DNA of 64,000 nucleotides from Candidatus Gastranaerophilales bacterium. GTDB taxonomy: Bacteria > Cyanobacteriota > Vampirovibrionia > Gastranaerophilales > Gastranaerophilaceae. The first letter of the stretch is position 1; each line of letters opens with the position of its first letter. The position numbers were made by a program, and so were the translations under genes. Location of the stretch: assembly GCA_944323925.1 (NCBI GenBank), contig CALUUI010000001.1, positions 124,001 through 188,000 of the forward strand, written 5' to 3'. Under the pieces are notes generated by a model. That model saw only the letters and a program-made list of their open reading frames with translations, searched no databases and had not been told where the DNA came from. Shown in pieces: positions 1 through 64,000 of this stretch.

Positions 1-1
1 A

Positions 2-397
2 ACAGGAATATATTACGGCTTAAACGGTTTAGCAACATCTGTGTATGAAAATCTAATTAACGGTTCAAGTATAGAACAAATACTTGTTTCACTAAAACAA
101 CTGGAAGGGGTACCGGCGGATATAGAAGAACGTTTAAAAGATTTTATATCAAAGATGCTTGAGTATGATTTGTTAAAAGAAGGAGCCGATGCGTCAGCAA
201 ATGCAAATTTTGATAATAAATTAGCAAATGATGACAATTTCGAATTTGTAGTAAGTGAGTACGATGATGCACAAGAATTGTTACTGGCAGATCCTATCCA
301 CGAGGTAAAAGAAGAAACAGGTTGGACACCTGAAAAAGATTCTATAGGTTATACGAAAGAAGAAACTCGTAAAAGAGAAGAAAGAATGGAAGTATAG
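2..397 (+). CDS. PqqD-like small protein, 5' end outside window
   Basis: The reading frame is open to the left edge, so the true start lies outside the window; an internal GTG at 41 is only the first possible start codon visible. The visible N-terminal part (a small helical segment with G-L-N-G-L-A, then V-Y-E-N-L-I-N-G and a final E-Y-D-L-L-K) resembles the C-terminal half of PqqD-family peptide-chaperone domains, which present peptides or substrates to partner enzymes. The last 60 residues are acidic and charged, with no recognisable fold. It sits 8 bases before a glycosyltransferase gene and is probably cotranscribed with the polysaccharide locus. The PqqD assignment rests on pattern resemblance only; it could be an unrelated small helical protein. 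Confidence 0.5.
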   Translation, partial: TGIYYGLNGLATSVYENLINGSSIEQILVSLKQLEGVPADIEERLKDFISKMLEYDLLKEGADASANANFDNKLANDDNFEFVVSEYDDAQELLLADPIHEVKEETGWTPEKDSIGYTKEETRKREERMEV

Positions 398-405
398 GAA
401 TAAAA

Positions 406-1398
406 ATGCCAAAAGTATCTGTAATAATCCCTGTCTATAATACAGAAAAATATTTGCCAAAATGTCTGGATAGCGTTTGTAATCAAACGCTATCCGATAT
501 CGAAATAATTTGTATAAATGACGCGTCTACTGATAATTCTTTGGCAATTTTAAAAGAATATGCAAAAAAAGATAATCGTATAAAATTAATTAATTTCAAA
601 GAAAATAAGGGTGCAGCAGCTGCAAGGAATACGGGAATTGATGAAGCACAAGGAGAATATATTGGCTTTGTCGATAGTGATGATTTTGTGGACTTAGATT
701 TCTATGAAAAATTGTATAGGACGGCTATAGATTTTAACGCTGATGCGGCAAAGGGAAATTATAAAAATGCTCAGAGTGGATATATCGATTTATCATTAAA
801 TGAAAAGATAAGAGAAGATAAAAATAATTTTGCCTTTGCTTATTGTTCAGCGATTTTTAGAAAAAAAATTATTTCGGACAACAATATCATATTTCCTCTT
901 TTAAGAGATATGGAAGATCCGGTTTTCACTCTGCAATTTTCGCTTTTAGCAAATAAAATAGTTATAGTTGATACCGCTTGTATAAATATAGTTAAAAGAG
1001 AAAATTCACTAACGAATTCTATTCCATCTTTAAAACAAATAACTGAAAAAATTCAAGGTCTAAAAAAAATTATTGAAATTTTAAATTCAAGTAATATTGA
1101 AAGTGCAAGTTATGTATTTATTTGTTCTTTTTGGATATGGCAGGTATACATAAATTCAATGATGAATAAAGATTGTAATGTACATAAATGTGTAGCTAAT
1201 AAAATTTTAGAGCTTGCTAATATCGTAAAAAATAATGAATTTGTGTATAAAGAGTTAAGTAAATATTCTAAAGAGTTTTCGCTCGCGTTAAAAAATAAAA
1301 ATTTTGAAAGGCTCTGTAGAGGAGAGTTTAATACTCAAAAAGAAGAGATATTTTCTTTGTTAAGAAAAAATATTATGAGAGGTGTAGTTAATGCCTAA
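406..1398 (+). CDS. Family 2 glycosyltransferase (first of three tandem paralogs)
   Basis: Predicted inverting GT-A glycosyltransferase that transfers a nucleotide-activated sugar during surface-polysaccharide assembly, probably in the cytoplasm at the membrane. The N-terminus carries the family start (V-S-V-I-I-P-V-Y-N), followed by N-D-A-S-T-D-N-S and the metal/nucleotide-binding F-V-D-S-D-D near residue 88. At 330 aa it is normal for the family; the C-terminal ~150 residues are helical and variable. The start at 406 has an upstream AGGA. It overlaps the next paralog by 8 bases. Compared with the two following genes it lacks the W-W-S-A-I-Y-K segment (here Y-C-S-A-I-F-R-K), which may mean a different acceptor. 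Donor and acceptor cannot be read from sequence. Confidence 0.9.
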   Translation: MPKVSVIIPVYNTEKYLPKCLDSVCNQTLSDIEIICINDASTDNSLAILKEYAKKDNRIKLINFKENKGAAAARNTGIDEAQGEYIGFVDSDDFVDLDFYEKLYRTAIDFNADAAKGNYKNAQSGYIDLSLNEKIREDKNNFAFAYCSAIFRKKIISDNNIIFPLLRDMEDPVFTLQFSLLANKIVIVDTACINIVKRENSLTNSIPSLKQITEKIQGLKKIIEILNSSNIESASYVFICSFWIWQVYINSMMNKDCNVHKCVANKILELANIVKNNEFVYKELSKYSKEFSLALKNKNFERLCRGEFNTQKEEIFSLLRKNIMRGVVNA

Positions 1399-2419
1399 AT
1401 TATCTGTAATAATTCCTGTTTATAATGCTCAAGACTATTTAAGAAGATGCCTTGAAAGTGTATGTAAACAAACCTTGAGGGATACAGAAATTATATGTGT
1501 GAATGATTGTTCAAAAGATAACTCAATATATATTTTAAAAGAATATGCACAAGTATATCCAAATATTAAAGTAATTGATTGTAAAGAAAACGGTGGGGAA
1601 TCAGTTGCAAGAAATATTGGTTTGGATAATGCAACAGGTGAATATCTTGCTTTTGTTGATAATGATGACGAGATAGATTTAGATTTTTATGAAAAACTTT
1701 ATAATAGGGCTCTCGAAACAAATGCGGATATTGTGAAAGGTAATGTTAAAACAATTGATTATGATGGAAACATAAAAGAAAGTGAGTTAAATCCGCAAAT
1801 ATTAAATACAAATAACAAATGGTATTTTCATTATGAATGGTGGAGTGCAATTTATAAGACAAAATTAATCAACGAGAATAATATAAGATTACCCGAAGGA
1901 TATATTTTGGGTGGAGATTGTTTATTTTTAAATAAAGTTTTATCTTTAATAAAGAATATACAAGTTGTAAATGATACTTATTATTATTGGCATAGGAGAG
2001 AAAATAGCGGAGAATCTAAAATCTTATCAGAGGGAAAAGTACTTTCTGCCTTGAAAATATTTGATTTAATTTTTGACAATATTAATGAGTTGTATATTAA
2101 AAATCAGATTGATAAATATTCTTACGATTTTGTGGTATCGACTTGTATGTGGACACCTTTAGAATATATGTTCAGAAATAATATATTCAGCAGTAAGGAA
2201 ACGTGCTCTAAATATGCTATTAAATTTTATAATAAGTGCTTTAGAAAGTTAGAACTTGAAAAATATCTTGAAGAGAATTACCTATTATTAAAAAGGTTTA
2301 TAGTAGATAATGATTCATCTGCATTGTTAGATTTTATTATTTGTTTTAATACAAGAAACGACTTTGAGAAAAAGAATATATTTGCAAAGTTAAGAAAGGG
2401 GCGTTTAATTAATGCCTAG
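1391..2419 (+). CDS. Family 2 glycosyltransferase (second tandem paralog)
   Basis: GT-A family 2 transferase, 342 aa, with L-S-V-I-I-P-V-Y-N at the N-terminus, N-D-C-S-K-D-N-S, and an F-V-D-N-D-D metal-binding motif near residue 88. The middle carries W-W-S-A-I-Y-K and G-G-D-C-L-F-L-N, both matched in the next paralog. The start ATG lies inside the last codons of the previous gene (8-base overlap), so translation is probably coupled. The same 8-base junction recurs at the next gene, indicating tandem duplication of the unit. It probably acts on the same polysaccharide as its neighbours; the sugar specificity is unknown. Confidence 0.9.
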   Translation: MPKLSVIIPVYNAQDYLRRCLESVCKQTLRDTEIICVNDCSKDNSIYILKEYAQVYPNIKVIDCKENGGESVARNIGLDNATGEYLAFVDNDDEIDLDFYEKLYNRALETNADIVKGNVKTIDYDGNIKESELNPQILNTNNKWYFHYEWWSAIYKTKLINENNIRLPEGYILGGDCLFLNKVLSLIKNIQVVNDTYYYWHRRENSGESKILSEGKVLSALKIFDLIFDNINELYIKNQIDKYSYDFVVSTCMWTPLEYMFRNNIFSSKETCSKYAIKFYNKCFRKLELEKYLEENYLLLKRFIVDNDSSALLDFIICFNTRNDFEKKNIFAKLRKGRLINA

Positions 2420-3422
2420 CGTTTCTTTTATTATTCCAGTATATAATGTAGAACAATATATAAGTAAATGTCTTGATAGTGTATGTAAACAAACCTTGAA
2501 GGATATAGAAATTATATGTGTAAATGATGCATCGACCGATAATTCTTTGGTAATTTTAAAAGAATATGCAATTAATGATAATCGAATAAACATTATAAAT
2601 CTAAATAGTAATAAAGGTGTATCAGTAGCTCGTAATATCGGAATTAGTGAAGCAAAAGGAGAATACATCGCTTTTATCGATTCTGATGATTCGATTGATT
2701 TTGATTTTTGTGAAAAATTGTATGAAAAAGCAAAAATGAATGACGTAGATATAGCAAAAGGAAATACAATAATAGAATTTCAGGATGGAACTTTTCAAAT
2801 TCCAATATTAAATAGTTTAATAGAAAGCCAAAAAGAAAAATTGTATTTTACACATAATTGGTGGTCTGCAATATATAAAAAAAAATTAATTCAAGATAAT
2901 AATATTTTATTTAATGAAAAACTAACGAATGGAGAAGATATATTATTTTTAAATAATGTTTTATTAGCAACAAATAAAAAAATCGTATTGGTTAATGATA
3001 CATATTATCACTATAACAGAAGGGATGATAGCTCTGATTCAAGAATTTTGAATATGGCAAAGGTAAAATCAATCTTGTATGCTTATGGTGAAGTAATAGA
3101 TAATATTTTATTACATAAAGATGAACAATCCATATCATTATCTGGTGTTGAATTTATATTTGATAGTATAATGCAGTCAATTTTAAATCTGTGCTACCGT
3201 TGCAAGTCTATGGCCGTTCTGGATTATATAATTGAAAAAGTAATGCCTATTTATGAAAAAGTTAAGGGCTATATAAATACACAAACGGGAGTATGTGAAT
3301 TAATTATTGATACTTTAAAAAGACAAGATAAAAAGGAGCTAAAAGAGTTGTATTTAAAACATGATACAGCTTCAAAAATGTTATTCGCAAATTTAAGGTA
3401 TATACAGGCAAAGAGGAGTTAA
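2412..3422 (+). CDS. Family 2 glycosyltransferase (third tandem paralog)
   Basis: GT-A family 2 transferase, 336 aa. It begins V-S-F-I-I-P-V-Y-N and has N-D-A-S-T-D-N-S and F-I-D-S-D-D. The first ~120 residues are closest to the first paralog, while the middle (W-W-S-A-I-Y-K-K, G-E-D-I-L-F-L-N-N) matches the second. This mosaic similarity fits tandem duplication followed by divergence or recombination. It overlaps the previous gene by 8 bases and is followed 4 bases later by a GT8 gene. It is presumably one of the sequential transferases building a surface glycan; the exact linkage cannot be inferred. Confidence 0.9.
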   Translation: MPSVSFIIPVYNVEQYISKCLDSVCKQTLKDIEIICVNDASTDNSLVILKEYAINDNRINIINLNSNKGVSVARNIGISEAKGEYIAFIDSDDSIDFDFCEKLYEKAKMNDVDIAKGNTIIEFQDGTFQIPILNSLIESQKEKLYFTHNWWSAIYKKKLIQDNNILFNEKLTNGEDILFLNNVLLATNKKIVLVNDTYYHYNRRDDSSDSRILNMAKVKSILYAYGEVIDNILLHKDEQSISLSGVEFIFDSIMQSILNLCYRCKSMAVLDYIIEKVMPIYEKVKGYINTQTGVCELIIDTLKRQDKKELKELYLKHDTASKMLFANLRYIQAKRS

Positions 3423-3426
3423 GACA

Positions 3427-4320
3427 ATGATATCGATTCCGATTTTTTTATCTGCGGATAACAGTTATGCTCCATTTGTTGCAACAGCAATTGCAAGTAT
3501 TTGTGATAATACTAAGTCATTTTGTGAATTTTATATTTTAGATGGCGGAATAAGTGATGAAAATAAAGAAAAAATTTGCGATTTAAAAGATACATTTAAA
3601 AATTTTTCAGTTGAGTTTCTTTATGTTGATGTTGAAGAAGAATTTAAAAAATATCCAATGACTTTACATTTTACCAAAACAATGTTCGCACGTTTTTTAA
3701 TTCCTCAGTTGAAAACGGATTTAAAAAAGGTTCTGTATTCAGATGTTGATGTAATAATATTAAAAGATATAAAGGAAATGTATGATGAGGATTTGGAAAA
3801 TTATATCATTGGTGCGGTTCCGGAGTTGTTTTTAGGTAATACGATAAAGCAAACATATCTTAATATCTTATCCTTATCTTCAGAGCATCAGCCATTTGCA
3901 TCAGGCAATCTTATTATAAATTGCGAAAAATGGCGGGAAAATGATATTACAAAAAAAATATTATCAATAGATTTTTCTCAGTGCAAAATTGAATATACTG
4001 ATCAGACATTATTAAATATATGTTTTGCAAATGATTATAAGCAATTAAATCCAAAATATTGCTATACAATACAGTCTGATGTTTGTTTCCCCAAGAATGA
4101 TATAGTTATATGTCATTATAATGGGAATGTTAAGCCTTGGCACCTTGCAGAAGGTACAAATACTAGATTAATGCCGTATTTAAATGAATTTTGGCATTAT
4201 GCACGGAAAACATCTTTTTACACGAATTTGGCAGAAAAAGTAAATTATATTAACCAAGGTGAAATGCTTAAAAAGTTAAAAATATTTAGAACGGCTGCAA
4301 AAATGAATTATGTGTCGTAG
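3427..4320 (+). CDS. Family 8 glycosyltransferase
   Basis: Retaining GT-A glycosyltransferase of family 8 (galactosyl- or glucosyltransferases such as the LPS core enzymes WaaI/WaaJ). Diagnostic features are the N-terminal P-I-F-L-S-A-D-N, the DxD motif in L-Y-S-D-V-D-V-I near residue 100, A-S-G-N-L-I-I-N-C, and the C-terminal H-Y-N-G-x-x-K-P-W-H that binds the nucleotide sugar. Length 297 aa is normal. It lies 4 bases after the GT2 tandem and 24 bases before a DUF4422 gene, in the same polysaccharide operon. The UDP-hexose donor is inferred from the family; which hexose is not visible. Confidence 0.92.
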   Translation: MISIPIFLSADNSYAPFVATAIASICDNTKSFCEFYILDGGISDENKEKICDLKDTFKNFSVEFLYVDVEEEFKKYPMTLHFTKTMFARFLIPQLKTDLKKVLYSDVDVIILKDIKEMYDEDLENYIIGAVPELFLGNTIKQTYLNILSLSSEHQPFASGNLIINCEKWRENDITKKILSIDFSQCKIEYTDQTLLNICFANDYKQLNPKYCYTIQSDVCFPKNDIVICHYNGNVKPWHLAEGTNTRLMPYLNEFWHYARKTSFYTNLAEKVNYINQGEMLKKLKIFRTAAKMNYVS

Positions 4321-4344
4321 TAAAGGAAAAAATAAAAAGTAAAA

Positions 4345-5214
4345 ATGATAAAAAATGAGATACTTAAAAAATATAAAGAATATGATTTCTTTAATAAAGA
4401 TAAAAAAACACCGCAAGTAAAAATATTGGTGAGCTATATAAAACCATCATTTTTGTTTAAGACAGAGATTTTGACACCTATTCATCTGGGATGTGCAGTT
4501 GAAAAAGAGATTTCCAAAGATGGTGCAATTTCTGAAGAAGATATACTATGGTTACATAACAATTGTATTAGCGATGATGATTTTAAAGATAGTATATCCT
4601 TAGTTAATCGTCGAGTAGGCTTTTTAACAGGAACATATTGGGCCTGGAAAAATTATGACAAACTAGGTAATCCTGAATATTTTGGGAGTTTTGGGTATCG
4701 AAGATTATTAAATCCTGAATTTTTACAAAAACTGCAAGATTTTGATTTGATTTTACCGAAACAGAGAAATCTTAACCTTGAGACTATAAAAGAGCAATTT
4801 ATACGTTACCACGGCGAAGAAATATATCAAAATATGATTAATGTTTTCGAAACTGTATATCCGCAAGAAAAATCAGATCTTCAAGATTATTTAAGCCGGA
4901 AAAAAGGTTATTTTGATGAAATTTATATTATGAAAAAAAATATATTTTTTGATTTTTGTTCTTGGATTTTTCCTCTGCTGTTTGAATTTTTGAAACTTCC
5001 TGAAGTAAAAAACGGAAAAGAAATCAGAGATGTCGCTTTTATTATGGAACGTTTAACCGGATATTATTGTTATAAATTAGCACAAATCAAGCTAAATTAC
5101 TTAGAAGAGGATGTTATTGTAACCGAAAAAATGGTTATAAATCCCAAAGTGTTAGATAAAAACCTGTTTACAACTTTGAAAAGGAGAGTGAAATTTGAAG
5201 CTTCAGAATTATAG
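4345..5214 (+). CDS. DUF4422-family glycosyltransferase
   Basis: Member of the DUF4422 family, found in capsule and LPS loci and thought to be GT-A-like glycosyltransferases. Visible hallmarks are V-N-R-R-V-G-F-L-T-G-T-Y-W-A-W-K-N (residues ~90-106), then Y-F-G-S-F-G-Y-R-R, and D-L-I-L-P-K, in the family's order. The 289 aa length matches the family. The start follows an A-rich stretch with AAAGGAAAAA further upstream. Its last 20 bases overlap the transketolase N-subunit gene. The reaction is not known from sequence. Confidence 0.85.
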   Translation: MIKNEILKKYKEYDFFNKDKKTPQVKILVSYIKPSFLFKTEILTPIHLGCAVEKEISKDGAISEEDILWLHNNCISDDDFKDSISLVNRRVGFLTGTYWAWKNYDKLGNPEYFGSFGYRRLLNPEFLQKLQDFDLILPKQRNLNLETIKEQFIRYHGEEIYQNMINVFETVYPQEKSDLQDYLSRKKGYFDEIYIMKKNIFFDFCSWIFPLLFEFLKLPEVKNGKEIRDVAFIMERLTGYYCYKLAQIKLNYLEEDVIVTEKMVINPKVLDKNLFTTLKRRVKFEASEL

Positions 5215-6013
5215 TCCCAAAGAGGTATCACAAGCAATTCGCCATTTAATTTTAGATACTGTAAAACCGTCCAATGCTGGTCACATAACATCTTCATTCT
5301 CAGTAGTGGAAATTTTGTATGCAATATATAATTATGCAAATATTAATATAAGTAACGTCGGAGATAAATTGCGAGATCGAGTTATAATTTCCAAAGAACA
5401 TTGTCGTTTAGCTCAGGTCTGTGTATTAGCATATCTGGGTTTGTTGGATGAAAAACTTTTAAAAGAATATTGCCTTGACGGAGGGCGATTGGGACATGAT
5501 TTATATAATATTATATGTCCTGCAATTCCGGCAATAGATATCGCCTCCGGTTCTTTAGGACATGGTTTAGGTGTGGGTGCAGGAATGGCATATGCTGATA
5601 AAGCTCATAATATATATGTGTTATGCGGAGATGGAGAATTGCAAGAAGGTTCAATGTATGAAGCACTTTTATTTATTTCTCAAAAGCGGATAAATAATTT
5701 GGTGGTGATTGTAGATAGAAATAATATGCAAATAGATAATTATACAAGAAATATTATAAATACCTCGGATAATCTTAAAGAGAGAATGTTATCGCTTGGT
5801 TTTGATGTAGTTGAGTGTGATGGTCATAATTCAGAAGAATTGATGCGGGCTTTGAAAAAGTCTACTGTAAATCCAAAATGTATTATTGCTAATACCGTTA
5901 AAGGTAAAGGTATGGAGTTTATTTTAAGACAATTTAACTTTGCAAAATTTCATCACTCAGGAATGACAGAAGAAGAATTTAAACTTGTATATGGAGCTAT
6001 AAAAAATGAATAA
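5195..6013 (+). CDS. Transketolase N-terminal (thiamine-diphosphate binding) subunit
   Basis: First half of a split transketolase-like enzyme. The thiamine diphosphate/Mg motif G-D-G-E-L-Q-E-G ... D-R-N-N-M-Q is intact, as are H-I-T-S-S-F-S near residue 30, S-L-G-H-G-L-G, and G-H-N-S-E-E-L. At 272 aa it corresponds to the usual N-terminal subunit of two-gene transketolases. The TTG start at 5195 is chosen because AAGGAGAG sits 6 bases upstream; it overlaps the upstream gene by 20 bases. The gene for the other half follows with an 8-base overlap. Placement inside a glycan locus suggests it makes or modifies an unusual sugar precursor rather than serving the pentose-phosphate pathway; that is inference. 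Confidence 0.9.
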   Translation: MKLQNYSPKEVSQAIRHLILDTVKPSNAGHITSSFSVVEILYAIYNYANINISNVGDKLRDRVIISKEHCRLAQVCVLAYLGLLDEKLLKEYCLDGGRLGHDLYNIICPAIPAIDIASGSLGHGLGVGAGMAYADKAHNIYVLCGDGELQEGSMYEALLFISQKRINNLVVIVDRNNMQIDNYTRNIINTSDNLKERMLSLGFDVVECDGHNSEELMRALKKSTVNPKCIIANTVKGKGMEFILRQFNFAKFHHSGMTEEEFKLVYGAIKNE

Positions 6014-7127
6014 TTTAGAAAATGTTGCAAATAAATTGGTGCACTTACTTAAAAAAGATAAAAATGTTTATGTTTTGGTTGTTGATGGCTGGGAATGTTA
6101 TTTTTTTGATGAAGCAAAAAAACATCTTTCAGAAGAAGAATGTTCACGTATTATTAATATGGGAATAGCCGAGCAAAATGCGGTATCTTTTGCAACAGGA
6201 TTGGCATTGAACGGTAAAATAGTCTATTTGGTTATGTTTGCAGCCTTTTTATCGATGCGAGCAGCTGAACAACTTAAATTAGATGTAGGTTTTAATAATG
6301 CGAATGTTAAGCTGATTGCAATCCATGGTGGTTTTTCTGGTCCAAGAATAGCAGGGTATTCTCACTATGCCTTAGAGGACTTAGCAATATTAAACACAAT
6401 ACCAAATATCAAAATTGCAAATATTGCTCATTCGGAATGTGAATTAGATTATTATATGGATTATAGCTATAGAACTTACGGTCCGATTTATTTGAGATTT
6501 GATAATCCCGGTGCGTCATATATCGGCTTGAGCTATAAGGTAGAGAGTGAAAAAATTTCTAAGTTGATAGAGCCTTCCAATTCTGCTTTTGCAATTTTGG
6601 CGACGGGTAATATGGTTGGATATGCTTATAATATAATTAAAAACCTTAATAAGGTTGGTATAGAGGGGTGTTTGTATTCGGCTCATTCAATTAAACCTTT
6701 TGATGAAAAAGGATTAAAAAAGATTTTACTGAAAAATAAGGTACTAATAACGCTGGAAGAACATGTTTCTCAAGGAGGATTGGCCTCTATTGTAGCAATG
6801 TATATTGCAGAGCATAAACCCAGAGAAGTAAACTTTATTCCATATGTTGTAAAAAATAAGGATTATAGTCGTGTCCTTATGGATTATGATAAGACAGTTC
6901 ATAAAATGTTTAATTGTGAAGATATAATATTTGATATTTCCGGTGTCCAAAATAGTAAAAGCCAAGGAAAATTAAAATATTTATACAGGAAACAAGTATT
7001 TGTTGATGATCAAAACAGGCTTAATAAAGTATTTAATTTAGTAGGAATACCTTTATATAAAGAAATCATAACAAATAAAAAGCACAAATTCTATGTAGGC
7101 GGAATCCAATTCTATACAAAGAAGTAA
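6006..7127 (+). CDS. Transketolase C-terminal (pyrimidine-binding) subunit with C-terminal extension
   Basis: Second half of the split transketolase. It contains the activating glutamate in N-M-G-I-A-E-Q-N-A, the pyrimidine domain (residues ~1-175) and the C-terminal domain with E-E-H-V-S-Q-G-G-L. Usual C-terminal subunits are about 310 residues; this one is 373, with an extra ~60-residue tail. The tail contains F-N-L-V-G-I-P-L-Y-K, similar to short hydrophobic/basic motifs in the tails of the two aldo/keto reductases that follow, which suggests a shared docking or membrane-association role. It overlaps the N-subunit gene by 8 bases, so an assembled two-chain enzyme is expected. Confidence 0.88.
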   Translation: MNNLENVANKLVHLLKKDKNVYVLVVDGWECYFFDEAKKHLSEEECSRIINMGIAEQNAVSFATGLALNGKIVYLVMFAAFLSMRAAEQLKLDVGFNNANVKLIAIHGGFSGPRIAGYSHYALEDLAILNTIPNIKIANIAHSECELDYYMDYSYRTYGPIYLRFDNPGASYIGLSYKVESEKISKLIEPSNSAFAILATGNMVGYAYNIIKNLNKVGIEGCLYSAHSIKPFDEKGLKKILLKNKVLITLEEHVSQGGLASIVAMYIAEHKPREVNFIPYVVKNKDYSRVLMDYDKTVHKMFNCEDIIFDISGVQNSKSQGKLKYLYRKQVFVDDQNRLNKVFNLVGIPLYKEIITNKKHKFYVGGIQFYTKK

Positions 7128-7182
7128 AATGATGAGATTAAGAGATTAACTATGTTTATTATGTTACAAAGGATTTTATAAA

Positions 7183-8334
7183 ATGGAGAATAGGACTTTG
7201 TTGAAACTATATAACGGAAATGAGCTTCCGGTATTAGGATATGGAACTTGGCAAATAAGCGGGGCAGATGGTGTAGATAGTATTGTGTTTGCAATTAAGT
7301 CTGGATATCGCCATATTGATACCGCACAGGTTTATCAGAATGAAGAATGTGTTGGGAAAGCAGTTGATATTTGTATTAAGGAAGGAATTGTTAAAAGACA
7401 AGATTTATATATTAGTTCAAAGTTGAATTTTTTTAACCCCATAGGCTATAGGAATACAGTAAAGGCTTTATACGAAAGCCTTGGGAAATTGGGACTAGAT
7501 TATTTGGATAATTATTTAATTCATTGGCCTAATTTTACTCCTGATGATAGTTGGAAGTATTTAAATGCATCAAGTTGGTCTGCATTAGAAGATTTATATT
7601 CGAAAGGCGTATTAAAGAATTTGGGCGTTTCTAATTTCTTGGTTCACCATTTGGAAGAATTATTCAAAACGGCACAAATAAAGCCGTCTGTTAACCAATT
7701 AAATTTGAGTCCGCAATGGCAACAAAAAGAAGTCGTACAATTTTGCAAACAAAATGGTATCACGCCCATTTCGTGGTCAGCGAACATGAAAATTGAAAAT
7801 TGGAACAGGCATGTTTTAAAACATTTGGCTGAAAAATATAAGGTTTCAGTTAGTCAGTTATGTTATCGTTGGGCGGTAGAAAAAGGATATAGTGTTCTTG
7901 CCCGCTCATCAAATATTGAACATATTGAACAAAATATGCAGATTTTTAATTTTAAAATTGAAGAGCAAGATATGTTGTTGCTGGATGACCTAAATTCTCA
8001 TCCTAGTAATCATAACCAACATCCGGATGTAATGTACGGGGTGTATCAACAAGAGGAAATACTTAATCAGAGAGAGTTTGTTGCGAAAGAAAGTTGGTAT
8101 TTATTTGGTATTGTTCCGCCGGTTATAAAACGGAAAAATGTATCAATTACAACTTGCACCGGATGTATAAAAGATAATTTTGAGGCTACTAAAAAAGGGT
8201 TGCTTCGTTTTAAGAAAAAGAAAAATAAAATAAAAGTATATTTGTTTAATTTTTTATTGCTCGGAACTCTGCAATTAAAGGTTAGAAAGACCCAAGTAAA
8301 AGCAATTCCGCATTATGAAGGAGATGGAAAATAG
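7183..8334 (+). CDS. Aldo/keto reductase with C-terminal extension
   Basis: NAD(P)H-dependent aldo/keto reductase, TIM-barrel fold. The catalytic tetrad is visible: Asp in H-I-D-T-A, Tyr in Q-V-Y-Q-N-E, Lys in I-S-S-K-L-N and His in Y-L-I-H-W-P, plus G-V-S-N-F. The barrel ends near residue 275; the remaining ~100 residues are an extension not usual for the family, basic and containing Y-L-F-G-I-V-P-P-V-I-K-R-K and Y-L-F-N-F-L-L-L. A 55-base gap precedes it, and its stop overlaps the next AKR gene's GTG by one base. It is probably involved in reducing a sugar-derived carbonyl for the glycan; the substrate is unknown. Confidence 0.88.
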   Translation: MENRTLLKLYNGNELPVLGYGTWQISGADGVDSIVFAIKSGYRHIDTAQVYQNEECVGKAVDICIKEGIVKRQDLYISSKLNFFNPIGYRNTVKALYESLGKLGLDYLDNYLIHWPNFTPDDSWKYLNASSWSALEDLYSKGVLKNLGVSNFLVHHLEELFKTAQIKPSVNQLNLSPQWQQKEVVQFCKQNGITPISWSANMKIENWNRHVLKHLAEKYKVSVSQLCYRWAVEKGYSVLARSSNIEHIEQNMQIFNFKIEEQDMLLLDDLNSHPSNHNQHPDVMYGVYQQEEILNQREFVAKESWYLFGIVPPVIKRKNVSITTCTGCIKDNFEATKKGLLRFKKKKNKIKVYLFNFLLLGTLQLKVRKTQVKAIPHYEGDGK

Positions 8335-9479
8335 TGAAAAATATAATTTTAAGTAATAAAAATAAAGTGCCGGCTTTGGGCTTTGGAACGTATATGCTTT
8401 ATGGTGAAAATTGTACGAATGCTGTAATTGAGGCGATAAAACTCGGATATCGTCTTATTGATACAGCGGTAGCATATAAAAACGAAGAATTTATTGGAAC
8501 GGCAATAGATTATTGTATAAAAAATAATATTGTAAAAAGAGAGGAACTGTTTATTAATACTAAACTTTGCCATCATGAGCCTATTGGATATCAAAACACG
8601 ATAAAATCTTTTCGTGAAAGTATGAAAAGGTTAAAAGTTGAATATTTAGATTCGTATTTAATCCATTGGCCCAATGCAACGAAAGACGGCAGTTGGAAAC
8701 AGCTAAATAAAGAAACTTGGGAAGCAATGGAAGAGCTTTATAAACAAGGTTTGATAAAAAATATAGGTGTTTCAAATTTTGAGATTCATCATCTTGAAGA
8801 GCTTTTAAAGACAGCCAAAATTAGTCCTGTTTTAAATCAATTAAATTTGAGTCCAGTCTGGCAACAAAAGCAATTGGTTGATTTTTGTCGGAAACATGGG
8901 ATACAACCCATTGCTTGGCAAACAATAGTTACAGATGAATGGGCAAAAAGTACGTTGCTGCCAATTGCTTGCAAACACAGCCGTTCCATACCACAAATAT
9001 GTTTAAGATATGGCTTGGAAAAAGGGTGGGGTGTTTTGGCAAAAACTGATGTTAAAGACTATATGCTTGAAAATATGGCTATTTTTGATTTCAAATTAAA
9101 TGATGATGAGTTGGCAAAAATTGATTCATTAAATTCTTATCCTGCAAATCATGTTTGTCAGCCGGATGCTTTATATGGAATTTTAGAATACGTAGAGAAA
9201 ACAACTGCAAAAACATTGATTGACGAAGTAAAATTTAAACTTTTTAATGTGGTACCTTTTTTTAAAGTTAAGTATATTTATAGAGATATAAATCTTTATC
9301 AGATTAAATATTATCTTTTTAATTTTTTGCTTGTTTGGCGAAATAAATTTAAAAGTAAAGAAAATTCTATGTGCTATTTGTTAGGTTTTATTCCATTAAT
9401 TAAAATTAAACGAAAAATTGATTCCACAGGTCCAAAATTTATACCAGAATATAATATTGAAAAATTGTGTAGAATGTAA
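8334..9479 (+). CDS. Aldo/keto reductase with C-terminal extension (paralog)
   Basis: Second aldo/keto reductase, clearly paralogous to the preceding one (shared L-N-Q-L-N-L-S-P-x-W-Q-Q-K and Y-L-I-H-W-P-N). The tetrad is present: Asp in L-I-D-T-A, Tyr in A-Y-K-N-E, Lys in N-T-K-L-C, His in L-I-H-W-P. The GTG start overlaps the previous stop by one base, implying coupled translation. It too has a ~100-residue C-terminal extension, with K-L-F-N-V-V-P-F-F-K-V-K and L-L-G-F-I-P-L-I-K-I-K-R-K. The duplicated pair next to the split transketolase suggests two reductive steps, or a heterodimer, in making an unusual sugar or polyol; no substrate can be named. Confidence 0.88.
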   Translation: MKNIILSNKNKVPALGFGTYMLYGENCTNAVIEAIKLGYRLIDTAVAYKNEEFIGTAIDYCIKNNIVKREELFINTKLCHHEPIGYQNTIKSFRESMKRLKVEYLDSYLIHWPNATKDGSWKQLNKETWEAMEELYKQGLIKNIGVSNFEIHHLEELLKTAKISPVLNQLNLSPVWQQKQLVDFCRKHGIQPIAWQTIVTDEWAKSTLLPIACKHSRSIPQICLRYGLEKGWGVLAKTDVKDYMLENMAIFDFKLNDDELAKIDSLNSYPANHVCQPDALYGILEYVEKTTAKTLIDEVKFKLFNVVPFFKVKYIYRDINLYQIKYYLFNFLLVWRNKFKSKENSMCYLLGFIPLIKIKRKIDSTGPKFIPEYNIEKLCRM

Positions 9480-9494
9480 AGAAGGAGCCTTTAA

Positions 9495-10172
9495 ATGTCA
9501 GATTTGATTTCAATAGTAATCCCGACATATAATGGGGAAAAATATATCAAAGAATGTATATGGAGTATTCAAAATCAGAATATGAATACAGAGATTATCG
9601 TAGTGGATGATATTTCCAGCGATAGTACAGTTGATATCGCAAAATCTCAAGGTTGTAATGTAATAGTTAATAATGTGCATAAGGGGCAAGTAGCGGGAAA
9701 AAACACCGGAATAAAAGTGGCAAAGGGTAAATATTGGCTTACTATTGATCAGGACGATATGTTGGTTGATGGGGCACTGCAAAGACTTTATGATGAAATG
9801 CAAAAAAATCCTGATGAGTATATAATTATGGCGAAACTAAAGGATTTTTGTTCTCCGGATACTCCAGAACAGAAAAAATTTTGTAAGTCTCAGCCATTTT
9901 ATGGAATATTAACAGGCTCAACGTTGTTTAGAACAGAAATTTTTGATAAAATCGGATTATGGAAAGAAGGTGTTATAACAGGTGATGTTATTGATTTAAC
10001 GAACCGTTTGATTGAGTTTGGTTTGAGAATCAAGAAAGTTGATTTTGTTGCTTGTAACCGTCGTATTCATAATGCTAATTATGGTCGAACGAATCAAAAA
10101 GAAGAGTATAAAGATTATGCAAAAGCACTTAGAAAAAGGTTGGATATAAAGGAGAAAAACAATGCCTTTTGA
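9495..10172 (+). CDS. Short family 2 glycosyltransferase
   Basis: GT-A family 2 transferase of 225 aa, shorter than the tandem trio and representing mainly the catalytic domain. It has I-S-I-V-I-P-T-Y-N-G at the start, V-V-D-D-I-S-S-D-S, and the metal-binding D-Q-D-D near residue 83. An AGAAGGAG sits about 8 bases upstream of the ATG. The 3' end overlaps rfbC by 11 bases, linking it to dTDP-rhamnose synthesis; a rhamnosyltransferase role is plausible but not demonstrable. Confidence 0.85.
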   Translation: MSDLISIVIPTYNGEKYIKECIWSIQNQNMNTEIIVVDDISSDSTVDIAKSQGCNVIVNNVHKGQVAGKNTGIKVAKGKYWLTIDQDDMLVDGALQRLYDEMQKNPDEYIIMAKLKDFCSPDTPEQKKFCKSQPFYGILTGSTLFRTEIFDKIGLWKEGVITGDVIDLTNRLIEFGLRIKKVDFVACNRRIHNANYGRTNQKEEYKDYAKALRKRLDIKEKNNAF

Positions 10173-10719
10173 GTTTGAAAAACAAGAAATAGAAGATGTA
10201 GTACTTATAAAGCCAAAAGTTTTTGGTGATAATCGCGGTTTTTTTATGGAAACATATAAGAAATCTGAATTCTATAATAATGGTATAGCGGTAGAATTTA
10301 ACCAAGATAATCATTCAAAGTCTTCTAAAAGAGTATTAAGAGGATTACACTATCAAGCAAAACCATATGGACAAGCAAAGTTAGTCAGATGTACAAGAGG
10401 TCGAATATTTGATGTTGCGGTTGATATAAGACTTGGTTCAAAAACTTTTGGGAAATATGTAAAAGTTGAACTATCGGAAGAAAACAAAAATATGTTGTAT
10501 ATCCCTGAAGGATTTGCGCATGGATTTGTTGTATTATCAGACGAGGCTGAATTACAATACAAAGTTAGCGGGGAGTATAATCCAAGCTCCGATAGAGGCG
10601 TAATCTGGAATGACAAAGAAATAGATATTGATTGGGGTATAGACTTTGAACCGATTTTGTCAGAAAAAGATAAAAATCAGCCCAAATTATCAAATATAAA
10701 TAAAGAGGAACTAGTATAA
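10162..10719 (+). CDS. rfbC: dTDP-4-dehydrorhamnose 3,5-epimerase
   Basis: Third enzyme of dTDP-L-rhamnose synthesis, epimerising dTDP-4-keto-6-deoxyglucose at C3 and C5. The cupin-fold signature is complete: D-N-R-G-F-F-M-E near residue 25, Q-D-N-H-S, R-G-L-H-Y-Q with the catalytic His, D-V-A-V-D-I-R, and Y-I-P-E-G-F-A-H-G-F. Length 185 aa is typical. The start has AAGGAG about 8 bases upstream and lies within the end of the GT2 gene. Its stop overlaps the rfbB start by one base. It forms an operon with rfbB, rfbD and rfbA. Confidence 0.97.
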   Translation: MPFEFEKQEIEDVVLIKPKVFGDNRGFFMETYKKSEFYNNGIAVEFNQDNHSKSSKRVLRGLHYQAKPYGQAKLVRCTRGRIFDVAVDIRLGSKTFGKYVKVELSEENKNMLYIPEGFAHGFVVLSDEAELQYKVSGEYNPSSDRGVIWNDKEIDIDWGIDFEPILSEKDKNQPKLSNINKEELV

Positions 10720-11702
10720 TGACAACGATTTTAGTTACAGGTGGTGCCGGATTTATCGGAAGTTGTTTTATAAGACATATATTAAAGAAACACCCAAATT
10801 ATAAAGTTATAAATCTTGATGCGTTGACTTATTGCGGTAATCTTGAAAATCTTAAGGATGTTGAAGCTAACTTAAATTATAAATTCGTACACGGGAATAT
10901 TTGTGATGTTAAATTGGTTAGAGAATTGGTAGCAGAATCTGATTGTGTGGTGAATTTTGCTGCCGAGTCTCACGTTGATAATTCCATTAAGCACCCTGAA
11001 ATTTTTGTAGAAACTAATGTTCAAGGGACATTAACATTATTGCAGGCATGTAAAGAAATCGGTATTGAAAGGTATCTTCAGGTTTCTACTGATGAAGTAT
11101 ATGGCAGTCTAGGCAAAACGGGATATTTTTATGAAACTACCCCATTAGCACCAAATAGTCCATATTCTGCAAGCAAGGCTGGTGCCGATTTGCTTGTAAG
11201 AGCTTATAATGAAACATACGGTTTACCAACATTAAATACAAGATGTTCAAATAATTATGGTCCCTATCAGTATCCAGAAAAATTAATACCATTTTTTATA
11301 TCTAAGTTGCTTCGAAATGAAAAAGTTCCTGTTTACGGCGATGGCTTAAATGTTCGGGACTGGTTATATGTATATGACCACTGTGAAGCTATAGATGTAG
11401 TGCTTCATAATGGTAAAGCCGGTGAAATTTATAATATTGGCGGACATAACGAAAAAACTAATTTAGAAATTACTCATTTGATTTTAAGTGCAATGGGAAA
11501 GGATGAATCATCAATAGAATATGTTGAGGACAGGTTAGGGCACGATAGACGATACGCAATATCTAATGATAAAATAACATCAGAATTGGGCTGGAAACCG
11601 TCGTTAACATTTGAAGAAGGTATAAAACATACCATTAACTGGTATTTGAATAATCAAGAATGGATTAAGAATATAGAAGCGAAGAAAGCGAGTTTGGTAT
11701 AG
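10719..11702 (+). CDS. rfbB: dTDP-glucose 4,6-dehydratase
   Basis: NAD-dependent extended SDR enzyme converting dTDP-glucose to dTDP-4-keto-6-deoxyglucose. The Rossmann motif G-G-A-G-F-I-G-S is at residues 8-15. S-T-D-E-V-Y-G holds the catalytic Thr-Asp-Glu, and Y-S-A-S-K the Tyr and Lys. R-C-S-N-N-Y-G-P-Y-Q and R-D-W-L-Y-V are diagnostic for RfbB. Length 327 aa is normal. It overlaps rfbC by one base and abuts rfbD directly. Confidence 0.97.
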   Translation: MTTILVTGGAGFIGSCFIRHILKKHPNYKVINLDALTYCGNLENLKDVEANLNYKFVHGNICDVKLVRELVAESDCVVNFAAESHVDNSIKHPEIFVETNVQGTLTLLQACKEIGIERYLQVSTDEVYGSLGKTGYFYETTPLAPNSPYSASKAGADLLVRAYNETYGLPTLNTRCSNNYGPYQYPEKLIPFFISKLLRNEKVPVYGDGLNVRDWLYVYDHCEAIDVVLHNGKAGEIYNIGGHNEKTNLEITHLILSAMGKDESSIEYVEDRLGHDRRYAISNDKITSELGWKPSLTFEEGIKHTINWYLNNQEWIKNIEAKKASLV

Positions 11703-12530
11703 ATGAAAGTATTAGTAACAGGCGCAAAAGGAATGCTTGGGCAAGATTTGTGCCCGATATTAGAAGATGAGGGCTATGAAGTAGTTGAAACAGACATTAA
11801 TAACTTAGATATTACAAATTGTTCGGATGTAGAAAAATATCTAACATCTGAAAATCCTGATTTTGTAATTCATTGTGCAGCATATACAAATGTTGATAAG
11901 GCAGAGGAAGATATAGAAAATGCAAGATTAATAAATAAAGCCGGAACAGAAAATCTTGCCAAAGCCTCAGCAAATATTGGTGCAGTAATGGTTTATATTT
12001 CTACAGATTATGTTTTTGATGGGGAAAAAGGATGTCCATATCTTCCTGAGGATAAAACAAATCCGATTAATATCTACGGGCAGACAAAACTTGAAGGGGA
12101 GGAAGCCGTAAAAAAATATTGTGAAAAATACTATATAGCACGTACAAGTTGGTTATACGGTCATCATGGTAAAAATTTTGTAGAAACAATGTTATCCCTA
12201 AGGGATAAGGAGCAAATAAACGTAGTAGATGATCAAATAGGTTGTCCGACCTGGACGGTTGAACTCTCAAACGGAATAATTAAATTAATAGAGAATGAGG
12301 AATATGGAACATACCATGTCTGCGGAAGTGGAGAAACAAGCTGGTATGGGTTTGCAAAAGAGATATTTGAATTGTCAGGATTAAAAGTTAATTTAAAACC
12401 TTGTAAAACAGAAGATTTTCCAAGACCTGCAAGGCGTCCGAAGTATAGTGTAATGGCAAATAATAAAATATGCAGAAATTGGAAAATTGCCTTAAAAGAT
12501 TATTTAATGCTAAGAGAAGAGGATTTTTGA
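11703..12530 (+). CDS. rfbD: dTDP-4-dehydrorhamnose reductase
   Basis: NADPH-dependent SDR reductase giving dTDP-L-rhamnose. It has the N-terminal G-A-K-G-M-L-G-Q nucleotide-binding motif, [20 protein letters not shown], and the catalytic Tyr-Lys in [17 protein letters not shown] and G-C-P-T-W-T are further family marks. Length 275 aa is slightly short but complete. It starts immediately after rfbB and ends two bases before rfbA. Confidence 0.97.
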
Positions 12531-12532
12531 AA

Positions 12533-13411
12533 ATGAAAGGAATTGTATTAGCCGGCGGTAATGGAACACGTTTATATCCATCGACACAAGTAGTTTCAAA
12601 ACAATTACTTCCAATTTATGATAAACCGATGATTTATTATCCCATATCGGTATTAATGCTTGCCGGAATAAGGGATATCTTGGTTATATCTACACCACAG
12701 GATTTGCCGAATTTTGAGAAATTATTGGGAGATGGAGCACAATTTGGCTTGAATCTGTCCTATAAAGTTCAACCTAACCCCGATGGACTTGCACAGGCTT
12801 TTATTATTGGCGAGGATTTTATCGGCGATGATGCAGTTGCAATGATTTTAGGTGATAATATCTTTTATGGTTCAGGTTTTTCTGGACAACTAAAAAGAGC
12901 ATCAAAGTCAGCAAAAGAAAAAAAACAGGCAACAATTTTCGGGTATTCGGTAAAGGATCCGGAAAGATTTGGCGTTGTAGAGTTTGATAATGAAGGTAAA
13001 GTTATTTCAATAGAAGAAAAGCCTGAAAATCCAAAATCTAATTATGCTGTTACAGGTTTATATTTCTATGACAATAGTGTTGTAAGTTTGGCTAAATCAT
13101 TAAAACCATCACCTAGAGGTGAGCTTGAAATAACAGATTTAAACAGATTATATTTAAGCGAAAACAGGTTAAATATTGAAATTTTAGGTAGAGGATTTGC
13201 TTGGTTAGACACAGGAACACACAAGTCTTTGATAAGAGCAGGCCAATATGTTCAGACGATAGAAGAAAACCAAGGAATTAAAATAGCATGCTTAGAAGAA
13301 ATAGCAGTTCTAAAAGGATTTATTTCAAAAGAGCAAGTCTTAAAAAATATTGAAAACTATAACAATAACGAGTACTATAACTATGTAAAGACAAGATTAG
13401 AGACCCTATAG
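12533..13411 (+). CDS. rfbA: Glucose-1-phosphate thymidylyltransferase
   Basis: First committed enzyme of dTDP-rhamnose synthesis, joining dTTP and glucose-1-phosphate. The nucleotidyltransferase signature G-G-x-G-T-R-L-Y-P is at the N-terminus, followed by [12 protein letters not shown] and [11 protein letters not shown]-x-x-P-K-S-N and W-L-D-T-G-T-H also fit. The frame extends upstream to 12470, but the ATG at 12533 gives the standard N-terminus (M-K-G-I-V-L-A-G-G) and the usual length of 292 aa; the longer version would sit inside rfbD. It is the last gene of the polysaccharide run. Confidence 0.97.
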
Positions 13412-13422
13412 TAACTTGCCTA

Positions 13423-13451
13423 TTGACGGATTTAAAAAAATAGTGTAGTAT
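13423..13451 (+). promoter_or_regulatory. Sigma-70-type promoter
   Basis: TTGACG (13423-13428), a 17-base spacer and TAGTAT (13446-13451) closely match the sigma-70 consensus with ideal spacing. It lies 12 bases after the rfbA stop and would start a transcript near 13458. That transcript would contain a small ORF, a terminator-like hairpin and possibly the AAA+ ATPase gene. Confidence 0.7.
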
Positions 13452-13475
13452 GTACACATAAAAAAGGGGTATAAC

Positions 13476-13577
13476 TTGCAAAAAACAAATAGTAGTTTAG
13501 TAAGCAAACGATTAAATAATTCCGTGATGTCGGGATTAGTCGTCAATTTGCTCAAACGATTTGGATTGCAGGTGTAG
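13476..13577 (+). CDS. Possible 33-residue ORF in the leader of the AAA+ gene
   Basis: A TTG at 13476 is preceded by AAGGGG six bases upstream and opens a 33-codon frame ending at TAG 13575-13577. The product would be basic, with a C-terminal amphipathic stretch (G-L-V-V-N-L-L-K-R-F-G-L). It lies between a good promoter and a terminator-like hairpin, so it could be a leader peptide, a small protein, or chance coding in a small RNA. The start is non-ATG and no family is recognised, so confidence is limited. Confidence 0.35.
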   Translation: MQKTNSSLVSKRLNNSVMSGLVVNLLKRFGLQV

Positions 13578-13612
13578 AGTAGAATAAGTGTTATAAATAC
13601 GATTAATAATTT

Positions 13613-13649
13613 AAAGCCTGCAAGTCATAAAAAGATTTGCAGGCTTTTA
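13613..13649 (+). terminator. Terminator-like hairpin just upstream of the AAA+ gene
   Basis: An 11-base perfect stem (AAAGCCTGCAA 13613-13623 pairing with TTGCAGGCTTT 13637-13647) with a 13-base loop is followed by a short T run. It ends about 30 bases before the ATPase start, leaving almost no room for another promoter. It therefore either ends a short RNA begun at the 13423 promoter or acts as an attenuator for the ATPase gene. Confidence 0.7.
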
Positions 13650-13680
13650 GTTTCAGTTATTACATAGGAAAGGGGACTAA

Positions 13681-15204
13681 ATGAGAATTACACCGTTGCA
13701 AGCATCTTACAATCAGTATGGCAGAACAAATATTCTTCCTAAAAAACAAGAAAAAGAAACAAATTCTGGAGAGAAAACAAAAGAGATAGGTACAAATTTA
13801 TTAGCAGATTATAGTTATAATCGTTTAATGGTTAATACAAGTCCCAATTTTAAAAACAATATAGAAAAGTCAATGTTGACTTTAGTAAAACAAATACCAT
13901 TGTCAGAAAGATTAGCTGATGCATTTTCATTTATGAAGCAAGGTGACCTATTAATAACAGGTAAGGATTTAAAAATTTCTCAGAAAGCAATGTTGGAGTG
14001 TCTAGGTAGGTTAAAAAACGTAATAAAACGAGCGTTTTTCATAGAGGAGGATAATTTCCAAGGCAATTTAGCATTCTTCAAGAAATCATATGAAGAAGTA
14101 GAAATAATAAATACAAATCCGGATAGGATGTTTATAACAACAGATGGACAGACATATTTTATGGATTCACATGACTCATTTTATGTAATTCCCGGAGATA
14201 AGTTAAAATATAATGATAGCGAGTTAGAGATAAAGAAAGAGCCTAAAATGAATTTAAGTATTCATCGTCCATTTTATGTAAAGGCTTTTAATTTTGAGCA
14301 GGATTCGCAGGCGGTAATTGAAAGGCAAAATAAAAAAATATTAAAGGAGATATATACGGATAAAAAAGCTGTACCCAAGGTTATGTTCAAAGATGTCGCA
14401 GGTCAAGATGAAGCTGTAAGAATGCTAAAAGAGAGTATCTTATATCCTTTAAGAAAGCCAAAGGCATATGAAAATGTTGATTTATCCCACGGTTTTATTT
14501 TAACCGGCCCCCCCGGAACGGGTAAGACCTATGCCGCAAATGCATTAAAGAATGAAGCAAATATAAATGCTAAATATATAAACGGTTTAGAATTAGAATC
14601 AAAATGGGTAGGTGAGTCAGAGGGAAATTGGAGAAAATTATTTCAAGAGGCAATAGATAATCAGCCATATATGTTGTTTATAGACGAGTTTGATGCAGTA
14701 GCAAGAGCAAGAGGCGGAACAGACCAGTATGGTGATAAAGTAGTCAACCAAATTTTAACCTTGATGACAGATATTGAAGAGAGCAAGTATGATATATTTG
14801 TGCTTGCTGCAACTAACCATTTTGATGCATTAGATCCGGCTATAAAGCGTTCCGGAAGGTTTGGGGTTCATATTCCATTTAAGTTACCTGATTTAGAGGG
14901 TACGGGAAAAATTTTTGATGTTCATGCAAAGAACAAACCTATAAGCGATGATTTTGATAAAGATTCAATCATAAAAAGAATGCATGAATTAAAGTGTTCA
15001 GGTGCAGATATAAAGCGATTAATAAATGACGCATATTTGCAAGGGTATAAAAGAGCAGGGATTATTGAAAAACTTGATAACAATACAATTACTGATGCTG
15101 ATTTGGATGAATTCCAAATTTTGACAGAGGACTTTAATGCTGCGATTGATGCTTTTGCAAACTCAAAATGTAGTAAAAGAAAGCCAATAGGGTTTAATAA
15201 ATAA
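13681..15204 (+). CDS. AAA+ ATPase, FtsH/CDC48-like module without protease domain
   Basis: Protein of 507 aa with a single AAA module from about residue 235 to 480: F-K-D-V-A-G-Q-D-E-A at its start, Walker A G-P-P-G-T-G-K-T, Walker B L-F-I-D-E-F-D-A, sensor 1 in A-A-T-N, and the arginine-finger region R-S-G-R-F. The module is most like FtsH or CDC48, but there is no transmembrane segment and no HExxH zinc-protease domain. The first ~235 residues match nothing I recognise; they begin M-R-I-T-P-L-Q and carry S-P-N-F-K-N-N, loosely like the N-F-T-G motif of other proteins in this window. It presumably remodels a protein substrate through its N-domain. The start has AGGAAAGGGG just upstream. Confidence 0.85.
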   Translation: MRITPLQASYNQYGRTNILPKKQEKETNSGEKTKEIGTNLLADYSYNRLMVNTSPNFKNNIEKSMLTLVKQIPLSERLADAFSFMKQGDLLITGKDLKISQKAMLECLGRLKNVIKRAFFIEEDNFQGNLAFFKKSYEEVEIINTNPDRMFITTDGQTYFMDSHDSFYVIPGDKLKYNDSELEIKKEPKMNLSIHRPFYVKAFNFEQDSQAVIERQNKKILKEIYTDKKAVPKVMFKDVAGQDEAVRMLKESILYPLRKPKAYENVDLSHGFILTGPPGTGKTYAANALKNEANINAKYINGLELESKWVGESEGNWRKLFQEAIDNQPYMLFIDEFDAVARARGGTDQYGDKVVNQILTLMTDIEESKYDIFVLAATNHFDALDPAIKRSGRFGVHIPFKLPDLEGTGKIFDVHAKNKPISDDFDKDSIIKRMHELKCSGADIKRLINDAYLQGYKRAGIIEKLDNNTITDADLDEFQILTEDFNAAIDAFANSKCSKRKPIGFNK

Positions 15205-15230
15205 TAAGCAAATAATAAATATGTAAACAA

Positions 15231-15270
15231 TAACGGTGAGGAATTGATTTTTTCCTCGCCGTTATTATTG
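15231..15270 (+). terminator. Rho-independent terminator after the AAA+ gene
   Basis: A stem of 12 pairs (AACGGTGAGGAA with TTCCTCGCCGTT, one G-T wobble) is followed by ATTATT, 27 bases after the ATPase stop. It separates the ATPase unit from the EF-hand gene. Confidence 0.8.
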
Positions 15271-15318
15271 AATAAAGAGTTTTATTGTAAAGAATTGTAA
15301 AAAAAAATTAAATGATAT

Positions 15319-15345
15319 TAAAGAAAAACGAGCAAGTGTCGATAA
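15319..15345 (+). promoter_or_regulatory. Sigma-28 (FliA)-type promoter
   Basis: TAAAGAAA (15319-15326), an 11-base spacer and GTCGATAA (15338-15345) match the flagellar sigma-28 consensus TAAAGTTT-N11-GCCGATAA closely, including the exact spacing. It lies 67 bases upstream of the EF-hand gene and after the preceding terminator, so it is the obvious promoter for that gene. A second, stronger match lies at 61835. Confidence 0.72.
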
Positions 15346-15412
15346 TAATGTTGAATTAATATCAAAAAGAATTATTTACCCTATAGACTGGAGATTTAAG
15401 AGAGGAGATTTT

Positions 15413-17278
15413 ATGAGCGGATTTAGCGGGATTAATCAATTTGGAAACTTAACAACATCGTCAGGACAAAAATTAACATTTGAGGATTTTGACAAAAACA
15501 AAGACGGTGAAGTAACAAAAGCAGAGTATGAAGAAGTAATGAAAGAAATGCAGTTGGATTCAGTTGAATTATCAACAGTAGATAAAGATGGAGATGGCGC
15601 TGTATCTGAGGATGAATTTGCAATATGGGAGCAAAAAACTCAAATGCAAGAGCTGGTAAATAATGTATTAACAGAACTTTCTAAGGATCCAAAATTTTCA
15701 GGAAAGACAGAATATATAAATGAGATAATTAGTTCTTTAAAAAGTTATATAAATGATTATGCGGAAAACTATACCAAAGATGTTTCACAAATGGCTGCAA
15801 ATTTTGAATTAGCACTGCCGACAAAAGTTGAAGAATTAAAATCGGAAGTATTAGCAAATGATCCTGAGACTGTGAAGTCCGATGTCTTAGATGAAATGTA
15901 TGATGAACTAATGCAAGACGATTCTATTACGACAAAGACTGTTACAAAAAAAACTGCATTTGTTCAAAGAGAGTATATTGAAGACATAGACCCTGAAATA
16001 GTACAATCTGTTGTATCAGGTTTACTGAAGTCACTAGAAACCGAAGCCACAAATTTTATAAATTCATATACAGGCGATAATTTAAAATCGGATTTAAAGG
16101 CTCACTTAGAAGAATACATGAGTAGATCAGATTATGACAAAATGTCCGATGCTATAAGTGAATTAAATGAAGGAATTGAGACTTTAGGTTCATATATAGA
16201 CAATAGCGGAGATTTAGTAAAACTAAAAGAATATGCTCGAGAATTTTTGTTAGCGGCAATAAATAATGGTGTTAATGTTAAACTTGCCGGTTCAAATATA
16301 AAAACAGAGGCAGCAATAAACACAGCATTGAATAAATATACAGATTCAGCAACATTAAGATCGGCATTGGAAGAAATTATAGCAGGATTTTCTACAGAAA
16401 ATTTGAAAGCAACAGTATTGTCAGATGAGACAAAGAAAGCCGAAGAAGCTGAACAGGCTGCATTTGCAGCCGTAAAAGGCTCCGATTGTACTGTTGACCC
16501 GGCGTTGATTGATTATTCGGATGTTTCAGGTTATTTTGATGGAACCAAACTCACTACAAAAGGTAAAGATGGGCATGATGATAGAATAAGAGAGCAAGCA
16601 AAAGAAATTATAGAAGAAAGCTCAATAAAAGAACAGATGAAACAGCAAATAGAAGAAATGTTGCAAGCTAAAGGCATTTCATTTGATATGATGGAGAGTA
16701 TTTTCGAAAATGTATATAATGATTCTTTAACTCAAACATTAGAAGCAATAACATCAAGAAAGACTAACAATAAGTGGTTGAATAAGAATAAAAGATATGC
16801 ATCAAACCAAGATATAAAAACAATAGTTGATAATTTTATTAATAATTTCAACACAAATATAACAGCTGCAATAGATGAAATGAACGCAAGTAATACAGAC
16901 TTTGATATACAGGATCTGGATTATTCACAAGTAGACGATTTAGTTGAGAGTGGTGATGTGAAAACAGAAACTCGAGGATTCAAAGCTGAAGATAGAATTA
17001 CAGAAAATGCGAATATATTGTGCGATAGAATGAAATCTCAGTTGTTAAGAAAAGCACAAGCAATGTGTACTGCAAATGGAATAGCGTTTGATAATAAAGT
17101 ATTTACAACAATGTTTAATAATGCTAAAAACACGGCAGTAAGTTCGTCCATAACTACAGTGGATATTTTGTTTGGTGTATTAGCAAAACTAGATCAAGAG
17201 ATACTGATGGATACTTTGGTCAATGAGTTTAAGACAAATTATACAAATTGGGTAAATGCAGAAAAAGAAGATGTATAA
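15413..17278 (+). CDS. Large EF-hand protein, probably in the flagellar regulon
   Basis: Protein of 621 aa with two adjacent EF-hand calcium loops near the N-terminus: D27-K-N-K-D-G-E-V-T-K-A-E38 and D57-K-D-G-D-G-A-V-S-E-D-E68, each with the acidic ligands and central Gly. The rest is acidic and mostly helical. Two ~80-residue segments of the C-terminal half (around residues 365-445 and 500-580) resemble each other, sharing Y-S-x-V, D-x-R-I, G-I-x-F-D and following helices. No signal peptide is evident. The sigma-28-type promoter suggests expression with late flagellar genes and possibly export through the flagellar apparatus; that is inference. AGAGGAG precedes the start. No known family is recognised beyond the EF-hands. 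Confidence 0.8.
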   Translation: MSGFSGINQFGNLTTSSGQKLTFEDFDKNKDGEVTKAEYEEVMKEMQLDSVELSTVDKDGDGAVSEDEFAIWEQKTQMQELVNNVLTELSKDPKFSGKTEYINEIISSLKSYINDYAENYTKDVSQMAANFELALPTKVEELKSEVLANDPETVKSDVLDEMYDELMQDDSITTKTVTKKTAFVQREYIEDIDPEIVQSVVSGLLKSLETEATNFINSYTGDNLKSDLKAHLEEYMSRSDYDKMSDAISELNEGIETLGSYIDNSGDLVKLKEYAREFLLAAINNGVNVKLAGSNIKTEAAINTALNKYTDSATLRSALEEIIAGFSTENLKATVLSDETKKAEEAEQAAFAAVKGSDCTVDPALIDYSDVSGYFDGTKLTTKGKDGHDDRIREQAKEIIEESSIKEQMKQQIEEMLQAKGISFDMMESIFENVYNDSLTQTLEAITSRKTNNKWLNKNKRYASNQDIKTIVDNFINNFNTNITAAIDEMNASNTDFDIQDLDYSQVDDLVESGDVKTETRGFKAEDRITENANILCDRMKSQLLRKAQAMCTANGIAFDNKVFTTMFNNAKNTAVSSSITTVDILFGVLAKLDQEILMDTLVNEFKTNYTNWVNAEKEDV

Positions 17279-17280
17279 AA

Positions 17281-17311
17281 AAAAGGGGCTAATATTAGCC
17301 CCTTTTTTTAT
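17281..17311. terminator. Bidirectional rho-independent terminator
   Basis: AAAAGGGGCTAAT/ATTAGCCCCTTTT is a perfect 13-base inverted repeat with A and T runs on both sides. It sits between the converging EF-hand gene and the YkgJ-like gene and can serve both; the minus-strand stop lies at its right edge. Confidence 0.9.
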
Positions 17312-17700
17312 TTAAGATAAGAATTAAAATCCGGTTTTTCAATTTTAAATCCGCATCCATCGTGAAGTTTGCCGTAGAATCTTATGGATTTTGCGGGGTA
17401 GTTTTTACACATTTTCAGCCTTTTATTGTATACGCTGCAAAGTCCGTCTTTAGTAACATATTTGCAGGCAAAAATCAGATTTCCTAACTCATCTTTGCCT
17501 TTGATATAAAATCTTTTGTATGCGGGAAACAGAAATTGCATGATTTTAAAATCGGTTGGTGAGTATTTATCGACACTGTACATATAATTACAACATTTGC
17601 CGCATTTTTTACATTCTCCCGTTACCTTGTAATTAATTTTTTGTGGTACAAGATAGGAGAGTAATTCATTTTTTATTGAGAATAATAAGTCTAAAAACAT
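17308..17700 (-). CDS. YkgJ-family cysteine-cluster protein
   Basis: Protein of 130 aa with the cysteine cluster typical of the YkgJ/UPF0153 family: C-x-x-C-G-K-C-C near residue 30, then A-C-K-Y, G-L-C-S-V-Y and M-C-K-N-Y-P. Such clusters are thought to bind zinc or an iron-sulfur centre; the biochemical role of the family is not established. There is a hydrophobic N-terminal stretch but no clear signal peptide. It is transcribed opposite to its neighbours and diverges from the PBP1A gene with 63 bases between the starts. Confidence 0.88.
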   Translation of the reverse strand: MFLDLLFSIKNELLSYLVPQKINYKVTGECKKCGKCCNYMYSVDKYSPTDFKIMQFLFPAYKRFYIKGKDELGNLIFACKYVTKDGLCSVYNKRLKMCKNYPAKSIRFYGKLHDGCGFKIEKPDFNSYLK

Positions 17701-17726
17701 AAAAAGCTACCTACTTTTTTTTTATC

Positions 17727-17735
17727 TGGTAAAAT
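17727..17735 (+). promoter_or_regulatory. Extended -10 element for the PBP1A gene
   Basis: TGGTAAAAT is an extended -10 motif (TGn plus TAAAAT) 28 bases before the PBP1A start; no good -35 is seen. The same TGG-TAWAAT form appears upstream of pepA and pxpA in this window. Confidence 0.45.
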
Positions 17736-17763
17736 AATAGCATATAAATATAGAGGATATGTA

Positions 17764-19977
17764 ATGTATAAAATACCAAGGAATAAAAATGGCGGTCGTA
17801 AAAATACGCCAAATCCAATTTTTTCAATAATCACAAAGTTAGTGGTAATAGGATTTTCAATGCTGTTGGCAGGCATGATAGTGTTAAAGGTTTACTTGAT
17901 GACGTTGCCGCCGATAAAAAAATTGGAAAATCTTACTCCAAATATGGTTACGCAGTTCTATTCAGATGATGGAGTAGTAATAAAGACATTTACGGCTTTT
18001 TCAACCTCCAAGACTGATTTAAAAGATATACCAAAGCCCTTAATCCAAGCGTTAGTAGCAACGGAAGATAAGCATTTTTATTCTCATCCGGGTTATGATT
18101 TATTTGGGCTATCGCGTTCAATGGTAGCAAACGTGTTGGCAGGTCATGTAGTACAAGGTGCAAGTACTATAACTCAACAGTTATCAAGAATGTTATTTTT
18201 GAGTAATGAAAGAACATTAACAAGGAAAATAAAAGAGATAAAGATAGCTGCACAGATTGAAAAGACTATTGATAAAGATAAAATATTAGAATTATATTTG
18301 AATAATGTTTATTTAGGTTCTGGTGCTTATGGCGTAGAGGCGGCCGCAAAGATATATTTCAATAAGGAATTGAACCAATTAACCTTACCAGAAATGGCGT
18401 TAATTGCGGGGCTTCCTCAAGCGCCTTCAGTATATTCACCCTTTAATGATAAAGACTTGGCGATAAAAAGAAGAAACCAAGTTTTGGGAAGAATGTACAA
18501 AATGAAATATATTGACAAAGCGACCTATAATAAAGCAAAAGATGCAGAAGTTAAACTATCAGAGATTCCTTCGTTATATGCCTTAAATAAGGCTCCTTAT
18601 TTTTGTGATTATGTAATGCAGGAACTTAAGAAACTCGGATTTAGCGAAGAGGATATATCTAGCGGCGGATATAAAGTAATAACGACCTTGGATTATAAGA
18701 CGCAAATAAAAACTAATGAAGCAATAATAAAGAATATGAATGCTTGGGGGTTAAAATCAGATAAGAACCAGGCTGCGGCTTTTGTATTTTCGCCTAAAGA
18801 TGGTAGGATACTAGCTTATGCCGGAGGAAAAGATTATACAAAATCTCAATATGATAGAGTTACTCAGTCATTAAGACCTTGCGGTTCTGCGTTTAAGCCT
18901 TTTATATATGCTGCAGGGTTAGAAAAGGGTTATGGCCCGAACGATAGATTAGATGATTTGCCGTTTAAGGTTGGAAACTGGATTCCAAGAAATTACGGGA
19001 ATAAATATAGGGGCTCTATTCCAATTTATACAGCATTAATGATATCTTCGAACGTTTGTGCGGCGAGAATGATGGATATAGTAGGCGTAAGGAATGTAAT
19101 TCAACTTTCAAGAGTAATGGGTATAACAACTCCGATGCCTTATGACTATACGATATCATTAGGCTCTCATAGTGTTAAATTGTATGAAATGACAAGGGCG
19201 TATGGTATATTCGCAAATGGAGGTTACAAAGTTGAACCGTATGCAATAGAACGTATTGAAACATCATTGGGTAAAGTAATATATGAAGCGCCACAGACGA
19301 AGTCTGTCAAAGTATTAGATTATGATACAGTTTCGCAGATGACAGCTATGTTAAAAACAGTAATTCAGTTCGGAACAGGAACAGCTGCAAGAATAGGAAA
19401 ACCTGCAGCCGGTAAGACTGGAACAACTGACAATTATAAGGATGCCTGCTTTATTGGGTATACTCCGGATGTAGTTTGCGGAGTATGGGTAGGTAATGAT
19501 GATAATTCAAGAGGTTCTTTGACGGGAGGAACTGTTCCTGCATTAATCTGGAAAGATATAATGATGACAGCAACAGAACCATATGGAAATCACGATTTCG
19601 ATTATCCGCCTGTTGTGTTAGAGTCTTTTAAATCAGAGTCTATAAAACTAATAGCACCGGAAGATGCAAAGAAAAGTTTTGAAAAACCTAATGAAGCGCC
19701 TAAAATGGAAGTCCAGCAGTTAGAAATTCCAAAGGTAGAGGTTCCTAAAATAAATATAAATTTACCAAGTCTAAAAAAGAATGTAAATCAATCAGATTCC
19801 CCAGTTGGCAAACTACAACAACCAACATTGCCAAAACCGCAACCTGTTACCGCGCCAGTACCGGTAAAACAGAATAATACAATAGTATTACCTTCACCAA
19901 TGAATAATCAACCGCAAGCGGAAAGAGTTGAACAGAGGGCAAATACAAATTATATGGAGACAACAGAAAATGAATAA
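17764..19977 (+). CDS. Class A penicillin-binding protein (PBP1A type)
   Basis: Bifunctional peptidoglycan synthase anchored in the inner membrane and acting in the periplasm. A single N-terminal membrane helix (residues ~20-45) is followed by a GT51 glycosyltransferase domain with the catalytic Glu in A-T-E-D-K-H-F-Y and the Q-G-A-S-T-I-T-Q-Q motif. The transpeptidase domain has the nucleophile Ser in G-S-A-F-K-P-F, S-S-N and K-T-G-T. Length 737 aa is normal; the last ~100 residues are proline-rich and low-complexity. Its end overlaps the next gene by 8 bases. Class A PBPs of this domain order are called PBP1a or PonA; the precise orthologue is not resolved. Confidence 0.96.
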   Translation: MYKIPRNKNGGRKNTPNPIFSIITKLVVIGFSMLLAGMIVLKVYLMTLPPIKKLENLTPNMVTQFYSDDGVVIKTFTAFSTSKTDLKDIPKPLIQALVATEDKHFYSHPGYDLFGLSRSMVANVLAGHVVQGASTITQQLSRMLFLSNERTLTRKIKEIKIAAQIEKTIDKDKILELYLNNVYLGSGAYGVEAAAKIYFNKELNQLTLPEMALIAGLPQAPSVYSPFNDKDLAIKRRNQVLGRMYKMKYIDKATYNKAKDAEVKLSEIPSLYALNKAPYFCDYVMQELKKLGFSEEDISSGGYKVITTLDYKTQIKTNEAIIKNMNAWGLKSDKNQAAAFVFSPKDGRILAYAGGKDYTKSQYDRVTQSLRPCGSAFKPFIYAAGLEKGYGPNDRLDDLPFKVGNWIPRNYGNKYRGSIPIYTALMISSNVCAARMMDIVGVRNVIQLSRVMGITTPMPYDYTISLGSHSVKLYEMTRAYGIFANGGYKVEPYAIERIETSLGKVIYEAPQTKSVKVLDYDTVSQMTAMLKTVIQFGTGTAARIGKPAAGKTGTTDNYKDACFIGYTPDVVCGVWVGNDDNSRGSLTGGTVPALIWKDIMMTATEPYGNHDFDYPPVVLESFKSESIKLIAPEDAKKSFEKPNEAPKMEVQQLEIPKVEVPKININLPSLKKNVNQSDSPVGKLQQPTLPKPQPVTAPVPVKQNNTIVLPSPMNNQPQAERVEQRANTNYMETTENE

Positions 19978-20866
19978 TCAATTAGAGTTAATAAGAGAAT
20001 TATCTTCAGGTCTGAACGAGCATCAGCAGGCAAAATTATATAAAGCTGAAAGGATGTTGGATTATGAAGCTAACTTTGAACTTTCTTATAGTGATATTAA
20101 GAGTTTGACTCTAGGATTATCAATAATATCTGAATTTTATGATGTAAAGGCAGTAGTTTCTGTGAGAAACTCTCATATTTATGGAGCAGCATTAGCGCCG
20201 ACGTTAATTGAAGCGTATTCAAAAGTTATTGACTGTAATCCTATAGATGTTCAAAATTCAGTAATAGTTGTAAGCGAAAAAGTGGATAGCGATTTTTGTA
20301 AATCCTTAAACCAAAACAATTTAATAGCGGCACCGAGTTATACACAAAATGCGATTGATTATTTATCATCTCACGAGATACGTTATGTAAAAATAAATAC
20401 GTCGCTTGCCGAATATAAACAATATATAGCTGATAAGGTTACAATAACTCCTTTTGGAACAATAATAGAATCTCCAAATATGAAAGAGTTGACCAAAGAG
20501 AGTTTTAATGTTGTATCAAAAGCAAAACCGTCAGTAGAGCAGGTAGAAGATGCGGTATTTGCGTGGAAATTAGTTAAATATGCAAAATCTAATGCGGTTG
20601 TAATAACAAAAGAATTTAAAACAACAGCAGTGATACAGGGTGTCCATTCGTCATCTTTAGAATTGGCGTTGGATTATTCTTGTGATTCATCAAAAGATGC
20701 GGTTATGGCAATAGATGGTGATGTGACGTTACATGATATAAACGTTGCCGCGCAAGGACGTATAGCTGTTATTATTCTACCTCGAGCAAGCAAAGAAATT
20801 ATTAATTTAGCGGATAAATATAATATTGTGCTAATATCAACAGGGTTTACAAATTTCTTGGATTAA
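19970..20866 (+). CDS. PurH C-terminal (AICAR transformylase)-like protein, probably non-catalytic
   Basis: The C-terminal half resembles the AICAR formyltransferase domain of PurH: F-A-W-K-L-V-K-Y-A-K-S-N-A-V-V, D-A-V-M-A-I-D-G-D, a late I-I-L-P, and a final I-S-T-G-F-T-N-F. The first half also follows the domain layout (L-S-Y-S-D-I, then E-F-Y-D-V-K-A-V-V). However, the active-site segment of PurH, K-H-x-N-P-C-G, is replaced by V-R-N-S-H-I-Y-G, losing the Lys-His pair, and no IMP cyclohydrolase domain is present. At 298 aa it is far shorter than PurH. The ATG at 19970 is preferred over the in-frame 19928 start, which lies deeper inside the PBP gene. The function is unknown; nucleotide or folate sensing is conceivable. 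Confidence 0.72.
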   Translation: MNNQLELIRELSSGLNEHQQAKLYKAERMLDYEANFELSYSDIKSLTLGLSIISEFYDVKAVVSVRNSHIYGAALAPTLIEAYSKVIDCNPIDVQNSVIVVSEKVDSDFCKSLNQNNLIAAPSYTQNAIDYLSSHEIRYVKINTSLAEYKQYIADKVTITPFGTIIESPNMKELTKESFNVVSKAKPSVEQVEDAVFAWKLVKYAKSNAVVITKEFKTTAVIQGVHSSSLELALDYSCDSSKDAVMAIDGDVTLHDINVAAQGRIAVIILPRASKEIINLADKYNIVLISTGFTNFLD

Positions 20867-23157
20867 GCGTCAACATCAATAGGTGATTTCTGAATAGCAT
20901 CGATCGCTTCACGAGCAGTGAAAGCGATGTCTTCCGGAATACCTTGAATAGTGCAGAATTGTCTTAGAACATCAATAACCCTTTTGAAAGCTCTAACCAA
21001 ATCACCTTCACTTACGTTTGATTGGTCGACTATATCATCCCATTCTGCTCCGTTTACCCACATCTCGATTAATACTGAGAAGTATGGATTGACGTACATT
21101 TGGTCTTCAATGAAGTATTTTCTTTGAATTTTATCAAGGTTTTTGCGGATATCTTTAATTCTATTGATAGCTTTTTTGACTGGTCTTGTAAACGGTAGGT
21201 AAGGAATATCAAGATTTCTCATATCTTCTGTTGTAATAGCACAAACGACAGCTGCCAGTTCCGCAGGAGTAAGTCCTTCATAAACATTTTCAAAAATTGT
21301 TTGAGCAAGAAATAATTCATTTTCCGAACGTAGTTGAGAAATTATAATTCCTTTTTCTGTCGGGTAATCATCTTTAATATATCCGTATTCTTTTAAAACA
21401 TCCCTGTGGGCAAGGAATATATTCCAGAAAATATCTCTTTTTCGCTCTATCTCTTTGTTAAGATTATTCTGTTTGTTTTGATACCTTTCAAGGATTTCAA
21501 TACACTTCATATGTTTCTTAAAGAGTTTACAAGTATCGCAAGGTAGTGCATGCATTTGATGAAGTAAACTTTTAGTTTGCTTTTCAAATTCAAAGAATTC
21601 TTCAGAAAGCTCCCTGTGTTTTTTCTGCTCTTGCTTTCTAATAGTTTTAAGAGTTTGTCTGTTGGAAACATATTCAATTCGAATTTTATTATACTTGATT
21701 AACTCTTCATTAGAGAGTTTATGCGGGCAGTTAAAAGATTTGCATTCAGAAATTTTTTCTTCATTCAGCTCTTTAACAGCCAAAAGCGGAGATAATCTTG
21801 AGCCTGCTGAGTAGTATCCAAAACTTTTTAAAATAAGCTCTTTTGCTTCATCAACACTAAATCTTTGTAAGAGGTTAAGAACCATAGAGTAGCTAGGAGA
21901 AAACCTGCTTTCAAGTGGATTTGCATCGCTTAAAACAAGTTCAGCCACTTCTTCCGGAGATTGGAAAGGTGTTCCTATGATTGTGACATAACCGACTTCA
22001 TCCATCCCCCTTCTTCCTGCTCTGCCAGACATTTGAAGAAATTCACTTGGTGTCAATGTTCTGTGTCCTGAATCTGTTCGCTTACTAATAGAGCTTATAA
22101 CCGTTGAACGAGCAGGCATGTTGATACCTGCAGCAAGCGTTTCAGTCGCAAATACTACTTTAATGAGTCCTTCTTGAAATAATTTTTCTACAAGTACTTT
22201 CCACCCAGGAAGTAATCCCGCATGGTGAGATGCCACTCCAGCTAAAAGATATTCAATGTGTTTGTTCTTGTAAAGATAAGGGTTTTCTGCTATATATTCA
22301 TCAATGATTTCTCGGATTCTTCTTTGCTCTTCTTTTGTAACAAGAGATAAAGAAATACATTTTTCCATTTGTTCATCACATTTTTTTCTGGAAAAAGTGA
22401 AGTAAATAGCCGGTAGCATGTTCTTTTCGTGTAGATTTCTTACAACATCTTTAACAACACTTCTTTGAGAAATTTTGCCGTGTTTAAAATTTCTTTTTTC
22501 CGGTTTAATTTTTTTGTTTAGCCTTCCCCCAGGAGCAAATAGCGGTAAAATAGTATTGGGTTGCGATGAGTCAAAATAGAAAAATTTTAACGGAACAGGT
22601 CTAAAATCTGTATTTACCAGTTCTGTTTTTGAATGAACGGTATTAATCCACCCTGTAAGTTCGTCAGCATTAGCAACAGTTGCAGAAAGAGCAATGATTT
22701 GGACGTTTGTTGGACAGTAGATAATACTTTCTTCCCAAACGGTTCCTCTCTGCTCATCGTTCATATAATGAACTTCATCTAGAACAACATATTTAACCTC
22801 TTTTAAATTGTCACTGACAGAACCAAAATTTGTACCATAAAGCATATTTCTAAAAACTTCAGTTGTCATAACAACAATTTGTGCAGAACGATTATATGAA
22901 GTGTCACCTGTTAAAAGTCCGACTTTTTCAGCACCGTATTTTCTTGAAAAATCATTATATTTTTGGTTAGAAAGAGCCTTGAGCGGAGTTGTGTAAAAGA
23001 CTCGTTTATTATTCTTTAAAGCACAATGAATAGCGTGTTCTGCAATAACAGTTTTACCAGCGCCTGTAGGAGCGCAAACTACAACACTTTTTCCGTCAGA
23101 AATATAATCACATGCCTCTTTTTGAAAATCATCCAGCTCAAAGGGGAAATCGTACAT
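20863..23157 (-). CDS. Ski2-like DEAD/DEAH-box RNA helicase
   Basis: Superfamily 2 helicase of 764 aa related to the Ski2/Mtr4 group, widespread in Cyanobacteria and Actinobacteria. It shows F-x-x-D-x-F-Q near the N-terminus, Walker A A-P-T-G-A-G-K-T, motif Ia T-P-L-K-A-L, motif II D-E-V-H-Y-M, S-A-T, motif V E-T-L-A-A-G-I-N-M-P and motif VI Q-M-S-G-R-A-G-R-R-G. The C-terminal part has a coiled coil and a winged-helix/DSHCT-like region. A role in RNA processing or turnover is inferred. It converges on the PurH-like gene with a 4-base overlap of the stops. TATAAT on the minus strand (23185-23180) and GGAG before the start support its own promoter. Confidence 0.93.
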   Translation of the reverse strand: MYDFPFELDDFQKEACDYISDGKSVVVCAPTGAGKTVIAEHAIHCALKNNKRVFYTTPLKALSNQKYNDFSRKYGAEKVGLLTGDTSYNRSAQIVVMTTEVFRNMLYGTNFGSVSDNLKEVKYVVLDEVHYMNDEQRGTVWEESIIYCPTNVQIIALSATVANADELTGWINTVHSKTELVNTDFRPVPLKFFYFDSSQPNTILPLFAPGGRLNKKIKPEKRNFKHGKISQRSVVKDVVRNLHEKNMLPAIYFTFSRKKCDEQMEKCISLSLVTKEEQRRIREIIDEYIAENPYLYKNKHIEYLLAGVASHHAGLLPGWKVLVEKLFQEGLIKVVFATETLAAGINMPARSTVISSISKRTDSGHRTLTPSEFLQMSGRAGRRGMDEVGYVTIIGTPFQSPEEVAELVLSDANPLESRFSPSYSMVLNLLQRFSVDEAKELILKSFGYYSAGSRLSPLLAVKELNEEKISECKSFNCPHKLSNEELIKYNKIRIEYVSNRQTLKTIRKQEQKKHRELSEEFFEFEKQTKSLLHQMHALPCDTCKLFKKHMKCIEILERYQNKQNNLNKEIERKRDIFWNIFLAHRDVLKEYGYIKDDYPTEKGIIISQLRSENELFLAQTIFENVYEGLTPAELAAVVCAITTEDMRNLDIPYLPFTRPVKKAINRIKDIRKNLDKIQRKYFIEDQMYVNPYFSVLIEMWVNGAEWDDIVDQSNVSEGDLVRAFKRVIDVLRQFCTIQGIPEDIAFTAREAIDAIQKSPIDVDA

Positions 23158-23343
23158 AAAAACTCCTATTCTTAATAATATTATACAATAATTCTTTAAT
23201 AATTATTAGTATTTTTAAAATAGAAATAAAAATATTAAGAATTGTAAATTTTGATAAAAAAAATAGCAATAAAATAATAGTTAATACATTTTATATAAGT
23301 ACATAGGTTAGTGTTTAATATTATATCAACTGGAGGTAAAAAT

Positions 23344-23787
23344 ATGGTTGAAGGTGTTGGTTATAGAAATTATGGAGTAAACGTAGCTCCGGAACCGACT
23401 GTAGATGCAAAGGCAAATTATCGAGCACAAGAGCCGCCTGTAGGAACAGCAAATTTTGAAGGTAGAAAGGATTATGATTCTTTTGAAAAGAAAGAGTCGC
23501 ATACCGGAAGAAATATTGCAATCGGAACAGGTGTTGGTCTTGCAGCATTGTATACAGTCGCAGCTCTTTTAGGTAGAGGAAAAGGATTAAAGGTGTTTGG
23601 AAAAACGTTTGGTAAGTTTACAGGTGAGAACTTAAACAAATTCCAAAAAGTTGCAAATACTTGTATCGATGGGGCATATACTTCTGCTAAGTTTGTTAAA
23701 AAATACACTTATGATTTAGTAGCAAATATGTTTAAAGGTAAAAAAGGCGGCGGCACCGGTCCATCAGACGGTACTGCAGGTGCGTAA
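23344..23787 (+). CDS. Small single-pass membrane protein with N-F-E-G-R-K motif
   Basis: Predicted 147-residue protein of no recognised family. It starts at ATG 23344, with a strong GGAGG eight bases upstream; an in-frame ATG at 23311 lacks such a site. The first 50 residues are polar, with T-A-N-F-E-G-R-K at 35-42, similar to the N-F-T-G-K motif in the 54-61 kb cluster. A glycine/alanine-rich hydrophobic segment (I-A-I-G-T-G-V-G-L-A-A-L-Y-T-V-A-A-L-L, ~residues 60-80) is likely one membrane helix. The C-terminus is basic and ends in G-K-K-G-G-G-T-G. It has its own terminator and stands alone between the helicase and prs. Confidence 0.7.
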   Translation: MVEGVGYRNYGVNVAPEPTVDAKANYRAQEPPVGTANFEGRKDYDSFEKKESHTGRNIAIGTGVGLAALYTVAALLGRGKGLKVFGKTFGKFTGENLNKFQKVANTCIDGAYTSAKFVKKYTYDLVANMFKGKKGGGTGPSDGTAGA

Positions 23788-23814
23788 AGCATATAAAAAT
23801 TAATTAGAAAAAAG

Positions 23815-23842
23815 AGGGCTGATAAGAAAATCAGCCCTTCTT
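23815..23842 (+). terminator. Rho-independent terminator
   Basis: GGGCTGAT and ATCAGCCC form an 8-base stem with a short A-rich loop, preceded by an A run and followed by TTCTTAATTTTT. It lies about 28 bases after the small membrane-protein gene. Confidence 0.85.
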
Positions 23843-23923
23843 AATTTTTCTTAAAGAATACTGTAAAAAATAAATATTTTTTATTATTATGTATATATCA
23901 CAAATCGTATGAAAGGATTAAAA

Positions 23924-24934
23924 ATGGTTCTTGAACTCTCTTATCCTCAACTTGAAAAAGCAGTGAATCCAACACATGATATCAAGTTATTTGCAGGACG
24001 GTCAAACCCAAAATTGGCACAAGAAATTGCTGATTATTTAGGTACGACTGTTGGTCCAATGGTTGTTAAAAATTTTGCAGATGGTGAAATTTATGTTCAA
24101 GTAAAGGAAAGTGTAAGAGGGGATGATGTATTTATCATTCAGCCTTTATGTAATCCGGTGAACGAGAATTTAATGGAATTATTAATAATAATAGATGCTT
24201 TTAAGCGCGCAAGTGCAAAAAGTATAACGGCAGTAATTCCATATTATGGATACGCAAGACAAGACCGTAAAACATCCGGAAGAGAAGCAATAACAGCAAA
24301 ACTGGTAGCTGATTTGTTAACAACAGCGGGTACTGATAGAGTTTTGGCAATGGATTTGCATACTGGTCAAATTCAAGGATTCTTTAATATTCTTGTAGAC
24401 CATATTTTTGCGACTCCAATATTGGTAGATTATATAAAAAGTTTAAATATAAACCCTGAAGATATGGTTGCAGTAAGTCCTGATACAGGTGGTGTACAGA
24501 GAACAAGACAATTCGCAAAGAAAATAGATTGTCCTCTTGCAATAATTGATAAGCGTCGAGATAAGCATAATGAAGCAATCGCATCACACGTTATAGGTGA
24601 TGTAGACGGAAAAGTATGTATAATGTTTGATGACATGATAGATACAGCCGGAACGATATGTGAGGCTGCTAAGCTATTAAAAACAAAAGGTGCAAAACAA
24701 GTATATGTATGTGCGTCACACGCAATTTTCTCAGGTCCTGCAATTGAAAGATTGAAAAATGCACCAATAGAATTATGTATAGTAACAAATTCAATACCTT
24801 GGGAAAAAGAAAAATTACCTGAAAATGTAGTACAACTTTCAGTAGCTCCTCTTTTAGGTCAAGCAATTTCAAGAATTCATGATGAAGAATCTGTAAGTTC
24901 TTTATTTGGCTTTGAAAAAGAAATGAAAGTTTAA
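23924..24934 (+). CDS. prs: Ribose-phosphate pyrophosphokinase
   Basis: Synthesises PRPP from ribose-5-phosphate and ATP for nucleotide, histidine and NAD biosynthesis. The N-terminal F-A-G-R-S-N-P-K-L-A, the catalytic-loop Y-G-Y-A-R-Q-D-R-K and the PRPP-binding D-D-M-I-D-T-A-G-T are all present. From the ATG at 23924 the protein is 336 aa. That start is chosen because AAAGGA lies 6 bases upstream; the ATG at 23909 would place this ribosome-binding site inside the coding region. surE follows 72 bases later with a separate promoter candidate. Confidence 0.96.
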   Translation: MVLELSYPQLEKAVNPTHDIKLFAGRSNPKLAQEIADYLGTTVGPMVVKNFADGEIYVQVKESVRGDDVFIIQPLCNPVNENLMELLIIIDAFKRASAKSITAVIPYYGYARQDRKTSGREAITAKLVADLLTTAGTDRVLAMDLHTGQIQGFFNILVDHIFATPILVDYIKSLNINPEDMVAVSPDTGGVQRTRQFAKKIDCPLAIIDKRRDKHNEAIASHVIGDVDGKVCIMFDDMIDTAGTICEAAKLLKTKGAKQVYVCASHAIFSGPAIERLKNAPIELCIVTNSIPWEKEKLPENVVQLSVAPLLGQAISRIHDEESVSSLFGFEKEMKV

Positions 24935-24944
24935 ATTATATTTT

Positions 24945-24973
24945 GTTACAAAATCTAAAAAATGTGGTACTAT
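24945..24973 (+). promoter_or_regulatory. Candidate surE promoter
   Basis: GTTACA (24945-24950), 17 bases and TACTAT (24968-24973) preceded by TGG give a plausible extended -10 promoter 33 bases before surE. A TATAAT at 24973-24978 overlaps it and could serve instead. Confidence 0.4.
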
Positions 24974-25006
24974 ATAATTAGTGGATATTATATAGGATGT
25001 AAGCAT

Positions 25007-25807
25007 ATGAAGATTTTGATTTCAAATGACGATGGTATTTTAGCAAATGGTATTAGGGCATTAGCAGAGGCTCTTAGTTTAAAGCATGATGTATACATAG
25101 TAGCGCCTGATAGAGAAAGAAGTGCTGCAGGTCATTCATTAACACTACATACTCCATTACGAGTAGAGGAAGTAGATGCAAAATACGGCACAAAACGTTG
25201 TTGGATGACAACAGGTACTCCAGGTGACTGTGTAAAAATAGCTTTAAACGCAATATTATCACCGGAAGAAATGCCAGATTTAGTTATTTCAGGGATAAAC
25301 CACGGTCCTAATTTAGGAGCAGATGTTTTATATTCAGGAACTGTAAGCTGTGCAATGGAAGGTGCAATGATGGGGTTTCCAAGTATTGCGACCTCATTAG
25401 CAAGTATGAGAAATGAATATGAAGATTTTAAAGTTTCCGCGGCTTGTATAGCAGCGTTCGTGGATAAGTTGGATCCCAAAATAATACCTCCAAAAACTAT
25501 TTTAAATATAAATGTTCCAGGGTTGGATTTGGAAGATATTGGTGGTATTGCAATCACAGAATTAGGTAAACGAATGTTTACAGATGCGTATGAAAAACGA
25601 GTTGATCCAAGAGGCAAGGTATATTATTGGATGGCGGGTGAACTAATAAATGAACCGGAAGATGCAAATACTGATATATCAGCAGTAAGAAGTAATAAAA
25701 TTTCGGTTACACCTATAACCTTTGAAATGACAAATGTTGATGTGATGAATCAATTAAATGTGAATATATGTAATGATGAATTTTGTAATTGGTTTCATCA
25801 CAAATAA
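25007..25807 (+). CDS. surE: 5'/3'-nucleotidase SurE
   Basis: Metal-dependent nucleoside monophosphate phosphatase of the SurE family. The N-terminal I-L-I-S-N-D-D-G-I-L-A-N-G supplies the metal-binding Asp pair, followed by A-P-D-R-E-R-S-A-A-G-H-S and the S-G-I-N-H-G-P-N-L-G-A-D-V-L-Y-S-G-T-V block. Length from the ATG at 25007 is 266 aa, normal for the family; the upstream in-frame start at 24962 would add a spurious hydrophobic leader. A terminator follows. Confidence 0.96.
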   Translation: MKILISNDDGILANGIRALAEALSLKHDVYIVAPDRERSAAGHSLTLHTPLRVEEVDAKYGTKRCWMTTGTPGDCVKIALNAILSPEEMPDLVISGINHGPNLGADVLYSGTVSCAMEGAMMGFPSIATSLASMRNEYEDFKVSAACIAAFVDKLDPKIIPPKTILNINVPGLDLEDIGGIAITELGKRMFTDAYEKRVDPRGKVYYWMAGELINEPEDANTDISAVRSNKISVTPITFEMTNVDVMNQLNVNICNDEFCNWFHHK

Positions 25808-25826
25808 AGATAAGAATAACGTGATT

Positions 25827-25858
25827 AAATCCCTCAACTTTATTGTTGAGGGATTTAG
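25827..25858 (+). terminator. Rho-independent terminator after surE
   Basis: AAATCCCTCAAC pairs with GTTGAGGGATTT around a 6-base loop, 20 bases after the surE stop. It cleanly separates surE from the ribosomal operon. Confidence 0.85.
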
Positions 25859-26054
25859 TTATGGATATTAAGCGCAAATGATTGTTTTAATAATAATAAA
25901 AAAATAGAATTATGAAGAAATATTAAGAAAAAAAGAGCAAAGCAGGAAATATATTGAGCTAGGGAGAGAGCATAAAAGCGGGAATGTGTGCGAATAATAT
26001 AAAAACAATCAGTAATAAAATAAAGAAATAAAAAACAAAAAAGCTGAAAAATGC
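25859..26054. other. A-rich non-coding stretch before the ribosomal operon
   Basis: About 200 bases of purine- and A-rich sequence with stops in all frames at short intervals. I see no convincing gene, hairpin or repeat here. The first recognisable element is the promoter at 26055. Confidence 0.5.
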
Positions 26055-26082
26055 TTGCATTTTGAATTTTAGCGGATATGAT
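26055..26082 (+). promoter_or_regulatory. Sigma-70-type promoter of the infA-rpsI operon
   Basis: TTGCAT (26055-26060), 16 bases and TATGAT (26077-26082) lie 50 bases before infA. Transcription would begin near 26089. This is the only good promoter candidate between the surE terminator and infA. Confidence 0.6.
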
Positions 26083-26132
26083 AAGAATAGCGTTTTATGA
26101 ACGTAAGTTGATAGCCGAAAAAAGAGGACGAT

Positions 26133-26348
26133 ATGTCAAAAGACGTCATAGAAATAGAAGGAACGATTCTGGAAGCTATGCCAAATGCAATGTTCCGAGT
26201 GGAATTAGAAAATGGGCATGAGATATTGGCACACATATCCGGGAAGATACGAAAGAATTTTATAAGAATATTACCAGGCGATAAGGTAAAGGTAGAGATG
26301 ACACCATACGATTTATCAAAGGGTAGGATAACATTCAGATTAAAGTAG
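26133..26348 (+). CDS. infA: Translation initiation factor IF-1
   Basis: Complete 71-residue IF-1, an S1/OB-fold protein that occupies the ribosomal A site during initiation. [17 protein letters not shown][12 protein letters not shown] and [11 protein letters not shown] are classical. It is the first gene of the operon here, behind its own promoter, instead of following secY-adk as in many bacteria. AGAGGA precedes the start. Confidence 0.98.
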
Positions 26349-26374
26349 AACAGGTAAAATAAAGGAATAGAAAA

Positions 26375-26488
26375 ATGAAAGTAAGAGCATCAGTCAAGAA
26401 ATTATGTGACAAATGCAAAGTCATTAAGAGAAAAGGCAGAATAGCCGTAATTTGCGAAAATCCAAAGCATAAACAAAGACAAGGATAA
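26375..26488 (+). CDS. rpmJ: 50S ribosomal protein L36
   Basis: Complete 37-residue L36 beginning M-K-V-R-A-S-V-K. The zinc-ribbon ligands C11, C14, C27 and H32 are all present, so this is the zinc-binding form. AAGGAATAG lies upstream. It is placed, as usual, between infA and rpsM. Confidence 0.98.
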
Positions 26489-26526
26489 TCGAACAATAGA
26501 AAGAAAAAATACAAAGGAGAAAATAA

Positions 26527-26898
26527 ATGGCAAGATTAGCAGGGGTTGATTTACCTCGTAACAAGAGATTAGAAGTCGCATTGACTTATATATACGGAAT
26601 AGGGCCAGCAAGAGCAGCAAAAGTTCTTGAAGTAACTGGCATCTCTCCGGATTTAAGAACAGATGATCTTACAGATGATGATATTAAGCAATTAAGAGAA
26701 GCGTTATCTGTATATCATATAGAAGGTGATTTAAGACGTGAAATCACAATGAACATCAAGCGTTTACAAGAAATCAACTCATACAGAGGAATGCGTCATA
26801 AAAAAGGTTTACCATGCAGAGGCCAAAGAACCAAGACAAACGCAAGAACAAGACGCGGTAAAAAGGGTGGACCAATTGCAGGTAAGAAGAAAGCATAG
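26527..26898 (+). CDS. rpsM: 30S ribosomal protein S13
   Basis: Complete 123-residue S13 of the 30S head, contacting the 50S subunit and P-site t[15 protein letters not shown] at the N-terminus, I-Y-G-I-G, the conserved [10 protein letters not shown]-x-R-G-Q-R-T near the end and the basic tail are typical. AAAGGAG precedes the ATG. Confidence 0.98.
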
Positions 26899-26929
26899 TT
26901 AGAAATATAAAAGATAAAGGATAAATAAA

Positions 26930-27316
26930 ATGGCAAGACCACAAAAAACAAAGAAAAAAGAAAAGAAAAACGTATTACAAGGTGTTGTACATATACAATC
27001 AACCTTTAACAATACGATAGTAACTTCTACAGACACACAAGGTAATGCTATTGCTTGGGCATCAGCAGGTGCTACAGGATTTAAGGGTGCAAGAAAAGGT
27101 ACTCCATTTGCAGCACAATCAGCAGCAGAATTAGTTGCTAAGAAGTCAATAGATCAAGGCATGAAAAAAGTAGAAGTTTATATCAAGGGACCTGGTTCAG
27201 GCAGAGAAACTGCGATAAGAGCAATTCAAGCAGCAGGTCTTGAGATTACATTGATTAAGGACGTAACACCTATTCCGCACAACGGATGCCGTCCTCCAAA
27301 GAAACGTAGAGTATAG
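26930..27316 (+). CDS. rpsK: 30S ribosomal protein S11
   Basis: Complete 128-residue S11 of the 30S platform. [11 protein letters not shown], the G[13 protein letters not shown] block and the C-terminal [16 protein letters not shown] are conserved. It is followed by a structured 63-base gap before rpsD. Confidence 0.98.
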
Positions 27317-27318
27317 TG

Positions 27319-27358
27319 CGATGAGAGCTTGCGCGAGCAAGTCATAGGTGCCTCATCG
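27319..27358 (+). promoter_or_regulatory. Structured RNA element between rpsK and rpsD
   Basis: The gap can fold into nested helices: an outer stem CGATGAG (27319-27325) with CTCATCG (27352-27358), and an inner stem CTTGC (27328-27332) with GCAAG (27337-27341) closed by a GCGA tetraloop of the stable GNRA type. There is no T run, so it is not a terminator. Its position directly before rpsD suggests a ribosomal-protein leader, with S4 a candidate ligand; that is inference. Confidence 0.5.
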
Positions 27359-27379
27359 GCAAGAAAAGGAGAAATAAAA

Positions 27380-27982
27380 ATGGCAAGATACACAGGGCCA
27401 ACAAATAAATTATTCCGTAACTACGGGGTAAAGGATTTGTCTAACAGAAAGTTAACTGTATCAATGAGACAGACTGCATCAGGACAACACGGTGCTGTTA
27501 GAAAAAAACTTTCTGAATATGCAATTCACTTAAACGAAAAACAAAAAATCAGACTTACATATTTAGTAAGTGAAAAACAATTTGCAAAATATTATCATGA
27601 AGCAGCAAGAAGAAAAGGTGTAACAGGTGCTATCTTGCTTCAAATTCTTGAATCAAGATTAGACAATGTGCTTTTCAGAGCTGGATTTGGTATTACTCGT
27701 AAACAATCAAGACAAATTGTTAACCATGGACATATTCTTGTTAATGGCAAGAAGGTAGATATCCCGTCATACTTATTAAAAGCAGGCGACGTTGTAACAA
27801 TCAAATCAAGAAGTGTAGATTTCTTAAAGAATGTAATCGGCATGATTGATATGGCTTGCGCACCGGCTTGGATGACTATCGATAAGGATGCTTTGAAGAT
27901 TGTATTCGATAGAATCCCTGAACGTGAAGAACTTGATCCTGAATTCAAGGAACAACTCGTTATTGAGTACTATTCAAAGTAG
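27380..27982 (+). CDS. rpsD: 30S ribosomal protein S4
   Basis: Complete 200-residue S4, a primary 16S rRNA binder and in some bacteria an operon repressor. M-A-R-Y-T-G-P and the S4 RNA-binding domain (L-D-N-V-L-F-R-A-G-F, R-Q-I-V-N-H-G-H-I-L-V-N-G) are conserved. The N-terminal zinc-binding cysteines of some S4 forms are absent. The ATG at 27380 follows AAAAGGAG; the longer frame from 27329 is just read-through of the structured gap. rpsD lies inside the alpha operon, unlike in most Cyanobacteria. Confidence 0.98.
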   Translation: MARYTGPTNKLFRNYGVKDLSNRKLTVSMRQTASGQHGAVRKKLSEYAIHLNEKQKIRLTYLVSEKQFAKYYHEAARRKGVTGAILLQILESRLDNVLFRAGFGITRKQSRQIVNHGHILVNGKKVDIPSYLLKAGDVVTIKSRSVDFLKNVIGMIDMACAPAWMTIDKDALKIVFDRIPEREELDPEFKEQLVIEYYSK

Positions 27983-28007
27983 ATTAATTCTGATAGGAGA
28001 TATTAAA

Positions 28008-29003
28008 ATGGAATTAAAAATTAAAACTGTTAATACAATGACAAGCTCAGACGGTTCACAATACGGAAAGTTTGTAATAGAACCATTAGAAAGAGGATTT
28101 GGAACCACAATAGGTAATTCTCTAAGAAGAGTTTTGTTATCAAGTCTTGAGGGTACAGCTGTTACTTCTGCAAGAATTGAAGGTATTACTCACGAATATA
28201 CTGCAATTCCGGGTGTATTAGAAGATGTTATTGACGTAATGCTTAACTTAAAAGGATTGGCAATCAAGACAGATTCTAAGGAACCTCAACACTTAAGAAT
28301 AGATATTGACAGACCTGGTCCTGTATTGGCAAGTGATATTCAATTACCGGCCGGTGTTAAAGTAGTTAATCCTGACTGGTTAATATGTACAATTGCAGAA
28401 GGTGGTAGTTTCCATGCTGACATCATTGTAGAAACAGGTAAAGGTTATGTTGCTCATGATGTACCAAGAAATGCAAAATCAGGTCAAGCGATTGATATGC
28501 TTCCTATTGATGCTACTTTTATGCCGATTAAGCGTGTTAGTTACGAAGTAGAAAACACTCGTGTCGGTGATAGTATTGATTATGATAAATTAACTCTTGA
28601 AATTTGGTCAAATGGATGTATTGATGTAACTACAGCACTTACACAAGCTGCTGATTTACTAATTGAACATTTTGTTCAAATTTCATCTATAACAGGAAAA
28701 TCATCTTCAGTAGTTGATTCAGTTATTGAACCAGAACCTGTAGTTGAAGAAGCATCTGATGAAGAACCTTCTATAACTATTGATGAGCTTGAACTTTCTG
28801 TAAGAGCATATAATTGCTTAAAGAGAGCAAGCATTAATTCAATGGCTGAACTTCTTAAGAAATCTGAGCATGATCTTCTTAATATTAAAAACTTCGGAAA
28901 GAAATCTTCTGATGAAGTAATTGAAAGATTGCATCATTTTGGTTTAGACTTAGCTCCAAACCCTGAAACAGATGAAGATGGTGCAGTAATTAACGCAGAC
29001 TAG
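28008..29003 (+). CDS. rpoA: DNA-directed RNA polymerase alpha subunit
   Basis: Complete 331-residue alpha subunit. The N-terminal assembly domain has F-V-I-E-P-L-E-R-G-F-G-T-T-I-G-N-S-L-R-R-V-L-L, here split across residues 19-42. The C-terminal domain, with I-D-E-L-E-L-S-V-R-A-Y-N-C-L and N-F-G-K-K-S, contacts UP elements and activators. The start at 28008 has AGGAGA upstream; the longer in-frame extension would overlap rpsD by 83 bases and is rejected. Confidence 0.98.
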   Translation: MELKIKTVNTMTSSDGSQYGKFVIEPLERGFGTTIGNSLRRVLLSSLEGTAVTSARIEGITHEYTAIPGVLEDVIDVMLNLKGLAIKTDSKEPQHLRIDIDRPGPVLASDIQLPAGVKVVNPDWLICTIAEGGSFHADIIVETGKGYVAHDVPRNAKSGQAIDMLPIDATFMPIKRVSYEVENTRVGDSIDYDKLTLEIWSNGCIDVTTALTQAADLLIEHFVQISSITGKSSSVVDSVIEPEPVVEEASDEEPSITIDELELSVRAYNCLKRASINSMAELLKKSEHDLLNIKNFGKKSSDEVIERLHHFGLDLAPNPETDEDGAVINAD

Positions 29004-29030
29004 TAATAATTATATTAAAGGAATAGAACA

Positions 29031-29459
29031 ATGAGACACCAAACAAAAAAACATACGCTTGGAAAAGCACAAGACCAAAGAAAGGCTCTTTTGCGTTCTT
29101 TAGCTACCGAACTTTTTGTTCACGGTGAAATCAAGACAACTATGGCTCGTGCGAAAGCATTAAAACCATATGCTGAACAGATTATCACTTTAGCAAAAAA
29201 AGGTGACTTGAACTCAAGAAGAATTGCTTCCAAGTATATTTATGATAAAGAAACAGGCAAGTTTATGGATTTATCAACTGGCGAAGTATTTGAAAAGTTG
29301 GAAGAAAACAAAAAACTTGCACCTCAAACTGTATTAAGAAAACTTTTCTTAATAATCGGTAAGAAGTATTCATCAAGACAAGGCGGATATACAAGAATCT
29401 ATCGTATTCCTCCAAGACGTGGTGATGCTGCTGAAATGGCTTTAATCCAATTAGTTTAG
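29031..29459 (+). CDS. rplQ: 50S ribosomal protein L17
   Basis: L17 of 142 aa. M-R-H-Q, the L-R-S-L-A-T-E-L-F segment, the T-M-A-R-A-K-A-L-K-P basic region and the C-terminal G-D-A-A-E-M-A-L-I-Q-L are conserved. It is longer than the ~117-residue E. coli form because of an insertion of about 20 residues (Y-I-Y-D-K-E-T-G-K-F-M-D-L region). Confidence 0.97.
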   Translation: MRHQTKKHTLGKAQDQRKALLRSLATELFVHGEIKTTMARAKALKPYAEQIITLAKKGDLNSRRIASKYIYDKETGKFMDLSTGEVFEKLEENKKLAPQTVLRKLFLIIGKKYSSRQGGYTRIYRIPPRRGDAAEMALIQLV

Positions 29460-29469
29460 GAATAGAGTC

Positions 29470-30246
29470 GTGAGGTACGCTCTTAACGTTCAGTATCTTG
29501 GTAAAAATTATTCCGGAAGTCAAATTCAGTTTGATAAGTACGGGTTAGAAATTAAGCCAACGATTCAGGGCGAGTTAGAAAGGGCAATTTGTACATTGTT
29601 AACAGGGATTTACTATGAATCCTTTAATAAAATAAGACCTATCAAAACAGTCTTTTCCGGACGAACGGACAGAGGTGTTAATGCGAAAGGTCAGGTTGTT
29701 CATTTTGATTGGGACAATGATATTGTTGCTTCAAAATTTGTTTACCAATTAAATGAAATATTGCCTGCCGACATTTCTGTTTCTGATTTAAGGATTGTAT
29801 CGGATGTTTTTCACGCTCAGAAATCTGCTAAATCACGACATTACAGATATGAGTTTATAAACAGAAAATACAAACAGGCATTTGATGGTGATTTAATGAG
29901 GATAAAATATCCTATAGATTTATCCAGAATGCAAGAGTCTTTAAATTATTTACTTGGTGAACATGATTTTTCATCATTTAAGAGCTCCGGAACGCTTAAC
30001 CCAAGCAAAGTCTGTACTTTATACAGTATAAAGTGTGATAAGGTTGGCGACATTGTAAGTATTGATATTATAGGAAATAGGTTTTTGTATAATATGGTGC
30101 GGACAATAGTCGGAACTCTTCTAAAAATAGAAGGGCATAATTTGTCTCCGATACTTATGAAACAAGTATTGGATGCAAAGGACCGGAGAATGGCCGGACA
30201 AACTGTTAGTCCTTATGGATTAACTTTATTAAATGTTGATTACTAA
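29470..30246 (+). CDS. truA: tRNA pseudouridine(38-40) synthase
   Basis: TruA isomerises uridines 38-40 in the tRNA anticodon arm. The catalytic Asp is in S-G-R-T-D-R-G-V-N-A-K-G-Q-V-V; F-H-A-Q-x-S-A-K-S-R-H-Y-R-Y and N-R-F-L-Y-N-M-V-R are further signatures. Length 258 aa is normal. The GTG at 29470, 10 bases after rplQ, with GGAATAG upstream, is the only start that fits. Its position between rplQ and rplM is typical of Cyanobacteria and also seen in Firmicutes. Confidence 0.96.
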   Translation: MRYALNVQYLGKNYSGSQIQFDKYGLEIKPTIQGELERAICTLLTGIYYESFNKIRPIKTVFSGRTDRGVNAKGQVVHFDWDNDIVASKFVYQLNEILPADISVSDLRIVSDVFHAQKSAKSRHYRYEFINRKYKQAFDGDLMRIKYPIDLSRMQESLNYLLGEHDFSSFKSSGTLNPSKVCTLYSIKCDKVGDIVSIDIIGNRFLYNMVRTIVGTLLKIEGHNLSPILMKQVLDAKDRRMAGQTVSPYGLTLLNVDY

Positions 30247-30268
30247 TTAAATATAATGGAGAATACGC

Positions 30269-30706
30269 ATGAAAACTTATTCAGCAAAACCTCTAGAAGT
30301 AGAAAGAAAATGGTATGTTCTTGATGCTGAAGGCGAAATCCTTGGTCGTCTTGCTGTTAGAGCTGCTAATATCTTAAGAGGTAAAAATAAGCCGCAATAT
30401 ACTCCAAACGTTGACACCGGTGATTTTGTTATTATTATCAACGCTGACAAAGTTAGAGTATCTGGCGATAAAGAAAATTCTAAAATTTATTACCATCATA
30501 CTGGTTTCCCAGGTGGGTTAAAGAGTGCAAGTTTTAAAGAATTGATGGAAAAGGATCCTAAGTTGGCTATTGAAAAAGCTGTTAAGGGTATGCTTCAACA
30601 CAATACTTTAGGTGATACTCAATTTACTAAGTTAAAAGTGTATGCTGGTCCTGATCATCCGCATGCTGCTCAAAAACCTATCTTATTAGAAAAGGAGGCT
30701 AAATAA
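30269..30706 (+). CDS. rplM: 50S ribosomal protein L13
   Basis: Complete 145-residue L13, an early assembly protein of the 50S subunit. W-Y-V-L-D-A-E-G-x-x-L-G-R-L-A, the [11 protein letters not shown] block, [11 protein letters not shown] and the C-terminal Y-A-G-P-D-H-P-H are conserved. Its stop overlaps the rpsI start by one base, so the pair is translationally coupled. Confidence 0.98.
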
Positions 30707-31104
30707 TGGCAATTAATGAAGAAATTAAAGCTACTGGTCGTAGAAAGACCTCTGTTGCCGTTGTTACCTTAGTTAAAGGTAAAGGCAGAGTTTTTGTTAA
30801 CGGTAAAACTTTGAAGGCATATATTGGTAACAGACCTGCTGTTGAGATGATGATTTACAGACCGCTTGTTTTAACTGAAAATCAAGATAAATATGATGTA
30901 AGAGTTAAAGCTCTTGGCGGTGGTGTTGTTTCTCAATCTGGTGCTATAAGACATGGTATTGCAAGAGCATTACTTAAGTCTAACGAAGAATATAAAAGCA
31001 TTCTTCGCTCTGAAGGTTTATTAACTCGTGATCCAAGAGTTAAAGAACGTAAAAAATACGGTAGAAAAAGAGCAAGAAAACGCTTCCAATTCTCAAAACG
31101 TTAA
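30706..31104 (+). CDS. rpsI: 30S ribosomal protein S9
   Basis: Complete 132-residue S9 whose C-terminal tail reaches the P-site tRNA. A-T-G-R-R-K-T-S-V-A, G-G-G-x-x-S-Q-S-G-A-I-R-H-G-I-A-R-A-L and the terminal Y-G-R-K-R-A-R-K-R-F-Q-F-S-K-R are conserved. AAGGAGG precedes the ATG inside rplM. It is the last gene before a strong terminator. Confidence 0.98.
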   Translation: MAINEEIKATGRRKTSVAVVTLVKGKGRVFVNGKTLKAYIGNRPAVEMMIYRPLVLTENQDKYDVRVKALGGGVVSQSGAIRHGIARALLKSNEEYKSILRSEGLLTRDPRVKERKKYGRKRARKRFQFSKR

Positions 31105-31108
31105 TATC

Positions 31109-31140
31109 AAAAAATCCCGACTTCCAAGGTCGGGATTTTT
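31109..31140 (+). terminator. Rho-independent terminator of the ribosomal operon
   Basis: AAAAATCCCGAC pairs with GTCGGGATTTTT around a 7-base loop, with a following T-rich tract. It starts 5 bases after the rpsI stop. Confidence 0.93.
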
Positions 31141-31158
31141 ATTATTTTTTGTTTGGGG

Positions 31159-31164
31159 TATAAT
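31159..31164 (+). promoter_or_regulatory. -10 element six bases before the lepA start
   Basis: A perfect TATAAT ends six bases before the lepA ATG, so transcription would begin at or within a base of the start codon. There is no Shine-Dalgarno sequence in between. mnmG shows the same arrangement with the same spacing. Confidence 0.55.
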
Positions 31165-31170
31165 TTTCCT

Positions 31171-32973
31171 ATGAAATATAGAGATAATGTCAGAAATTTT
31201 TGTATAATAGCGCACATTGACCATGGTAAGTCTACATTAGCCGATAGATTATTAGAAGCAACAGGAACTATTGCTGAACGTGATATGCAAGATCAATTGC
31301 TTGATACTATGGATATTGAGCGTGAGCGTGGTATTACAATTAAGTTAAATGCTGCAAGATTGAATTATACGGCTAAGGATGGAAAGGATTATATTTTAAA
31401 CCTTATTGATACCCCTGGACACGTTGATTTTTCTTATGAAGTATCTCGTTCTCTTGCTGCTTGTGAAGGCGCATTACTTATTGTTGATGCGACTCAAGGG
31501 GTTGAAGCGCAAACGCTTGCTAATGTGTATATGGCAATAGAACAGAATTTAGAAATTATTCCAGTTATTAATAAAATTGATTTGCCTTCTGCAGATGTTG
31601 AAAGAGTTAAGGCTGAGATTGAAGAAATTCTTGGTATTGATACATCAATGGCAATTCCGGTAAGCGCTAAAACTGGGCTTGGTATAGAAAATGTTTTAGA
31701 AGCTATTGTGGAACTTATACCTCCTCCTGTAGACACAACAGAGGCTCCCCTTAGGGCATTGATTTTTGATAGTGCTTATGATCAATATTTAGGTACCTTG
31801 TGTTTCTTTAAAATAATGGATGGAAAACTTAAAAATGGCGATAAAATTAGATTTATGGCATCTAAAAAAGAGTATGAAGTCGTTGAATTGGGATATTTAA
31901 CGCCGAATAGAGTTCAGGTAGATGAGTTGGTATGTGGTGATGTAGGATATTTTGCAGCATCAATAAAAGAATTAACAAGGTTTGTAGGTGATACGGTCAC
32001 TTTAGTTGACAATCCTGCCTCTGAACCTTTGCCTGGGTATAAGGAAGCTCTACCAATGGTATTTTCAGGCTTATATCCTGTTGATAATGAAGATTATCAT
32101 GAATTAAAAGAATCATTAGAAAAGCTAAAACTTAATGATAGTAGTATTACTTTTGAACCTGAAACTTCATCAGCATTAGGATTCGGATTTAGATGCGGGT
32201 TCTTGGGTATGCTTCATATGGAAATTGCGCAAGAAAGACTTGAAAGAGAGTATGATTTGTCTATTGTTACGACTGCTCCATCAGTTGTTTATAAAGTCCA
32301 CAAAACCAATGGTGAAGTGTTAGAAATAGATAATCCTGCCAATTTACCGCCTGCTCAAGTTTTAGATTATATTGAAGAACCTTATGTCAGAGTTTCAATT
32401 ATTGCACCTAACGATTATGTCGGAACATTAATGGATTTGGCTCAAACTAAGCGCGGTATTTTTATTAATATGAATTATCTGGATAAGGTTAGGGCAGAGC
32501 TAATTTATCATATACCTTTAAGTGAGGTTATTACTGATTTTTATGACCAGCTTAAATCCCGTTCTAAAGGTTATGCTAGTATGGATTATGAGTTTGAAGA
32601 ATATAAACGTTCAAAGTTAGTTAAATTGGATATTCTTCTTGGTGGTGAAACTGTTGATGCATTGTCTGTGATTTGTCACGTTGACAGTGCATATTATATA
32701 GGACAAAAATTAACTGCAAAACTAAAAGATATTATTCCAAGACAATTGTTTGAAGTTCCGATTCAAGCCGCTATTGGTGGTCGTGTAATTGCAAGGACTA
32801 CTATTAAAGCTCTTAGGAAAAGTGTTTTAGACAAGTGCTATGGCGGTGATATTTCAAGAAAAAGAAAGCTACTTGAAAAGCAAAAACGCGGTAAGAAACG
32901 TATGAAAGCGGTAGGTAGAGTTGAAGTACCGCAAGAAGCATTTATGGCTGTATTGAGCCTTAATGAAGAATAA
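31171..32973 (+). CDS. lepA: Elongation factor 4 (LepA)
   Basis: Ribosome-associated translational GTPase (EF4) of 600 aa from the ATG at 31171. G1 [10 protein letters not shown], switch region R-G-I-T-I-K, G3 D-T-P-G-H, and N-K-I-D of G4 are intact. LepA-specific C-terminal features ([23 protein letters not shown]) are present. A TTG six codons upstream is in frame but gives a non-standard N-terminus. The gene lies just after the ribosomal operon's terminator and is probably transcribed on its own, perhaps as a leaderless mRNA. Confidence 0.96.
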
Positions 32974-33062
32974 TTTATTGTAAATTTTTTGTAATAATTT
33001 TTTATATTATGACAATTATTATTCTTTATGGGTTTTGTTGTTCTTGTAGTGAGTGTGTAGAC

Positions 33063-33605
33063 ATGTCAATTAGTATTAACAAAATTTTTAATATGATACC
33101 TAAAATGTCTGTAGGAGATGCAAATCCACAGACTTTGAATTCTATTGCTGATTGGGTATCTCGTCCGGCTCCCAACAGACTTATTATGGGGGCAACAGCT
33201 CTTGTTACTCAGCCTTATATTGATTCTCATAACCCGCGTGTTAGTGAGAAAACAAGAGAAATTTCTAAGGACAGAACTACCGCAAAGGTGATTGTAGGAA
33301 CTCTTGCTGGAATTGCTGTTAGACAACCAAGTTATGATCTTGTAACGGCTATGACAAGACCTGAAGAAAAAGGTAAATATTCTCAATTCCTTATTCCTAG
33401 GGCGAAATTAAAAGGTTTAAAAGAGGGCAGTTTGTTTCTAAAAAATTACAGAACGACACTATCCACTTTGTTGGCTCTTTCCGTTATGTGTATTACTAAT
33501 TTTGCTGTTGATGCTCCTCTTACCGCTATTTTAACAAATAGGTTTATTGCTCGTACTAAAGCAAAAAATGCTAAGAAGGAGGCAATAAATGATGCAAAAG
33601 TTTGA
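33063..33605 (+). CDS. Membrane protein of unknown function, first of a pair
   Basis: Predicted protein of 180 aa from the ATG at 33063, no recognised family. An upstream ATG at 33009 is possible but would add a cysteine-rich hydrophobic leader with no ribosome-binding site. Two moderately hydrophobic stretches (around residues 78-92 and a clear one near 137-160) suggest membrane association; the end is basic. Its last codons overlap the next gene's start by 17 bases, and that gene has a strong AAGGAGG inside this one, so the two products are probably made together. Function cannot be inferred. Confidence 0.65.
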   Translation: MSISINKIFNMIPKMSVGDANPQTLNSIADWVSRPAPNRLIMGATALVTQPYIDSHNPRVSEKTREISKDRTTAKVIVGTLAGIAVRQPSYDLVTAMTRPEEKGKYSQFLIPRAKLKGLKEGSLFLKNYRTTLSTLLALSVMCITNFAVDAPLTAILTNRFIARTKAKNAKKEAINDAKV

Positions 33606-34239
33606 TAGATATCTTGAAAATATTTGGAATAATTATACAAAAGATCCTGCAAAAATGCTTGTTCATACAGGGACTATCGGTTGGGCTTTATCATCTGCCG
33701 CTCAAATTATTGCGGTGTTGTTAAATGATAAAATTTCTGCTAAAGAAAAAACGTTTTTGATACCGCAGGAAGCTTTTGATGCTTGTGTTAATATTGGATC
33801 TTTCTATTTGATTACAACCGGGATTAAAAACTTTTCAAAGAAACTCGTTACTACAGGGAAAATCCTTCCGAAGTCTATTAAGAACTTTATGGAAAATTCG
33901 CCATTTAAAAATAGTTATGGAAAGTCTGGGTTTAATATGGAGAAGGATTTGAATTCTTTGCAATCTTTTGAACCTCATAAAAAAAATTATTCTGCATTTA
34001 AAAATATTTTTACTACAGGTGCAACAATTGGGGCTTCTGTTGTATCTTGTAATATTGTAACTCCTATATTAAGGAATGTTTTAGCTTCTTCTTCTCAAAA
34101 ATCAATTATTAAGTGCGCAAATGAAAAAAGAAATCCTGTGTTATCCAAAAATGATATTGAAAATGATAATTCAAAGGCTTTGCAACTTAACCGTAAACCG
34201 CTACTTTATAATCGCCTTAATGGAGGAATGAAAGTTTAG
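33589..34239 (+). CDS. Membrane protein of unknown function, second of a pair
   Basis: Predicted protein of 216 aa starting at 33589 with AAGGAGG eight bases upstream. It has hydrophobic segments near residues 28-45, 65-80 and 138-160, separated by basic, lysine- and serine-rich regions. The N-terminus M-M-Q-K-F-D-R-Y-L-E-N-I-W-N-N is aromatic and charged. It resembles nothing I recognise. The pairing with the preceding gene by a 17-base overlap suggests a two-component membrane complex, but this is only inference from layout. Confidence 0.65.
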   Translation: MMQKFDRYLENIWNNYTKDPAKMLVHTGTIGWALSSAAQIIAVLLNDKISAKEKTFLIPQEAFDACVNIGSFYLITTGIKNFSKKLVTTGKILPKSIKNFMENSPFKNSYGKSGFNMEKDLNSLQSFEPHKKNYSAFKNIFTTGATIGASVVSCNIVTPILRNVLASSSQKSIIKCANEKRNPVLSKNDIENDNSKALQLNRKPLLYNRLNGGMKV

Positions 34240-34242
34240 TGT

Positions 34243-34271
34243 TTTACAATATCTTGTTAAAGTGGTAAAAT
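34243..34271 (+). promoter_or_regulatory. Sigma-70-type promoter of pepA
   Basis: TTTACA (34243-34248), 17 bases and TAAAAT (34266-34271) preceded by TGG form a good extended -10 promoter 23 bases before pepA. Confidence 0.65.
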
Positions 34272-34294
34272 TATTTTAAAAAGAGGAGAGTTAT

Positions 34295-35689
34295 ATGAAT
34301 ATAAATATTGTTCAAAATGTTTCGGATATTAATTGCGATATTCTTGTCGTAAATATGTTTGAAGGTGAAAAAACAAATAGTGAAATAGTTAATCACTATG
34401 TTATCGAAAAAGACAATTTTGAAGGAAAGTTTAGTCAAACATATTTACTTCAGACTTATGATAAACTTCCGGCTAGAAAGATTTTAGTAATCGGTTTTGG
34501 TAAAAAAGACGAATTTAATCCGGATAAATTGAGAGAGGCTGTTGCTAAATCTATAAAAAAAGCTGCTCAAATGAAAGCAAAAAGTGTTGCATTTTCGCTA
34601 GAAGGTGTTAATTTTGATTACTCAGAACAGTTTACTTATGGTGCCAAAATAGCGGACTATAGTTTTGATAAGTACAAATCAGAAAAAACTGATAAAGTTG
34701 AAGATGTTTATGTTGCGGCAAATAAGGAAATAGTAGATAAAGCAATAATTGTTGTTGATTCAATGAATTTTGCTCGTGATTTGATTAATGAATCGGCTCA
34801 AATTGTTACTCCTCAGTATTTGGCGGATGTAGCGGAGTCTTTAGATATAGATGTAAGAATTTATGAGCCTGATGAAATAGAAAAAATGGGTATGGGTGCA
34901 TATCTTGCTGTTGCTCAAGGTAGTAAACAGCAACCAAGATTTATCCATATGAGATATTCTTGTGATAACCCTGTTAAAAAGATTGCTATTATAGGTAAAG
35001 GTATTACATTTGATAGTGGCGGTATGGATTTAAAACCGGCATCTTCTATGCTCACAATGAAAGATGATATGTCTGGAGCTGCTTGTGTCCTTGGTGTTAT
35101 GAAGGCAATTGCCGCTCTAAATCCGAATGTTGAAGTGCACGGTGTTATAGCAGCCTGTGAAAATATGATAAGTGGTTGTGCATACAAACCAGGTGATATT
35201 TTAACTGCTAAAAACGGAAAAACTATTGAGGTAGATAATACAGATGCAGAAGGACGTTTAACTCTGGCTGATGCATTGTGTTATGCGAATGAGTTGGGCG
35301 TTGATGAGATTATTGATATTGCAACATTAACAGGTGCTTGTATGGTTGCATTAGGTACTCAAGCATCAGGTATAATGGGAAATGATGAAGAATTGGTTAG
35401 AAACCTTATTAATACAGCAAAACATGTTGGCGAAAGATTCTGGGAGTTACCGCTTTGGGATGAATACGGCGACAGTCTAAAGAGTTCTTTTGCTGATATG
35501 AAAAATACCGGTTCTCGTTGGGGTGGAGCTTCGGCGGCAGGTGTATTTCTCAAAAATTTCGTAAAAGATGTTAAATGGGCTCATATTGATATTGCGGGTA
35601 CTGCATATTTTGAAAAGCCTCAAAAGGAATTTATCGAAGGTGCTGCAGGCGCAGGAGTCAGAACATTAGTAAAATATATAGCAGGATAA
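34295..35689 (+). CDS. pepA: Leucyl aminopeptidase (M17)
   Basis: Cytosolic aminopeptidase of family M17 with two active-site metals, releasing N-terminal residues from peptides. The C-terminal catalytic domain holds I-G-K-G-I-T-F-D-S-G-G with the catalytic Lys and metal Asp, and the family signature N-T-D-A-E-G-R-L-T-L-A-D-A-L. Length 464 aa is normal; the N-terminal ~150 residues are the usual variable macro-like domain. AGAGGAG lies before the start. It is followed 3 bases later by waaA. Confidence 0.95.
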   Translation: MNINIVQNVSDINCDILVVNMFEGEKTNSEIVNHYVIEKDNFEGKFSQTYLLQTYDKLPARKILVIGFGKKDEFNPDKLREAVAKSIKKAAQMKAKSVAFSLEGVNFDYSEQFTYGAKIADYSFDKYKSEKTDKVEDVYVAANKEIVDKAIIVVDSMNFARDLINESAQIVTPQYLADVAESLDIDVRIYEPDEIEKMGMGAYLAVAQGSKQQPRFIHMRYSCDNPVKKIAIIGKGITFDSGGMDLKPASSMLTMKDDMSGAACVLGVMKAIAALNPNVEVHGVIAACENMISGCAYKPGDILTAKNGKTIEVDNTDAEGRLTLADALCYANELGVDEIIDIATLTGACMVALGTQASGIMGNDEELVRNLINTAKHVGERFWELPLWDEYGDSLKSSFADMKNTGSRWGGASAAGVFLKNFVKDVKWAHIDIAGTAYFEKPQKEFIEGAAGAGVRTLVKYIAG

Positions 35690-35692
35690 TTT

Positions 35693-36877
35693 ATGGATTT
35701 TAACAGAAAAGTACGTTATAAAACTCAACTTGGATTTTTTAATATTCCCGAATCTTGGAATATTGATAATAAGCCTGTGATTATGTTCCACGGAGTTTCT
35801 GTTGGTGAAGTTATTGCATTGGAAAAACTCCTCTCTAAGGCGAGAGAAGTTTTTCCTGATGCGAAAATTTTGCTTACAACAGGTACGGTAACAGGACAAG
35901 AGATTGCGCATAAAAAATTAGCGGATAAAGTTGATTTTATCACTTACTTTCCTGCAGATTTACCTTTTGTTGTTGAGAACTTTTTAAATAAATTTAGACC
36001 TTCTATGGTATTTATTGCTGAAACTGAAATTTGGCCGTATTTTTCATTCGTTTGCAAAAAGAAAAATATCCCCGTATTTACTATAAATGGTAGAATTTCT
36101 GACTCGTCATTTAAGTATTATAAGCCTTTTAAGTTCTTTTTTAATTGGGTGTTAAATAATTACTCGGGAATTTATACTCAATCTGAAGATGATAATTCTA
36201 AGTTTTTATATTTGGGTTCAGCTCCCGAAAAAACTGAAATTATGGGAAATTTGAAGTTTGATATTACACCGCCCAATATAGATATCAGCCTTGTTAAAGG
36301 GGAAGGTCCCATACTGTTGGCGGGTTCAACACATCCTGGCGAGGATGAAATTGTTTTTGATGTTTATCAATCATTAAAATCAAAACATCCAAATTTAAAA
36401 TTGTTGCATGCTTCAAGGCATCTTACTCGTTTGGATGATATAAAAAAAATACTTGCTGATAAAAAATTGTCTTTTGGTTTGCGCTCTAATAATGATGGTT
36501 TTGATAAGTTTGATATTATTCTATTAGACACATTGGGTGAATTAGCGAAGATGTATTATTATGCGGATATAGCTTTTATAGGCGGTAGCTTTTGTAAAAC
36601 AGGCGGTCATAATCCGCTTGAAGCTGCAATTTGGAATAAGCCAGTTATTTCAGGCCCTGATGTTCATAACTTTAAAGATATCTATAAAATTCTGACATCT
36701 TTTGAGGCGGGCTTTGTTGTTAAAACTAAAGATGAATTTATTTCTTGTGCAGATAATCTGCTTTCTGATTCTGAATTCTATTTAAAAACTTCTGCTGCTT
36801 GTAAAAATGTTTTTGACGCGCAGCATGGTGCATTAGATTTTGTTATTAATAAAATTCAAAAAATTCTATCAATATAA
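35693..36877 (+). CDS. waaA: 3-deoxy-D-manno-octulosonic acid (Kdo) transferase
   Basis: GT30 transferase adding Kdo to lipid A, evidence for an LPS-bearing outer membrane. Diagnostic motifs are H-G-V-S-V-G-E-V with the catalytic Glu region, T-T-G-T-V-T-G, F-I-A-E-T-E-I-W-P, N-G-R-I-S-D-S-S, A-G-S-T-H-P-G-E-D-E, and G-G-S-F-x-x-x-G-G-H-N-P-L-E-A-A. Length 394 aa is slightly short because the N-terminal membrane helix of E. coli WaaA is absent. It is co-oriented with pepA with a 3-base gap. Confidence 0.93.
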   Translation: MDFNRKVRYKTQLGFFNIPESWNIDNKPVIMFHGVSVGEVIALEKLLSKAREVFPDAKILLTTGTVTGQEIAHKKLADKVDFITYFPADLPFVVENFLNKFRPSMVFIAETEIWPYFSFVCKKKNIPVFTINGRISDSSFKYYKPFKFFFNWVLNNYSGIYTQSEDDNSKFLYLGSAPEKTEIMGNLKFDITPPNIDISLVKGEGPILLAGSTHPGEDEIVFDVYQSLKSKHPNLKLLHASRHLTRLDDIKKILADKKLSFGLRSNNDGFDKFDIILLDTLGELAKMYYYADIAFIGGSFCKTGGHNPLEAAIWNKPVISGPDVHNFKDIYKILTSFEAGFVVKTKDEFISCADNLLSDSEFYLKTSAACKNVFDAQHGALDFVINKIQKILSI

Positions 36878-36916
36878 CTATCAAACCTCGGTAAAACGCT
36901 ATCCTCCAGATGGGTT

Positions 36917-36945
36917 ATAAAATGTAACAAACCTTTACATTTTAT
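36917..36945 (+). terminator. Weak A/T-rich hairpin between waaA and murA
   Basis: AAAATGTAA can pair with TTACATTTT around a short loop, followed by ATTATTATT. The stem is weak, so termination is uncertain. A TATAAT at 36960-36965 downstream may serve murA. Confidence 0.4.
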
Positions 36946-36981
36946 TATTATAGTTGTATTATAATTAGTGTAGGAATTGGA

Positions 36982-38313
36982 GTGACATTGGCAGAATCAT
37001 ACAACATAAAAGGGGGATACCCATTAAAAGGAGAAGTTTCTATAGGCGGAGCGAAGAATGCTGTGCTGAAACTTTTGGCTGCATCTATTATAACTAAGGG
37101 GCAAACGAAAATTTATAATGTCCCTGAACTTACTGATGTAAATATTATGTTGGAGGTCATTAACGGTTTAGGTGTTAAGACTAATTATGATAAAAAAGAA
37201 AAGTCTGTTGAAATCGATGCTACCAATATAAATTCTGTAACGGCTAAGTATGAATTCGTGAGTAAAATGCGGGCATCATTTATTGTCTTAGGTGCTTTAA
37301 TGGCAAGGTGCGGTGAGGCAATTGTTGCTCTTCCTGGTGGGTGTGCAATAGGTGAGCGTCGTGTTGATTTTCATATTAAAGGACTTGAAGCGCTTGGTGC
37401 AAAGATTAAAATTGAAAATGGTTACGTTCATGCAAAAGCGACTAAATTGGTTGGTACTGATATTTATTTAGACATACCGTCTGTTGGTGCAACTGAAAAT
37501 CTTATGCTTGCTGCTATTACTGCAGAAGGTGCAACAAGAATTCAAAATGCAGCTCAAGAACCTGAAATTGTTGATTTGGCTAATTTCTTGAATACAATGG
37601 GCGCAGATGTTTCTGGCGCTGGGACTTCTGAAATTGTTATTAATGGAATTAAGCAATCTGATTTACATTCTATTGAATATACGACTATTCCAGATAGAAT
37701 TGAAGCAGGAACGTTTATGGCTGCTGTTGTTGCTACTAAAGGAAAGGCTATTATTAGAAATGTTTTTCCTGCTCATTTGACGTTCTTTAATGATAAGTTA
37801 ATTAAAATGGGGGCTCACATTAAATTGCTTGAGCCTACTGCTATTGAGGTATCTTGTCGTAATAGATTAAATTCTATAAATTTTGTTACTCAGCCGTATC
37901 CTGGATTCCCTACTGATTTACAGTCTATGGCTATGACTCTTCTTACTACTGCTTCTGGGGTAGGTATTATTACAGAAAGCCTTTATGAAAACAGATTTAT
38001 GCAGGTGCCTGATTTAAGAAGAATGGGGGCAGACATCCATCAAGACAGAAATCATGCAATTATTAAGGGTGTTAAAAGATTGACTGGGACTACTCTGCGT
38101 GCTTGTGATTTAAGAGCTGGTGCCGGACTGGTTGTTGCAGCTCTAATGGCTGATGGCGTTTCTGAAGTTACTAATCTTAACCATATTGATAGAGGCTATG
38201 AACATTTTGATGCTAAGTTACAAGCATTAGGTGCTAAAATTGTTAGAATTAATGCTGATGAGACTCAAAATTTTCAGTTTGAAGAAGGAGTGAAGAATGA
38301 CACCCGCTTATAA
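36982..38313 (+). CDS. murA: UDP-N-acetylglucosamine 1-carboxyvinyltransferase
   Basis: First committed enzyme of peptidoglycan synthesis, adding enolpyruvate to UDP-GlcNAc; the target of fosfomycin. The catalytic Cys is present in L-P-G-G-C-A-I-G; G-G-A-K-N-A-V-L-K near the N-terminus and D-R-I-E-A-G-T-F also fit. Length 443 aa is slightly long. The start is uncertain between GTG 36982 and TTG 36988; the latter has GGAG five bases upstream. It overlaps the next gene by 17 bases in an operon running to the isomerase gene. Confidence 0.96.
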   Translation: MTLAESYNIKGGYPLKGEVSIGGAKNAVLKLLAASIITKGQTKIYNVPELTDVNIMLEVINGLGVKTNYDKKEKSVEIDATNINSVTAKYEFVSKMRASFIVLGALMARCGEAIVALPGGCAIGERRVDFHIKGLEALGAKIKIENGYVHAKATKLVGTDIYLDIPSVGATENLMLAAITAEGATRIQNAAQEPEIVDLANFLNTMGADVSGAGTSEIVINGIKQSDLHSIEYTTIPDRIEAGTFMAAVVATKGKAIIRNVFPAHLTFFNDKLIKMGAHIKLLEPTAIEVSCRNRLNSINFVTQPYPGFPTDLQSMAMTLLTTASGVGIITESLYENRFMQVPDLRRMGADIHQDRNHAIIKGVKRLTGTTLRACDLRAGAGLVVAALMADGVSEVTNLNHIDRGYEHFDAKLQALGAKIVRINADETQNFQFEEGVKNDTRL

Positions 38314-38629
38314 AAGATGGTATGACCATGATCCTAAACTCCTTGAAGTTATAGAGTTGTTAAAGAATTATCCTGAAGAGTTACATTCTCACGCTCAGTT
38401 ATTTTTGGAAAAACTTGCTCAAAAAGTCTCGATTGAAGCGATTGATAGATTTTATGATATGGTAAAACCTATTAATGGTTCAAGATGGTATGATAAGGAT
38501 CCTGTTATCTCTAAGACTGTTGAAATCCTTAGGGTCGTTCCCCCTGAAGTCCAGTCTGCTTGTGCTGAAAGGTTCATTAAGGCACTTAATGATATGGGTA
38601 TTTCTTACGAGTCTAATGTAAAAGAGTAA
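38297..38629 (+). CDS. Small protein with two copies of an R-W-Y-D-x-D-P unit
   Basis: Protein of 110 aa of no named family. It consists of two similar ~45-residue halves, each starting R-W-Y-D-(H/K)-D-P and followed by hydrophobic helices (L-L-E-V-I-E-L-L and I-S-K-T-V-E-I-L), then a second helix ending at L-E-K-L or I-K-A-L. It is an internal duplication of a two-helix unit. GAAGGAG precedes the start, which lies inside murA; its stop overlaps mfd. The tight coupling suggests a role in the same operon, but none can be named. Confidence 0.8.
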   Translation: MTPAYKRWYDHDPKLLEVIELLKNYPEELHSHAQLFLEKLAQKVSIEAIDRFYDMVKPINGSRWYDKDPVISKTVEILRVVPPEVQSACAERFIKALNDMGISYESNVKE

Positions 38630-41600
38630 TGTCTATTTTTTCCGCTTTACATAACAAACTTTTTAAGTCCTCGTTTATCCTAACAGGGTTGACTTCTTAT
38701 TTGCGATTATTTGCTGTTAGTGAATGTATTTCTATGGGGCGTAAGGTTTTATTATTTACTTCTACTGAGGTTTCGGCTCTTAAATATCAAGCCGATTTGA
38801 TGAAAATTTTTGGTATTAAGGCATCTATTTTTCCTTATCAATCAATATCACCTTATGAACTTTTATATCCTGATTTTTATGATTTATCTGCTCAAGTAAG
38901 AGTATTACTTCAGTTACCGAGTGTAGTTATTTTACCAGTTAGAGCTTTTTCAGAAAAGTTCCCTGAGTTAAGTTTTTATCGTGATAATTCGTTGTCTTAT
39001 AAAATCGGCGATACGATTTCTCCGCAAGAATTAGCTAAAAAGTTGGTTACCTTGGGGTATAAGCGTGTAACCATGGTTTCTGATGTAGGTGAGTTTAGTA
39101 TAAGAGGAGATATTGCAGATGTTTATTCTTTTGCTGATGCTCCGTTTAGGTTAGAGTTTTGGGGCGATGAAATCGTTGATATAAGGTCATTTAATAATGA
39201 GACTCAACGCTCTATTGATAAACTGGAAGGTTGTAATATTTATCCGCTGTTTAAGTTTGTTTTACCACAAGAGTTAGGAAATTTGCCGGAATTCTTAAAA
39301 GAACAAGTTCAATCAGAAGGGTATTTTGAAGGGATTAATGTATATCAAAATTATTTTAATAATAATTTGAATTCATTAGTAAATTATTTTAAGGAGTATA
39401 CTTATATTTTTGATGAGTATAGTGAAGTAATTTCCCGCTTTGAGTCTTTAACAAATAATTTTGAGGCTCAACTTATAGAAAATACTAAGTTGGGTCTAAT
39501 TCACCCATTGAAAGGGAAAAATCATCTTGATTTAGAGCAATTTAAAAAAGATATAGCATCCCATCCAAAGATTTATATGAATAACTTTTTGGATGATACT
39601 GAGCTTGAAGTTATTGATTTAAATGCTTTGTCGATGCCGTTATTTGACGCTAATTTTCAAAAATTATCTGAGTTTCTGAAAGAGTATCAAGGGTATAAGC
39701 TAATATTTGCAACAGATTATCCTGATAGAGTTAAAGAAGAGTTATTGAACATTGGAATTTTTGAATTCCGGCTTATTGAGAATACTGCTGCCTCGGGGTG
39801 TATTCTACCTGTTATAACTACTTTATTTATAACAGATAGAGAGTTATTTAACAAAACAACAAAAAATATAACTTCTGCTAAAAAACGTCCTTATAAAACA
39901 AAAATGGAATATATAGAAAGCTTAAATGATATATCTGAAGGCGATTATATAGTTCATTCTGTTCATGGTATAGGAATTTACGCAGGTCTTTCAAAACAAG
40001 AAATAGATGGACAGCTTAAGGATTATATTACCATTGAGTATGCAGGAAAAGACAGACTTCATATCCCAGCAGAACAAATAAACCTTCTATCTCGTTATCG
40101 AGGAGCAGGAAATATTAAACCTAAATTGTCCAGAATGGGTGGTTCTGATTGGGAGAATACCAAAACAAAAGTAAAAAAAGAAGTTGAAACTATTGCTTAT
40201 GATTTATTACGATTGTATGCAAGACGTAAAATGAAAAAAGGTATTGAATTTCTTCCTGATACTCCAATGCAAATTGAGCTTGAAGAAAGTTTTGAGTATG
40301 TTGAAACTCCGGATCAGTTAAAAGCGATTAAAGATGTAAAGGCTGATATGGAAAGTGAAATTCCAATGGATAGGTTAATTTGCGGAGATGTCGGATTTGG
40401 AAAAACAGAAGTTGCAATGAGAGCTATTTTCAAGGCTGTTGCTTCAGGAAAACAAGTTGCAGTAATAGTGCCTACAACCCTATTGGCTTTTCAACATTTT
40501 AATACGATTTGTGAACGATTTAAACCTTTTGGGGTAAATGTTGAATTATTGAGTCGTTTTCGCTCTAAAAAAGAGCAGCATCAAACATTAAAAAATCTGG
40601 CAACTGGTACTTGTGATGTTGTTATTGGAACTCATAGATTATTGCAAAATGATATTTTATTTAAAGATTTAGGACTGCTTGTTATTGATGAAGAACATAG
40701 GTTTGGCGTTCGGCATAAAGAAAAAATTAAAGAAATGAGAGAAAACATTGATATTATCTCAATGTCTGCCACTCCTATTCCCAGAACTTTGTATATGTCA
40801 TTATCAGGAATAAAAGATATTTCTGTTATAAATACTCCACCTTCTAATAGGTTGCCGATTAAAACTTTTGTTGGTGCGTATAATGAGCAGGTGCTTAAAA
40901 ACGCAATTCTTCATGAATTAGATAGAGATGGGCAGGTTTTTTATCTGTATAACCGTGTTGAAACAATTTTAGATTTCAAAGCAAAATTACAAGTCTTGCT
41001 TCCAAATGCAAAAATTGCGGTTGGACATGGCCAAATGGATGAAAAAACATTAGAGCAAATAATAGTTGATTTTTCAAACGGTGAGTATGATATTTTACTT
41101 TGCACGACAATCATTGAAAATGGTATAGATATACCAAATGCAAATACAATTATAATCCATGATGCAGATAAACTCGGTTTGGCTCAGCTATATCAAATAA
41201 GAGGACGTGTAGGTCGTTCCGAAAGACAGGCTTATTGTTATTGCTTTTATAGTAAAAACAAAGAATTAACTCCTGATGCAAAAGAACGTTTAAAAGCGAT
41301 AAAAGAATTTACAACATTAAGTAGTGGCTACAGAATTGCAATGCGTGATATAGAAATAAGAGGTGTCGGTAATATCCTCGGAACAAAGCAGCATGGACAT
41401 ATGGTAAATGTTGGATTTGATACTTATTGCCAATTATTAGAGGATACTGTTAATGAGCTTAGGGGCGATGCCGTTGATAATCAAATTCAAGCAATAGTAG
41501 ATATTAACGTTACTGCTTTTATTCCTGATGAGTGGGTAGGTTCAAAAGAACAAAAAATGATAGAATATAAACGTTTAAGTGATGTTAAATCTGAAATCGA

Positions 41601-41979
41601 GCTTGATTATATTATTTCTGAGTGGAAAGATCGATTCTCAAAAAAATTACCGTTAGAAGTTGAAAATCTTACTAAATTAATTAGAATTAGGCTTTTGGCT
41701 ACATCTGCCGGTATTTCTATTGTCAGAGAAACTCCGGACTTTATAAGAATTTATACCCCCTATACTCAGTATGAGTGGAATTTGATTAAAAATAATCTTA
41801 AACCGGAAATAGCTAGGCAGATAAGATTTACTGTTGCACCAAAAAATATAGAGAATACAAAATCAATTTTATTGTTAAAAAATGTATATTCTAATTTTGA
41901 TGAATTGTTTAACATTTTAACAAGTTTGTTTTATCATATAAAAGATGTTAGTTACAGGTATAAGGAAGAGGGTAGATGA
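38629..41979 (+). CDS. mfd: Transcription-repair coupling factor
   Basis: Mfd, 1116 aa, removes RNA polymerase stalled at DNA lesions and recruits UvrA. The layout is complete: N-terminal UvrB-like domains with G-E-F-S-I-R-G-D-I-A-D-V (residues ~160-175), the RNA polymerase interaction domain with H-G-I-G-I-Y-A-G, helicase motifs G-D-V-G-F-G-K-T (Walker A), D-E-E-H-R-F-G and S-A-T-P-I-P-R-T-L, Q-I-R-G-R-V-G-R-S, and the C-terminal TRCF domain. The ATG overlaps the stop of the preceding gene. Confidence 0.97.
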   Translation: MSIFSALHNKLFKSSFILTGLTSYLRLFAVSECISMGRKVLLFTSTEVSALKYQADLMKIFGIKASIFPYQSISPYELLYPDFYDLSAQVRVLLQLPSVVILPVRAFSEKFPELSFYRDNSLSYKIGDTISPQELAKKLVTLGYKRVTMVSDVGEFSIRGDIADVYSFADAPFRLEFWGDEIVDIRSFNNETQRSIDKLEGCNIYPLFKFVLPQELGNLPEFLKEQVQSEGYFEGINVYQNYFNNNLNSLVNYFKEYTYIFDEYSEVISRFESLTNNFEAQLIENTKLGLIHPLKGKNHLDLEQFKKDIASHPKIYMNNFLDDTELEVIDLNALSMPLFDANFQKLSEFLKEYQGYKLIFATDYPDRVKEELLNIGIFEFRLIENTAASGCILPVITTLFITDRELFNKTTKNITSAKKRPYKTKMEYIESLNDISEGDYIVHSVHGIGIYAGLSKQEIDGQLKDYITIEYAGKDRLHIPAEQINLLSRYRGAGNIKPKLSRMGGSDWENTKTKVKKEVETIAYDLLRLYARRKMKKGIEFLPDTPMQIELEESFEYVETPDQLKAIKDVKADMESEIPMDRLICGDVGFGKTEVAMRAIFKAVASGKQVAVIVPTTLLAFQHFNTICERFKPFGVNVELLSRFRSKKEQHQTLKNLATGTCDVVIGTHRLLQNDILFKDLGLLVIDEEHRFGVRHKEKIKEMRENIDIISMSATPIPRTLYMSLSGIKDISVINTPPSNRLPIKTFVGAYNEQVLKNAILHELDRDGQVFYLYNRVETILDFKAKLQVLLPNAKIAVGHGQMDEKTLEQIIVDFSNGEYDILLCTTIIENGIDIPNANTIIIHDADKLGLAQLYQIRGRVGRSERQAYCYCFYSKNKELTPDAKERLKAIKEFTTLSSGYRIAMRDIEIRGVGNILGTKQHGHMVNVGFDTYCQLLEDTVNELRGDAVDNQIQAIVDINVTAFIPDEWVGSKEQKMIEYKRLSDVKSEIELDYIISEWKDRFSKKLPLEVENLTKLIRIRLLATSAGISIVRETPDFIRIYTPYTQYEWNLIKNNLKPEIARQIRFTVAPKNIENTKSILLLKNVYSNFDELFNILTSLFYHIKDVSYRYKEEGR

Positions 41980-43064
41980 AAAAACTTTTATTATCACTGA
42001 TGTTTGTTACAGTTCTTGCTGCCGGTTGCTCTTTAAACGGTGGTAACGTTATTATGAAGGTTAACGGAGAGCCAATTACTCAATCTCAGTTTGATGAAAC
42101 ATTTGATGATTGGGTTGGAAGTTCTATTTTTGCGAATAATAAAGATGCTTTTAAAAATAAAGAAGATAATATGCTATATGGCATTTTTAAAGATAAAGTA
42201 GTTAATGAGTTGATTTATCAAACATTGCTTGAACAAGAAATCAAAAAGAGAAATATAATTGTTTCGAATGAAGATTATGAGAAAGAAGTTGAACGTTTAA
42301 TTAGTATATTTGGTTCAAAAAATGAATTAAATAACTTTTTAAGAGATAAAGGTATTTCAGCAGGCGAGTTCAAGAAAAGAACGATGGCTGAATTAAAAGT
42401 GAGAAAGTTAGCAGATTCAATAAAAAAAGTAGATATTTCTGATGCTGATGTTTCAAATTATTACAAGAAAAGAATTAAAAACTTCTCATATCCTGAAAGG
42501 GTAAGAGCATCACATATATTGATATTGGCTGATGCTGATGAGTACGCAGCAGAATTAAAGAAGAAAAATCCTGAAATTGCTGAAGAAGACTTAAAAAAAC
42601 GTGTTGACGAAGAAATGACTGCAAGAAAAGCGAAAGCTGAAGAAGTATTGGCACAGGTAAAGAAAAATCCAAGAGATTTTGCAAAAATTGCCAAGGCAAA
42701 GTCTGATGACAGAACAAGTGCGAAAAATGGTGGTGAATTAGGCTTCTTCGCTCGTAGAGAAATGGTTAAAGAATTCTCAGATGCCGCATTTGCGTTACCT
42801 ATTAATCAAGTTAGTGGGTTAGTTAAGTCTAAGTATGGTTATCACATAATTATTGTAACAGATAGAATGGAGCCGGGAACATATCCGTTTGCTAAAGTTA
42901 AAGGTGAGATAGCTCAAACTCTCAAAACTCAAAAGCAAATGGAAATTATTAACGGATTGCTAGATGCTCTTAAAGCAAATGCTAACATTGAATTTGTTGA
43001 TAAAAGCTATGAAGTTTCTGAATTGCAAAAAATGATAGACCAAAATCAGGAAATCGAAAAGTAA
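41976..43064 (+). CDS. Lipoprotein peptidyl-prolyl isomerase (parvulin/SurA-PrsA type)
   Basis: Predicted periplasmic foldase of 362 aa. The N-terminus is a lipoprotein signal with lipobox L-A-A-G-C (Cys 18). A SurA-like chaperone domain follows, with V-N-G-E-P-I-T-Q-S-Q-F and lysine-rich helices. The parvulin domain (about residues 170-310) has R-A-S-H-I-L-I, an insertion rich in Lys/Glu, G-G-E-L-G-F-F, F-A-L-P-I-N-Q-V-S-G and Y-G-Y-H-I-I. It overlaps mfd by 4 bases (ATGA). It probably assists outer-membrane or secreted protein folding. Confidence 0.92.
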   Translation: MKKLLLSLMFVTVLAAGCSLNGGNVIMKVNGEPITQSQFDETFDDWVGSSIFANNKDAFKNKEDNMLYGIFKDKVVNELIYQTLLEQEIKKRNIIVSNEDYEKEVERLISIFGSKNELNNFLRDKGISAGEFKKRTMAELKVRKLADSIKKVDISDADVSNYYKKRIKNFSYPERVRASHILILADADEYAAELKKKNPEIAEEDLKKRVDEEMTARKAKAEEVLAQVKKNPRDFAKIAKAKSDDRTSAKNGGELGFFARREMVKEFSDAAFALPINQVSGLVKSKYGYHIIIVTDRMEPGTYPFAKVKGEIAQTLKTQKQMEIINGLLDALKANANIEFVDKSYEVSELQKMIDQNQEIEK

Positions 43065-43082
43065 TTGATTGATATAAAGTAT

Positions 43083-43117
43083 GAAAGACATCTTGTTGAA
43101 AACAAGGTGTCTTTTTC
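43083..43117 (+). terminator. Rho-independent terminator
   Basis: AAAGACATCTTGTT pairs with AACAAGGTGTCTTT (one wobble) around a GAAA loop, followed by a T run. It closes the murA-mfd-isomerase unit. Confidence 0.9.
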
Positions 43118-43136
43118 CTTGTAATAAAATATGATT

Positions 43137-43142
43137 TATAAT
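43137..43142 (+). promoter_or_regulatory. -10 element of prfB
   Basis: TATAAT ends 11 bases before the prfB ATG, giving a very short untranslated leader of about five bases and no Shine-Dalgarno. No clear -35 is seen. Confidence 0.45.
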
Positions 43143-43153
43143 AAAATTTTTTT

Positions 43154-44219
43154 ATGATGAATATTGAAGAATTAAAAAAGCGTGTAAGTAAAAATAAGGA
43201 GTGTCTTTGACTTTGCACAATTAGAGATAAAAGTGCAAAGTTTACAATCAGAGCTTGAAACTCCGGAAGTTTGGTCTAATCAAAGAAAAGCATCAGAGCT
43301 TGGTGCGCAGGTAAAAGAGATAAAAGATATATTAGAAAATTTTTCCTTTTGGGATGAAAAAATTTCTGATGCAGAAACAGCTTTTGAAATTGGTGATCAG
43401 GAGTTAATATGTGAAGCAGAAGAAAGTTTAAAATTAGTAGAAACCCAGCTTGATAAATACGAATTTGAAAAAATGTTGAATGGTGAATATGACTACGCAG
43501 ATGCATTTTTAACTATAAATGCAGGAGCCGGAGGTACAGATGCTCAAGATTGGGCTAGCATGTTACTTAGAATGTATTTAAGGTGGGCAGAAAAGCATAA
43601 TTATAAAACTGAATTGATAGAAAAATCTGAAGGAGAAGAAGCAGGTATTAAATCTGCAACAATAAAAGTAATCGGAAAATATGCTTATGGATATTTGCGC
43701 GCAGAGAAAGGCGTTCATCGTCTTGTAAGATTATCTCCATTTAACGCAAATAATAAGCGTCAAACCAGTTTTGCATCTTGTGAGGTTTCTCCTATAATTC
43801 CGGATGTAGATAAAAAAATAGTCATTCCGCCTGAAGACATTGAAGTTGATACTATGAGATCCGGAGGTGCTGGCGGTCAAAATGTTAATAAGGTTGAGAC
43901 GGCTGTTAGGATTGTGCATAAGCCAACCGGTATTGTTGTAAAATGCCAACAAGAACGTTCACAGTTGCAAAATAAAGAAAATGCGATGCAAATGCTTGCG
44001 TCGAAATTGCTTGAGTTAAAACAGCTTGAACATGAAAAAAAATTAGCCGAGCTGAAGGGGGAGGCTTTTGATATTAATTTTGGCTCACAAATTCGCTCTT
44101 ATGTCTTTCATCCGTATAAAATGGTAAAAGACCACAGAACAGGATATGAAGTAGGAAATGTAGATTCGGTTATGGATGGAGAGTTGGATGGGTTTATTCA
44201 TGAGTTTTTGAAATCCTAG
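43154..44219 (+). CDS. prfB: Peptide chain release factor 2 (programmed +1 frameshift)
   Basis: RF2 recognises UGA and UAA stop codons. The gene starts at 43154 (M-M-N-I-E-E-L-K) and reaches an in-frame TGA at 43208-43210. Translation continues by the classic +1 shift at CTT-TGA-C, with an AGGAG Shine-Dalgarno-like stimulator just upstream, and then reads D-F-A-Q-L-E. The coding segments are 43154-43207 and 43209-44219, 354 aa in all. The RF2 specificity tripeptide S-P-F and the catalytic G-G-Q in S-G-G-A-G-G-Q-N are present. The frameshift lets RF2 level control its own synthesis. Confidence 0.97.
43197..43211 (+). promoter_or_regulatory. RF2 autoregulatory frameshift site
   Basis: AGGAG (43198-43202), then TGT and CTTTGAC (43205-43211), reproduce the conserved prfB recoding site, including the internal SD-like element three bases before CTT. 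Slow termination at TGA when RF2 is scarce allows the ribosome to slip +1. Confidence 0.95.
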
Positions 44220-44242
44220 TTTTAAATTTATTATCCTTTTTA

Positions 44243-44251
44243 TGGTATAAT
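44243..44251 (+). promoter_or_regulatory. Extended -10 promoter of pxpA
   Basis: TGGTATAAT, a perfect extended -10, lies 23 bases before the pxpA ATG and 23 bases after the prfB stop. No clear -35 is needed for such elements. Confidence 0.6.
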
Positions 44252-44274
44252 TTTTGTAGTTATTGAGGTATGTA

Positions 44275-45069
44275 ATGCAAGATTTATTAGAGAGAAAACA
44301 AATAAAAAATATTGACTTTAATTGTGATTTAGCTCAGGGGTTTGGCGTTTATAAAAATTCTGGAGAGCTTGAGTTATTAGATTATGTTAGTTCAGTGTCT
44401 GTTTCTTGTGGGTTCCATGCTGGCGATCCAGTGACTATAAAGTCGGCTTTATTGGAAGCAAAAAAAAGAGGACTGGCTATCGGGGCTCATATTGGGTATG
44501 CTGATATTCAAGGTTTTGGATATCGAAACGTTGATTTAACCGAGGATGAAATAGAATCTCTTGTTGTGTATCAGGTTGGTGCTCTTATGTCTTTTGCTAA
44601 GGCTTATTCTCTCGATATAGAGTTTGTTCGGCCGCATGGCGCGATGTATAAAAAAATGGGTGAAGACTTTCAATTTGCGGTGTCTATTGCAAGAGCTGTT
44701 AAAAAATGCTCTAATTGGTTGTCTCTATATTCTCCAATTGGTGATATCGCTGATAAACTTGGAAATTATGTTAATATTAAAGTCGTTCAAGAACTTTTAC
44801 CTGAAAAGACTTACAATACTGATTTAACTGTTGATTATAGTATTGCAGATAATCAAGATAATTTTTCTATTATGAAAAGGTTACAGCATTTTGTTCATAC
44901 CTCTCAAATTAGGATGATTAATCAGGGCATGGCATCTGTTAACGTTCAAACAATTCATTTTAATAACAAGTATCCGTCGTCTTTGAATTTAATAAAGCAG
45001 GCTTATGACTTGATTAAACCTTTACCGATTAATTATATAACAGCAAAAGAATCAGGATGGGCAGAGTAG
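44275..45069 (+). CDS. pxpA: 5-oxoprolinase subunit A (LamB/YcsF family)
   Basis: PxpA-like protein of the LamB/YcsF family; with PxpB and PxpC it hydrolyses 5-oxoproline in an ATP-dependent way. I-D-F-N-C-D-L-A-Q-G-F, S-V-S-C-G-F-H-A-G-D-P, G-A-H-I-G-Y and V-R-P-H-G-A-M-Y-K are the family's metal- and substrate-binding motifs. Length 264 aa is normal. The ATG at 44275 is chosen because TGAGGT lies upstream; the TTG at 44263 is in frame but weaker. No pxpB or pxpC follows; yvcK begins 2 bases later. Confidence 0.9.
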   Translation: MQDLLERKQIKNIDFNCDLAQGFGVYKNSGELELLDYVSSVSVSCGFHAGDPVTIKSALLEAKKRGLAIGAHIGYADIQGFGYRNVDLTEDEIESLVVYQVGALMSFAKAYSLDIEFVRPHGAMYKKMGEDFQFAVSIARAVKKCSNWLSLYSPIGDIADKLGNYVNIKVVQELLPEKTYNTDLTVDYSIADNQDNFSIMKRLQHFVHTSQIRMINQGMASVNVQTIHFNNKYPSSLNLIKQAYDLIKPLPINYITAKESGWAE

Positions 45070-45070
45070 T

Positions 45071-46378
45071 ATGTTAAAGAAAATTCGTCATATTAAAGTA
45101 CCTAAAGATGTTGGTTGGTTGATCCCGGGGCTAGAAGTTAAAAGATGGTTTATGATAATTCTTTTAGGTTCATTTTTAATACTCTGTGGTTTATTAATTA
45201 TACTAAATATAGGTGTTTTATCTTGGCTTTTGTCTTTTGCTAAGTCAACTGTTGACTATATCCCGCATGACTTATTGGCTGCTGCGTTAATTATTGCAGG
45301 TGTTGTTATATTCTTTTTCGGTTGGCAGAAAACTAATATGTCGATGTTAGATCTAAGATCAGAAAAGGATAAAAGTTCTGTATTAGAAATTTTATATAGA
45401 AGAAGAAAACTTAACCATGGTCCTCATATTGTTGCTATAGGTGGGGGAACTGGGTTATCAATGCTTTTAAAAGGAATAAAACGTTTTACAAATAATATTA
45501 CAGCTGTTGTTACTGTTGGTGATGATGGTGGTAGCTCTGGGCGTTTAAGAGAAGAATTAGGTGTTCTTCCACCGGGAGATATTCGAAATTGTCTTGCTGC
45601 TCTTGCTGATGACGAAGATTTAGTTACTCAGTTATTCCAGTATAGATTCCAAAATGGAGAAGGGCTTGAAGGTCATAGTTTTGGAAATTTGTTCTTAACA
45701 GCACTTTGTTCTATTACCGGTGATATGGTTACTGCTGTTAAAGAATCATCAAAGGTTCTTTCAATAAGAGGTGTTGTTCTTCCCGCTACTTTGGATGATA
45801 TGAAATTAGCCGCAAAGTTTGAGGATGGCAGAGTTGTTCATGGTGAGTCTAATATTCCTGAAGCTGGTGGTGTGATAAAAAGGTTGTTTACTGAACCTGA
45901 AGTTTGTAATCCGCTTCCGGATGTTTTAACAGCTATTAAAGGTGCTGATTTAATTATTTTGGGGCCTGGAAGCCTTTATACAAGTGTTATTCCTAATTTG
46001 TTAATTCATCAAGTTGCTGATGCTATTGCTTCATCTAAAGCTAAAAAAATATATGTTTGTAATATTATGACTCAACCAGGGGAAACTGACGACTACACTG
46101 TTTCTGATCATATAAAAGCATTATTGAAACATGCAGGCGGAAAACGTATTATTGATGCAGTATTGGTTAATAATGTTTTACCTGATGTTATTTCTGAAGG
46201 ATATGCTCAATCGGGATCTTTCCCTGTCGTTATAGATACAGAAAAATTGGCTTCTCTTAATATTGAAGTTATTGCGTCTAAACTTATACAGGAAAATAAA
46301 TCAGGGCTTGTTAGACATAGCTCTAACCGTGTAGCGCGTGCAATATATTATTGGTATAAGAAAACAGCAAAAAAGTAA
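45071..46378 (+). CDS. yvcK: YvcK-family protein (gluconeogenesis factor, CofD-like) with membrane helices
   Basis: YvcK/UPF0052 protein of 435 aa, a CofD-fold, UDP-sugar-binding regulator tied to cell shape and peptidoglycan synthesis in Bacillus. Two N-terminal membrane helices (about residues 27-58 and 65-86) precede the soluble domain, which has A-I-G-G-G-T-G-L-S, V-T-V-G-D-D-G-G-S-S-G-R-L-R and G-D-I-R-N-C-L. H-S-F-G-N-L and G-P-G-S-L-Y-T-S also fit. The membrane-anchored form is known from several phyla. It sits between pxpA and panB with 2- and 9-base gaps. Confidence 0.93.
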   Translation: MLKKIRHIKVPKDVGWLIPGLEVKRWFMIILLGSFLILCGLLIILNIGVLSWLLSFAKSTVDYIPHDLLAAALIIAGVVIFFFGWQKTNMSMLDLRSEKDKSSVLEILYRRRKLNHGPHIVAIGGGTGLSMLLKGIKRFTNNITAVVTVGDDGGSSGRLREELGVLPPGDIRNCLAALADDEDLVTQLFQYRFQNGEGLEGHSFGNLFLTALCSITGDMVTAVKESSKVLSIRGVVLPATLDDMKLAAKFEDGRVVHGESNIPEAGGVIKRLFTEPEVCNPLPDVLTAIKGADLIILGPGSLYTSVIPNLLIHQVADAIASSKAKKIYVCNIMTQPGETDDYTVSDHIKALLKHAGGKRIIDAVLVNNVLPDVISEGYAQSGSFPVVIDTEKLASLNIEVIASKLIQENKSGLVRHSSNRVARAIYYWYKKTAKK

Positions 46379-46387
46379 GGCTTAAGG

Positions 46388-47230
46388 ATGAACGTTTTAA
46401 AATTACAAAAATTGAAAGACGATGGGCAAAAAATTGTCGGAATTACCGCTTATGATTATTCTACTGCTAAAGTTATTGAGCAAGCAGGTGTTGATTTAAT
46501 CTTGGTTGGTGATTCTTTGGCTATGGTCGCTCTTGGGTATCGTGATACTTATGTTATAGGTATTGATGAGATGATTGTTTTTGTAAAAGCCGTTTCAAAG
46601 GGCGCTAAAAATTCTTTTGTAATTGGTGATATGCCCTTTATGAGTTATAACGTATCTGTAGAACAAGGTTTAGAAAATGCAGGCAAGATGCTTAAGGCAG
46701 GAGCTTCAGCTATTAAGATAGAAGGAGTTAATAATCATCTTTTAAAATTAGTTACACGATGTGTTCAAAGTGGCATCCCTGTTTTAGGTCACTTAGGTTT
46801 TACCCCGCAATTTATGCATACTATTGGTGGACATAAAATCCAAGGTAAAACTTATGAGTCGACTGTTAAGCTCCTTGAGTGGGCAAATCGTTTGGTTGAC
46901 GCAGGTGTATTTGGTATTGTTTTAGAAATGGTTCCGGAAGAAAGTGCTAAGTATATTACTGATAATATTTCAGTTCCTACTCTTGGTATCGGTGCGGGTC
47001 GATATTGCTCAGGACAAATTCTTGTTGCTGATGATATCTTAGGTAAATATACCGATTTTACACCTAAATTCGCAAGACGTTATGCAAGTATTAATGATGT
47101 TATTCATAATGCTGTTTCTCAATACGCTAGTGATGTTAGAAACAGTATTTTCCCTGCTGAAAATGAAGTATTCTTTTTGGCGGATGATGAGTTGGTAAAA
47201 TTAAAAGAGGATAAAAATTTTGTTAATTAA
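46388..47230 (+). CDS. panB: 3-methyl-2-oxobutanoate hydroxymethyltransferase
   Basis: First step of pantothenate (vitamin B5) synthesis, adding a hydroxymethyl group from methylene-tetrahydrofolate to ketoisovalerate. T-A-Y-D-Y-S-T-A, G-D-S-L-A-M-V, the metal-binding residues in G-D-M-P-F-M, G-H-L-G-F-T-P-Q and G-I-G-A-G are typical. Length 280 aa is normal. Its last 11 bases overlap panC, so the two are coupled. Confidence 0.96.
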   Translation: MNVLKLQKLKDDGQKIVGITAYDYSTAKVIEQAGVDLILVGDSLAMVALGYRDTYVIGIDEMIVFVKAVSKGAKNSFVIGDMPFMSYNVSVEQGLENAGKMLKAGASAIKIEGVNNHLLKLVTRCVQSGIPVLGHLGFTPQFMHTIGGHKIQGKTYESTVKLLEWANRLVDAGVFGIVLEMVPEESAKYITDNISVPTLGIGAGRYCSGQILVADDILGKYTDFTPKFARRYASINDVIHNAVSQYASDVRNSIFPAENEVFFLADDELVKLKEDKNFVN

Positions 47231-48077
47231 AACTATTAATGAATTAAGAGAATATTTACAACCGTATAGGGCTGATAATAATACGATAGGTTTGGTTCCT
47301 ACGATGGGAGCATTACATAATGGGCATTTGAGCCTTATAAAAGCTGCAAAAGGAATGTGCGACAGAGTCGTTGTTTCTGTGTTTGTTAACCCTATTCAAT
47401 TTGGTCCAAAAGAGGATTATAATAAGTACCCAAGAACTTTAGATGCAGATTATGATTTGTGTACTAAAAATGGTGTGGATGTAGTTTTCTCCCCGACTCC
47501 GGAGGAAATGTACGGAAAAGGGTTTATCCTTTCAAATGATAATTTAACCTATGTTTGTCCTCCATTTAATTATACCGATAAATTATGCGGCAAATCCCGT
47601 GTGGGACATTTCGATGGCGTTTGTACTGTTGTTAACAAACTCTTTAATATTGTACAGCCAAATTTTGCATTCTTTGGAGAAAAAGATGCTCAGCAACTTA
47701 TTATTATTAAAAAAATGGTTAAAGATTTGAATATCCCTGTTGAAATTATTCCTTGTCCAATTGTAAGAGAGGCTTCTGGGCTTGCACTTAGTTCTCGTAA
47801 TAAATACCTTTCTGAAGAGGGTAAAAAACAGGCGCTTGTTTTATCTAAAATCTTGAATAATATCAAGTCTTGCTATGATAAAGGTATTAAAGATGTTAAT
47901 CTTTTAAAAGAAACGGCCTTTTCTTTCCTTAATGATAATGTTGAACTTGAGTATCTGGAAATTTTTAATTCGGAGACTCTTGAACCTCAAGAAGTTGCTG
48001 ATAGTTCTTCAAGAGCTTTTATTGCTTGTCGTGTTGAGGGTGTTAGATTGATTGATAATATAAAATTAGGAGCTTAA
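47220..48077 (+). CDS. panC: Pantothenate synthetase
   Basis: ATP-dependent condensation of pantoate with beta-alanine. The nucleotidyltransferase motif in P-T-M-G-A-L-H-N-G-H-L-S-L (HxGH) is followed by F-V-N-P-I-Q-F-G, K-S-R-V-G-H-F-D-G-V, F-F-G-E-K-D-A-Q-Q and S-S-R-N-K-Y-L-S. Length 285 aa is normal. The TTG start at 47220 lies inside panB; AGAGGA about 8 bases upstream and the standard N-terminus support it. Beta-alanine supply (panD) is not in the window. Confidence 0.96.
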   Translation: MLIKTINELREYLQPYRADNNTIGLVPTMGALHNGHLSLIKAAKGMCDRVVVSVFVNPIQFGPKEDYNKYPRTLDADYDLCTKNGVDVVFSPTPEEMYGKGFILSNDNLTYVCPPFNYTDKLCGKSRVGHFDGVCTVVNKLFNIVQPNFAFFGEKDAQQLIIIKKMVKDLNIPVEIIPCPIVREASGLALSSRNKYLSEEGKKQALVLSKILNNIKSCYDKGIKDVNLLKETAFSFLNDNVELEYLEIFNSETLEPQEVADSSSRAFIACRVEGVRLIDNIKLGA

Positions 48078-48079
48078 AT

Positions 48080-48940
48080 TTGAAAAAATTATTATCCTTT
48101 TCTATTTTTCTTACTAAATTGTTTGAAAACTTCTTTCAATTTTTAGCTGTAGTTGCTTTGTTTTATTTATTAATTTTTATTCTGTACACAATGTTTTCTC
48201 TTGGTAATTCCTCTGCTTTTGATTTCTTTAAAACACAAGCAGATATTATTAATTCTTTGGGTATTTTTATTTGGGGCAATTCTAAGTCGGATCTCTTTTT
48301 GGTAAAAGAATTTATTACTGGTATTCTTTTCCTTGCGGCTGTATTTTTTATTTGTCAATTTATAAAGATTAAATTGGTCGATTTTGGAAACGCGTTGAAA
48401 GATTCTTTGGTTCGTTGCTATAAAAATGAAGAAAAAAAAGTAAATGCCGAGCTTCATAGGAATATTACAAAGATGAATAAGAAAATTTCTTCGGCTCTTT
48501 TTTATGTTGAAATTAAGAAAAAAGATTCGGTCTATCTTCCTGTGGATTTAGAGGAGCAATTTAAACTATTAAACAATTTCTTGTATTCTAAAACTCATAT
48601 CATTCCTGAAAAAAAAGATAATGGCTTTGTTTATATCTTGCAAAACGTTGAAAAAATTGATATGTACTTGCCATTCTTCTTTAAAGCGCTCAGTTCTTCT
48701 GCACCAATCGATTATCTTTTTGTTTTCCAAATTATTGAAACAGATCTTGAATCTGCTATGTATGAGGTGTCTAAAATAAAAAATTCAGGGATTTATAATA
48801 AAATTTTAATGACTCCTGCTACTAATTTGCGATATGAAAATATTGATAATAAATCGTATCCGACCGGAGTCGTCGGAAATTATGTATTCGCAGGCGAAAC
48901 CCATTCTATCTACGAGCTTAAAGACAGATATTTCGGCTAA
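48080..48940 (+). CDS. Membrane protein of unknown function
   Basis: Predicted 286-residue protein starting at TTG 48080, with TAGGAG at a good distance upstream. Two hydrophobic segments (about residues 15-37 and 72-95) form likely membrane helices; the following ~190 residues are a soluble lysine-rich domain with alternating hydrophobic strands. It begins 3 bases after panC and ends the operon. No family is recognised. Its position does not require a role in pantothenate synthesis. Confidence 0.75.
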   Translation: MKKLLSFSIFLTKLFENFFQFLAVVALFYLLIFILYTMFSLGNSSAFDFFKTQADIINSLGIFIWGNSKSDLFLVKEFITGILFLAAVFFICQFIKIKLVDFGNALKDSLVRCYKNEEKKVNAELHRNITKMNKKISSALFYVEIKKKDSVYLPVDLEEQFKLLNNFLYSKTHIIPEKKDNGFVYILQNVEKIDMYLPFFFKALSSSAPIDYLFVFQIIETDLESAMYEVSKIKNSGIYNKILMTPATNLRYENIDNKSYPTGVVGNYVFAGETHSIYELKDRYFG

Positions 48941-49021
48941 TTATTAATTTTTGTAACAAAAAGTCAATTATTTAACTTTTAAATACTTAATATATATAAG
49001 TTATATAATCAAAGGTATATT

Positions 49022-49927
49022 ATGGTCGCAATAAACACAGATGTATATCATTTACAGAATGTATTAAATCTTTCGAATATGAGGATGAGAGATTATGCAT
49101 CATCTACAGTTGATGAAATTCTTGAGGCAGAAGCCGCACAAGGGAATGTTAATGCGCTTAATTATGCCAGAAAATTGTATAACAATACAGATGAATTAAT
49201 AGAGTTATTTAGATTATTTGATCCTGAAAATAAGTATCAAATAATATCAGCAATGGATTATCAGACAAGAGAGGCATTATTACCATTACTAGAACCTGAA
49301 GATATGGTAATTGGGATGCAATTTTTTACCAAAGATAAATTATTAACATTATTGGAAGATATCGAACCGGAAGAAATGGTAAATTTAATGTTGAATACAT
49401 TTGATTTAGAAGAAATAATGTTAATGATGCCAGAGGAGGAATTGCAGAATTTCTTTGCAAACAAAGAGGTAGAGAAAAAGGATGTTGCAAAATATTTAAA
49501 AAGTTTGCCGCCGGAGTTGATGCAACAATTGATGGAATCATTAACTGGTCAGCCATCATTTCAAGTTAATTCTACAGATGTAATTAATCAGATTACATCA
49601 TTAGGAGATAGAGATTATGAAGCGGTTATGGCAAGTATTGATCCGTTTATTTTAAGGCAGATAATTTTTTCAATGTCATCAGATGAGCCCAAATATTTAC
49701 AATTATTTGATAATGAAGTTTATATAGAAATGTTATCTACATTGATGAAGCCTGATATTATTAAGCCAATGGAAGTACTGGAAAAAGAAACATTAATGGA
49801 TATGATTTCACAGTTGGATGAAAACTATCTATCTATTGTAATGGTTCAAGTTGATACTAACTTGTTTGCTGAATATTTAATGAAAGATTGTCAGCCTTTA
49901 TTAGAAGAGATTGTCTCAAAGATGTAG
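49022..49927 (+). CDS. Helical-repeat protein resembling MgtE-N/FliG-type domains
   Basis: Acidic, methionine- and leucine-rich protein of 301 aa built from short helices repeating the pattern L-L-x-x-(I/L)-x-P-E-(E/D)-(M/L) (L-L-P-L-L-E-P-E-D-M, L-L-E-D-I-E-P-E-E-M, S-L-P-P-E-L-M). This recalls the superhelical MgtE N-terminal and FliG middle domains, but no catalytic or motor signature is visible. TATAAT at 49004-49009 may be its promoter; no strong Shine-Dalgarno is seen. Its 3' end overlaps the convergent pncC gene by 12 bases. A flagellar link is possible but unproven. Confidence 0.75.
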   Translation: MVAINTDVYHLQNVLNLSNMRMRDYASSTVDEILEAEAAQGNVNALNYARKLYNNTDELIELFRLFDPENKYQIISAMDYQTREALLPLLEPEDMVIGMQFFTKDKLLTLLEDIEPEEMVNLMLNTFDLEEIMLMMPEEELQNFFANKEVEKKDVAKYLKSLPPELMQQLMESLTGQPSFQVNSTDVINQITSLGDRDYEAVMASIDPFILRQIIFSMSSDEPKYLQLFDNEVYIEMLSTLMKPDIIKPMEVLEKETLMDMISQLDENYLSIVMVQVDTNLFAEYLMKDCQPLLEEIVSKM

Positions 49928-50392
49928 GGTCTTCTTTATAAATAAGAGAGCCATTTTAGCAAATTCTTCTTTCATTTTAATTCTTTGAATATCAGAATTT
50001 AGTATAATTTTTTCAATTAAAATATTATTCTTATAAAGAGTTGAAATGTAGCAAAGACCTACAGGTTTATCTTTAGAGCCGCCGCTGGGGCCTGCGATTC
50101 CTGTTGTTGCCACGCAGATGTCAGCATTTGTAAGTTCTTTTAATCCTAGTACCATTTCTTTAGCACACTCCGGGCTTACGGCACCTTTAGTATTAAGGGT
50201 TTCGTTACTTACTTTGAGTATTGAATGTTTAATTTCGTTTGCGTAAGTTACAACATTAAATTTGATATATGCAGAGCTTCCTGCTACATCTGTTAGCTTT
50301 GAGCTTAATAGCCCACCGGTACAGGATTCAGCAGTGGAAATAGTTAAATGATTTTTTATCAGATATTTTCCTATATCTTCTTCTAAAGACAT
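49916..50392 (-). CDS. pncC: Nicotinamide-nucleotide amidohydrolase (CinA C-terminal domain)
   Basis: Stand-alone CinA C-domain protein of 158 aa that deamidates NMN to nicotinate mononucleotide in pyridine-nucleotide salvage. S-T-A-E-S-C-T-G-G-L at residues ~17-26 and T-T-G-I-A-G-P-S-G-G with K-P-V-G-L are the conserved active-site motifs. The N-terminal COG1058 domain of full CinA is missing, as in E. coli PncC. It shares its first base with the stop of the upstream gene (1-base overlap). Confidence 0.94.
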   Translation of the reverse strand: MSLEEDIGKYLIKNHLTISTAESCTGGLLSSKLTDVAGSSAYIKFNVVTYANEIKHSILKVSNETLNTKGAVSPECAKEMVLGLKELTNADICVATTGIAGPSGGSKDKPVGLCYISTLYKNNILIEKIILNSDIQRIKMKEEFAKMALLFIKKTLHL

Positions 50393-51003
50393 TAATAATT
50401 GCTCCTTTGCATTATTACTTTACCCTTTTTATCGTAGAATTTATATTGATTCCATACCCCTTTAAATTCTCCGTCACCTTTAAAAATGTATTGAGTATCT
50501 TTACTTGTAAAGTAGCTAACTCCTGCCAAAGTTCCGCTTCTACGATATTGTTCTGCATAGTATGGGAAATTAGGGTACATACCTTTTATATTATCGACGT
50601 ATCTTAAATTCCCAAGAGCATCATAGTAGTATATTGTCATAGGTTCGTCTTTTTTTTGGAGTGCATACATATATAATGAACTCATACGTTTGAAATACAT
50701 TGCGGATATATTGTACTCTTTATATTCTTTGTAACCGGCAGCTGCAGCCATATAATGCTTTTGATAATCTTTGTCTTTTAGGTAGTCTTTGTATTTTGTT
50801 TTAAAATCATTAATTTTAATTTTTTTCTCGGGCAAAGTTTCACCAAATATATTTTTTTGCATTTGAGAAATATTTTCTTCACGTTCTTCTTGTGTTAATT
50901 CGTCCCAATTAAAAACTACGCTTCCTTGAAACAAAAAGTCTTCTGCAAAAATATGAGGTGTAAATAATATCAGTGAAAATAATAAAATTACAAATTTTTT
51001 CAT
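50392..51003 (-). CDS. Exported protein of unknown function
   Basis: Predicted 203-residue protein with an N-terminal signal peptide (M-K-K-F-V-I-L-L-F-S-L-I-L-F, cleavage likely near residue 20). The mature part is charged and tyrosine-rich, with Y-K-E-Y-K-E-Y and a C-terminal region of short strands (Y-I-F-K-G-D-G-E-F-K-G-V-W) that recalls MORN-like or beta-hairpin repeats. The ATG at 51003 is preferred over 51009 because AAGGA then lies six bases upstream. It is followed by pncC with a 1-base overlap. The upstream region diverges from mnmG. Confidence 0.72.
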   Translation of the reverse strand: MKKFVILLFSLILFTPHIFAEDFLFQGSVVFNWDELTQEEREENISQMQKNIFGETLPEKKIKINDFKTKYKDYLKDKDYQKHYMAAAAGYKEYKEYNISAMYFKRMSSLYMYALQKKDEPMTIYYYDALGNLRYVDNIKGMYPNFPYYAEQYRRSGTLAGVSYFTSKDTQYIFKGDGEFKGVWNQYKFYDKKGKVIMQRSNY

Positions 51004-51053
51004 AATCATTCCTTTTATTTTTCTATTTATTATATCATATAACTCTTTTGTAT

Positions 51054-51059
51054 TATAAT
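51054..51059 (+). promoter_or_regulatory. -10 element six bases before the mnmG start
   Basis: A perfect TATAAT ends six bases before the mnmG ATG, matching the lepA arrangement exactly. Transcription would begin at the start codon, with no room for a Shine-Dalgarno. Confidence 0.55.
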
Positions 51060-51065
51060 CTTTTT

Positions 51066-52931
51066 ATGAGTTATTTAGATAATAAATTTGATGTAATAGT
51101 GGTAGGTGCGGGTCACGCAGGTTGTGAGGCTGCAATCGCGTCAGCACGCCTAGGTGCAAAAGTTTTATTTTTTAGCCTGAATCTTGATAATATAGCACTA
51201 ATGCCTTGTAATCCTGCAATAGGTGGTCCTGCTAAATCAACATTGGTTAGAGAAATAGATGCGCTTGGCGGTGTAATGGGAGAGGTCGCTGATGCTACTT
51301 ATATACAAATGAAGATTTTAAATTCTTCTAAAGGTCCTGCTGTTAGAGCCCTAAGGGCCCAGTCTGATAAAAAAGAATATATGCACTATATGCGAAATAT
51401 TATTGAGAGTACTGATAATATTTGGCTAAAGCAGGCAACTGTAACCGAGCTTATTGCTGAGGGTGATGTTATAAAAGGGGTCGTTGATGAGTATGGTAAT
51501 GAATATAGCGCAGGTGCCGTAATATTAACAACAGGAACATCATTGAACGGGAAAATATATATAGGTCTAAAATCATATAGTGCGGGACGATTAGGTGAAA
51601 TGCCTGCTATAGGACTTTCTGATTCTCTTAAAAAATTAGGATTTGTAGTTAAGAAGTTAAAAACCGGAACCCCTGCAAGAGTTGATAAGCGGACTATTGA
51701 TTATTCTAAGATGACAATTCAACCTGGGGATGAAAAACTCACTTTTTATTCGTTTAAACCCAATAGACCTATCAGACCTCAAGTTCCTTGTTATTTAACA
51801 AGAACTAATGAAGTTACACATCAAATTATTAGAGAAAATCTAGATAAATCACCAATGTATCAAGGTTTAATAGAAGGTGTCGGTCCCAGATATTGTCCTT
51901 CTATTGAAGATAAGGTAAGACGTTTTGCATCAAATCCATCTCACCATATTTTTATAGAACCGGAAGGCTTAAATACTTACGAAATATATATTCAAGGTTT
52001 TTCGACAAGTCTGCCTGCTGATGTTCAAGTAAAAATGGTTAGGTCACTTCCCGGTTTAGAAAACGCTCATATTATAAAACCTGCCTATGCCGTTGAATAT
52101 GACTATGTTCCTGCTGTTCAGACAACTCATTCTTTAATGTCAAAACTTATTAAAGGATTGTTTTTTGCAGGTCAAATTAATGGTACCAGCGGTTATGAGG
52201 AAGCTGCTGCTCAAGGTTTGGTTGCGGGTATTAATGCGATTAAATATCTTGATAATTCTGAATTCGTGACATTTAGCAGAAGCTCATCTTATATAGGAAC
52301 CTTGATTGATGATTTGGTTACTAAAGATATTCAAGAACCTTACAGAATGCTTACTTCAAGGTCAGAATACCGATTATTATTAAGACAAGATAACGCTGAT
52401 GCAAGGCTTACGCCTTTAGGACACAAGATTGGCTTAATTGATGATGTCCAATTTAATATCTTTAAAGAAAAGCAAAATTTAATTCAAAACGAAATTCAAA
52501 GATTAAATCAGACAAAAATATCTGCAACAGAAGAGGTAAATTCTATTTTATCAAAGTATGGTGAATCTATAGATAGAGGAATAAAACTTGCGGAATTGTT
52601 AAAACGGCCAAATATTAATTATGCAGTTCTCAGAGAGTTGGATAATGAAACAAAAGAATTAAATTTATCAGAAGATATTACAGGAGAAGCCGAGATTTTG
52701 ATAAAATATGACGGGTACTTGAAACGTCAAGAAGCCCAGTTAGAAACTACAGGTCAGTTAGAAAAGTATAGAATCCCGTCTAATTTTGATTATTCAAAGA
52801 TAAAAAGTATATCTTCAGAGAGTCGTGAAAAATTGGAAAAAATCAGACCTGTTGATTTAGCACAAGCTTCAAGAATTGGCGGTGTTAAACCTGCTGATAT
52901 TTCGGTTTTAATGGTTATTTTAGGAAAGTAG
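51066..52931 (+). CDS. mnmG: tRNA uridine-5-carboxymethylaminomethyl modification enzyme MnmG
   Basis: FAD enzyme that with MnmE modifies the wobble uridine of several tRNAs. D-V-I-V-V-G-A-G-H-A-G-C-E-A-A is the FAD-binding N-terminus; N-P-A-I-G-G-P-A-K, K-T-G-T-P-A-R and T-S-R-S-E-Y-R-L-L-L-R-Q-D-N-A-D are specific. Length 621 aa is normal. The ATG at 51066 gives the standard start; an upstream frame from 51048 adds residues encoded by the -10 region. rlmD follows 9 bases later. Confidence 0.97.
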   Translation: MSYLDNKFDVIVVGAGHAGCEAAIASARLGAKVLFFSLNLDNIALMPCNPAIGGPAKSTLVREIDALGGVMGEVADATYIQMKILNSSKGPAVRALRAQSDKKEYMHYMRNIIESTDNIWLKQATVTELIAEGDVIKGVVDEYGNEYSAGAVILTTGTSLNGKIYIGLKSYSAGRLGEMPAIGLSDSLKKLGFVVKKLKTGTPARVDKRTIDYSKMTIQPGDEKLTFYSFKPNRPIRPQVPCYLTRTNEVTHQIIRENLDKSPMYQGLIEGVGPRYCPSIEDKVRRFASNPSHHIFIEPEGLNTYEIYIQGFSTSLPADVQVKMVRSLPGLENAHIIKPAYAVEYDYVPAVQTTHSLMSKLIKGLFFAGQINGTSGYEEAAAQGLVAGINAIKYLDNSEFVTFSRSSSYIGTLIDDLVTKDIQEPYRMLTSRSEYRLLLRQDNADARLTPLGHKIGLIDDVQFNIFKEKQNLIQNEIQRLNQTKISATEEVNSILSKYGESIDRGIKLAELLKRPNINYAVLRELDNETKELNLSEDITGEAEILIKYDGYLKRQEAQLETTGQLEKYRIPSNFDYSKIKSISSESREKLEKIRPVDLAQASRIGGVKPADISVLMVILGK

Positions 52932-52940
52932 TTTGCGCTT

Positions 52941-54311
52941 ATGGAATTGGGTCAGATTATTAATGTGGAAGTTCAAAAGCTAAATAGCGAAGGTCTTGGA
53001 CTTGCAAAATTTAATGATTTTGTCGTGTTTATTAAAGATGCTTGTCCTGATGATGTTTTAAAATGTAAAATTACCGATTTAAAGAAAAATTATGCAGTAG
53101 CAGAAATTGTTGAAATTGTTTCTCCATCTAAATTTAGAGTGACACCAAAATGTAAACTGCAAAAAGTTTGCGGTGGTTGTTCGCTTCAACATATTAGTTA
53201 TAATGAGCAGTTAAAGTTCAAAAAAGTTATGGTTGAGGATACATTATATTCTATTTTAAAAGAAAAAATTGAGGTGAAATTCCCAATCACATCCGGCGAT
53301 AATTATAATTATAGGTATAAAATTCAGTATCCTGTTCGCTCAAAAAAGGGGCAGACAAGAATTTTGGCAGGTTATTTTAAACCTGCGTCCCATGAGTTGG
53401 TAAATATTAAATACTGTCCTATTCAGCCTACAATTTGTGATGATATTATTGAGTTTATTAAAACAGAAGCCGAAAAATTATCTATATCAGGATATGAAGA
53501 ACAGGCGCATTCCGGTATTTTAAGGCAAATTCTGCTTAGAGTATCAGAGCTTAACGGTGATATTTTGGTTTTGTTAGTCCTTAATACAAGTTATCCGTTG
53601 GATGATATTTATAAAACAGAAATTGAAGCTCTTTCCAGTCTGTTGATGGCTAAATTCTCACAAATAAAAGGTGTTTCTATTAATTTTAATAATTCGAAAA
53701 CTAATGTTATTTTAGGGGAACAAAATCAGCTTATTTCAGGTCAGAATTATATTATTGAAAAACTTTGTGGTAAAGAGTTTAAAATTAGTGGTGAAACTTT
53801 TTTTCAAGTAAATCCTAAATGTGCAGATTTGATGTTTAAGTATATAAAAGACTATATTCAATCAAATTATTCAATGCCCACCTTGTTTGACGCTTATGCC
53901 GGTATTGCTGCTTTTGGCATTGTTCTTTCTGATATCTGTTCATCAGTAACAAGTGTTGAACTTAATAAAAGTTCTGTTTTAAAAGCGCAGGAAACAATTA
54001 AAATGTATGACATTAAAAATGTCGAGGTTGTTGCATCGGACACTCTAAAATATATTGATAAGTGTAAAAAAACATTTGATATAACAATTCTTGATCCCCC
54101 AAGAAAAGGGTGTGATGAGGCGTTTTTATCAAAAGTATTAAAATTGACAAATAAAACAATTATTTATGTAAGCTGTAATCCTAAGTCCTTGGCTCGTGAT
54201 TTGAAATTTTTGTTAAATAATGGTGCAAAGTTGATTTCTATTCAGTCGTTTGATATGTTCCCAAATACTCCTCATGTTGAAAATGTTGCAGTTATTTCTC
54301 TACAGAAATGA
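52941..54311 (+). CDS. rlmD: 23S rRNA (uracil-C5)-methyltransferase, RlmD type
   Basis: SAM-dependent class I methyltransferase with an N-terminal TRAM RNA-binding domain (residues 1-58). The cysteine cluster C-x5-C-G-G-C (with a later Cys in K-Y-C-P-I) is expected to hold a 4Fe-4S centre. The methyltransferase domain has D-A-Y-A-G-I-A-A-F-G, V-E-L-N, D-P-P-R-K-G-C and the catalytic Cys in Y-V-S-C-N-P. Length 456 aa is normal. RlmD, RlmC and RlmCD paralogs are hard to tell apart by eye, so the target uridine is uncertain. Confidence 0.88.
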   Translation: MELGQIINVEVQKLNSEGLGLAKFNDFVVFIKDACPDDVLKCKITDLKKNYAVAEIVEIVSPSKFRVTPKCKLQKVCGGCSLQHISYNEQLKFKKVMVEDTLYSILKEKIEVKFPITSGDNYNYRYKIQYPVRSKKGQTRILAGYFKPASHELVNIKYCPIQPTICDDIIEFIKTEAEKLSISGYEEQAHSGILRQILLRVSELNGDILVLLVLNTSYPLDDIYKTEIEALSSLLMAKFSQIKGVSINFNNSKTNVILGEQNQLISGQNYIIEKLCGKEFKISGETFFQVNPKCADLMFKYIKDYIQSNYSMPTLFDAYAGIAAFGIVLSDICSSVTSVELNKSSVLKAQETIKMYDIKNVEVVASDTLKYIDKCKKTFDITILDPPRKGCDEAFLSKVLKLTNKTIIYVSCNPKSLARDLKFLLNNGAKLISIQSFDMFPNTPHVENVAVISLQK

Positions 54312-54367
54312 TTGCTTTGAATGATTTTATATTAAATTTTGTAAAATTTTTGTTGGCTAATATTAAT

Positions 54368-54396
54368 TTGAGTTTATTTGTAGTAATGTATATCTA
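54368..54396 (+). promoter_or_regulatory. Candidate promoter of the HAD/pentapeptide/kinase cluster
   Basis: TTGAGT (54368-54373), 17 bases and TATCTA (54391-54396) are a fair sigma-70 match. The region is very A/T-rich, so other starts are possible. Transcription from here would give a leader of about 118 bases before the first gene. Confidence 0.4.
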
Positions 54397-54473
54397 ATAT
54401 TGTATTATATGTGATATAGGGAAATATGTTAAATTTGTTTATTATTAATAATCAAAGATGAATATCTATCTAT

Positions 54474-54508
54474 AAAAATGGTGTCTTTAGTAGTCGCCAT
54501 TTTTATTT
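54474..54508 (+). terminator. Terminator-like hairpin in the leader of the cluster
   Basis: AAAAATGGTG (54474-54483) pairs with CGCCATTTTT (54495-54504; one wobble) and is followed by ATTT. The next gene's AAGGAG begins at 54511, only seven bases later, leaving no room for another promoter. This favours attenuation, or termination of a short RNA, over simple end-of-operon termination for rlmD, which lies 160 bases upstream. Confidence 0.6.
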
Positions 54509-54521
54509 ATAAGGAGTTTAT

Positions 54522-56870
54522 ATGAGGATACAAAAAATTAATATAGTGGACAATCGAAAAGGTGTAGGAACTCAAGCCCAAAATTTTACCGCCGGAAAAA
54601 CGACATTGTTTTCAGATTTTGATGGAACGTATATCCCTGCCAAATACAATCATGACAGTGTTTGTAACTATTGCCCGCCAGTGAATAAAGGTGAATTTAA
54701 GTCGTATTTTGATAAGATATGGGAATTATTCGGCAAATTAAAAGGGAATGAAAAGGAGAGTAAATTTGATTTTGTAATTACAACGGGTAGGAATCTGGCA
54801 GAAACAAATTATTTTCTGGATAGACTGAAACAGCAGGATTTGTGGGTTCCTTTGCCGGAAAAACTAATTACTTGTAACGGACAAGATGAGTATTACAGAA
54901 ATGTAGCAAACGAGGAAGAGTACTATAGAGATCCAAATAGAAAAGCATTTATAAAAGAGAATGTTAATAATAAAAAACGGGAATATTATAAAAGCAAGGG
55001 ATGGGATTATCAGGCAATAGTTGCAAAAGTAAAAGAATTAATAAAGTCTAACTGGATAAATAATGATGTCATGTTTAAAGATCATATATTAGATATTCCT
55101 TCCTGCATAAAGATACAGCTTGGTATAAATGATACAAATGAAGTAATGTCTATATTAAATGAAATAATTGAAAACCAGTCAAACGAGCAAGGCATCCGTG
55201 CCATATTGGAGTCTAAAAATAAAAAGCAGCTAAAAGATAAAAAAGAAAAAGAGCTTCACGATTGGTATATGGGAGAGCTTGCTCATATATTGTATGTAGA
55301 AAATTCTAAAAAAACAAAAATTTTAGAGAATATCCCAACGACTCGTTCTAAACGTGAATATGGCGATGGGCTATCGCTACAGGCAGCTTTAGAACGATTA
55401 GGTATGACAAAAAACGATGATTTTGTGGCTTTTTCTGATGACGGAGAATTGGGTGTTAGAATTAGTGTAAACAAAAATAATAAAGAAAAATCAGAAAATT
55501 TATTAGATCGAGTTAAAAGAGCAATAACGAATGCGGAAATCTCAAGGAAATTACAAAAAGGTTCATACGGAGGAAAGGAATTTGAAATTAAACCACAGCT
55601 TATTGATAAATTAGAGGATACAAGGAAACTTGTAAGAGAGATATTAGAAAATCAAACAAATGATCTTGTAATTGTTGCGGGTGATGGTGAAAATGATTTA
55701 AAAATGCTTGATATAGGTGAATATAGGAACCAAGATTCTAAAGAAGATATACCTATAGTCGCAATATATGTAGATAATAGATCTGAGGATGAGCGAAAAG
55801 AAAGAAACTCAGAAATAAATCTATTTTTATCAAGAAGTAAATATTATAACCGAGCAGAACGTTTAAAATTTATTCATGTAGATCAGCAGGATCCGGCAAA
55901 ACCAAACACGCTGGAGGATGCTTTAAAAATAGCAATATGTAATTATGCAAAATATAATGATGCGTTTAGGAAAAATCTATCTCCTGAAATGCAAAAAATG
56001 GTAGAAGAATATGATTATAGTTATTTTGTAGGTGCGCAAATAGAAGAAAAAAACGATCAACAAATAATAGATAATAAAATTGAAGCAATAATTGCAAATT
56101 GGGAAAGAATTTTAGATAAAGAAGGAGCTATACCAGAGAAAAATATTATTGATACTGCTCTAGATGAAAACTCAAATATCAAAATTTCTGAAAGAACGCT
56201 GGTATTAACATCATTATCTATAATAATTAAAAATTATAATGAAATGTTGGATATGTATGGGAAAGAAAAAGTAAATACGATTATTAAAAGCAAATTGGAT
56301 GAAGAAATAAGAAACTTAAGAGAGACCGCAAGAAAAGAATCTATAACTGATATAAGAAAGGAAAAGATAAAAAAGCTAAAAAAATTAAATTTATTAAAAA
56401 AGAAAGTAACAAAATATATAGAAGGTGATATAAATATATTACCGAGGACCTGGAAAGAAATGTTAAAAAGGCTTCAAGAAAAGCGATTAAAAGAAGTTGA
56501 ACAGTATCGAAAGCAACAACAAAATATTGGTAATATTAAACCGGAAATTGAGAAAGAAAAAAAAGAAGGAATTTTAAGAATAATTGATAGTCTTAAACGT
56601 AACAAACAGACAGAAATAATTGATAACAATTCAAAACCTTCACTTCCTTCGGAAAGTCCAGTAGAAATTCCTACCGGAAAGAAAAAAATGATTGCGGAAA
56701 TAATAGAAGGATTAAAAAAGTATATATTCTCAAAAACAGGCATAATTATAATAACCGGATTATTAACCGCCGGTTCAATAACGTGTTTAGTAAAGTGTAA
56801 AAATGCATTATTCCAAGAAAAGAAAATAAAAGTGGAAAATGTTTTTTCAAATGTAGAAAAAAATATATAG
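54522..56870 (+). CDS. HAD-superfamily phosphatase-like protein with C-terminal membrane anchor
   Basis: Protein of 782 aa. HAD motif I L-F-S-D-F-D-G-T is at residues 29-36. F-V-I-T-T-G-R (motif II) follows near residue 85, and V-A-G-D-G-E-N-D near 388 is motif IV, an arrangement like Cof/sucrose-phosphate-phosphatase-type HADs with a large cap. The second half is charged and coiled-coil rich. One hydrophobic helix lies near residues 741-757 (I-I-I-I-T-G-L-L-T-A-G), with a short basic tail. The first 28 residues carry M-R-I-Q-K-I-N and N-F-T-A-G-K, shared in outline with other proteins of the cluster. AAGGAG precedes the start. The substrate, sugar-phosphate or protein, is unknown. Confidence 0.82.
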   Translation: MRIQKINIVDNRKGVGTQAQNFTAGKTTLFSDFDGTYIPAKYNHDSVCNYCPPVNKGEFKSYFDKIWELFGKLKGNEKESKFDFVITTGRNLAETNYFLDRLKQQDLWVPLPEKLITCNGQDEYYRNVANEEEYYRDPNRKAFIKENVNNKKREYYKSKGWDYQAIVAKVKELIKSNWINNDVMFKDHILDIPSCIKIQLGINDTNEVMSILNEIIENQSNEQGIRAILESKNKKQLKDKKEKELHDWYMGELAHILYVENSKKTKILENIPTTRSKREYGDGLSLQAALERLGMTKNDDFVAFSDDGELGVRISVNKNNKEKSENLLDRVKRAITNAEISRKLQKGSYGGKEFEIKPQLIDKLEDTRKLVREILENQTNDLVIVAGDGENDLKMLDIGEYRNQDSKEDIPIVAIYVDNRSEDERKERNSEINLFLSRSKYYNRAERLKFIHVDQQDPAKPNTLEDALKIAICNYAKYNDAFRKNLSPEMQKMVEEYDYSYFVGAQIEEKNDQQIIDNKIEAIIANWERILDKEGAIPEKNIIDTALDENSNIKISERTLVLTSLSIIIKNYNEMLDMYGKEKVNTIIKSKLDEEIRNLRETARKESITDIRKEKIKKLKKLNLLKKKVTKYIEGDINILPRTWKEMLKRLQEKRLKEVEQYRKQQQNIGNIKPEIEKEKKEGILRIIDSLKRNKQTEIIDNNSKPSLPSESPVEIPTGKKKMIAEIIEGLKKYIFSKTGIIIITGLLTAGSITCLVKCKNALFQEKKIKVENVFSNVEKNI

Positions 56871-56895
56871 ATAATAAAAAATGAAAGGAAAGAAA

Positions 56896-58470
56896 ATGAT
56901 TACAGGAATTTTATCAGTTCAGACTCCCCCAAGTAAGTCTATTTATAGGCATAATAAAAATGTAGTAAGAGAAAACAATAATTGTGTAAATGATAATTCA
57001 AAAAATAATACTGTTAAAATATCTTCCCAAACATTACAGGCCTATTCGGGTGTAAATTTTACAGGGCGAGGAAAAACAAATTATCTTTGGATGCAAACAA
57101 TAGCAGGATATATACCGTTAGTTATAGCTGCAGGTTTAGACTTAACAAAATCAGTAACAGTGCCGGCCCTTCCCGGTTTGATATGTGAAGATTCTGATTG
57201 GACAGATGTAAATATGGAGGGTGTTTATATAAAGAATTCAAAATTAAAAAATTCAAAATTTAATAATACAAACATGAATAGAGTAGAATTGCATGACTCA
57301 GACCTTTCAGGTTCTCAATTCAATGGAGTACAAGCAAAACAAGGTCGTTTCTCACATTCTAATTTTTACAATGTAACGATGAAAGACTCAGAATTTCCAC
57401 AAGCAAATTTTCAAAAAGCCGATTTTAAATGGGTAACAATTAAAAATTCAAATTTCAATAATGCAAATTTCCTTGGCGCAGACTTGAGTAATGTATGGAG
57501 TATAGACGAGGATTCAATCTTTCAAGGAGCAATATATGACAGAGATACAAAATTCCCATCAGGTTTTGATCCTGAATCCAAAGGAATGATAAAGCTAAAA
57601 GAAGGCGGGGACATGTCTGTTTTAGAGGGTGATATAAAAAGAGTTTTTTCAAGAGTAACAATAAAACCGTATAAAGAAGAATATCCGTATAGCTTGTCTA
57701 ATGCGGATTATTCAGGTTCAGATATGCAAGAGGGAAAATTTGATTCTGTTGAATTTATAAGCAGTAATTTTGAAGATACAATCGCTAGAGGAGCTATATT
57801 TATAGATTGTGATTTTTCAAAGTGTAAATTCAATGAAAAAAGTGACTTTGAAGGTGCAAGTTTTAATAACAGCGTGTTTTATGATACCAAATTTAATGGT
57901 GCAAATTTGAAGAGATGTAATCTTATTGGTGCAGATTTATCGGAAACAGATTTTGCTGAATTGCCAGATGAAAAAATAGCAGGTAGTTTTTATGATGTTA
58001 GTACTTCTTTTCCGGAAGGGTATAAACCGGAAGAACATGGATTGATTCCTCTTAATAAAAAAGCCGATCTTAGCAATTGTAATTTTTCACATATGAAAGT
58101 AAGAAATACGCTTTCAGGTGAACAATATATATTCTCAGGTTCAAATCTAAGACGGGCGGATTTTAGCGGAGCTGAATTAGGGTCTTGTGATTTTAGTGCT
58201 GCAAAGCTTCATGATGCTTGTTTTAAAGAAGCAAAAATGCAAGGTGCTAATTTTGAAGATGCAGTACTATATAATGCGAATCTTATAGGCGGTGATTTTA
58301 GAAATGCGAATTTTAGAAATGCAGATTTACGCTGGGCTAAACTTGTCGACGCAAATTTAGATGGTGCTGATTTTACAGGCGCAAAGTATGTTAAAAATGC
58401 TACAGAGTTTCCTAAGAACTTTAATCCCAAAGCTCACGGTATGGTAGAAGTTCCGCTCAAGTTAGCGTAG
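56896..58470 (+). CDS. Pentapeptide-repeat protein A
   Basis: Protein of 524 aa dominated by A-(D/N)-(L/F)-x-x pentapeptides, which fold as a right-handed quadrilateral beta-helix; several blocks are separated by P-E-G-Y and H-G-L/M-I-P/K linkers. The N-terminal ~50 residues are polar and disordered, then Y-S-G-V-N-F-T-G-R-G-K-T-N-Y and a hydrophobic segment (G-Y-I-P-L-V-I-A-A-G-L) that may insert in a membrane. The ATG at 56896 is chosen because AAAGGA lies six bases upstream; the ATG at 56881 precedes that site. A paralog follows after 16 bases. No enzymatic motif is seen; a scaffold or binding role is likely. Confidence 0.85.
   Translation: MITGILSVQTPPSKSIYRHNKNVVRENNNCVNDNSKNNTVKISSQTLQAYSGVNFTGRGKTNYLWMQTIAGYIPLVIAAGLDLTKSVTVPALPGLICEDSDWTDVNMEGVYIKNSKLKNSKFNNTNMNRVELHDSDLSGSQFNGVQAKQGRFSHSNFYNVTMKDSEFPQANFQKADFKWVTIKNSNFNNANFLGADLSNVWSIDEDSIFQGAIYDRDTKFPSGFDPESKGMIKLKEGGDMSVLEGDIKRVFSRVTIKPYKEEYPYSLSNADYSGSDMQEGKFDSVEFISSNFEDTIARGAIFIDCDFSKCKFNEKSDFEGASFNNSVFYDTKFNGANLKRCNLIGADLSETDFAELPDEKIAGSFYDVSTSFPEGYKPEEHGLIPLNKKADLSNCNFSHMKVRNTLSGEQYIFSGSNLRRADFSGAELGSCDFSAAKLHDACFKEAKMQGANFEDAVLYNANLIGGDFRNANFRNADLRWAKLVDANLDGADFTGAKYVKNATEFPKNFNPKAHGMVEVPLKLA
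57706..57842 (+). repeat. Near-identical block shared by the two pentapeptide genes, copy 1
   Basis: This 137-base stretch matches 59303-59439 with only three differences, all synonymous, whereas flanking parts of the two genes differ far more. It encodes the segment beginning D-Y-S-G-S-D-M-Q-E-G-K. Recent gene conversion is the simplest explanation. Confidence 0.9.
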
Positions 58471-58486
58471 ATTAAGGAGTGATATT

Positions 58487-60106
58487 ATGATAAATAAGGT
58501 ACAATTAATAAATTTATTATCTAAAACAAATAGAGCTGATAACCAAAAAACAAAAAATAATATTAATAGTTATCAAATAAATTATCAAAATCAAACAAAA
58601 AAATCCTTTACCGCAATTTCACCGGAGCTTTTACAAGTATACTCAGGGGTAAATTTTTCTGGTTGTAAAACAAATTACAAATGGATGTTATCGGCTGCTG
58701 CCGGTTATGTACCTTTGGTCATTACCGCCGGTCTTGATATGACAAAATCTATATCTAAACCAGCCTTTCCTAATTTAGATTCTAATGGCGGAGATTGGTC
58801 AAATGTTAATATGGAAAATGTTTATTTAAAAAATGCGAAGCTAACAAATTCTAATTTTAAATCTACAAGTATGGCAAATGTAAAATTACATTATTCGGAT
58901 TTAAGTAATTCAGTATTTGATAGAGTTAATGCACTAAGGGGCAAGTTTTTATATTCGAATTTTAGTAATACAAAACTAGAAAATTCAGAATTCGTTGGCG
59001 CAAATTTTCAAAAAGCCGATTTTAAAAATTCGATAATTAAAAATTCAAATTTTAGTAATGCAAATTTCCTTGGTGCTAATTTAAGTGAAGTATTGAGTAT
59101 TGATGATGACTCAATTTTTGTAGGTTCTATTTATGATAGTGATACAAGATTTCCGACAGGTTTTGATCCTGAATCAAGAGGAATGATAAAGCTAAAAGAC
59201 ATCGGAAATATTTCTGCCATAGGAAAAAATTCAAAGAGCATCTTTTCAGGGATAGTGATTAAACCATATAGTGGAGAGTTTCAATATAACTTGTCCAATG
59301 CAGATTATTCAGGTTCAGATATGCAAGAGGGAAAGTTTGATTCTGTTGAATTTATAAGCAGTAATTTTGAAGATACAATCGCCAGAGGAGCTATTTTTAT
59401 AGATTGTGATTTTTCAAAGTGTAAATTCAATGAAAAAAGCGATTTCTCTAATGTAAGTTTTAATAACAGTATATTTTATGATACCAAATTTAATGGTGCA
59501 AATTTGAAGAGGTGCAATTTTATAGGTGCTGATTTATCAAATTCCGATTTTGCTGAGTTGCCTGATTCTAATATTACAGATTGTATTTATGATTATAGTA
59601 CATCTTTCCCGGAAGGATATAATCCTATTGAGCACGGACTAATTTTAGTAGGGCATAATGCAAATTTAAGTGAATATGATTTTTCACATGCTGTAATGAG
59701 AAATTTATTTTTAGATGACCAATATAATTTCCAAGGTAAGTGTTTTAGAAGAGCAGATTTCTCCGGCTCAAAAATGAATAAAGTGATTTTTAAAGATTGT
59801 AGGATGAAAGAAATGTGTTTAAAAGAAGTCGAAATGCAAAGTGCGGATTTTGAAGGTGCATATTTGTATGGTGCAAACCTTACAGGTGGAAATTTTAAAA
59901 ATGCAAATTTTAAAAATGCTGATTTAAGCTGGGCAAATTTAGCTGGTGCAAATTTAGAAGGTGCAGATTTTGTAGGTGCAAAGTATACAAAAGGGACAAA
60001 ATTTCCGGAAGATTTTGAACCGAATAAATATGGAATGATAGAAATACCATTAAAAGAAAATTCCAAAGGAGATATAAATGAAAATATATGCTATGCAAAA
60101 TTATAA
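58487..60106 (+). CDS. Pentapeptide-repeat protein B
   Basis: Paralog of the preceding protein, 539 aa with the same plan: a polar N-terminus, K-K-S-F-T-A-I-S and Y-S-G-V-N-F-S-G-C-K-T-N-Y near residues 39-63, a hydrophobic segment (A-G-Y-V-P-L-V-I-T-A-G-L), then pentapeptide-repeat blocks interrupted by F-P-x-G-F/Y linkers. AAGGAGTG precedes the start at a good distance. Its last 29 bases overlap the kinase-like gene, so translation is coupled. The pair probably forms a structural or recognition module; no catalytic residues are apparent. Confidence 0.87.
   Translation: MINKVQLINLLSKTNRADNQKTKNNINSYQINYQNQTKKSFTAISPELLQVYSGVNFSGCKTNYKWMLSAAAGYVPLVITAGLDMTKSISKPAFPNLDSNGGDWSNVNMENVYLKNAKLTNSNFKSTSMANVKLHYSDLSNSVFDRVNALRGKFLYSNFSNTKLENSEFVGANFQKADFKNSIIKNSNFSNANFLGANLSEVLSIDDDSIFVGSIYDSDTRFPTGFDPESRGMIKLKDIGNISAIGKNSKSIFSGIVIKPYSGEFQYNLSNADYSGSDMQEGKFDSVEFISSNFEDTIARGAIFIDCDFSKCKFNEKSDFSNVSFNNSIFYDTKFNGANLKRCNFIGADLSNSDFAELPDSNITDCIYDYSTSFPEGYNPIEHGLILVGHNANLSEYDFSHAVMRNLFLDDQYNFQGKCFRRADFSGSKMNKVIFKDCRMKEMCLKEVEMQSADFEGAYLYGANLTGGNFKNANFKNADLSWANLAGANLEGADFVGAKYTKGTKFPEDFEPNKYGMIEIPLKENSKGDINENICYAKL
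59303..59439 (+). repeat. Near-identical block shared by the two pentapeptide genes, copy 2
   Basis: Second copy of the 137-base block (first copy 57706-57842). The three differences change codons without changing amino acids, so gene conversion and strong protein-level constraint may both act here. Confidence 0.9.
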
Positions 60107-61775
60107 TTTAATAAAACAAAATTTATTAAATTTCACCAGTAAGGTAAAAAATGTAAATTATGGAAAAATTAATGACGAGTATAAAGATAAAGTAGATCGT
60201 TTTGATGATGGGGAACGTTCAGAAGCGGAATATTTGGGACATGGTTTATTTGCAAAGGTATATAGATTTATTGATACAGACTTTGTTATAAAACAATATA
60301 ATAAAGGCATGCCATTATCAGATTGCAGGCAAGAGGCAAAAATGCTGGAAAAAGTCGGCGAATTATCCGGCTCGCAGCAATTAATGGCACAAGTTACTAC
60401 TGAAAATGGTAATGAATATTTGATATCTACTCTGGTAAAAGGTGAGGAACCTGATCCGGATGCCAATCCTTTTAACAAAGTTGCTCTTAAAAGTTTTATG
60501 AATACGCTAGCTGAACTTGATAAAAAAGGTGTGTATCATAATGATTTAAATACCGGAAATTGTAAAGTCGATTCGCAAACCGGACAAATAGGGCTTTTAG
60601 ATTATCAGTTTGCAATGGATATGGAGCCTTCAAATAAATACAGTAATTTACAAAATTTATTGTTTCCTGAATGTACTCTGCCGGCAAATATTCAGATGTT
60701 TGAGATGGCAAACTTACCCTCTTATATTAAGCATTTAGGACCATATAGGGCGAAAGATTTCTTTAAAGATTATCTTAGTATAAAATCCGATTATCATACT
60801 AAGAGGTACCATTATTATAGAAATGTAAAGATCCCCGGTGTTACTCCCGAAAATATTGAATATGAAATGCTGATGTCCAGAGTCCTAAAACGCCCATCTG
60901 ATAAAGTTGTTGATTTATATGCAAAAAAATCTCAAGTGATGTACTCCTTTAGAAACGCTTTTGGACTAACAGATGAAAATACTCGTGATATAAAACGACC
61001 TAATCTTCCGGCTGCCGGGGCTGCGTATTTGTATGCTGCATATCAAGCGTATGAATATTTGACTAAAGTTAATAATATTATTTCAACCGAAACTGACACT
61101 AACCTTGTAAAGCTAATGAAAACAGAGAAAAAAGTGGCACAATATTGGTTAGATAAATTATCTGATAGCGCATTAGGTACTTCTCAATGGCATACAAGAA
61201 ATGCACAAGGTGAATCAGCCCTTCTGGGAGCTAAAGATAAATATCCAGAAAGCATGGACTATTACATGTATGCGCCGATTGATAAAATTGATGATATGTA
61301 TACAACAATAACAAATAATGATAATTCAGGGAAAATAGATGTGCTTACTTTTCCATACTCAACCGGATTAAATAGTGACTATAAAGAACTGTTTACATTA
61401 AAAGACAGTTTGAAGTTGAATGATTTCCCAGCTTCTGATAGAGATTTATTCGCACGTTTTAATTCCTGCTTTAAGGATTACGAAGCTGCATTAAATAATG
61501 CAAAAGTCATTGCTTTACCTATGTTACATGCGTTCACACTTTATAGTGCAGTACAATTATTTAAGCACGGAAGATATAACTCTAAGGTTGGCTTATTAAA
61601 AAATAGATTAGAAAAAATGGCGGAGCCCTTAATAGAATGTGTTGTTGATGCCGTAAAAGGTAAAGGTGGGGTGTTGTCAGAGGCCTTGAGAAAAGACTAT
61701 AATTTGAGTAATATATATGCAAAAAACAATGTAGCAAATCGAAAGTTTAAAGACTATATAAAATTGTATTATTAA
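60078..61775 (+). CDS. Protein-kinase-like fold protein
   Basis: Protein of 565 aa with a protein-kinase-like catalytic core in its first third: glycine loop G54-H-G-L-F-A-K-V-Y, the ATP-contacting Lys72 (V-I-K-Q-Y), a candidate alpha-C Glu86, catalytic loop H154-N-D-L-N-T-G-N161 and metal-binding Asp175 in L-L-D-Y-Q-F in place of D-F-G. All essential residues are present, so activity is plausible. It could be a Ser/Thr kinase or a small-molecule (Kdo/APH-like) kinase. The C-terminal ~350 residues are helical and unrecognised. N18-F-T-S-K and the M-K-I start match the cluster's N-terminal theme. AAAGGAG precedes the start inside the previous gene. Confidence 0.8.
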   Translation: MKIYAMQNYNLIKQNLLNFTSKVKNVNYGKINDEYKDKVDRFDDGERSEAEYLGHGLFAKVYRFIDTDFVIKQYNKGMPLSDCRQEAKMLEKVGELSGSQQLMAQVTTENGNEYLISTLVKGEEPDPDANPFNKVALKSFMNTLAELDKKGVYHNDLNTGNCKVDSQTGQIGLLDYQFAMDMEPSNKYSNLQNLLFPECTLPANIQMFEMANLPSYIKHLGPYRAKDFFKDYLSIKSDYHTKRYHYYRNVKIPGVTPENIEYEMLMSRVLKRPSDKVVDLYAKKSQVMYSFRNAFGLTDENTRDIKRPNLPAAGAAYLYAAYQAYEYLTKVNNIISTETDTNLVKLMKTEKKVAQYWLDKLSDSALGTSQWHTRNAQGESALLGAKDKYPESMDYYMYAPIDKIDDMYTTITNNDNSGKIDVLTFPYSTGLNSDYKELFTLKDSLKLNDFPASDRDLFARFNSCFKDYEAALNNAKVIALPMLHAFTLYSAVQLFKHGRYNSKVGLLKNRLEKMAEPLIECVVDAVKGKGGVLSEALRKDYNLSNIYAKNNVANRKFKDYIKLYY

Positions 61776-61834
61776 TTGATAGAATATAAAGATTTGAAAT
61801 TTGTAAACTTTTGTAAATAAATGAGCTCTTTTAT

Positions 61835-61861
61835 TAAAGATTATTGAATTTTTGCCGATAA
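61835..61861 (+). promoter_or_regulatory. Sigma-28 (FliA) promoter, near-consensus
   Basis: TAAAGATT (61835-61842), exactly 11 bases, and a perfect GCCGATAA (61854-61861) match the flagellar sigma-28 consensus TAAAGTTT-N11-GCCGATAA. It lies 34 bases before the next gene, which has AAAGGAG at the right distance. Confidence 0.85.
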
Positions 61862-61895
61862 CAAGAGTACAAGGGAAAACGATAAAGGAGCTAAA

Positions 61896-62972
61896 ATGGG
61901 TTTAGCATGTTCACAAGTTAGATTGTTAACGCTTATTAGCCGAAAGGGTGATAACGAGCTTGAAACTATGCTAATTTCTAATAAGAAATTAGCCCTTTCT
62001 CGTGAACAAAGTAACTTATCTCAAGAGTATTATAGCAAGTTACAAAACAAAAAGATTAATTATTATAATAATGGTGCTTATTGTCCTATTACTTACAGTT
62101 ATTTAATGGGTGATAGTTCAATGAAAAGTTCTTTTGTTGATAATATAGCAATTGAAATGATAACGGATGCAGATATAAAAGCGGAATTAGCAGCACAAGG
62201 TGTAACAACATCAACACCCGTAACTAAAACGGATAATTCGGTAATCTTAACAGATTATAGAGGATTGGTTGTTCTAAACAAAGAGTACTCAAATGCGATA
62301 ATTGCGGCTTGCGGATCCGATGTTAGCTGTGACGGAAATGGTAGGGGCAGTACTTTTAAAGCTTCATATATTCCTGAAATTATTGCTCAGTATATGGGAT
62401 ATGCTAAGGATTCTACGGAGTATAAATCTTTAATGGCTGTTTATAATAATGATACAGCTGCACTGGAAGAATTAGGCTTGGCTACTCATAATATAGACGG
62501 AACCAAAGAAGATGGAACGGTTGTAACAAGTGGTTTTACATCAACTAGCCGAGGGGTAGCATATCAAGAAATTATTGATTTCTATAAACCAATATTTCAA
62601 GCGTGTGCTTCTAATGGTTGGACAACCGAATATACAAGTAATTTATCTGATAGTGATTATATGAGTAACGCTTTAACAAGTGGTATTTTTCATCTTCAAA
62701 CTGTTGACAATTATGGGGAATATGAAACAGGAACTTCTTTACAATATTATTTGAACGCTGCTTTTGTTACTGAACGCAGAGACTCTGTTGAACAAGAAGA
62801 AATTACTGCTTGGTATAATGCTGAAAAAGAAAAAATTTCTGCAAAAGAAGATTACTGGGATGTTCAGCTTCAAAATTTATCTACTGAACTTTCAGCGATT
62901 GAAACAGAAATTGAATCTGTCCAATCTTTGATAGATGATGCTATATCGTCTGTATTTGATTGGGGTGCATAA
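61896..62972 (+). CDS. Sigma-28-driven protein of unknown function, likely flagellar or exported
   Basis: Predicted 358-residue protein. It begins M-G-L-A-C-S-Q-V-R-L-L-T-L-I-S-R-K, with no cleavable signal peptide, then S-N-L-S-Q-E-Y-Y-S-K-L-Q. The middle is rich in Ser, Thr, Asn and Asp like many secreted proteins, and the last ~60 residues form a coiled coil (L-S-T-E-L-S-A-I-E-T-E-I-E-S-V). Helical ends and a polar middle recall flagellar-type export substrates. Its near-perfect sigma-28 promoter and adjacent flagellar genes support a role in or around the flagellum. No known family is recognised. AAAGGAG lies before the start, and a terminator follows. Confidence 0.8.
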   Translation: MGLACSQVRLLTLISRKGDNELETMLISNKKLALSREQSNLSQEYYSKLQNKKINYYNNGAYCPITYSYLMGDSSMKSSFVDNIAIEMITDADIKAELAAQGVTTSTPVTKTDNSVILTDYRGLVVLNKEYSNAIIAACGSDVSCDGNGRGSTFKASYIPEIIAQYMGYAKDSTEYKSLMAVYNNDTAALEELGLATHNIDGTKEDGTVVTSGFTSTSRGVAYQEIIDFYKPIFQACASNGWTTEYTSNLSDSDYMSNALTSGIFHLQTVDNYGEYETGTSLQYYLNAAFVTERRDSVEQEEITAWYNAEKEKISAKEDYWDVQLQNLSTELSAIETEIESVQSLIDDAISSVFDWGA

Positions 62973-62978
62973 AATAAA

Positions 62979-63002
62979 AAAGGAACTTAATTAAGTTCCT
63001 TT
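62979..63002. terminator. Bidirectional rho-independent terminator
   Basis: AAAGGAACTTAA/TTAAGTTCCTTT is a perfect 24-base palindrome with an A run before it, six bases after the stop. It lies between converging genes and may serve both strands. Confidence 0.85.
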
Positions 63003-63041
63003 CGTAACGGAGTTTAACTTGATTTGTTAACTTATTAAATA

Positions 63042-63875
63042 TTAGGTAACAAGTTGCATTGCGTTTTCCAGTAGTTCTTTATTAGATTTGATTAGTGCAT
63101 TAACCAATTCCATTTGAACTTTTGCTTGTTGGTATTCTGCAATGTTATTTTTGAAATCAGTATTTGACATTTCTAATAGTCCTGAACGGATTTCGCCACG
63201 TCCTACAACTGGTTTACCTGATTCACTTGTTTCTACATATTTGCTGTCTGAAATTTCATATAGTCCGTTTGGATTATGGAAATTTGCGGTTGCAATTTTA
63301 TATAGAGGTACGGAACGTGTTCCGTTGTCTGCCTTACCATAGATTGTTCCATCGGTTCTTATTTCGTATTCATCATATTTACCTAAGAACTTTCCGTTGT
63401 TAGGGTCAATCCAAAGTTTTATATTGGTCGTCGGAATGCTCAAAGCCCCGCCTTTTAGCGCTGTCTCTTGGTATAAATCGGCGCTAATAGATTTTGTACC
63501 GGACATTATTTCACCTTTATCATTTAATATATATCCTTGAACGGTATCACCGTCATTTGCTCGGTAAACACCTTCCGAGTCAAAAGTAAATTCACCGTGA
63601 CGCGTATATGCTACTTTCCCTTCGGCATTTCTTACTATAAAGTAACCGGAACCTTCAAAAAATAAGTTTTCATTTGATGTTCCGGGGGTTGATTTACCTT
63701 GACCTTGGTTTTTTAGTGGATGATCAACAATTGCACCGCCAAGGAAGGTTTGAAAGTTGATTTTGTTTTCCTTAAACCCAGGGGTATAAAGATTAGTCAT
63801 GTTATCGGCTAATACATTTATCCATTGGTTCGTTGCACGTTGTGTATTAAGTGCGGTTGTGAAAGAATCATTCAT
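63042..63875 (-). CDS. Flagellar rod/hook protein (FlgF/FlgG family)
   Basis: Axial flagellar protein of 277 aa. The N-terminal rod signature (L-N-T-Q-R-A-T-N-Q-W-I-N-V-L-A-D-N-M-T-N, residues ~8-27) is followed by Y-T-P-G-F-K; the middle has G-x-G-Y-F-I-V-R and Y-T-R-H-G-E-F-T-F-D. R-G-E-I-R-S-G-L-L-E-M-S-N-T-D and the C-terminal helix N-A-L-I-K-S-N-K-E-L-L complete the family plan. FlgF and FlgG are too similar to separate here. AAAGGAT precedes the start, which overlaps an upstream gene by 8 bases. Confidence 0.93.
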   Translation of the reverse strand: MNDSFTTALNTQRATNQWINVLADNMTNLYTPGFKENKINFQTFLGGAIVDHPLKNQGQGKSTPGTSNENLFFEGSGYFIVRNAEGKVAYTRHGEFTFDSEGVYRANDGDTVQGYILNDKGEIMSGTKSISADLYQETALKGGALSIPTTNIKLWIDPNNGKFLGKYDEYEIRTDGTIYGKADNGTRSVPLYKIATANFHNPNGLYEISDSKYVETSESGKPVVGRGEIRSGLLEMSNTDFKNNIAEYQQAKVQMELVNALIKSNKELLENAMQLVT

Positions 63876-63999
63876 TGTTTTTATCCTTTTTGTTTTGTTC
63901 TTGTTCGTTTTCTCGTTTTTGTCTTTGGTGGGTTAATTCATCATAAGGTAGCCCTTCTTCCTCGAAGCGTTGGACTAAATTTGATAAATTATTTCGAAG
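63868..63999 (-). CDS. 3' end of an unidentified gene upstream of the flagellar gene
   Basis: The minus-strand frame is open from the right edge of the window to a TGA at 63870-63868, giving the last 43 residues of a protein. The visible tail is very polar (L-P-Y-D-E-L-T-H-Q-R-Q-K-R-E-N-E-Q-E-Q, ending K-N-N-E). Its stop overlaps the flagellar gene's start by 8 bases, implying an operon. Too little is visible to name it. Confidence 0.6.
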   Translation of the reverse strand, partial: LRNNLSNLVQRFEEEGLPYDELTHQRQKRENEQEQNKKDKNNE

Positions 64000-64000
64000 G

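What the first reader, a model, noticed from the sequence alone, without database searches (positions are those of the whole stretch)
54474..61775. Cluster of a kinase-like protein, a HAD phosphatase-like protein and two pentapeptide-repeat proteins
Four genes run in one direction with 10- and 16-base gaps and one 29-base overlap. One product has all core kinase residues (K72, E86, H154-x-D156, N161, D175). One has the HAD motifs D-F-D-G-T and G-D-G-E-N-D plus a C-terminal membrane helix. Two are paralogous pentapeptide proteins with a hydrophobic N-terminal segment. All share a short N-terminal motif. Opposing kinase and phosphatase-like activities around repeat scaffolds could form a phosphorylation switch at the membrane. 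I know of no described system with this composition; the functional link is inference from order and coupling.
Basis: partly seen in the sequence, partly recalled or inferred. Interest (0 to 1): 0.85.

Follow-up and report, generated by a model that had tools for sequence, protein, structure and literature searches.

The report
Paired kinase and phosphatase gene module
In gut bacteria related to cyanobacteria, a protein-kinase-like gene and a phosphatase gene are kept side by side across many genera with both active sites intact, and share a lineage-specific N-terminal tag, so they probably add and remove phosphate as one unit; in this genome they are joined by two repeat proteins.

Summary
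The four genes are as described. In a survey of the order, the HAD phosphatase and the kinase-like gene are neighbours in 34 distinct loci (18 genera, two families): same strand, divergent, or in swapped order, often overlapping. Catalytic residues are invariant in essentially all linked pairs. So the core is a two-gene kinase/phosphatase module. The long pentapeptide proteins are an add-on, found only in the window's genus and three other genera. AlphaFold models support a protein-kinase fold with a helical C-terminal domain, and a HAD-IIB (sucrose-phosphatase-like) fold; several kinase homologues pass Pfam's Pkinase cut-off. Both enzymes carry a disordered leader (MKIxxI...[SN]F[KTG][SAG]) that also occurs on unrelated, mostly uncharacterised proteins of the lineage. 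An unexpected lead: nearly all these genomes, including eleven that have the module but no flagellin, keep a second, separate flagellum-type export apparatus, earlier read as incomplete flagella. The leader proteins are plausible substrates; this is untested. Most likely function: opposing phosphorylation and dephosphorylation of a common, probably protein, target, possibly after export.

The parts
54474..54508 (+). Terminator-like hairpin with U-run in the 5' leader, just before the HAD ribosome-binding site (AAGGAG 54511-54516)
   Evidence: Read; same element at the same place upstream of HAD in three congeners (L089, L090, L101) with compensating stem changes, although the window's cluster sits at another genomic site; no Rfam match; not picked up by the simple terminator scan
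54522..56870 (+). HAD-IIB-type phosphatase, 782 aa
   Evidence: TIGR01484 2.9e-6; all HAD motifs intact; model resembles sucrose phosphatase 1s2o, Z 16.7, 235 of 244 residues, rmsd 3.6
54522..54599 (+). N-terminal leader of HAD (MRIQKI...NFTAGK), disordered in the model
   Evidence: pLDDT below 50 for residues 1-22; F22 conserved in 32 of 33 loci
56736..56792 (+). C-terminal hydrophobic helix of HAD, residues 739-757
   Evidence: Hydropathy 1.98; low-confidence helix in the model
56881..58470 (+). Pentapeptide-repeat protein 1, 529 aa
   Evidence: PF00805 2.9e-50
58487..60106 (+). Pentapeptide-repeat protein 2, 539 aa, paralogue of protein 1 (63% identity)
   Evidence: PF00805 4.6e-48
60078..61775 (+). 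Kinase-like protein, 565 aa: leader, kinase domain (about residues 20-270), helical C-terminal domain
   Evidence: Catalytic residues invariant; model resembles protein kinases, Z about 13 over about 204 residues; homologues pass the PF00069 cut-off
60078..60143 (+). N-terminal leader of the kinase (MKIYAM...LNFTSK), disordered in the model
   Evidence: pLDDT below 50 for residues 1-19; M1 and F19 invariant across the family
63042..63875 (-). FlgE/F/G-type axial protein; a similar gene is also kept in genomes without flagellin, so it probably belongs to the second export apparatus (candidate export route, not part of the module)
   Evidence: PF22692 3.9e-11; matches of the family in 14 of 14 genomes

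Best explanation
A two-enzyme phosphorylation module. A divergent protein-kinase-like enzyme (kinase domain plus a lineage-specific helical domain) phosphorylates a target, most likely a protein. Its partner, a HAD-IIB phosphatase that has a C-terminal hydrophobic helix in many species, removes phosphate from the same target or from the kinase itself. Both carry the same short disordered N-terminal leader, which probably sends them to the same place. In the window's genus and three others, pentapeptide-repeat proteins with the same kind of leader were added, probably as binding platforms or targets. Shown: gene pairing, intact active sites, folds at model level, the leader, patchy gain and loss. 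Inferred: enzymatic activity, shared substrate, destination, role of the repeat proteins.
For: 34 distinct linked HAD-kinase loci: 21 HAD then kinase (window included), 2 swapped, 10 divergent, 1 convergent; gaps mostly -50 to +150 bases. Co-occurrence odds ratio 17.5, p 2.8e-13 in 241 genomes, not corrected for phylogeny. Conservation through rearrangement argues against mere inherited neighbourhood. HAD catalytic residues intact in 33 of 33 pairs, distance correlation of the partners 0.96 with 0 of 2000 permutations reaching it. Kinase K, E, D, N, D intact in all linked pairs. Kinase-domain matches to kinases of other cyanobacterial-phylum genomes, but full-length matches only in this order; Pkinase above the cut-off in L091, L104, L105, L112, L116. 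In G063 the kinase is gone and the HAD is a broken remnant at the site that holds the module in two sister species.
Against: No activity or substrate is known. HAD-IIB relatives mostly hydrolyse small sugar phosphates, not phosphoproteins. Solo copies exist: 28 of 56 kinase genomes have no detected HAD, and some HADs have no nearby kinase. The partner distance correlation partly reflects shared species history. The window kinase itself misses the PF00069 cut-off and has DYQ in place of DFG.
Confidence: 0.55

Rival explanations
1. Exported effector cassette: the leader is a type III export signal, and kinase, phosphatase and pentapeptide proteins leave the cell through the second flagellum-type export apparatus to act on host, protist or neighbouring cells. 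It is compatible with the best explanation and adds a destination.
For: Leader is N-terminal, disordered, rich in N, Q, S and poor in L, D, E; it occurs on unrelated proteins. A second FlhA, FlhB, FliP, FliQ, FliR, FliE, FliF, FliH and rod-protein set persists in module-bearing genomes that lack flagellin. Kinases and pentapeptide proteins are recurrent kinds of secreted effector in other bacteria (general knowledge).
Against: No secretion data. Any disordered linker could have this composition, and the motif-based choice of proteins biases it. The second apparatus keeps FliE and rod proteins, which mark flagella rather than injectisomes (PMC3459982). No secretin or translocon was looked for.
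Confidence: 0.3
2. Small-molecule cycle: the kinase phosphorylates a sugar-like or antibiotic-like compound and the HAD-IIB enzyme reverses it.
For: HAD model is closest to sucrose, trehalose and mannosylglycerate phosphatases; the window kinase's best Pfam hit is APH, 23.0 bits against a cut-off of 23.2.
Against: Homologues of the kinase hit Pkinase rather than APH, several above the cut-off; the fold matches are protein kinases; no transport or sugar gene is conserved nearby.
Confidence: 0.12
3. Defence or toxin-antitoxin unit: a harmful kinase held in check by the HAD.
For: Patchy distribution, HAD-first overlapping frames, decay of HAD where the kinase is gone; weak generic kinase hits to PD-T4-6 and MAD6.
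Against: No hit for HAD or pentapeptide proteins in PADLOC; none for the kinase in phages, plasmids or viral contigs; solo kinases are common; the shared leader is not explained.
Confidence: 0.12
4. No functional link; inherited neighbourhood only.
For: Both genes belong to lineage-specific families and share species history.
Against: Pairing persists through four gene arrangements and across 18 genera and two families.
Confidence: 0.05

Closest known systems
Hanks-type (eukaryotic-like) Ser/Thr protein kinases, Pfam PF00069
   Same: Fold, catalytic Lys/Glu/Asp/Asn/Asp; several homologues pass the family cut-off; kinases of other genomes of the phylum match about residues 51-190 of the profile
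   Different: Window protein misses the cut-off, has DYQ for DFG, a short kinase domain and a helical C-terminal domain not matched outside the order
HAD-IIB / Cof-type phosphatases (sucrose phosphatase SPP, SupH, YhjK)
   Same: Fold and all four HAD motifs
   Different: N-terminal leader, enlarged cap and long helical tail with C-terminal hydrophobic helix in the window version; below the TIGR01484 cut-off
Bacterial Ser/Thr kinase and PP2C-type phosphatase pairs (such as PrkC/PrpC; from general knowledge)
   Same: Adjacent opposing kinase and phosphatase genes
   Different: Phosphatase here is HAD-IIB, not PP2C; no PASTA domain hit; leader and pentapeptide partners
Pentapeptide-repeat proteins (PF00805)
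   Same: Strong family match, eight to nine matched stretches each
   Different: Long versions with a KTNY-containing N-terminal part, seen only in kinase/HAD loci in this survey

Membership tests
Protein kinase (PF00069) | Catalytic residues: Lys, Glu, catalytic Asp, Asn, Mg-binding Asp | tested here: met
   K72, E86, D156, N161, D175 invariant
Protein kinase (PF00069) | Score above the Pfam gathering cut-off | tested here: inconclusive
   Window kinase not listed for PF00069 at E 1 or better; homologues L091, L104, L105, L112, L116 pass
Protein kinase (PF00069) | DFG motif glycine | tested here: not met
   DYQ in the window and close relatives; D-x-G in the divergent branch
Protein kinase (PF00069) | Protein-kinase fold | tested here: met
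   Z 13.6, 204 aligned residues, rmsd 3.8; Foldseek E 2.9e-6
Protein kinase (PF00069) | Phosphorylates proteins | not testable with these tools
   Needs an assay
Aminoglycoside/small-molecule kinase (APH, PF01636) | Score above the Pfam cut-off | tested here: inconclusive
   23.0 against 23.2 bits in the window; weaker than Pkinase in homologues
HAD-IIB phosphatase | Motifs DxDxT, T/S, K, GDxxND | tested here: met
HAD-IIB phosphatase | Fold with inserted cap | tested here: met
   1s2o Z 16.7, 235 of 244 residues, rmsd 3.6
HAD-IIB phosphatase | TIGR01484 curated cut-off | tested here: not met
   27.5 against 41.8 bits
Pentapeptide-repeat proteins | PF00805 above the cut-off | tested here: met
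   167.8 and 160.8 bits against 20.2
Type III secreted effector | Disordered N-terminal signal region | tested here: met
   pLDDT below 50 over residues 1-19 and 1-22
Type III secreted effector | Export by a type III apparatus | not testable with these tools
   Apparatus genes present; export untested
Non-flagellar type III system (second apparatus) | Lacks flagellum-specific FliE, FlgB, FlgC | tested here: not met
   FliE and Flg_bb_rod proteins present; rule from PMC3459982
Anti-phage defence system | Match to known defence families for both partners | tested here: not met
   Only weak generic kinase hits

The most novel reading that the evidence does not exclude
The order Gastranaerophilales keeps a second, filament-independent flagellum-type export machine whose substrates are a large set of leader-tagged proteins, among them this kinase/phosphatase/pentapeptide module, delivered to host or neighbour cells.
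Probability: 0.27. Interest if true: 0.87.

Novelty: new variant of a known kind. Interest (0 to 1): 0.6.

Why it matters
A HAD-IIB phosphatase locked to a protein-kinase-like partner is not among the kinase/phosphatase pairs I know of, and the few paper searches made here found none. Its patchy spread across common gut bacteria makes it an accessory trait worth testing. If the leader marks export, it would give a way to list secreted proteins in a gut lineage long described as having either flagella or incomplete flagella, and would explain why the 'incomplete' set is conserved in species without flagellin.

Tried and rejected
Pentapeptide proteins as the core: rejected, since most linked loci lack them. 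Direct sequence relatives among solved structures: none for the kinase, one meaningless hit for HAD. Those proteins come from related genomes, so the p-value is optimistic. The search for related loci with the widest alignment failed and was repeated with five closer sequences. Phage, plasmid and viral collections: no relatives. Rfam: nothing for the upstream hairpin. The kinase's C-terminal domain was barely tested by the fold search, because the kinase domain fills the list, so no claim of a new fold is made. Paper searches found no report of a type III effector system in this lineage, but only open-licence full texts were searched.

Full report
What is there. The window is G000:C1:124001-188000 of a 1.94 Mb genome; its close relatives are labelled Gastranaerophilales in public records. 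Four genes on the + strand lie between an rlmD-like gene and an uncharacterised gene: HAD 54522-56870, PPR1 56881-58470, PPR2 58487-60106, kinase 60078-61775.

Is it conserved. Searches of 117 genomes of the family found kinase in 21 and HAD in 20, and reading the loci showed the two side by side in most. Profile searches of 241 genomes of the order gave 56 genomes with kinase, 38 with HAD, 28 with both, and 25 with both on one contig within 6 kb. Together with the GTDB loci there are 34 distinct linked pairs, the window included (two of them nearly identical), in 18 genera and two families by the handles' labels. The order of the genes varies: HAD then kinase 21, kinase then HAD 2, divergent 10, convergent 1. 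Frames often overlap by 4 to 50 bases. Long pentapeptide proteins are found only in such loci: the window's genus, L091 and L092, and a shorter one in L097.

Are the enzymes intact. In the HADs the catalytic positions are invariant in 33 of 33 linked loci. In the kinases Lys72, Glu86, Asp156, Asn161 and Asp175 are kept in every linked pair; His154 varies. Some solo relatives (L115) have lost them, and a few neighbours of solo kinases (L110, L113, L114) carry only the C-terminal domain.

Folds. The kinase model (mean pLDDT 79) resembles protein kinases over about 204 residues, Z 13.6; the rest is helical. Outside the order the profile finds only the kinase domain of kinases from other genomes of the phylum. 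Several homologues pass the Pkinase cut-off, which tips the balance from small-molecule kinase to protein kinase. The HAD model (mean pLDDT 75) matches sucrose phosphatase with Z 16.7 over 235 of 244 residues.

The leader. Kinases and HADs of all branches tend to start M-[KR]-I-x-x-[IV] and have [ILVP]-[SN]-F-[KTG]-[SA] some 10 to 60 residues on; a site of this kind was found in 58 of 63 sequences, with little else alignable before the domain. Residues 1-19 and 1-22 are disordered in the models. The same combination is found on unrelated proteins of these genomes, including an AAA ATPase, and similar N-termini on a 5'-nucleotidase-like protein and many proteins without any Pfam match. The site is enriched over internal windows (p 1.5e-6), and its two halves go together (p 1.4e-6). 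The segment is rich in N, Q, S and poor in L, D, E.

A possible export route. A search for FlhA found two types. One scores above NCBI's flagellar cut-off and was found in a subset of genomes; the other scores about 720 bits and is in nearly all. The second type sits in an operon FliE, FliF, unknown, FliH, FlhA (L155, L160, L161). A second FlhB is next to a sigma factor, a second FliP lies with FliM/N-like, FliO, FliQ and FliR, and FlgF, FlgG, FlgB and FlgC-like rod genes form another cluster. Eleven of 19 genomes with the module have no flagellin but keep this set as far as it was searched. [quoted passage not shown]); the papers read here do not treat it as a separate export system. By the rule of PMC3459982 it is flagellum-type, since FliE and rod proteins are present.

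History. Within the genus the module sits at one site in G029 and G090, is a broken HAD remnant at that site in G063, was not found in G111, and is at another site in the window genome. A terminator-like hairpin precedes the HAD in all four, with compensating changes, although the site differs; it may be a regulatory leader that travels with the module.

How it probably works. Kinase and phosphatase act in opposition on one target or in series; the leader brings them to the same place; the pentapeptide proteins, where present, are binding platforms or targets. Pairing and intact active sites are shown; the rest is inference. Export is the most interesting addition and is untested.

Noticed in passing
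L155 (G000:C13) 4794-10750; L216 (G000:C9) 5573-9817; L211 (G000:C5); L163 (G000:C2) 11156-12923; window 63042-63875: A second, scattered flagellum-type export gene set, kept in nearly all genomes of the family, including those without flagellin.
   Followed up: partly
L141:14562-15728, L151:8292-10106, L153:12169-13038, L164:10638-12149, L104:1451-2323 and others: The leader MKIxxI...[SN]F[KTG][SAG], or a similar N-terminus, occurs on many unrelated, mostly uncharacterised proteins of the lineage.
   Followed up: partly
window 61896-62972; L156:3535-5112; L209:2-955: A family starting MG(L/M)..SQ(A/V)RLL, next to the FlgE-like gene of the second export set in the window and in L209; no Pfam match where tested; could be an axial protein or substrate.
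   Followed up: no
L110:8418-9854, L113:11114-12133, L114:6385-8792: Proteins with leader, a likely membrane helix and only the C-terminal domain of the kinase family, placed between kinase paralogues.
   Followed up: no
L104:7815-9302, L106:5323-8253, L107:6619-7977, L117:5965-7161, L173:5458-6810, L174:11111-12466: In the divergent HAD/kinase arrangement a third leader-bearing gene family of unknown function lies near the HAD, where the window has pentapeptide genes.
   Followed up: no
L101 (G063:C19) 9887-11174: Decayed HAD remnant without kinase at the site that holds the module in two sister species.
   Followed up: partly
window 54474-54508: Terminator-like hairpin directly upstream of the HAD ribosome-binding site, conserved with compensating changes in three congeners.
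   Followed up: partly
L155 (G000:C13) 623-1248 and 1844-2469: A pair of small overlapping genes, toxin-antitoxin-like in size and layout, is duplicated in tandem with identical N-termini.
   Followed up: no
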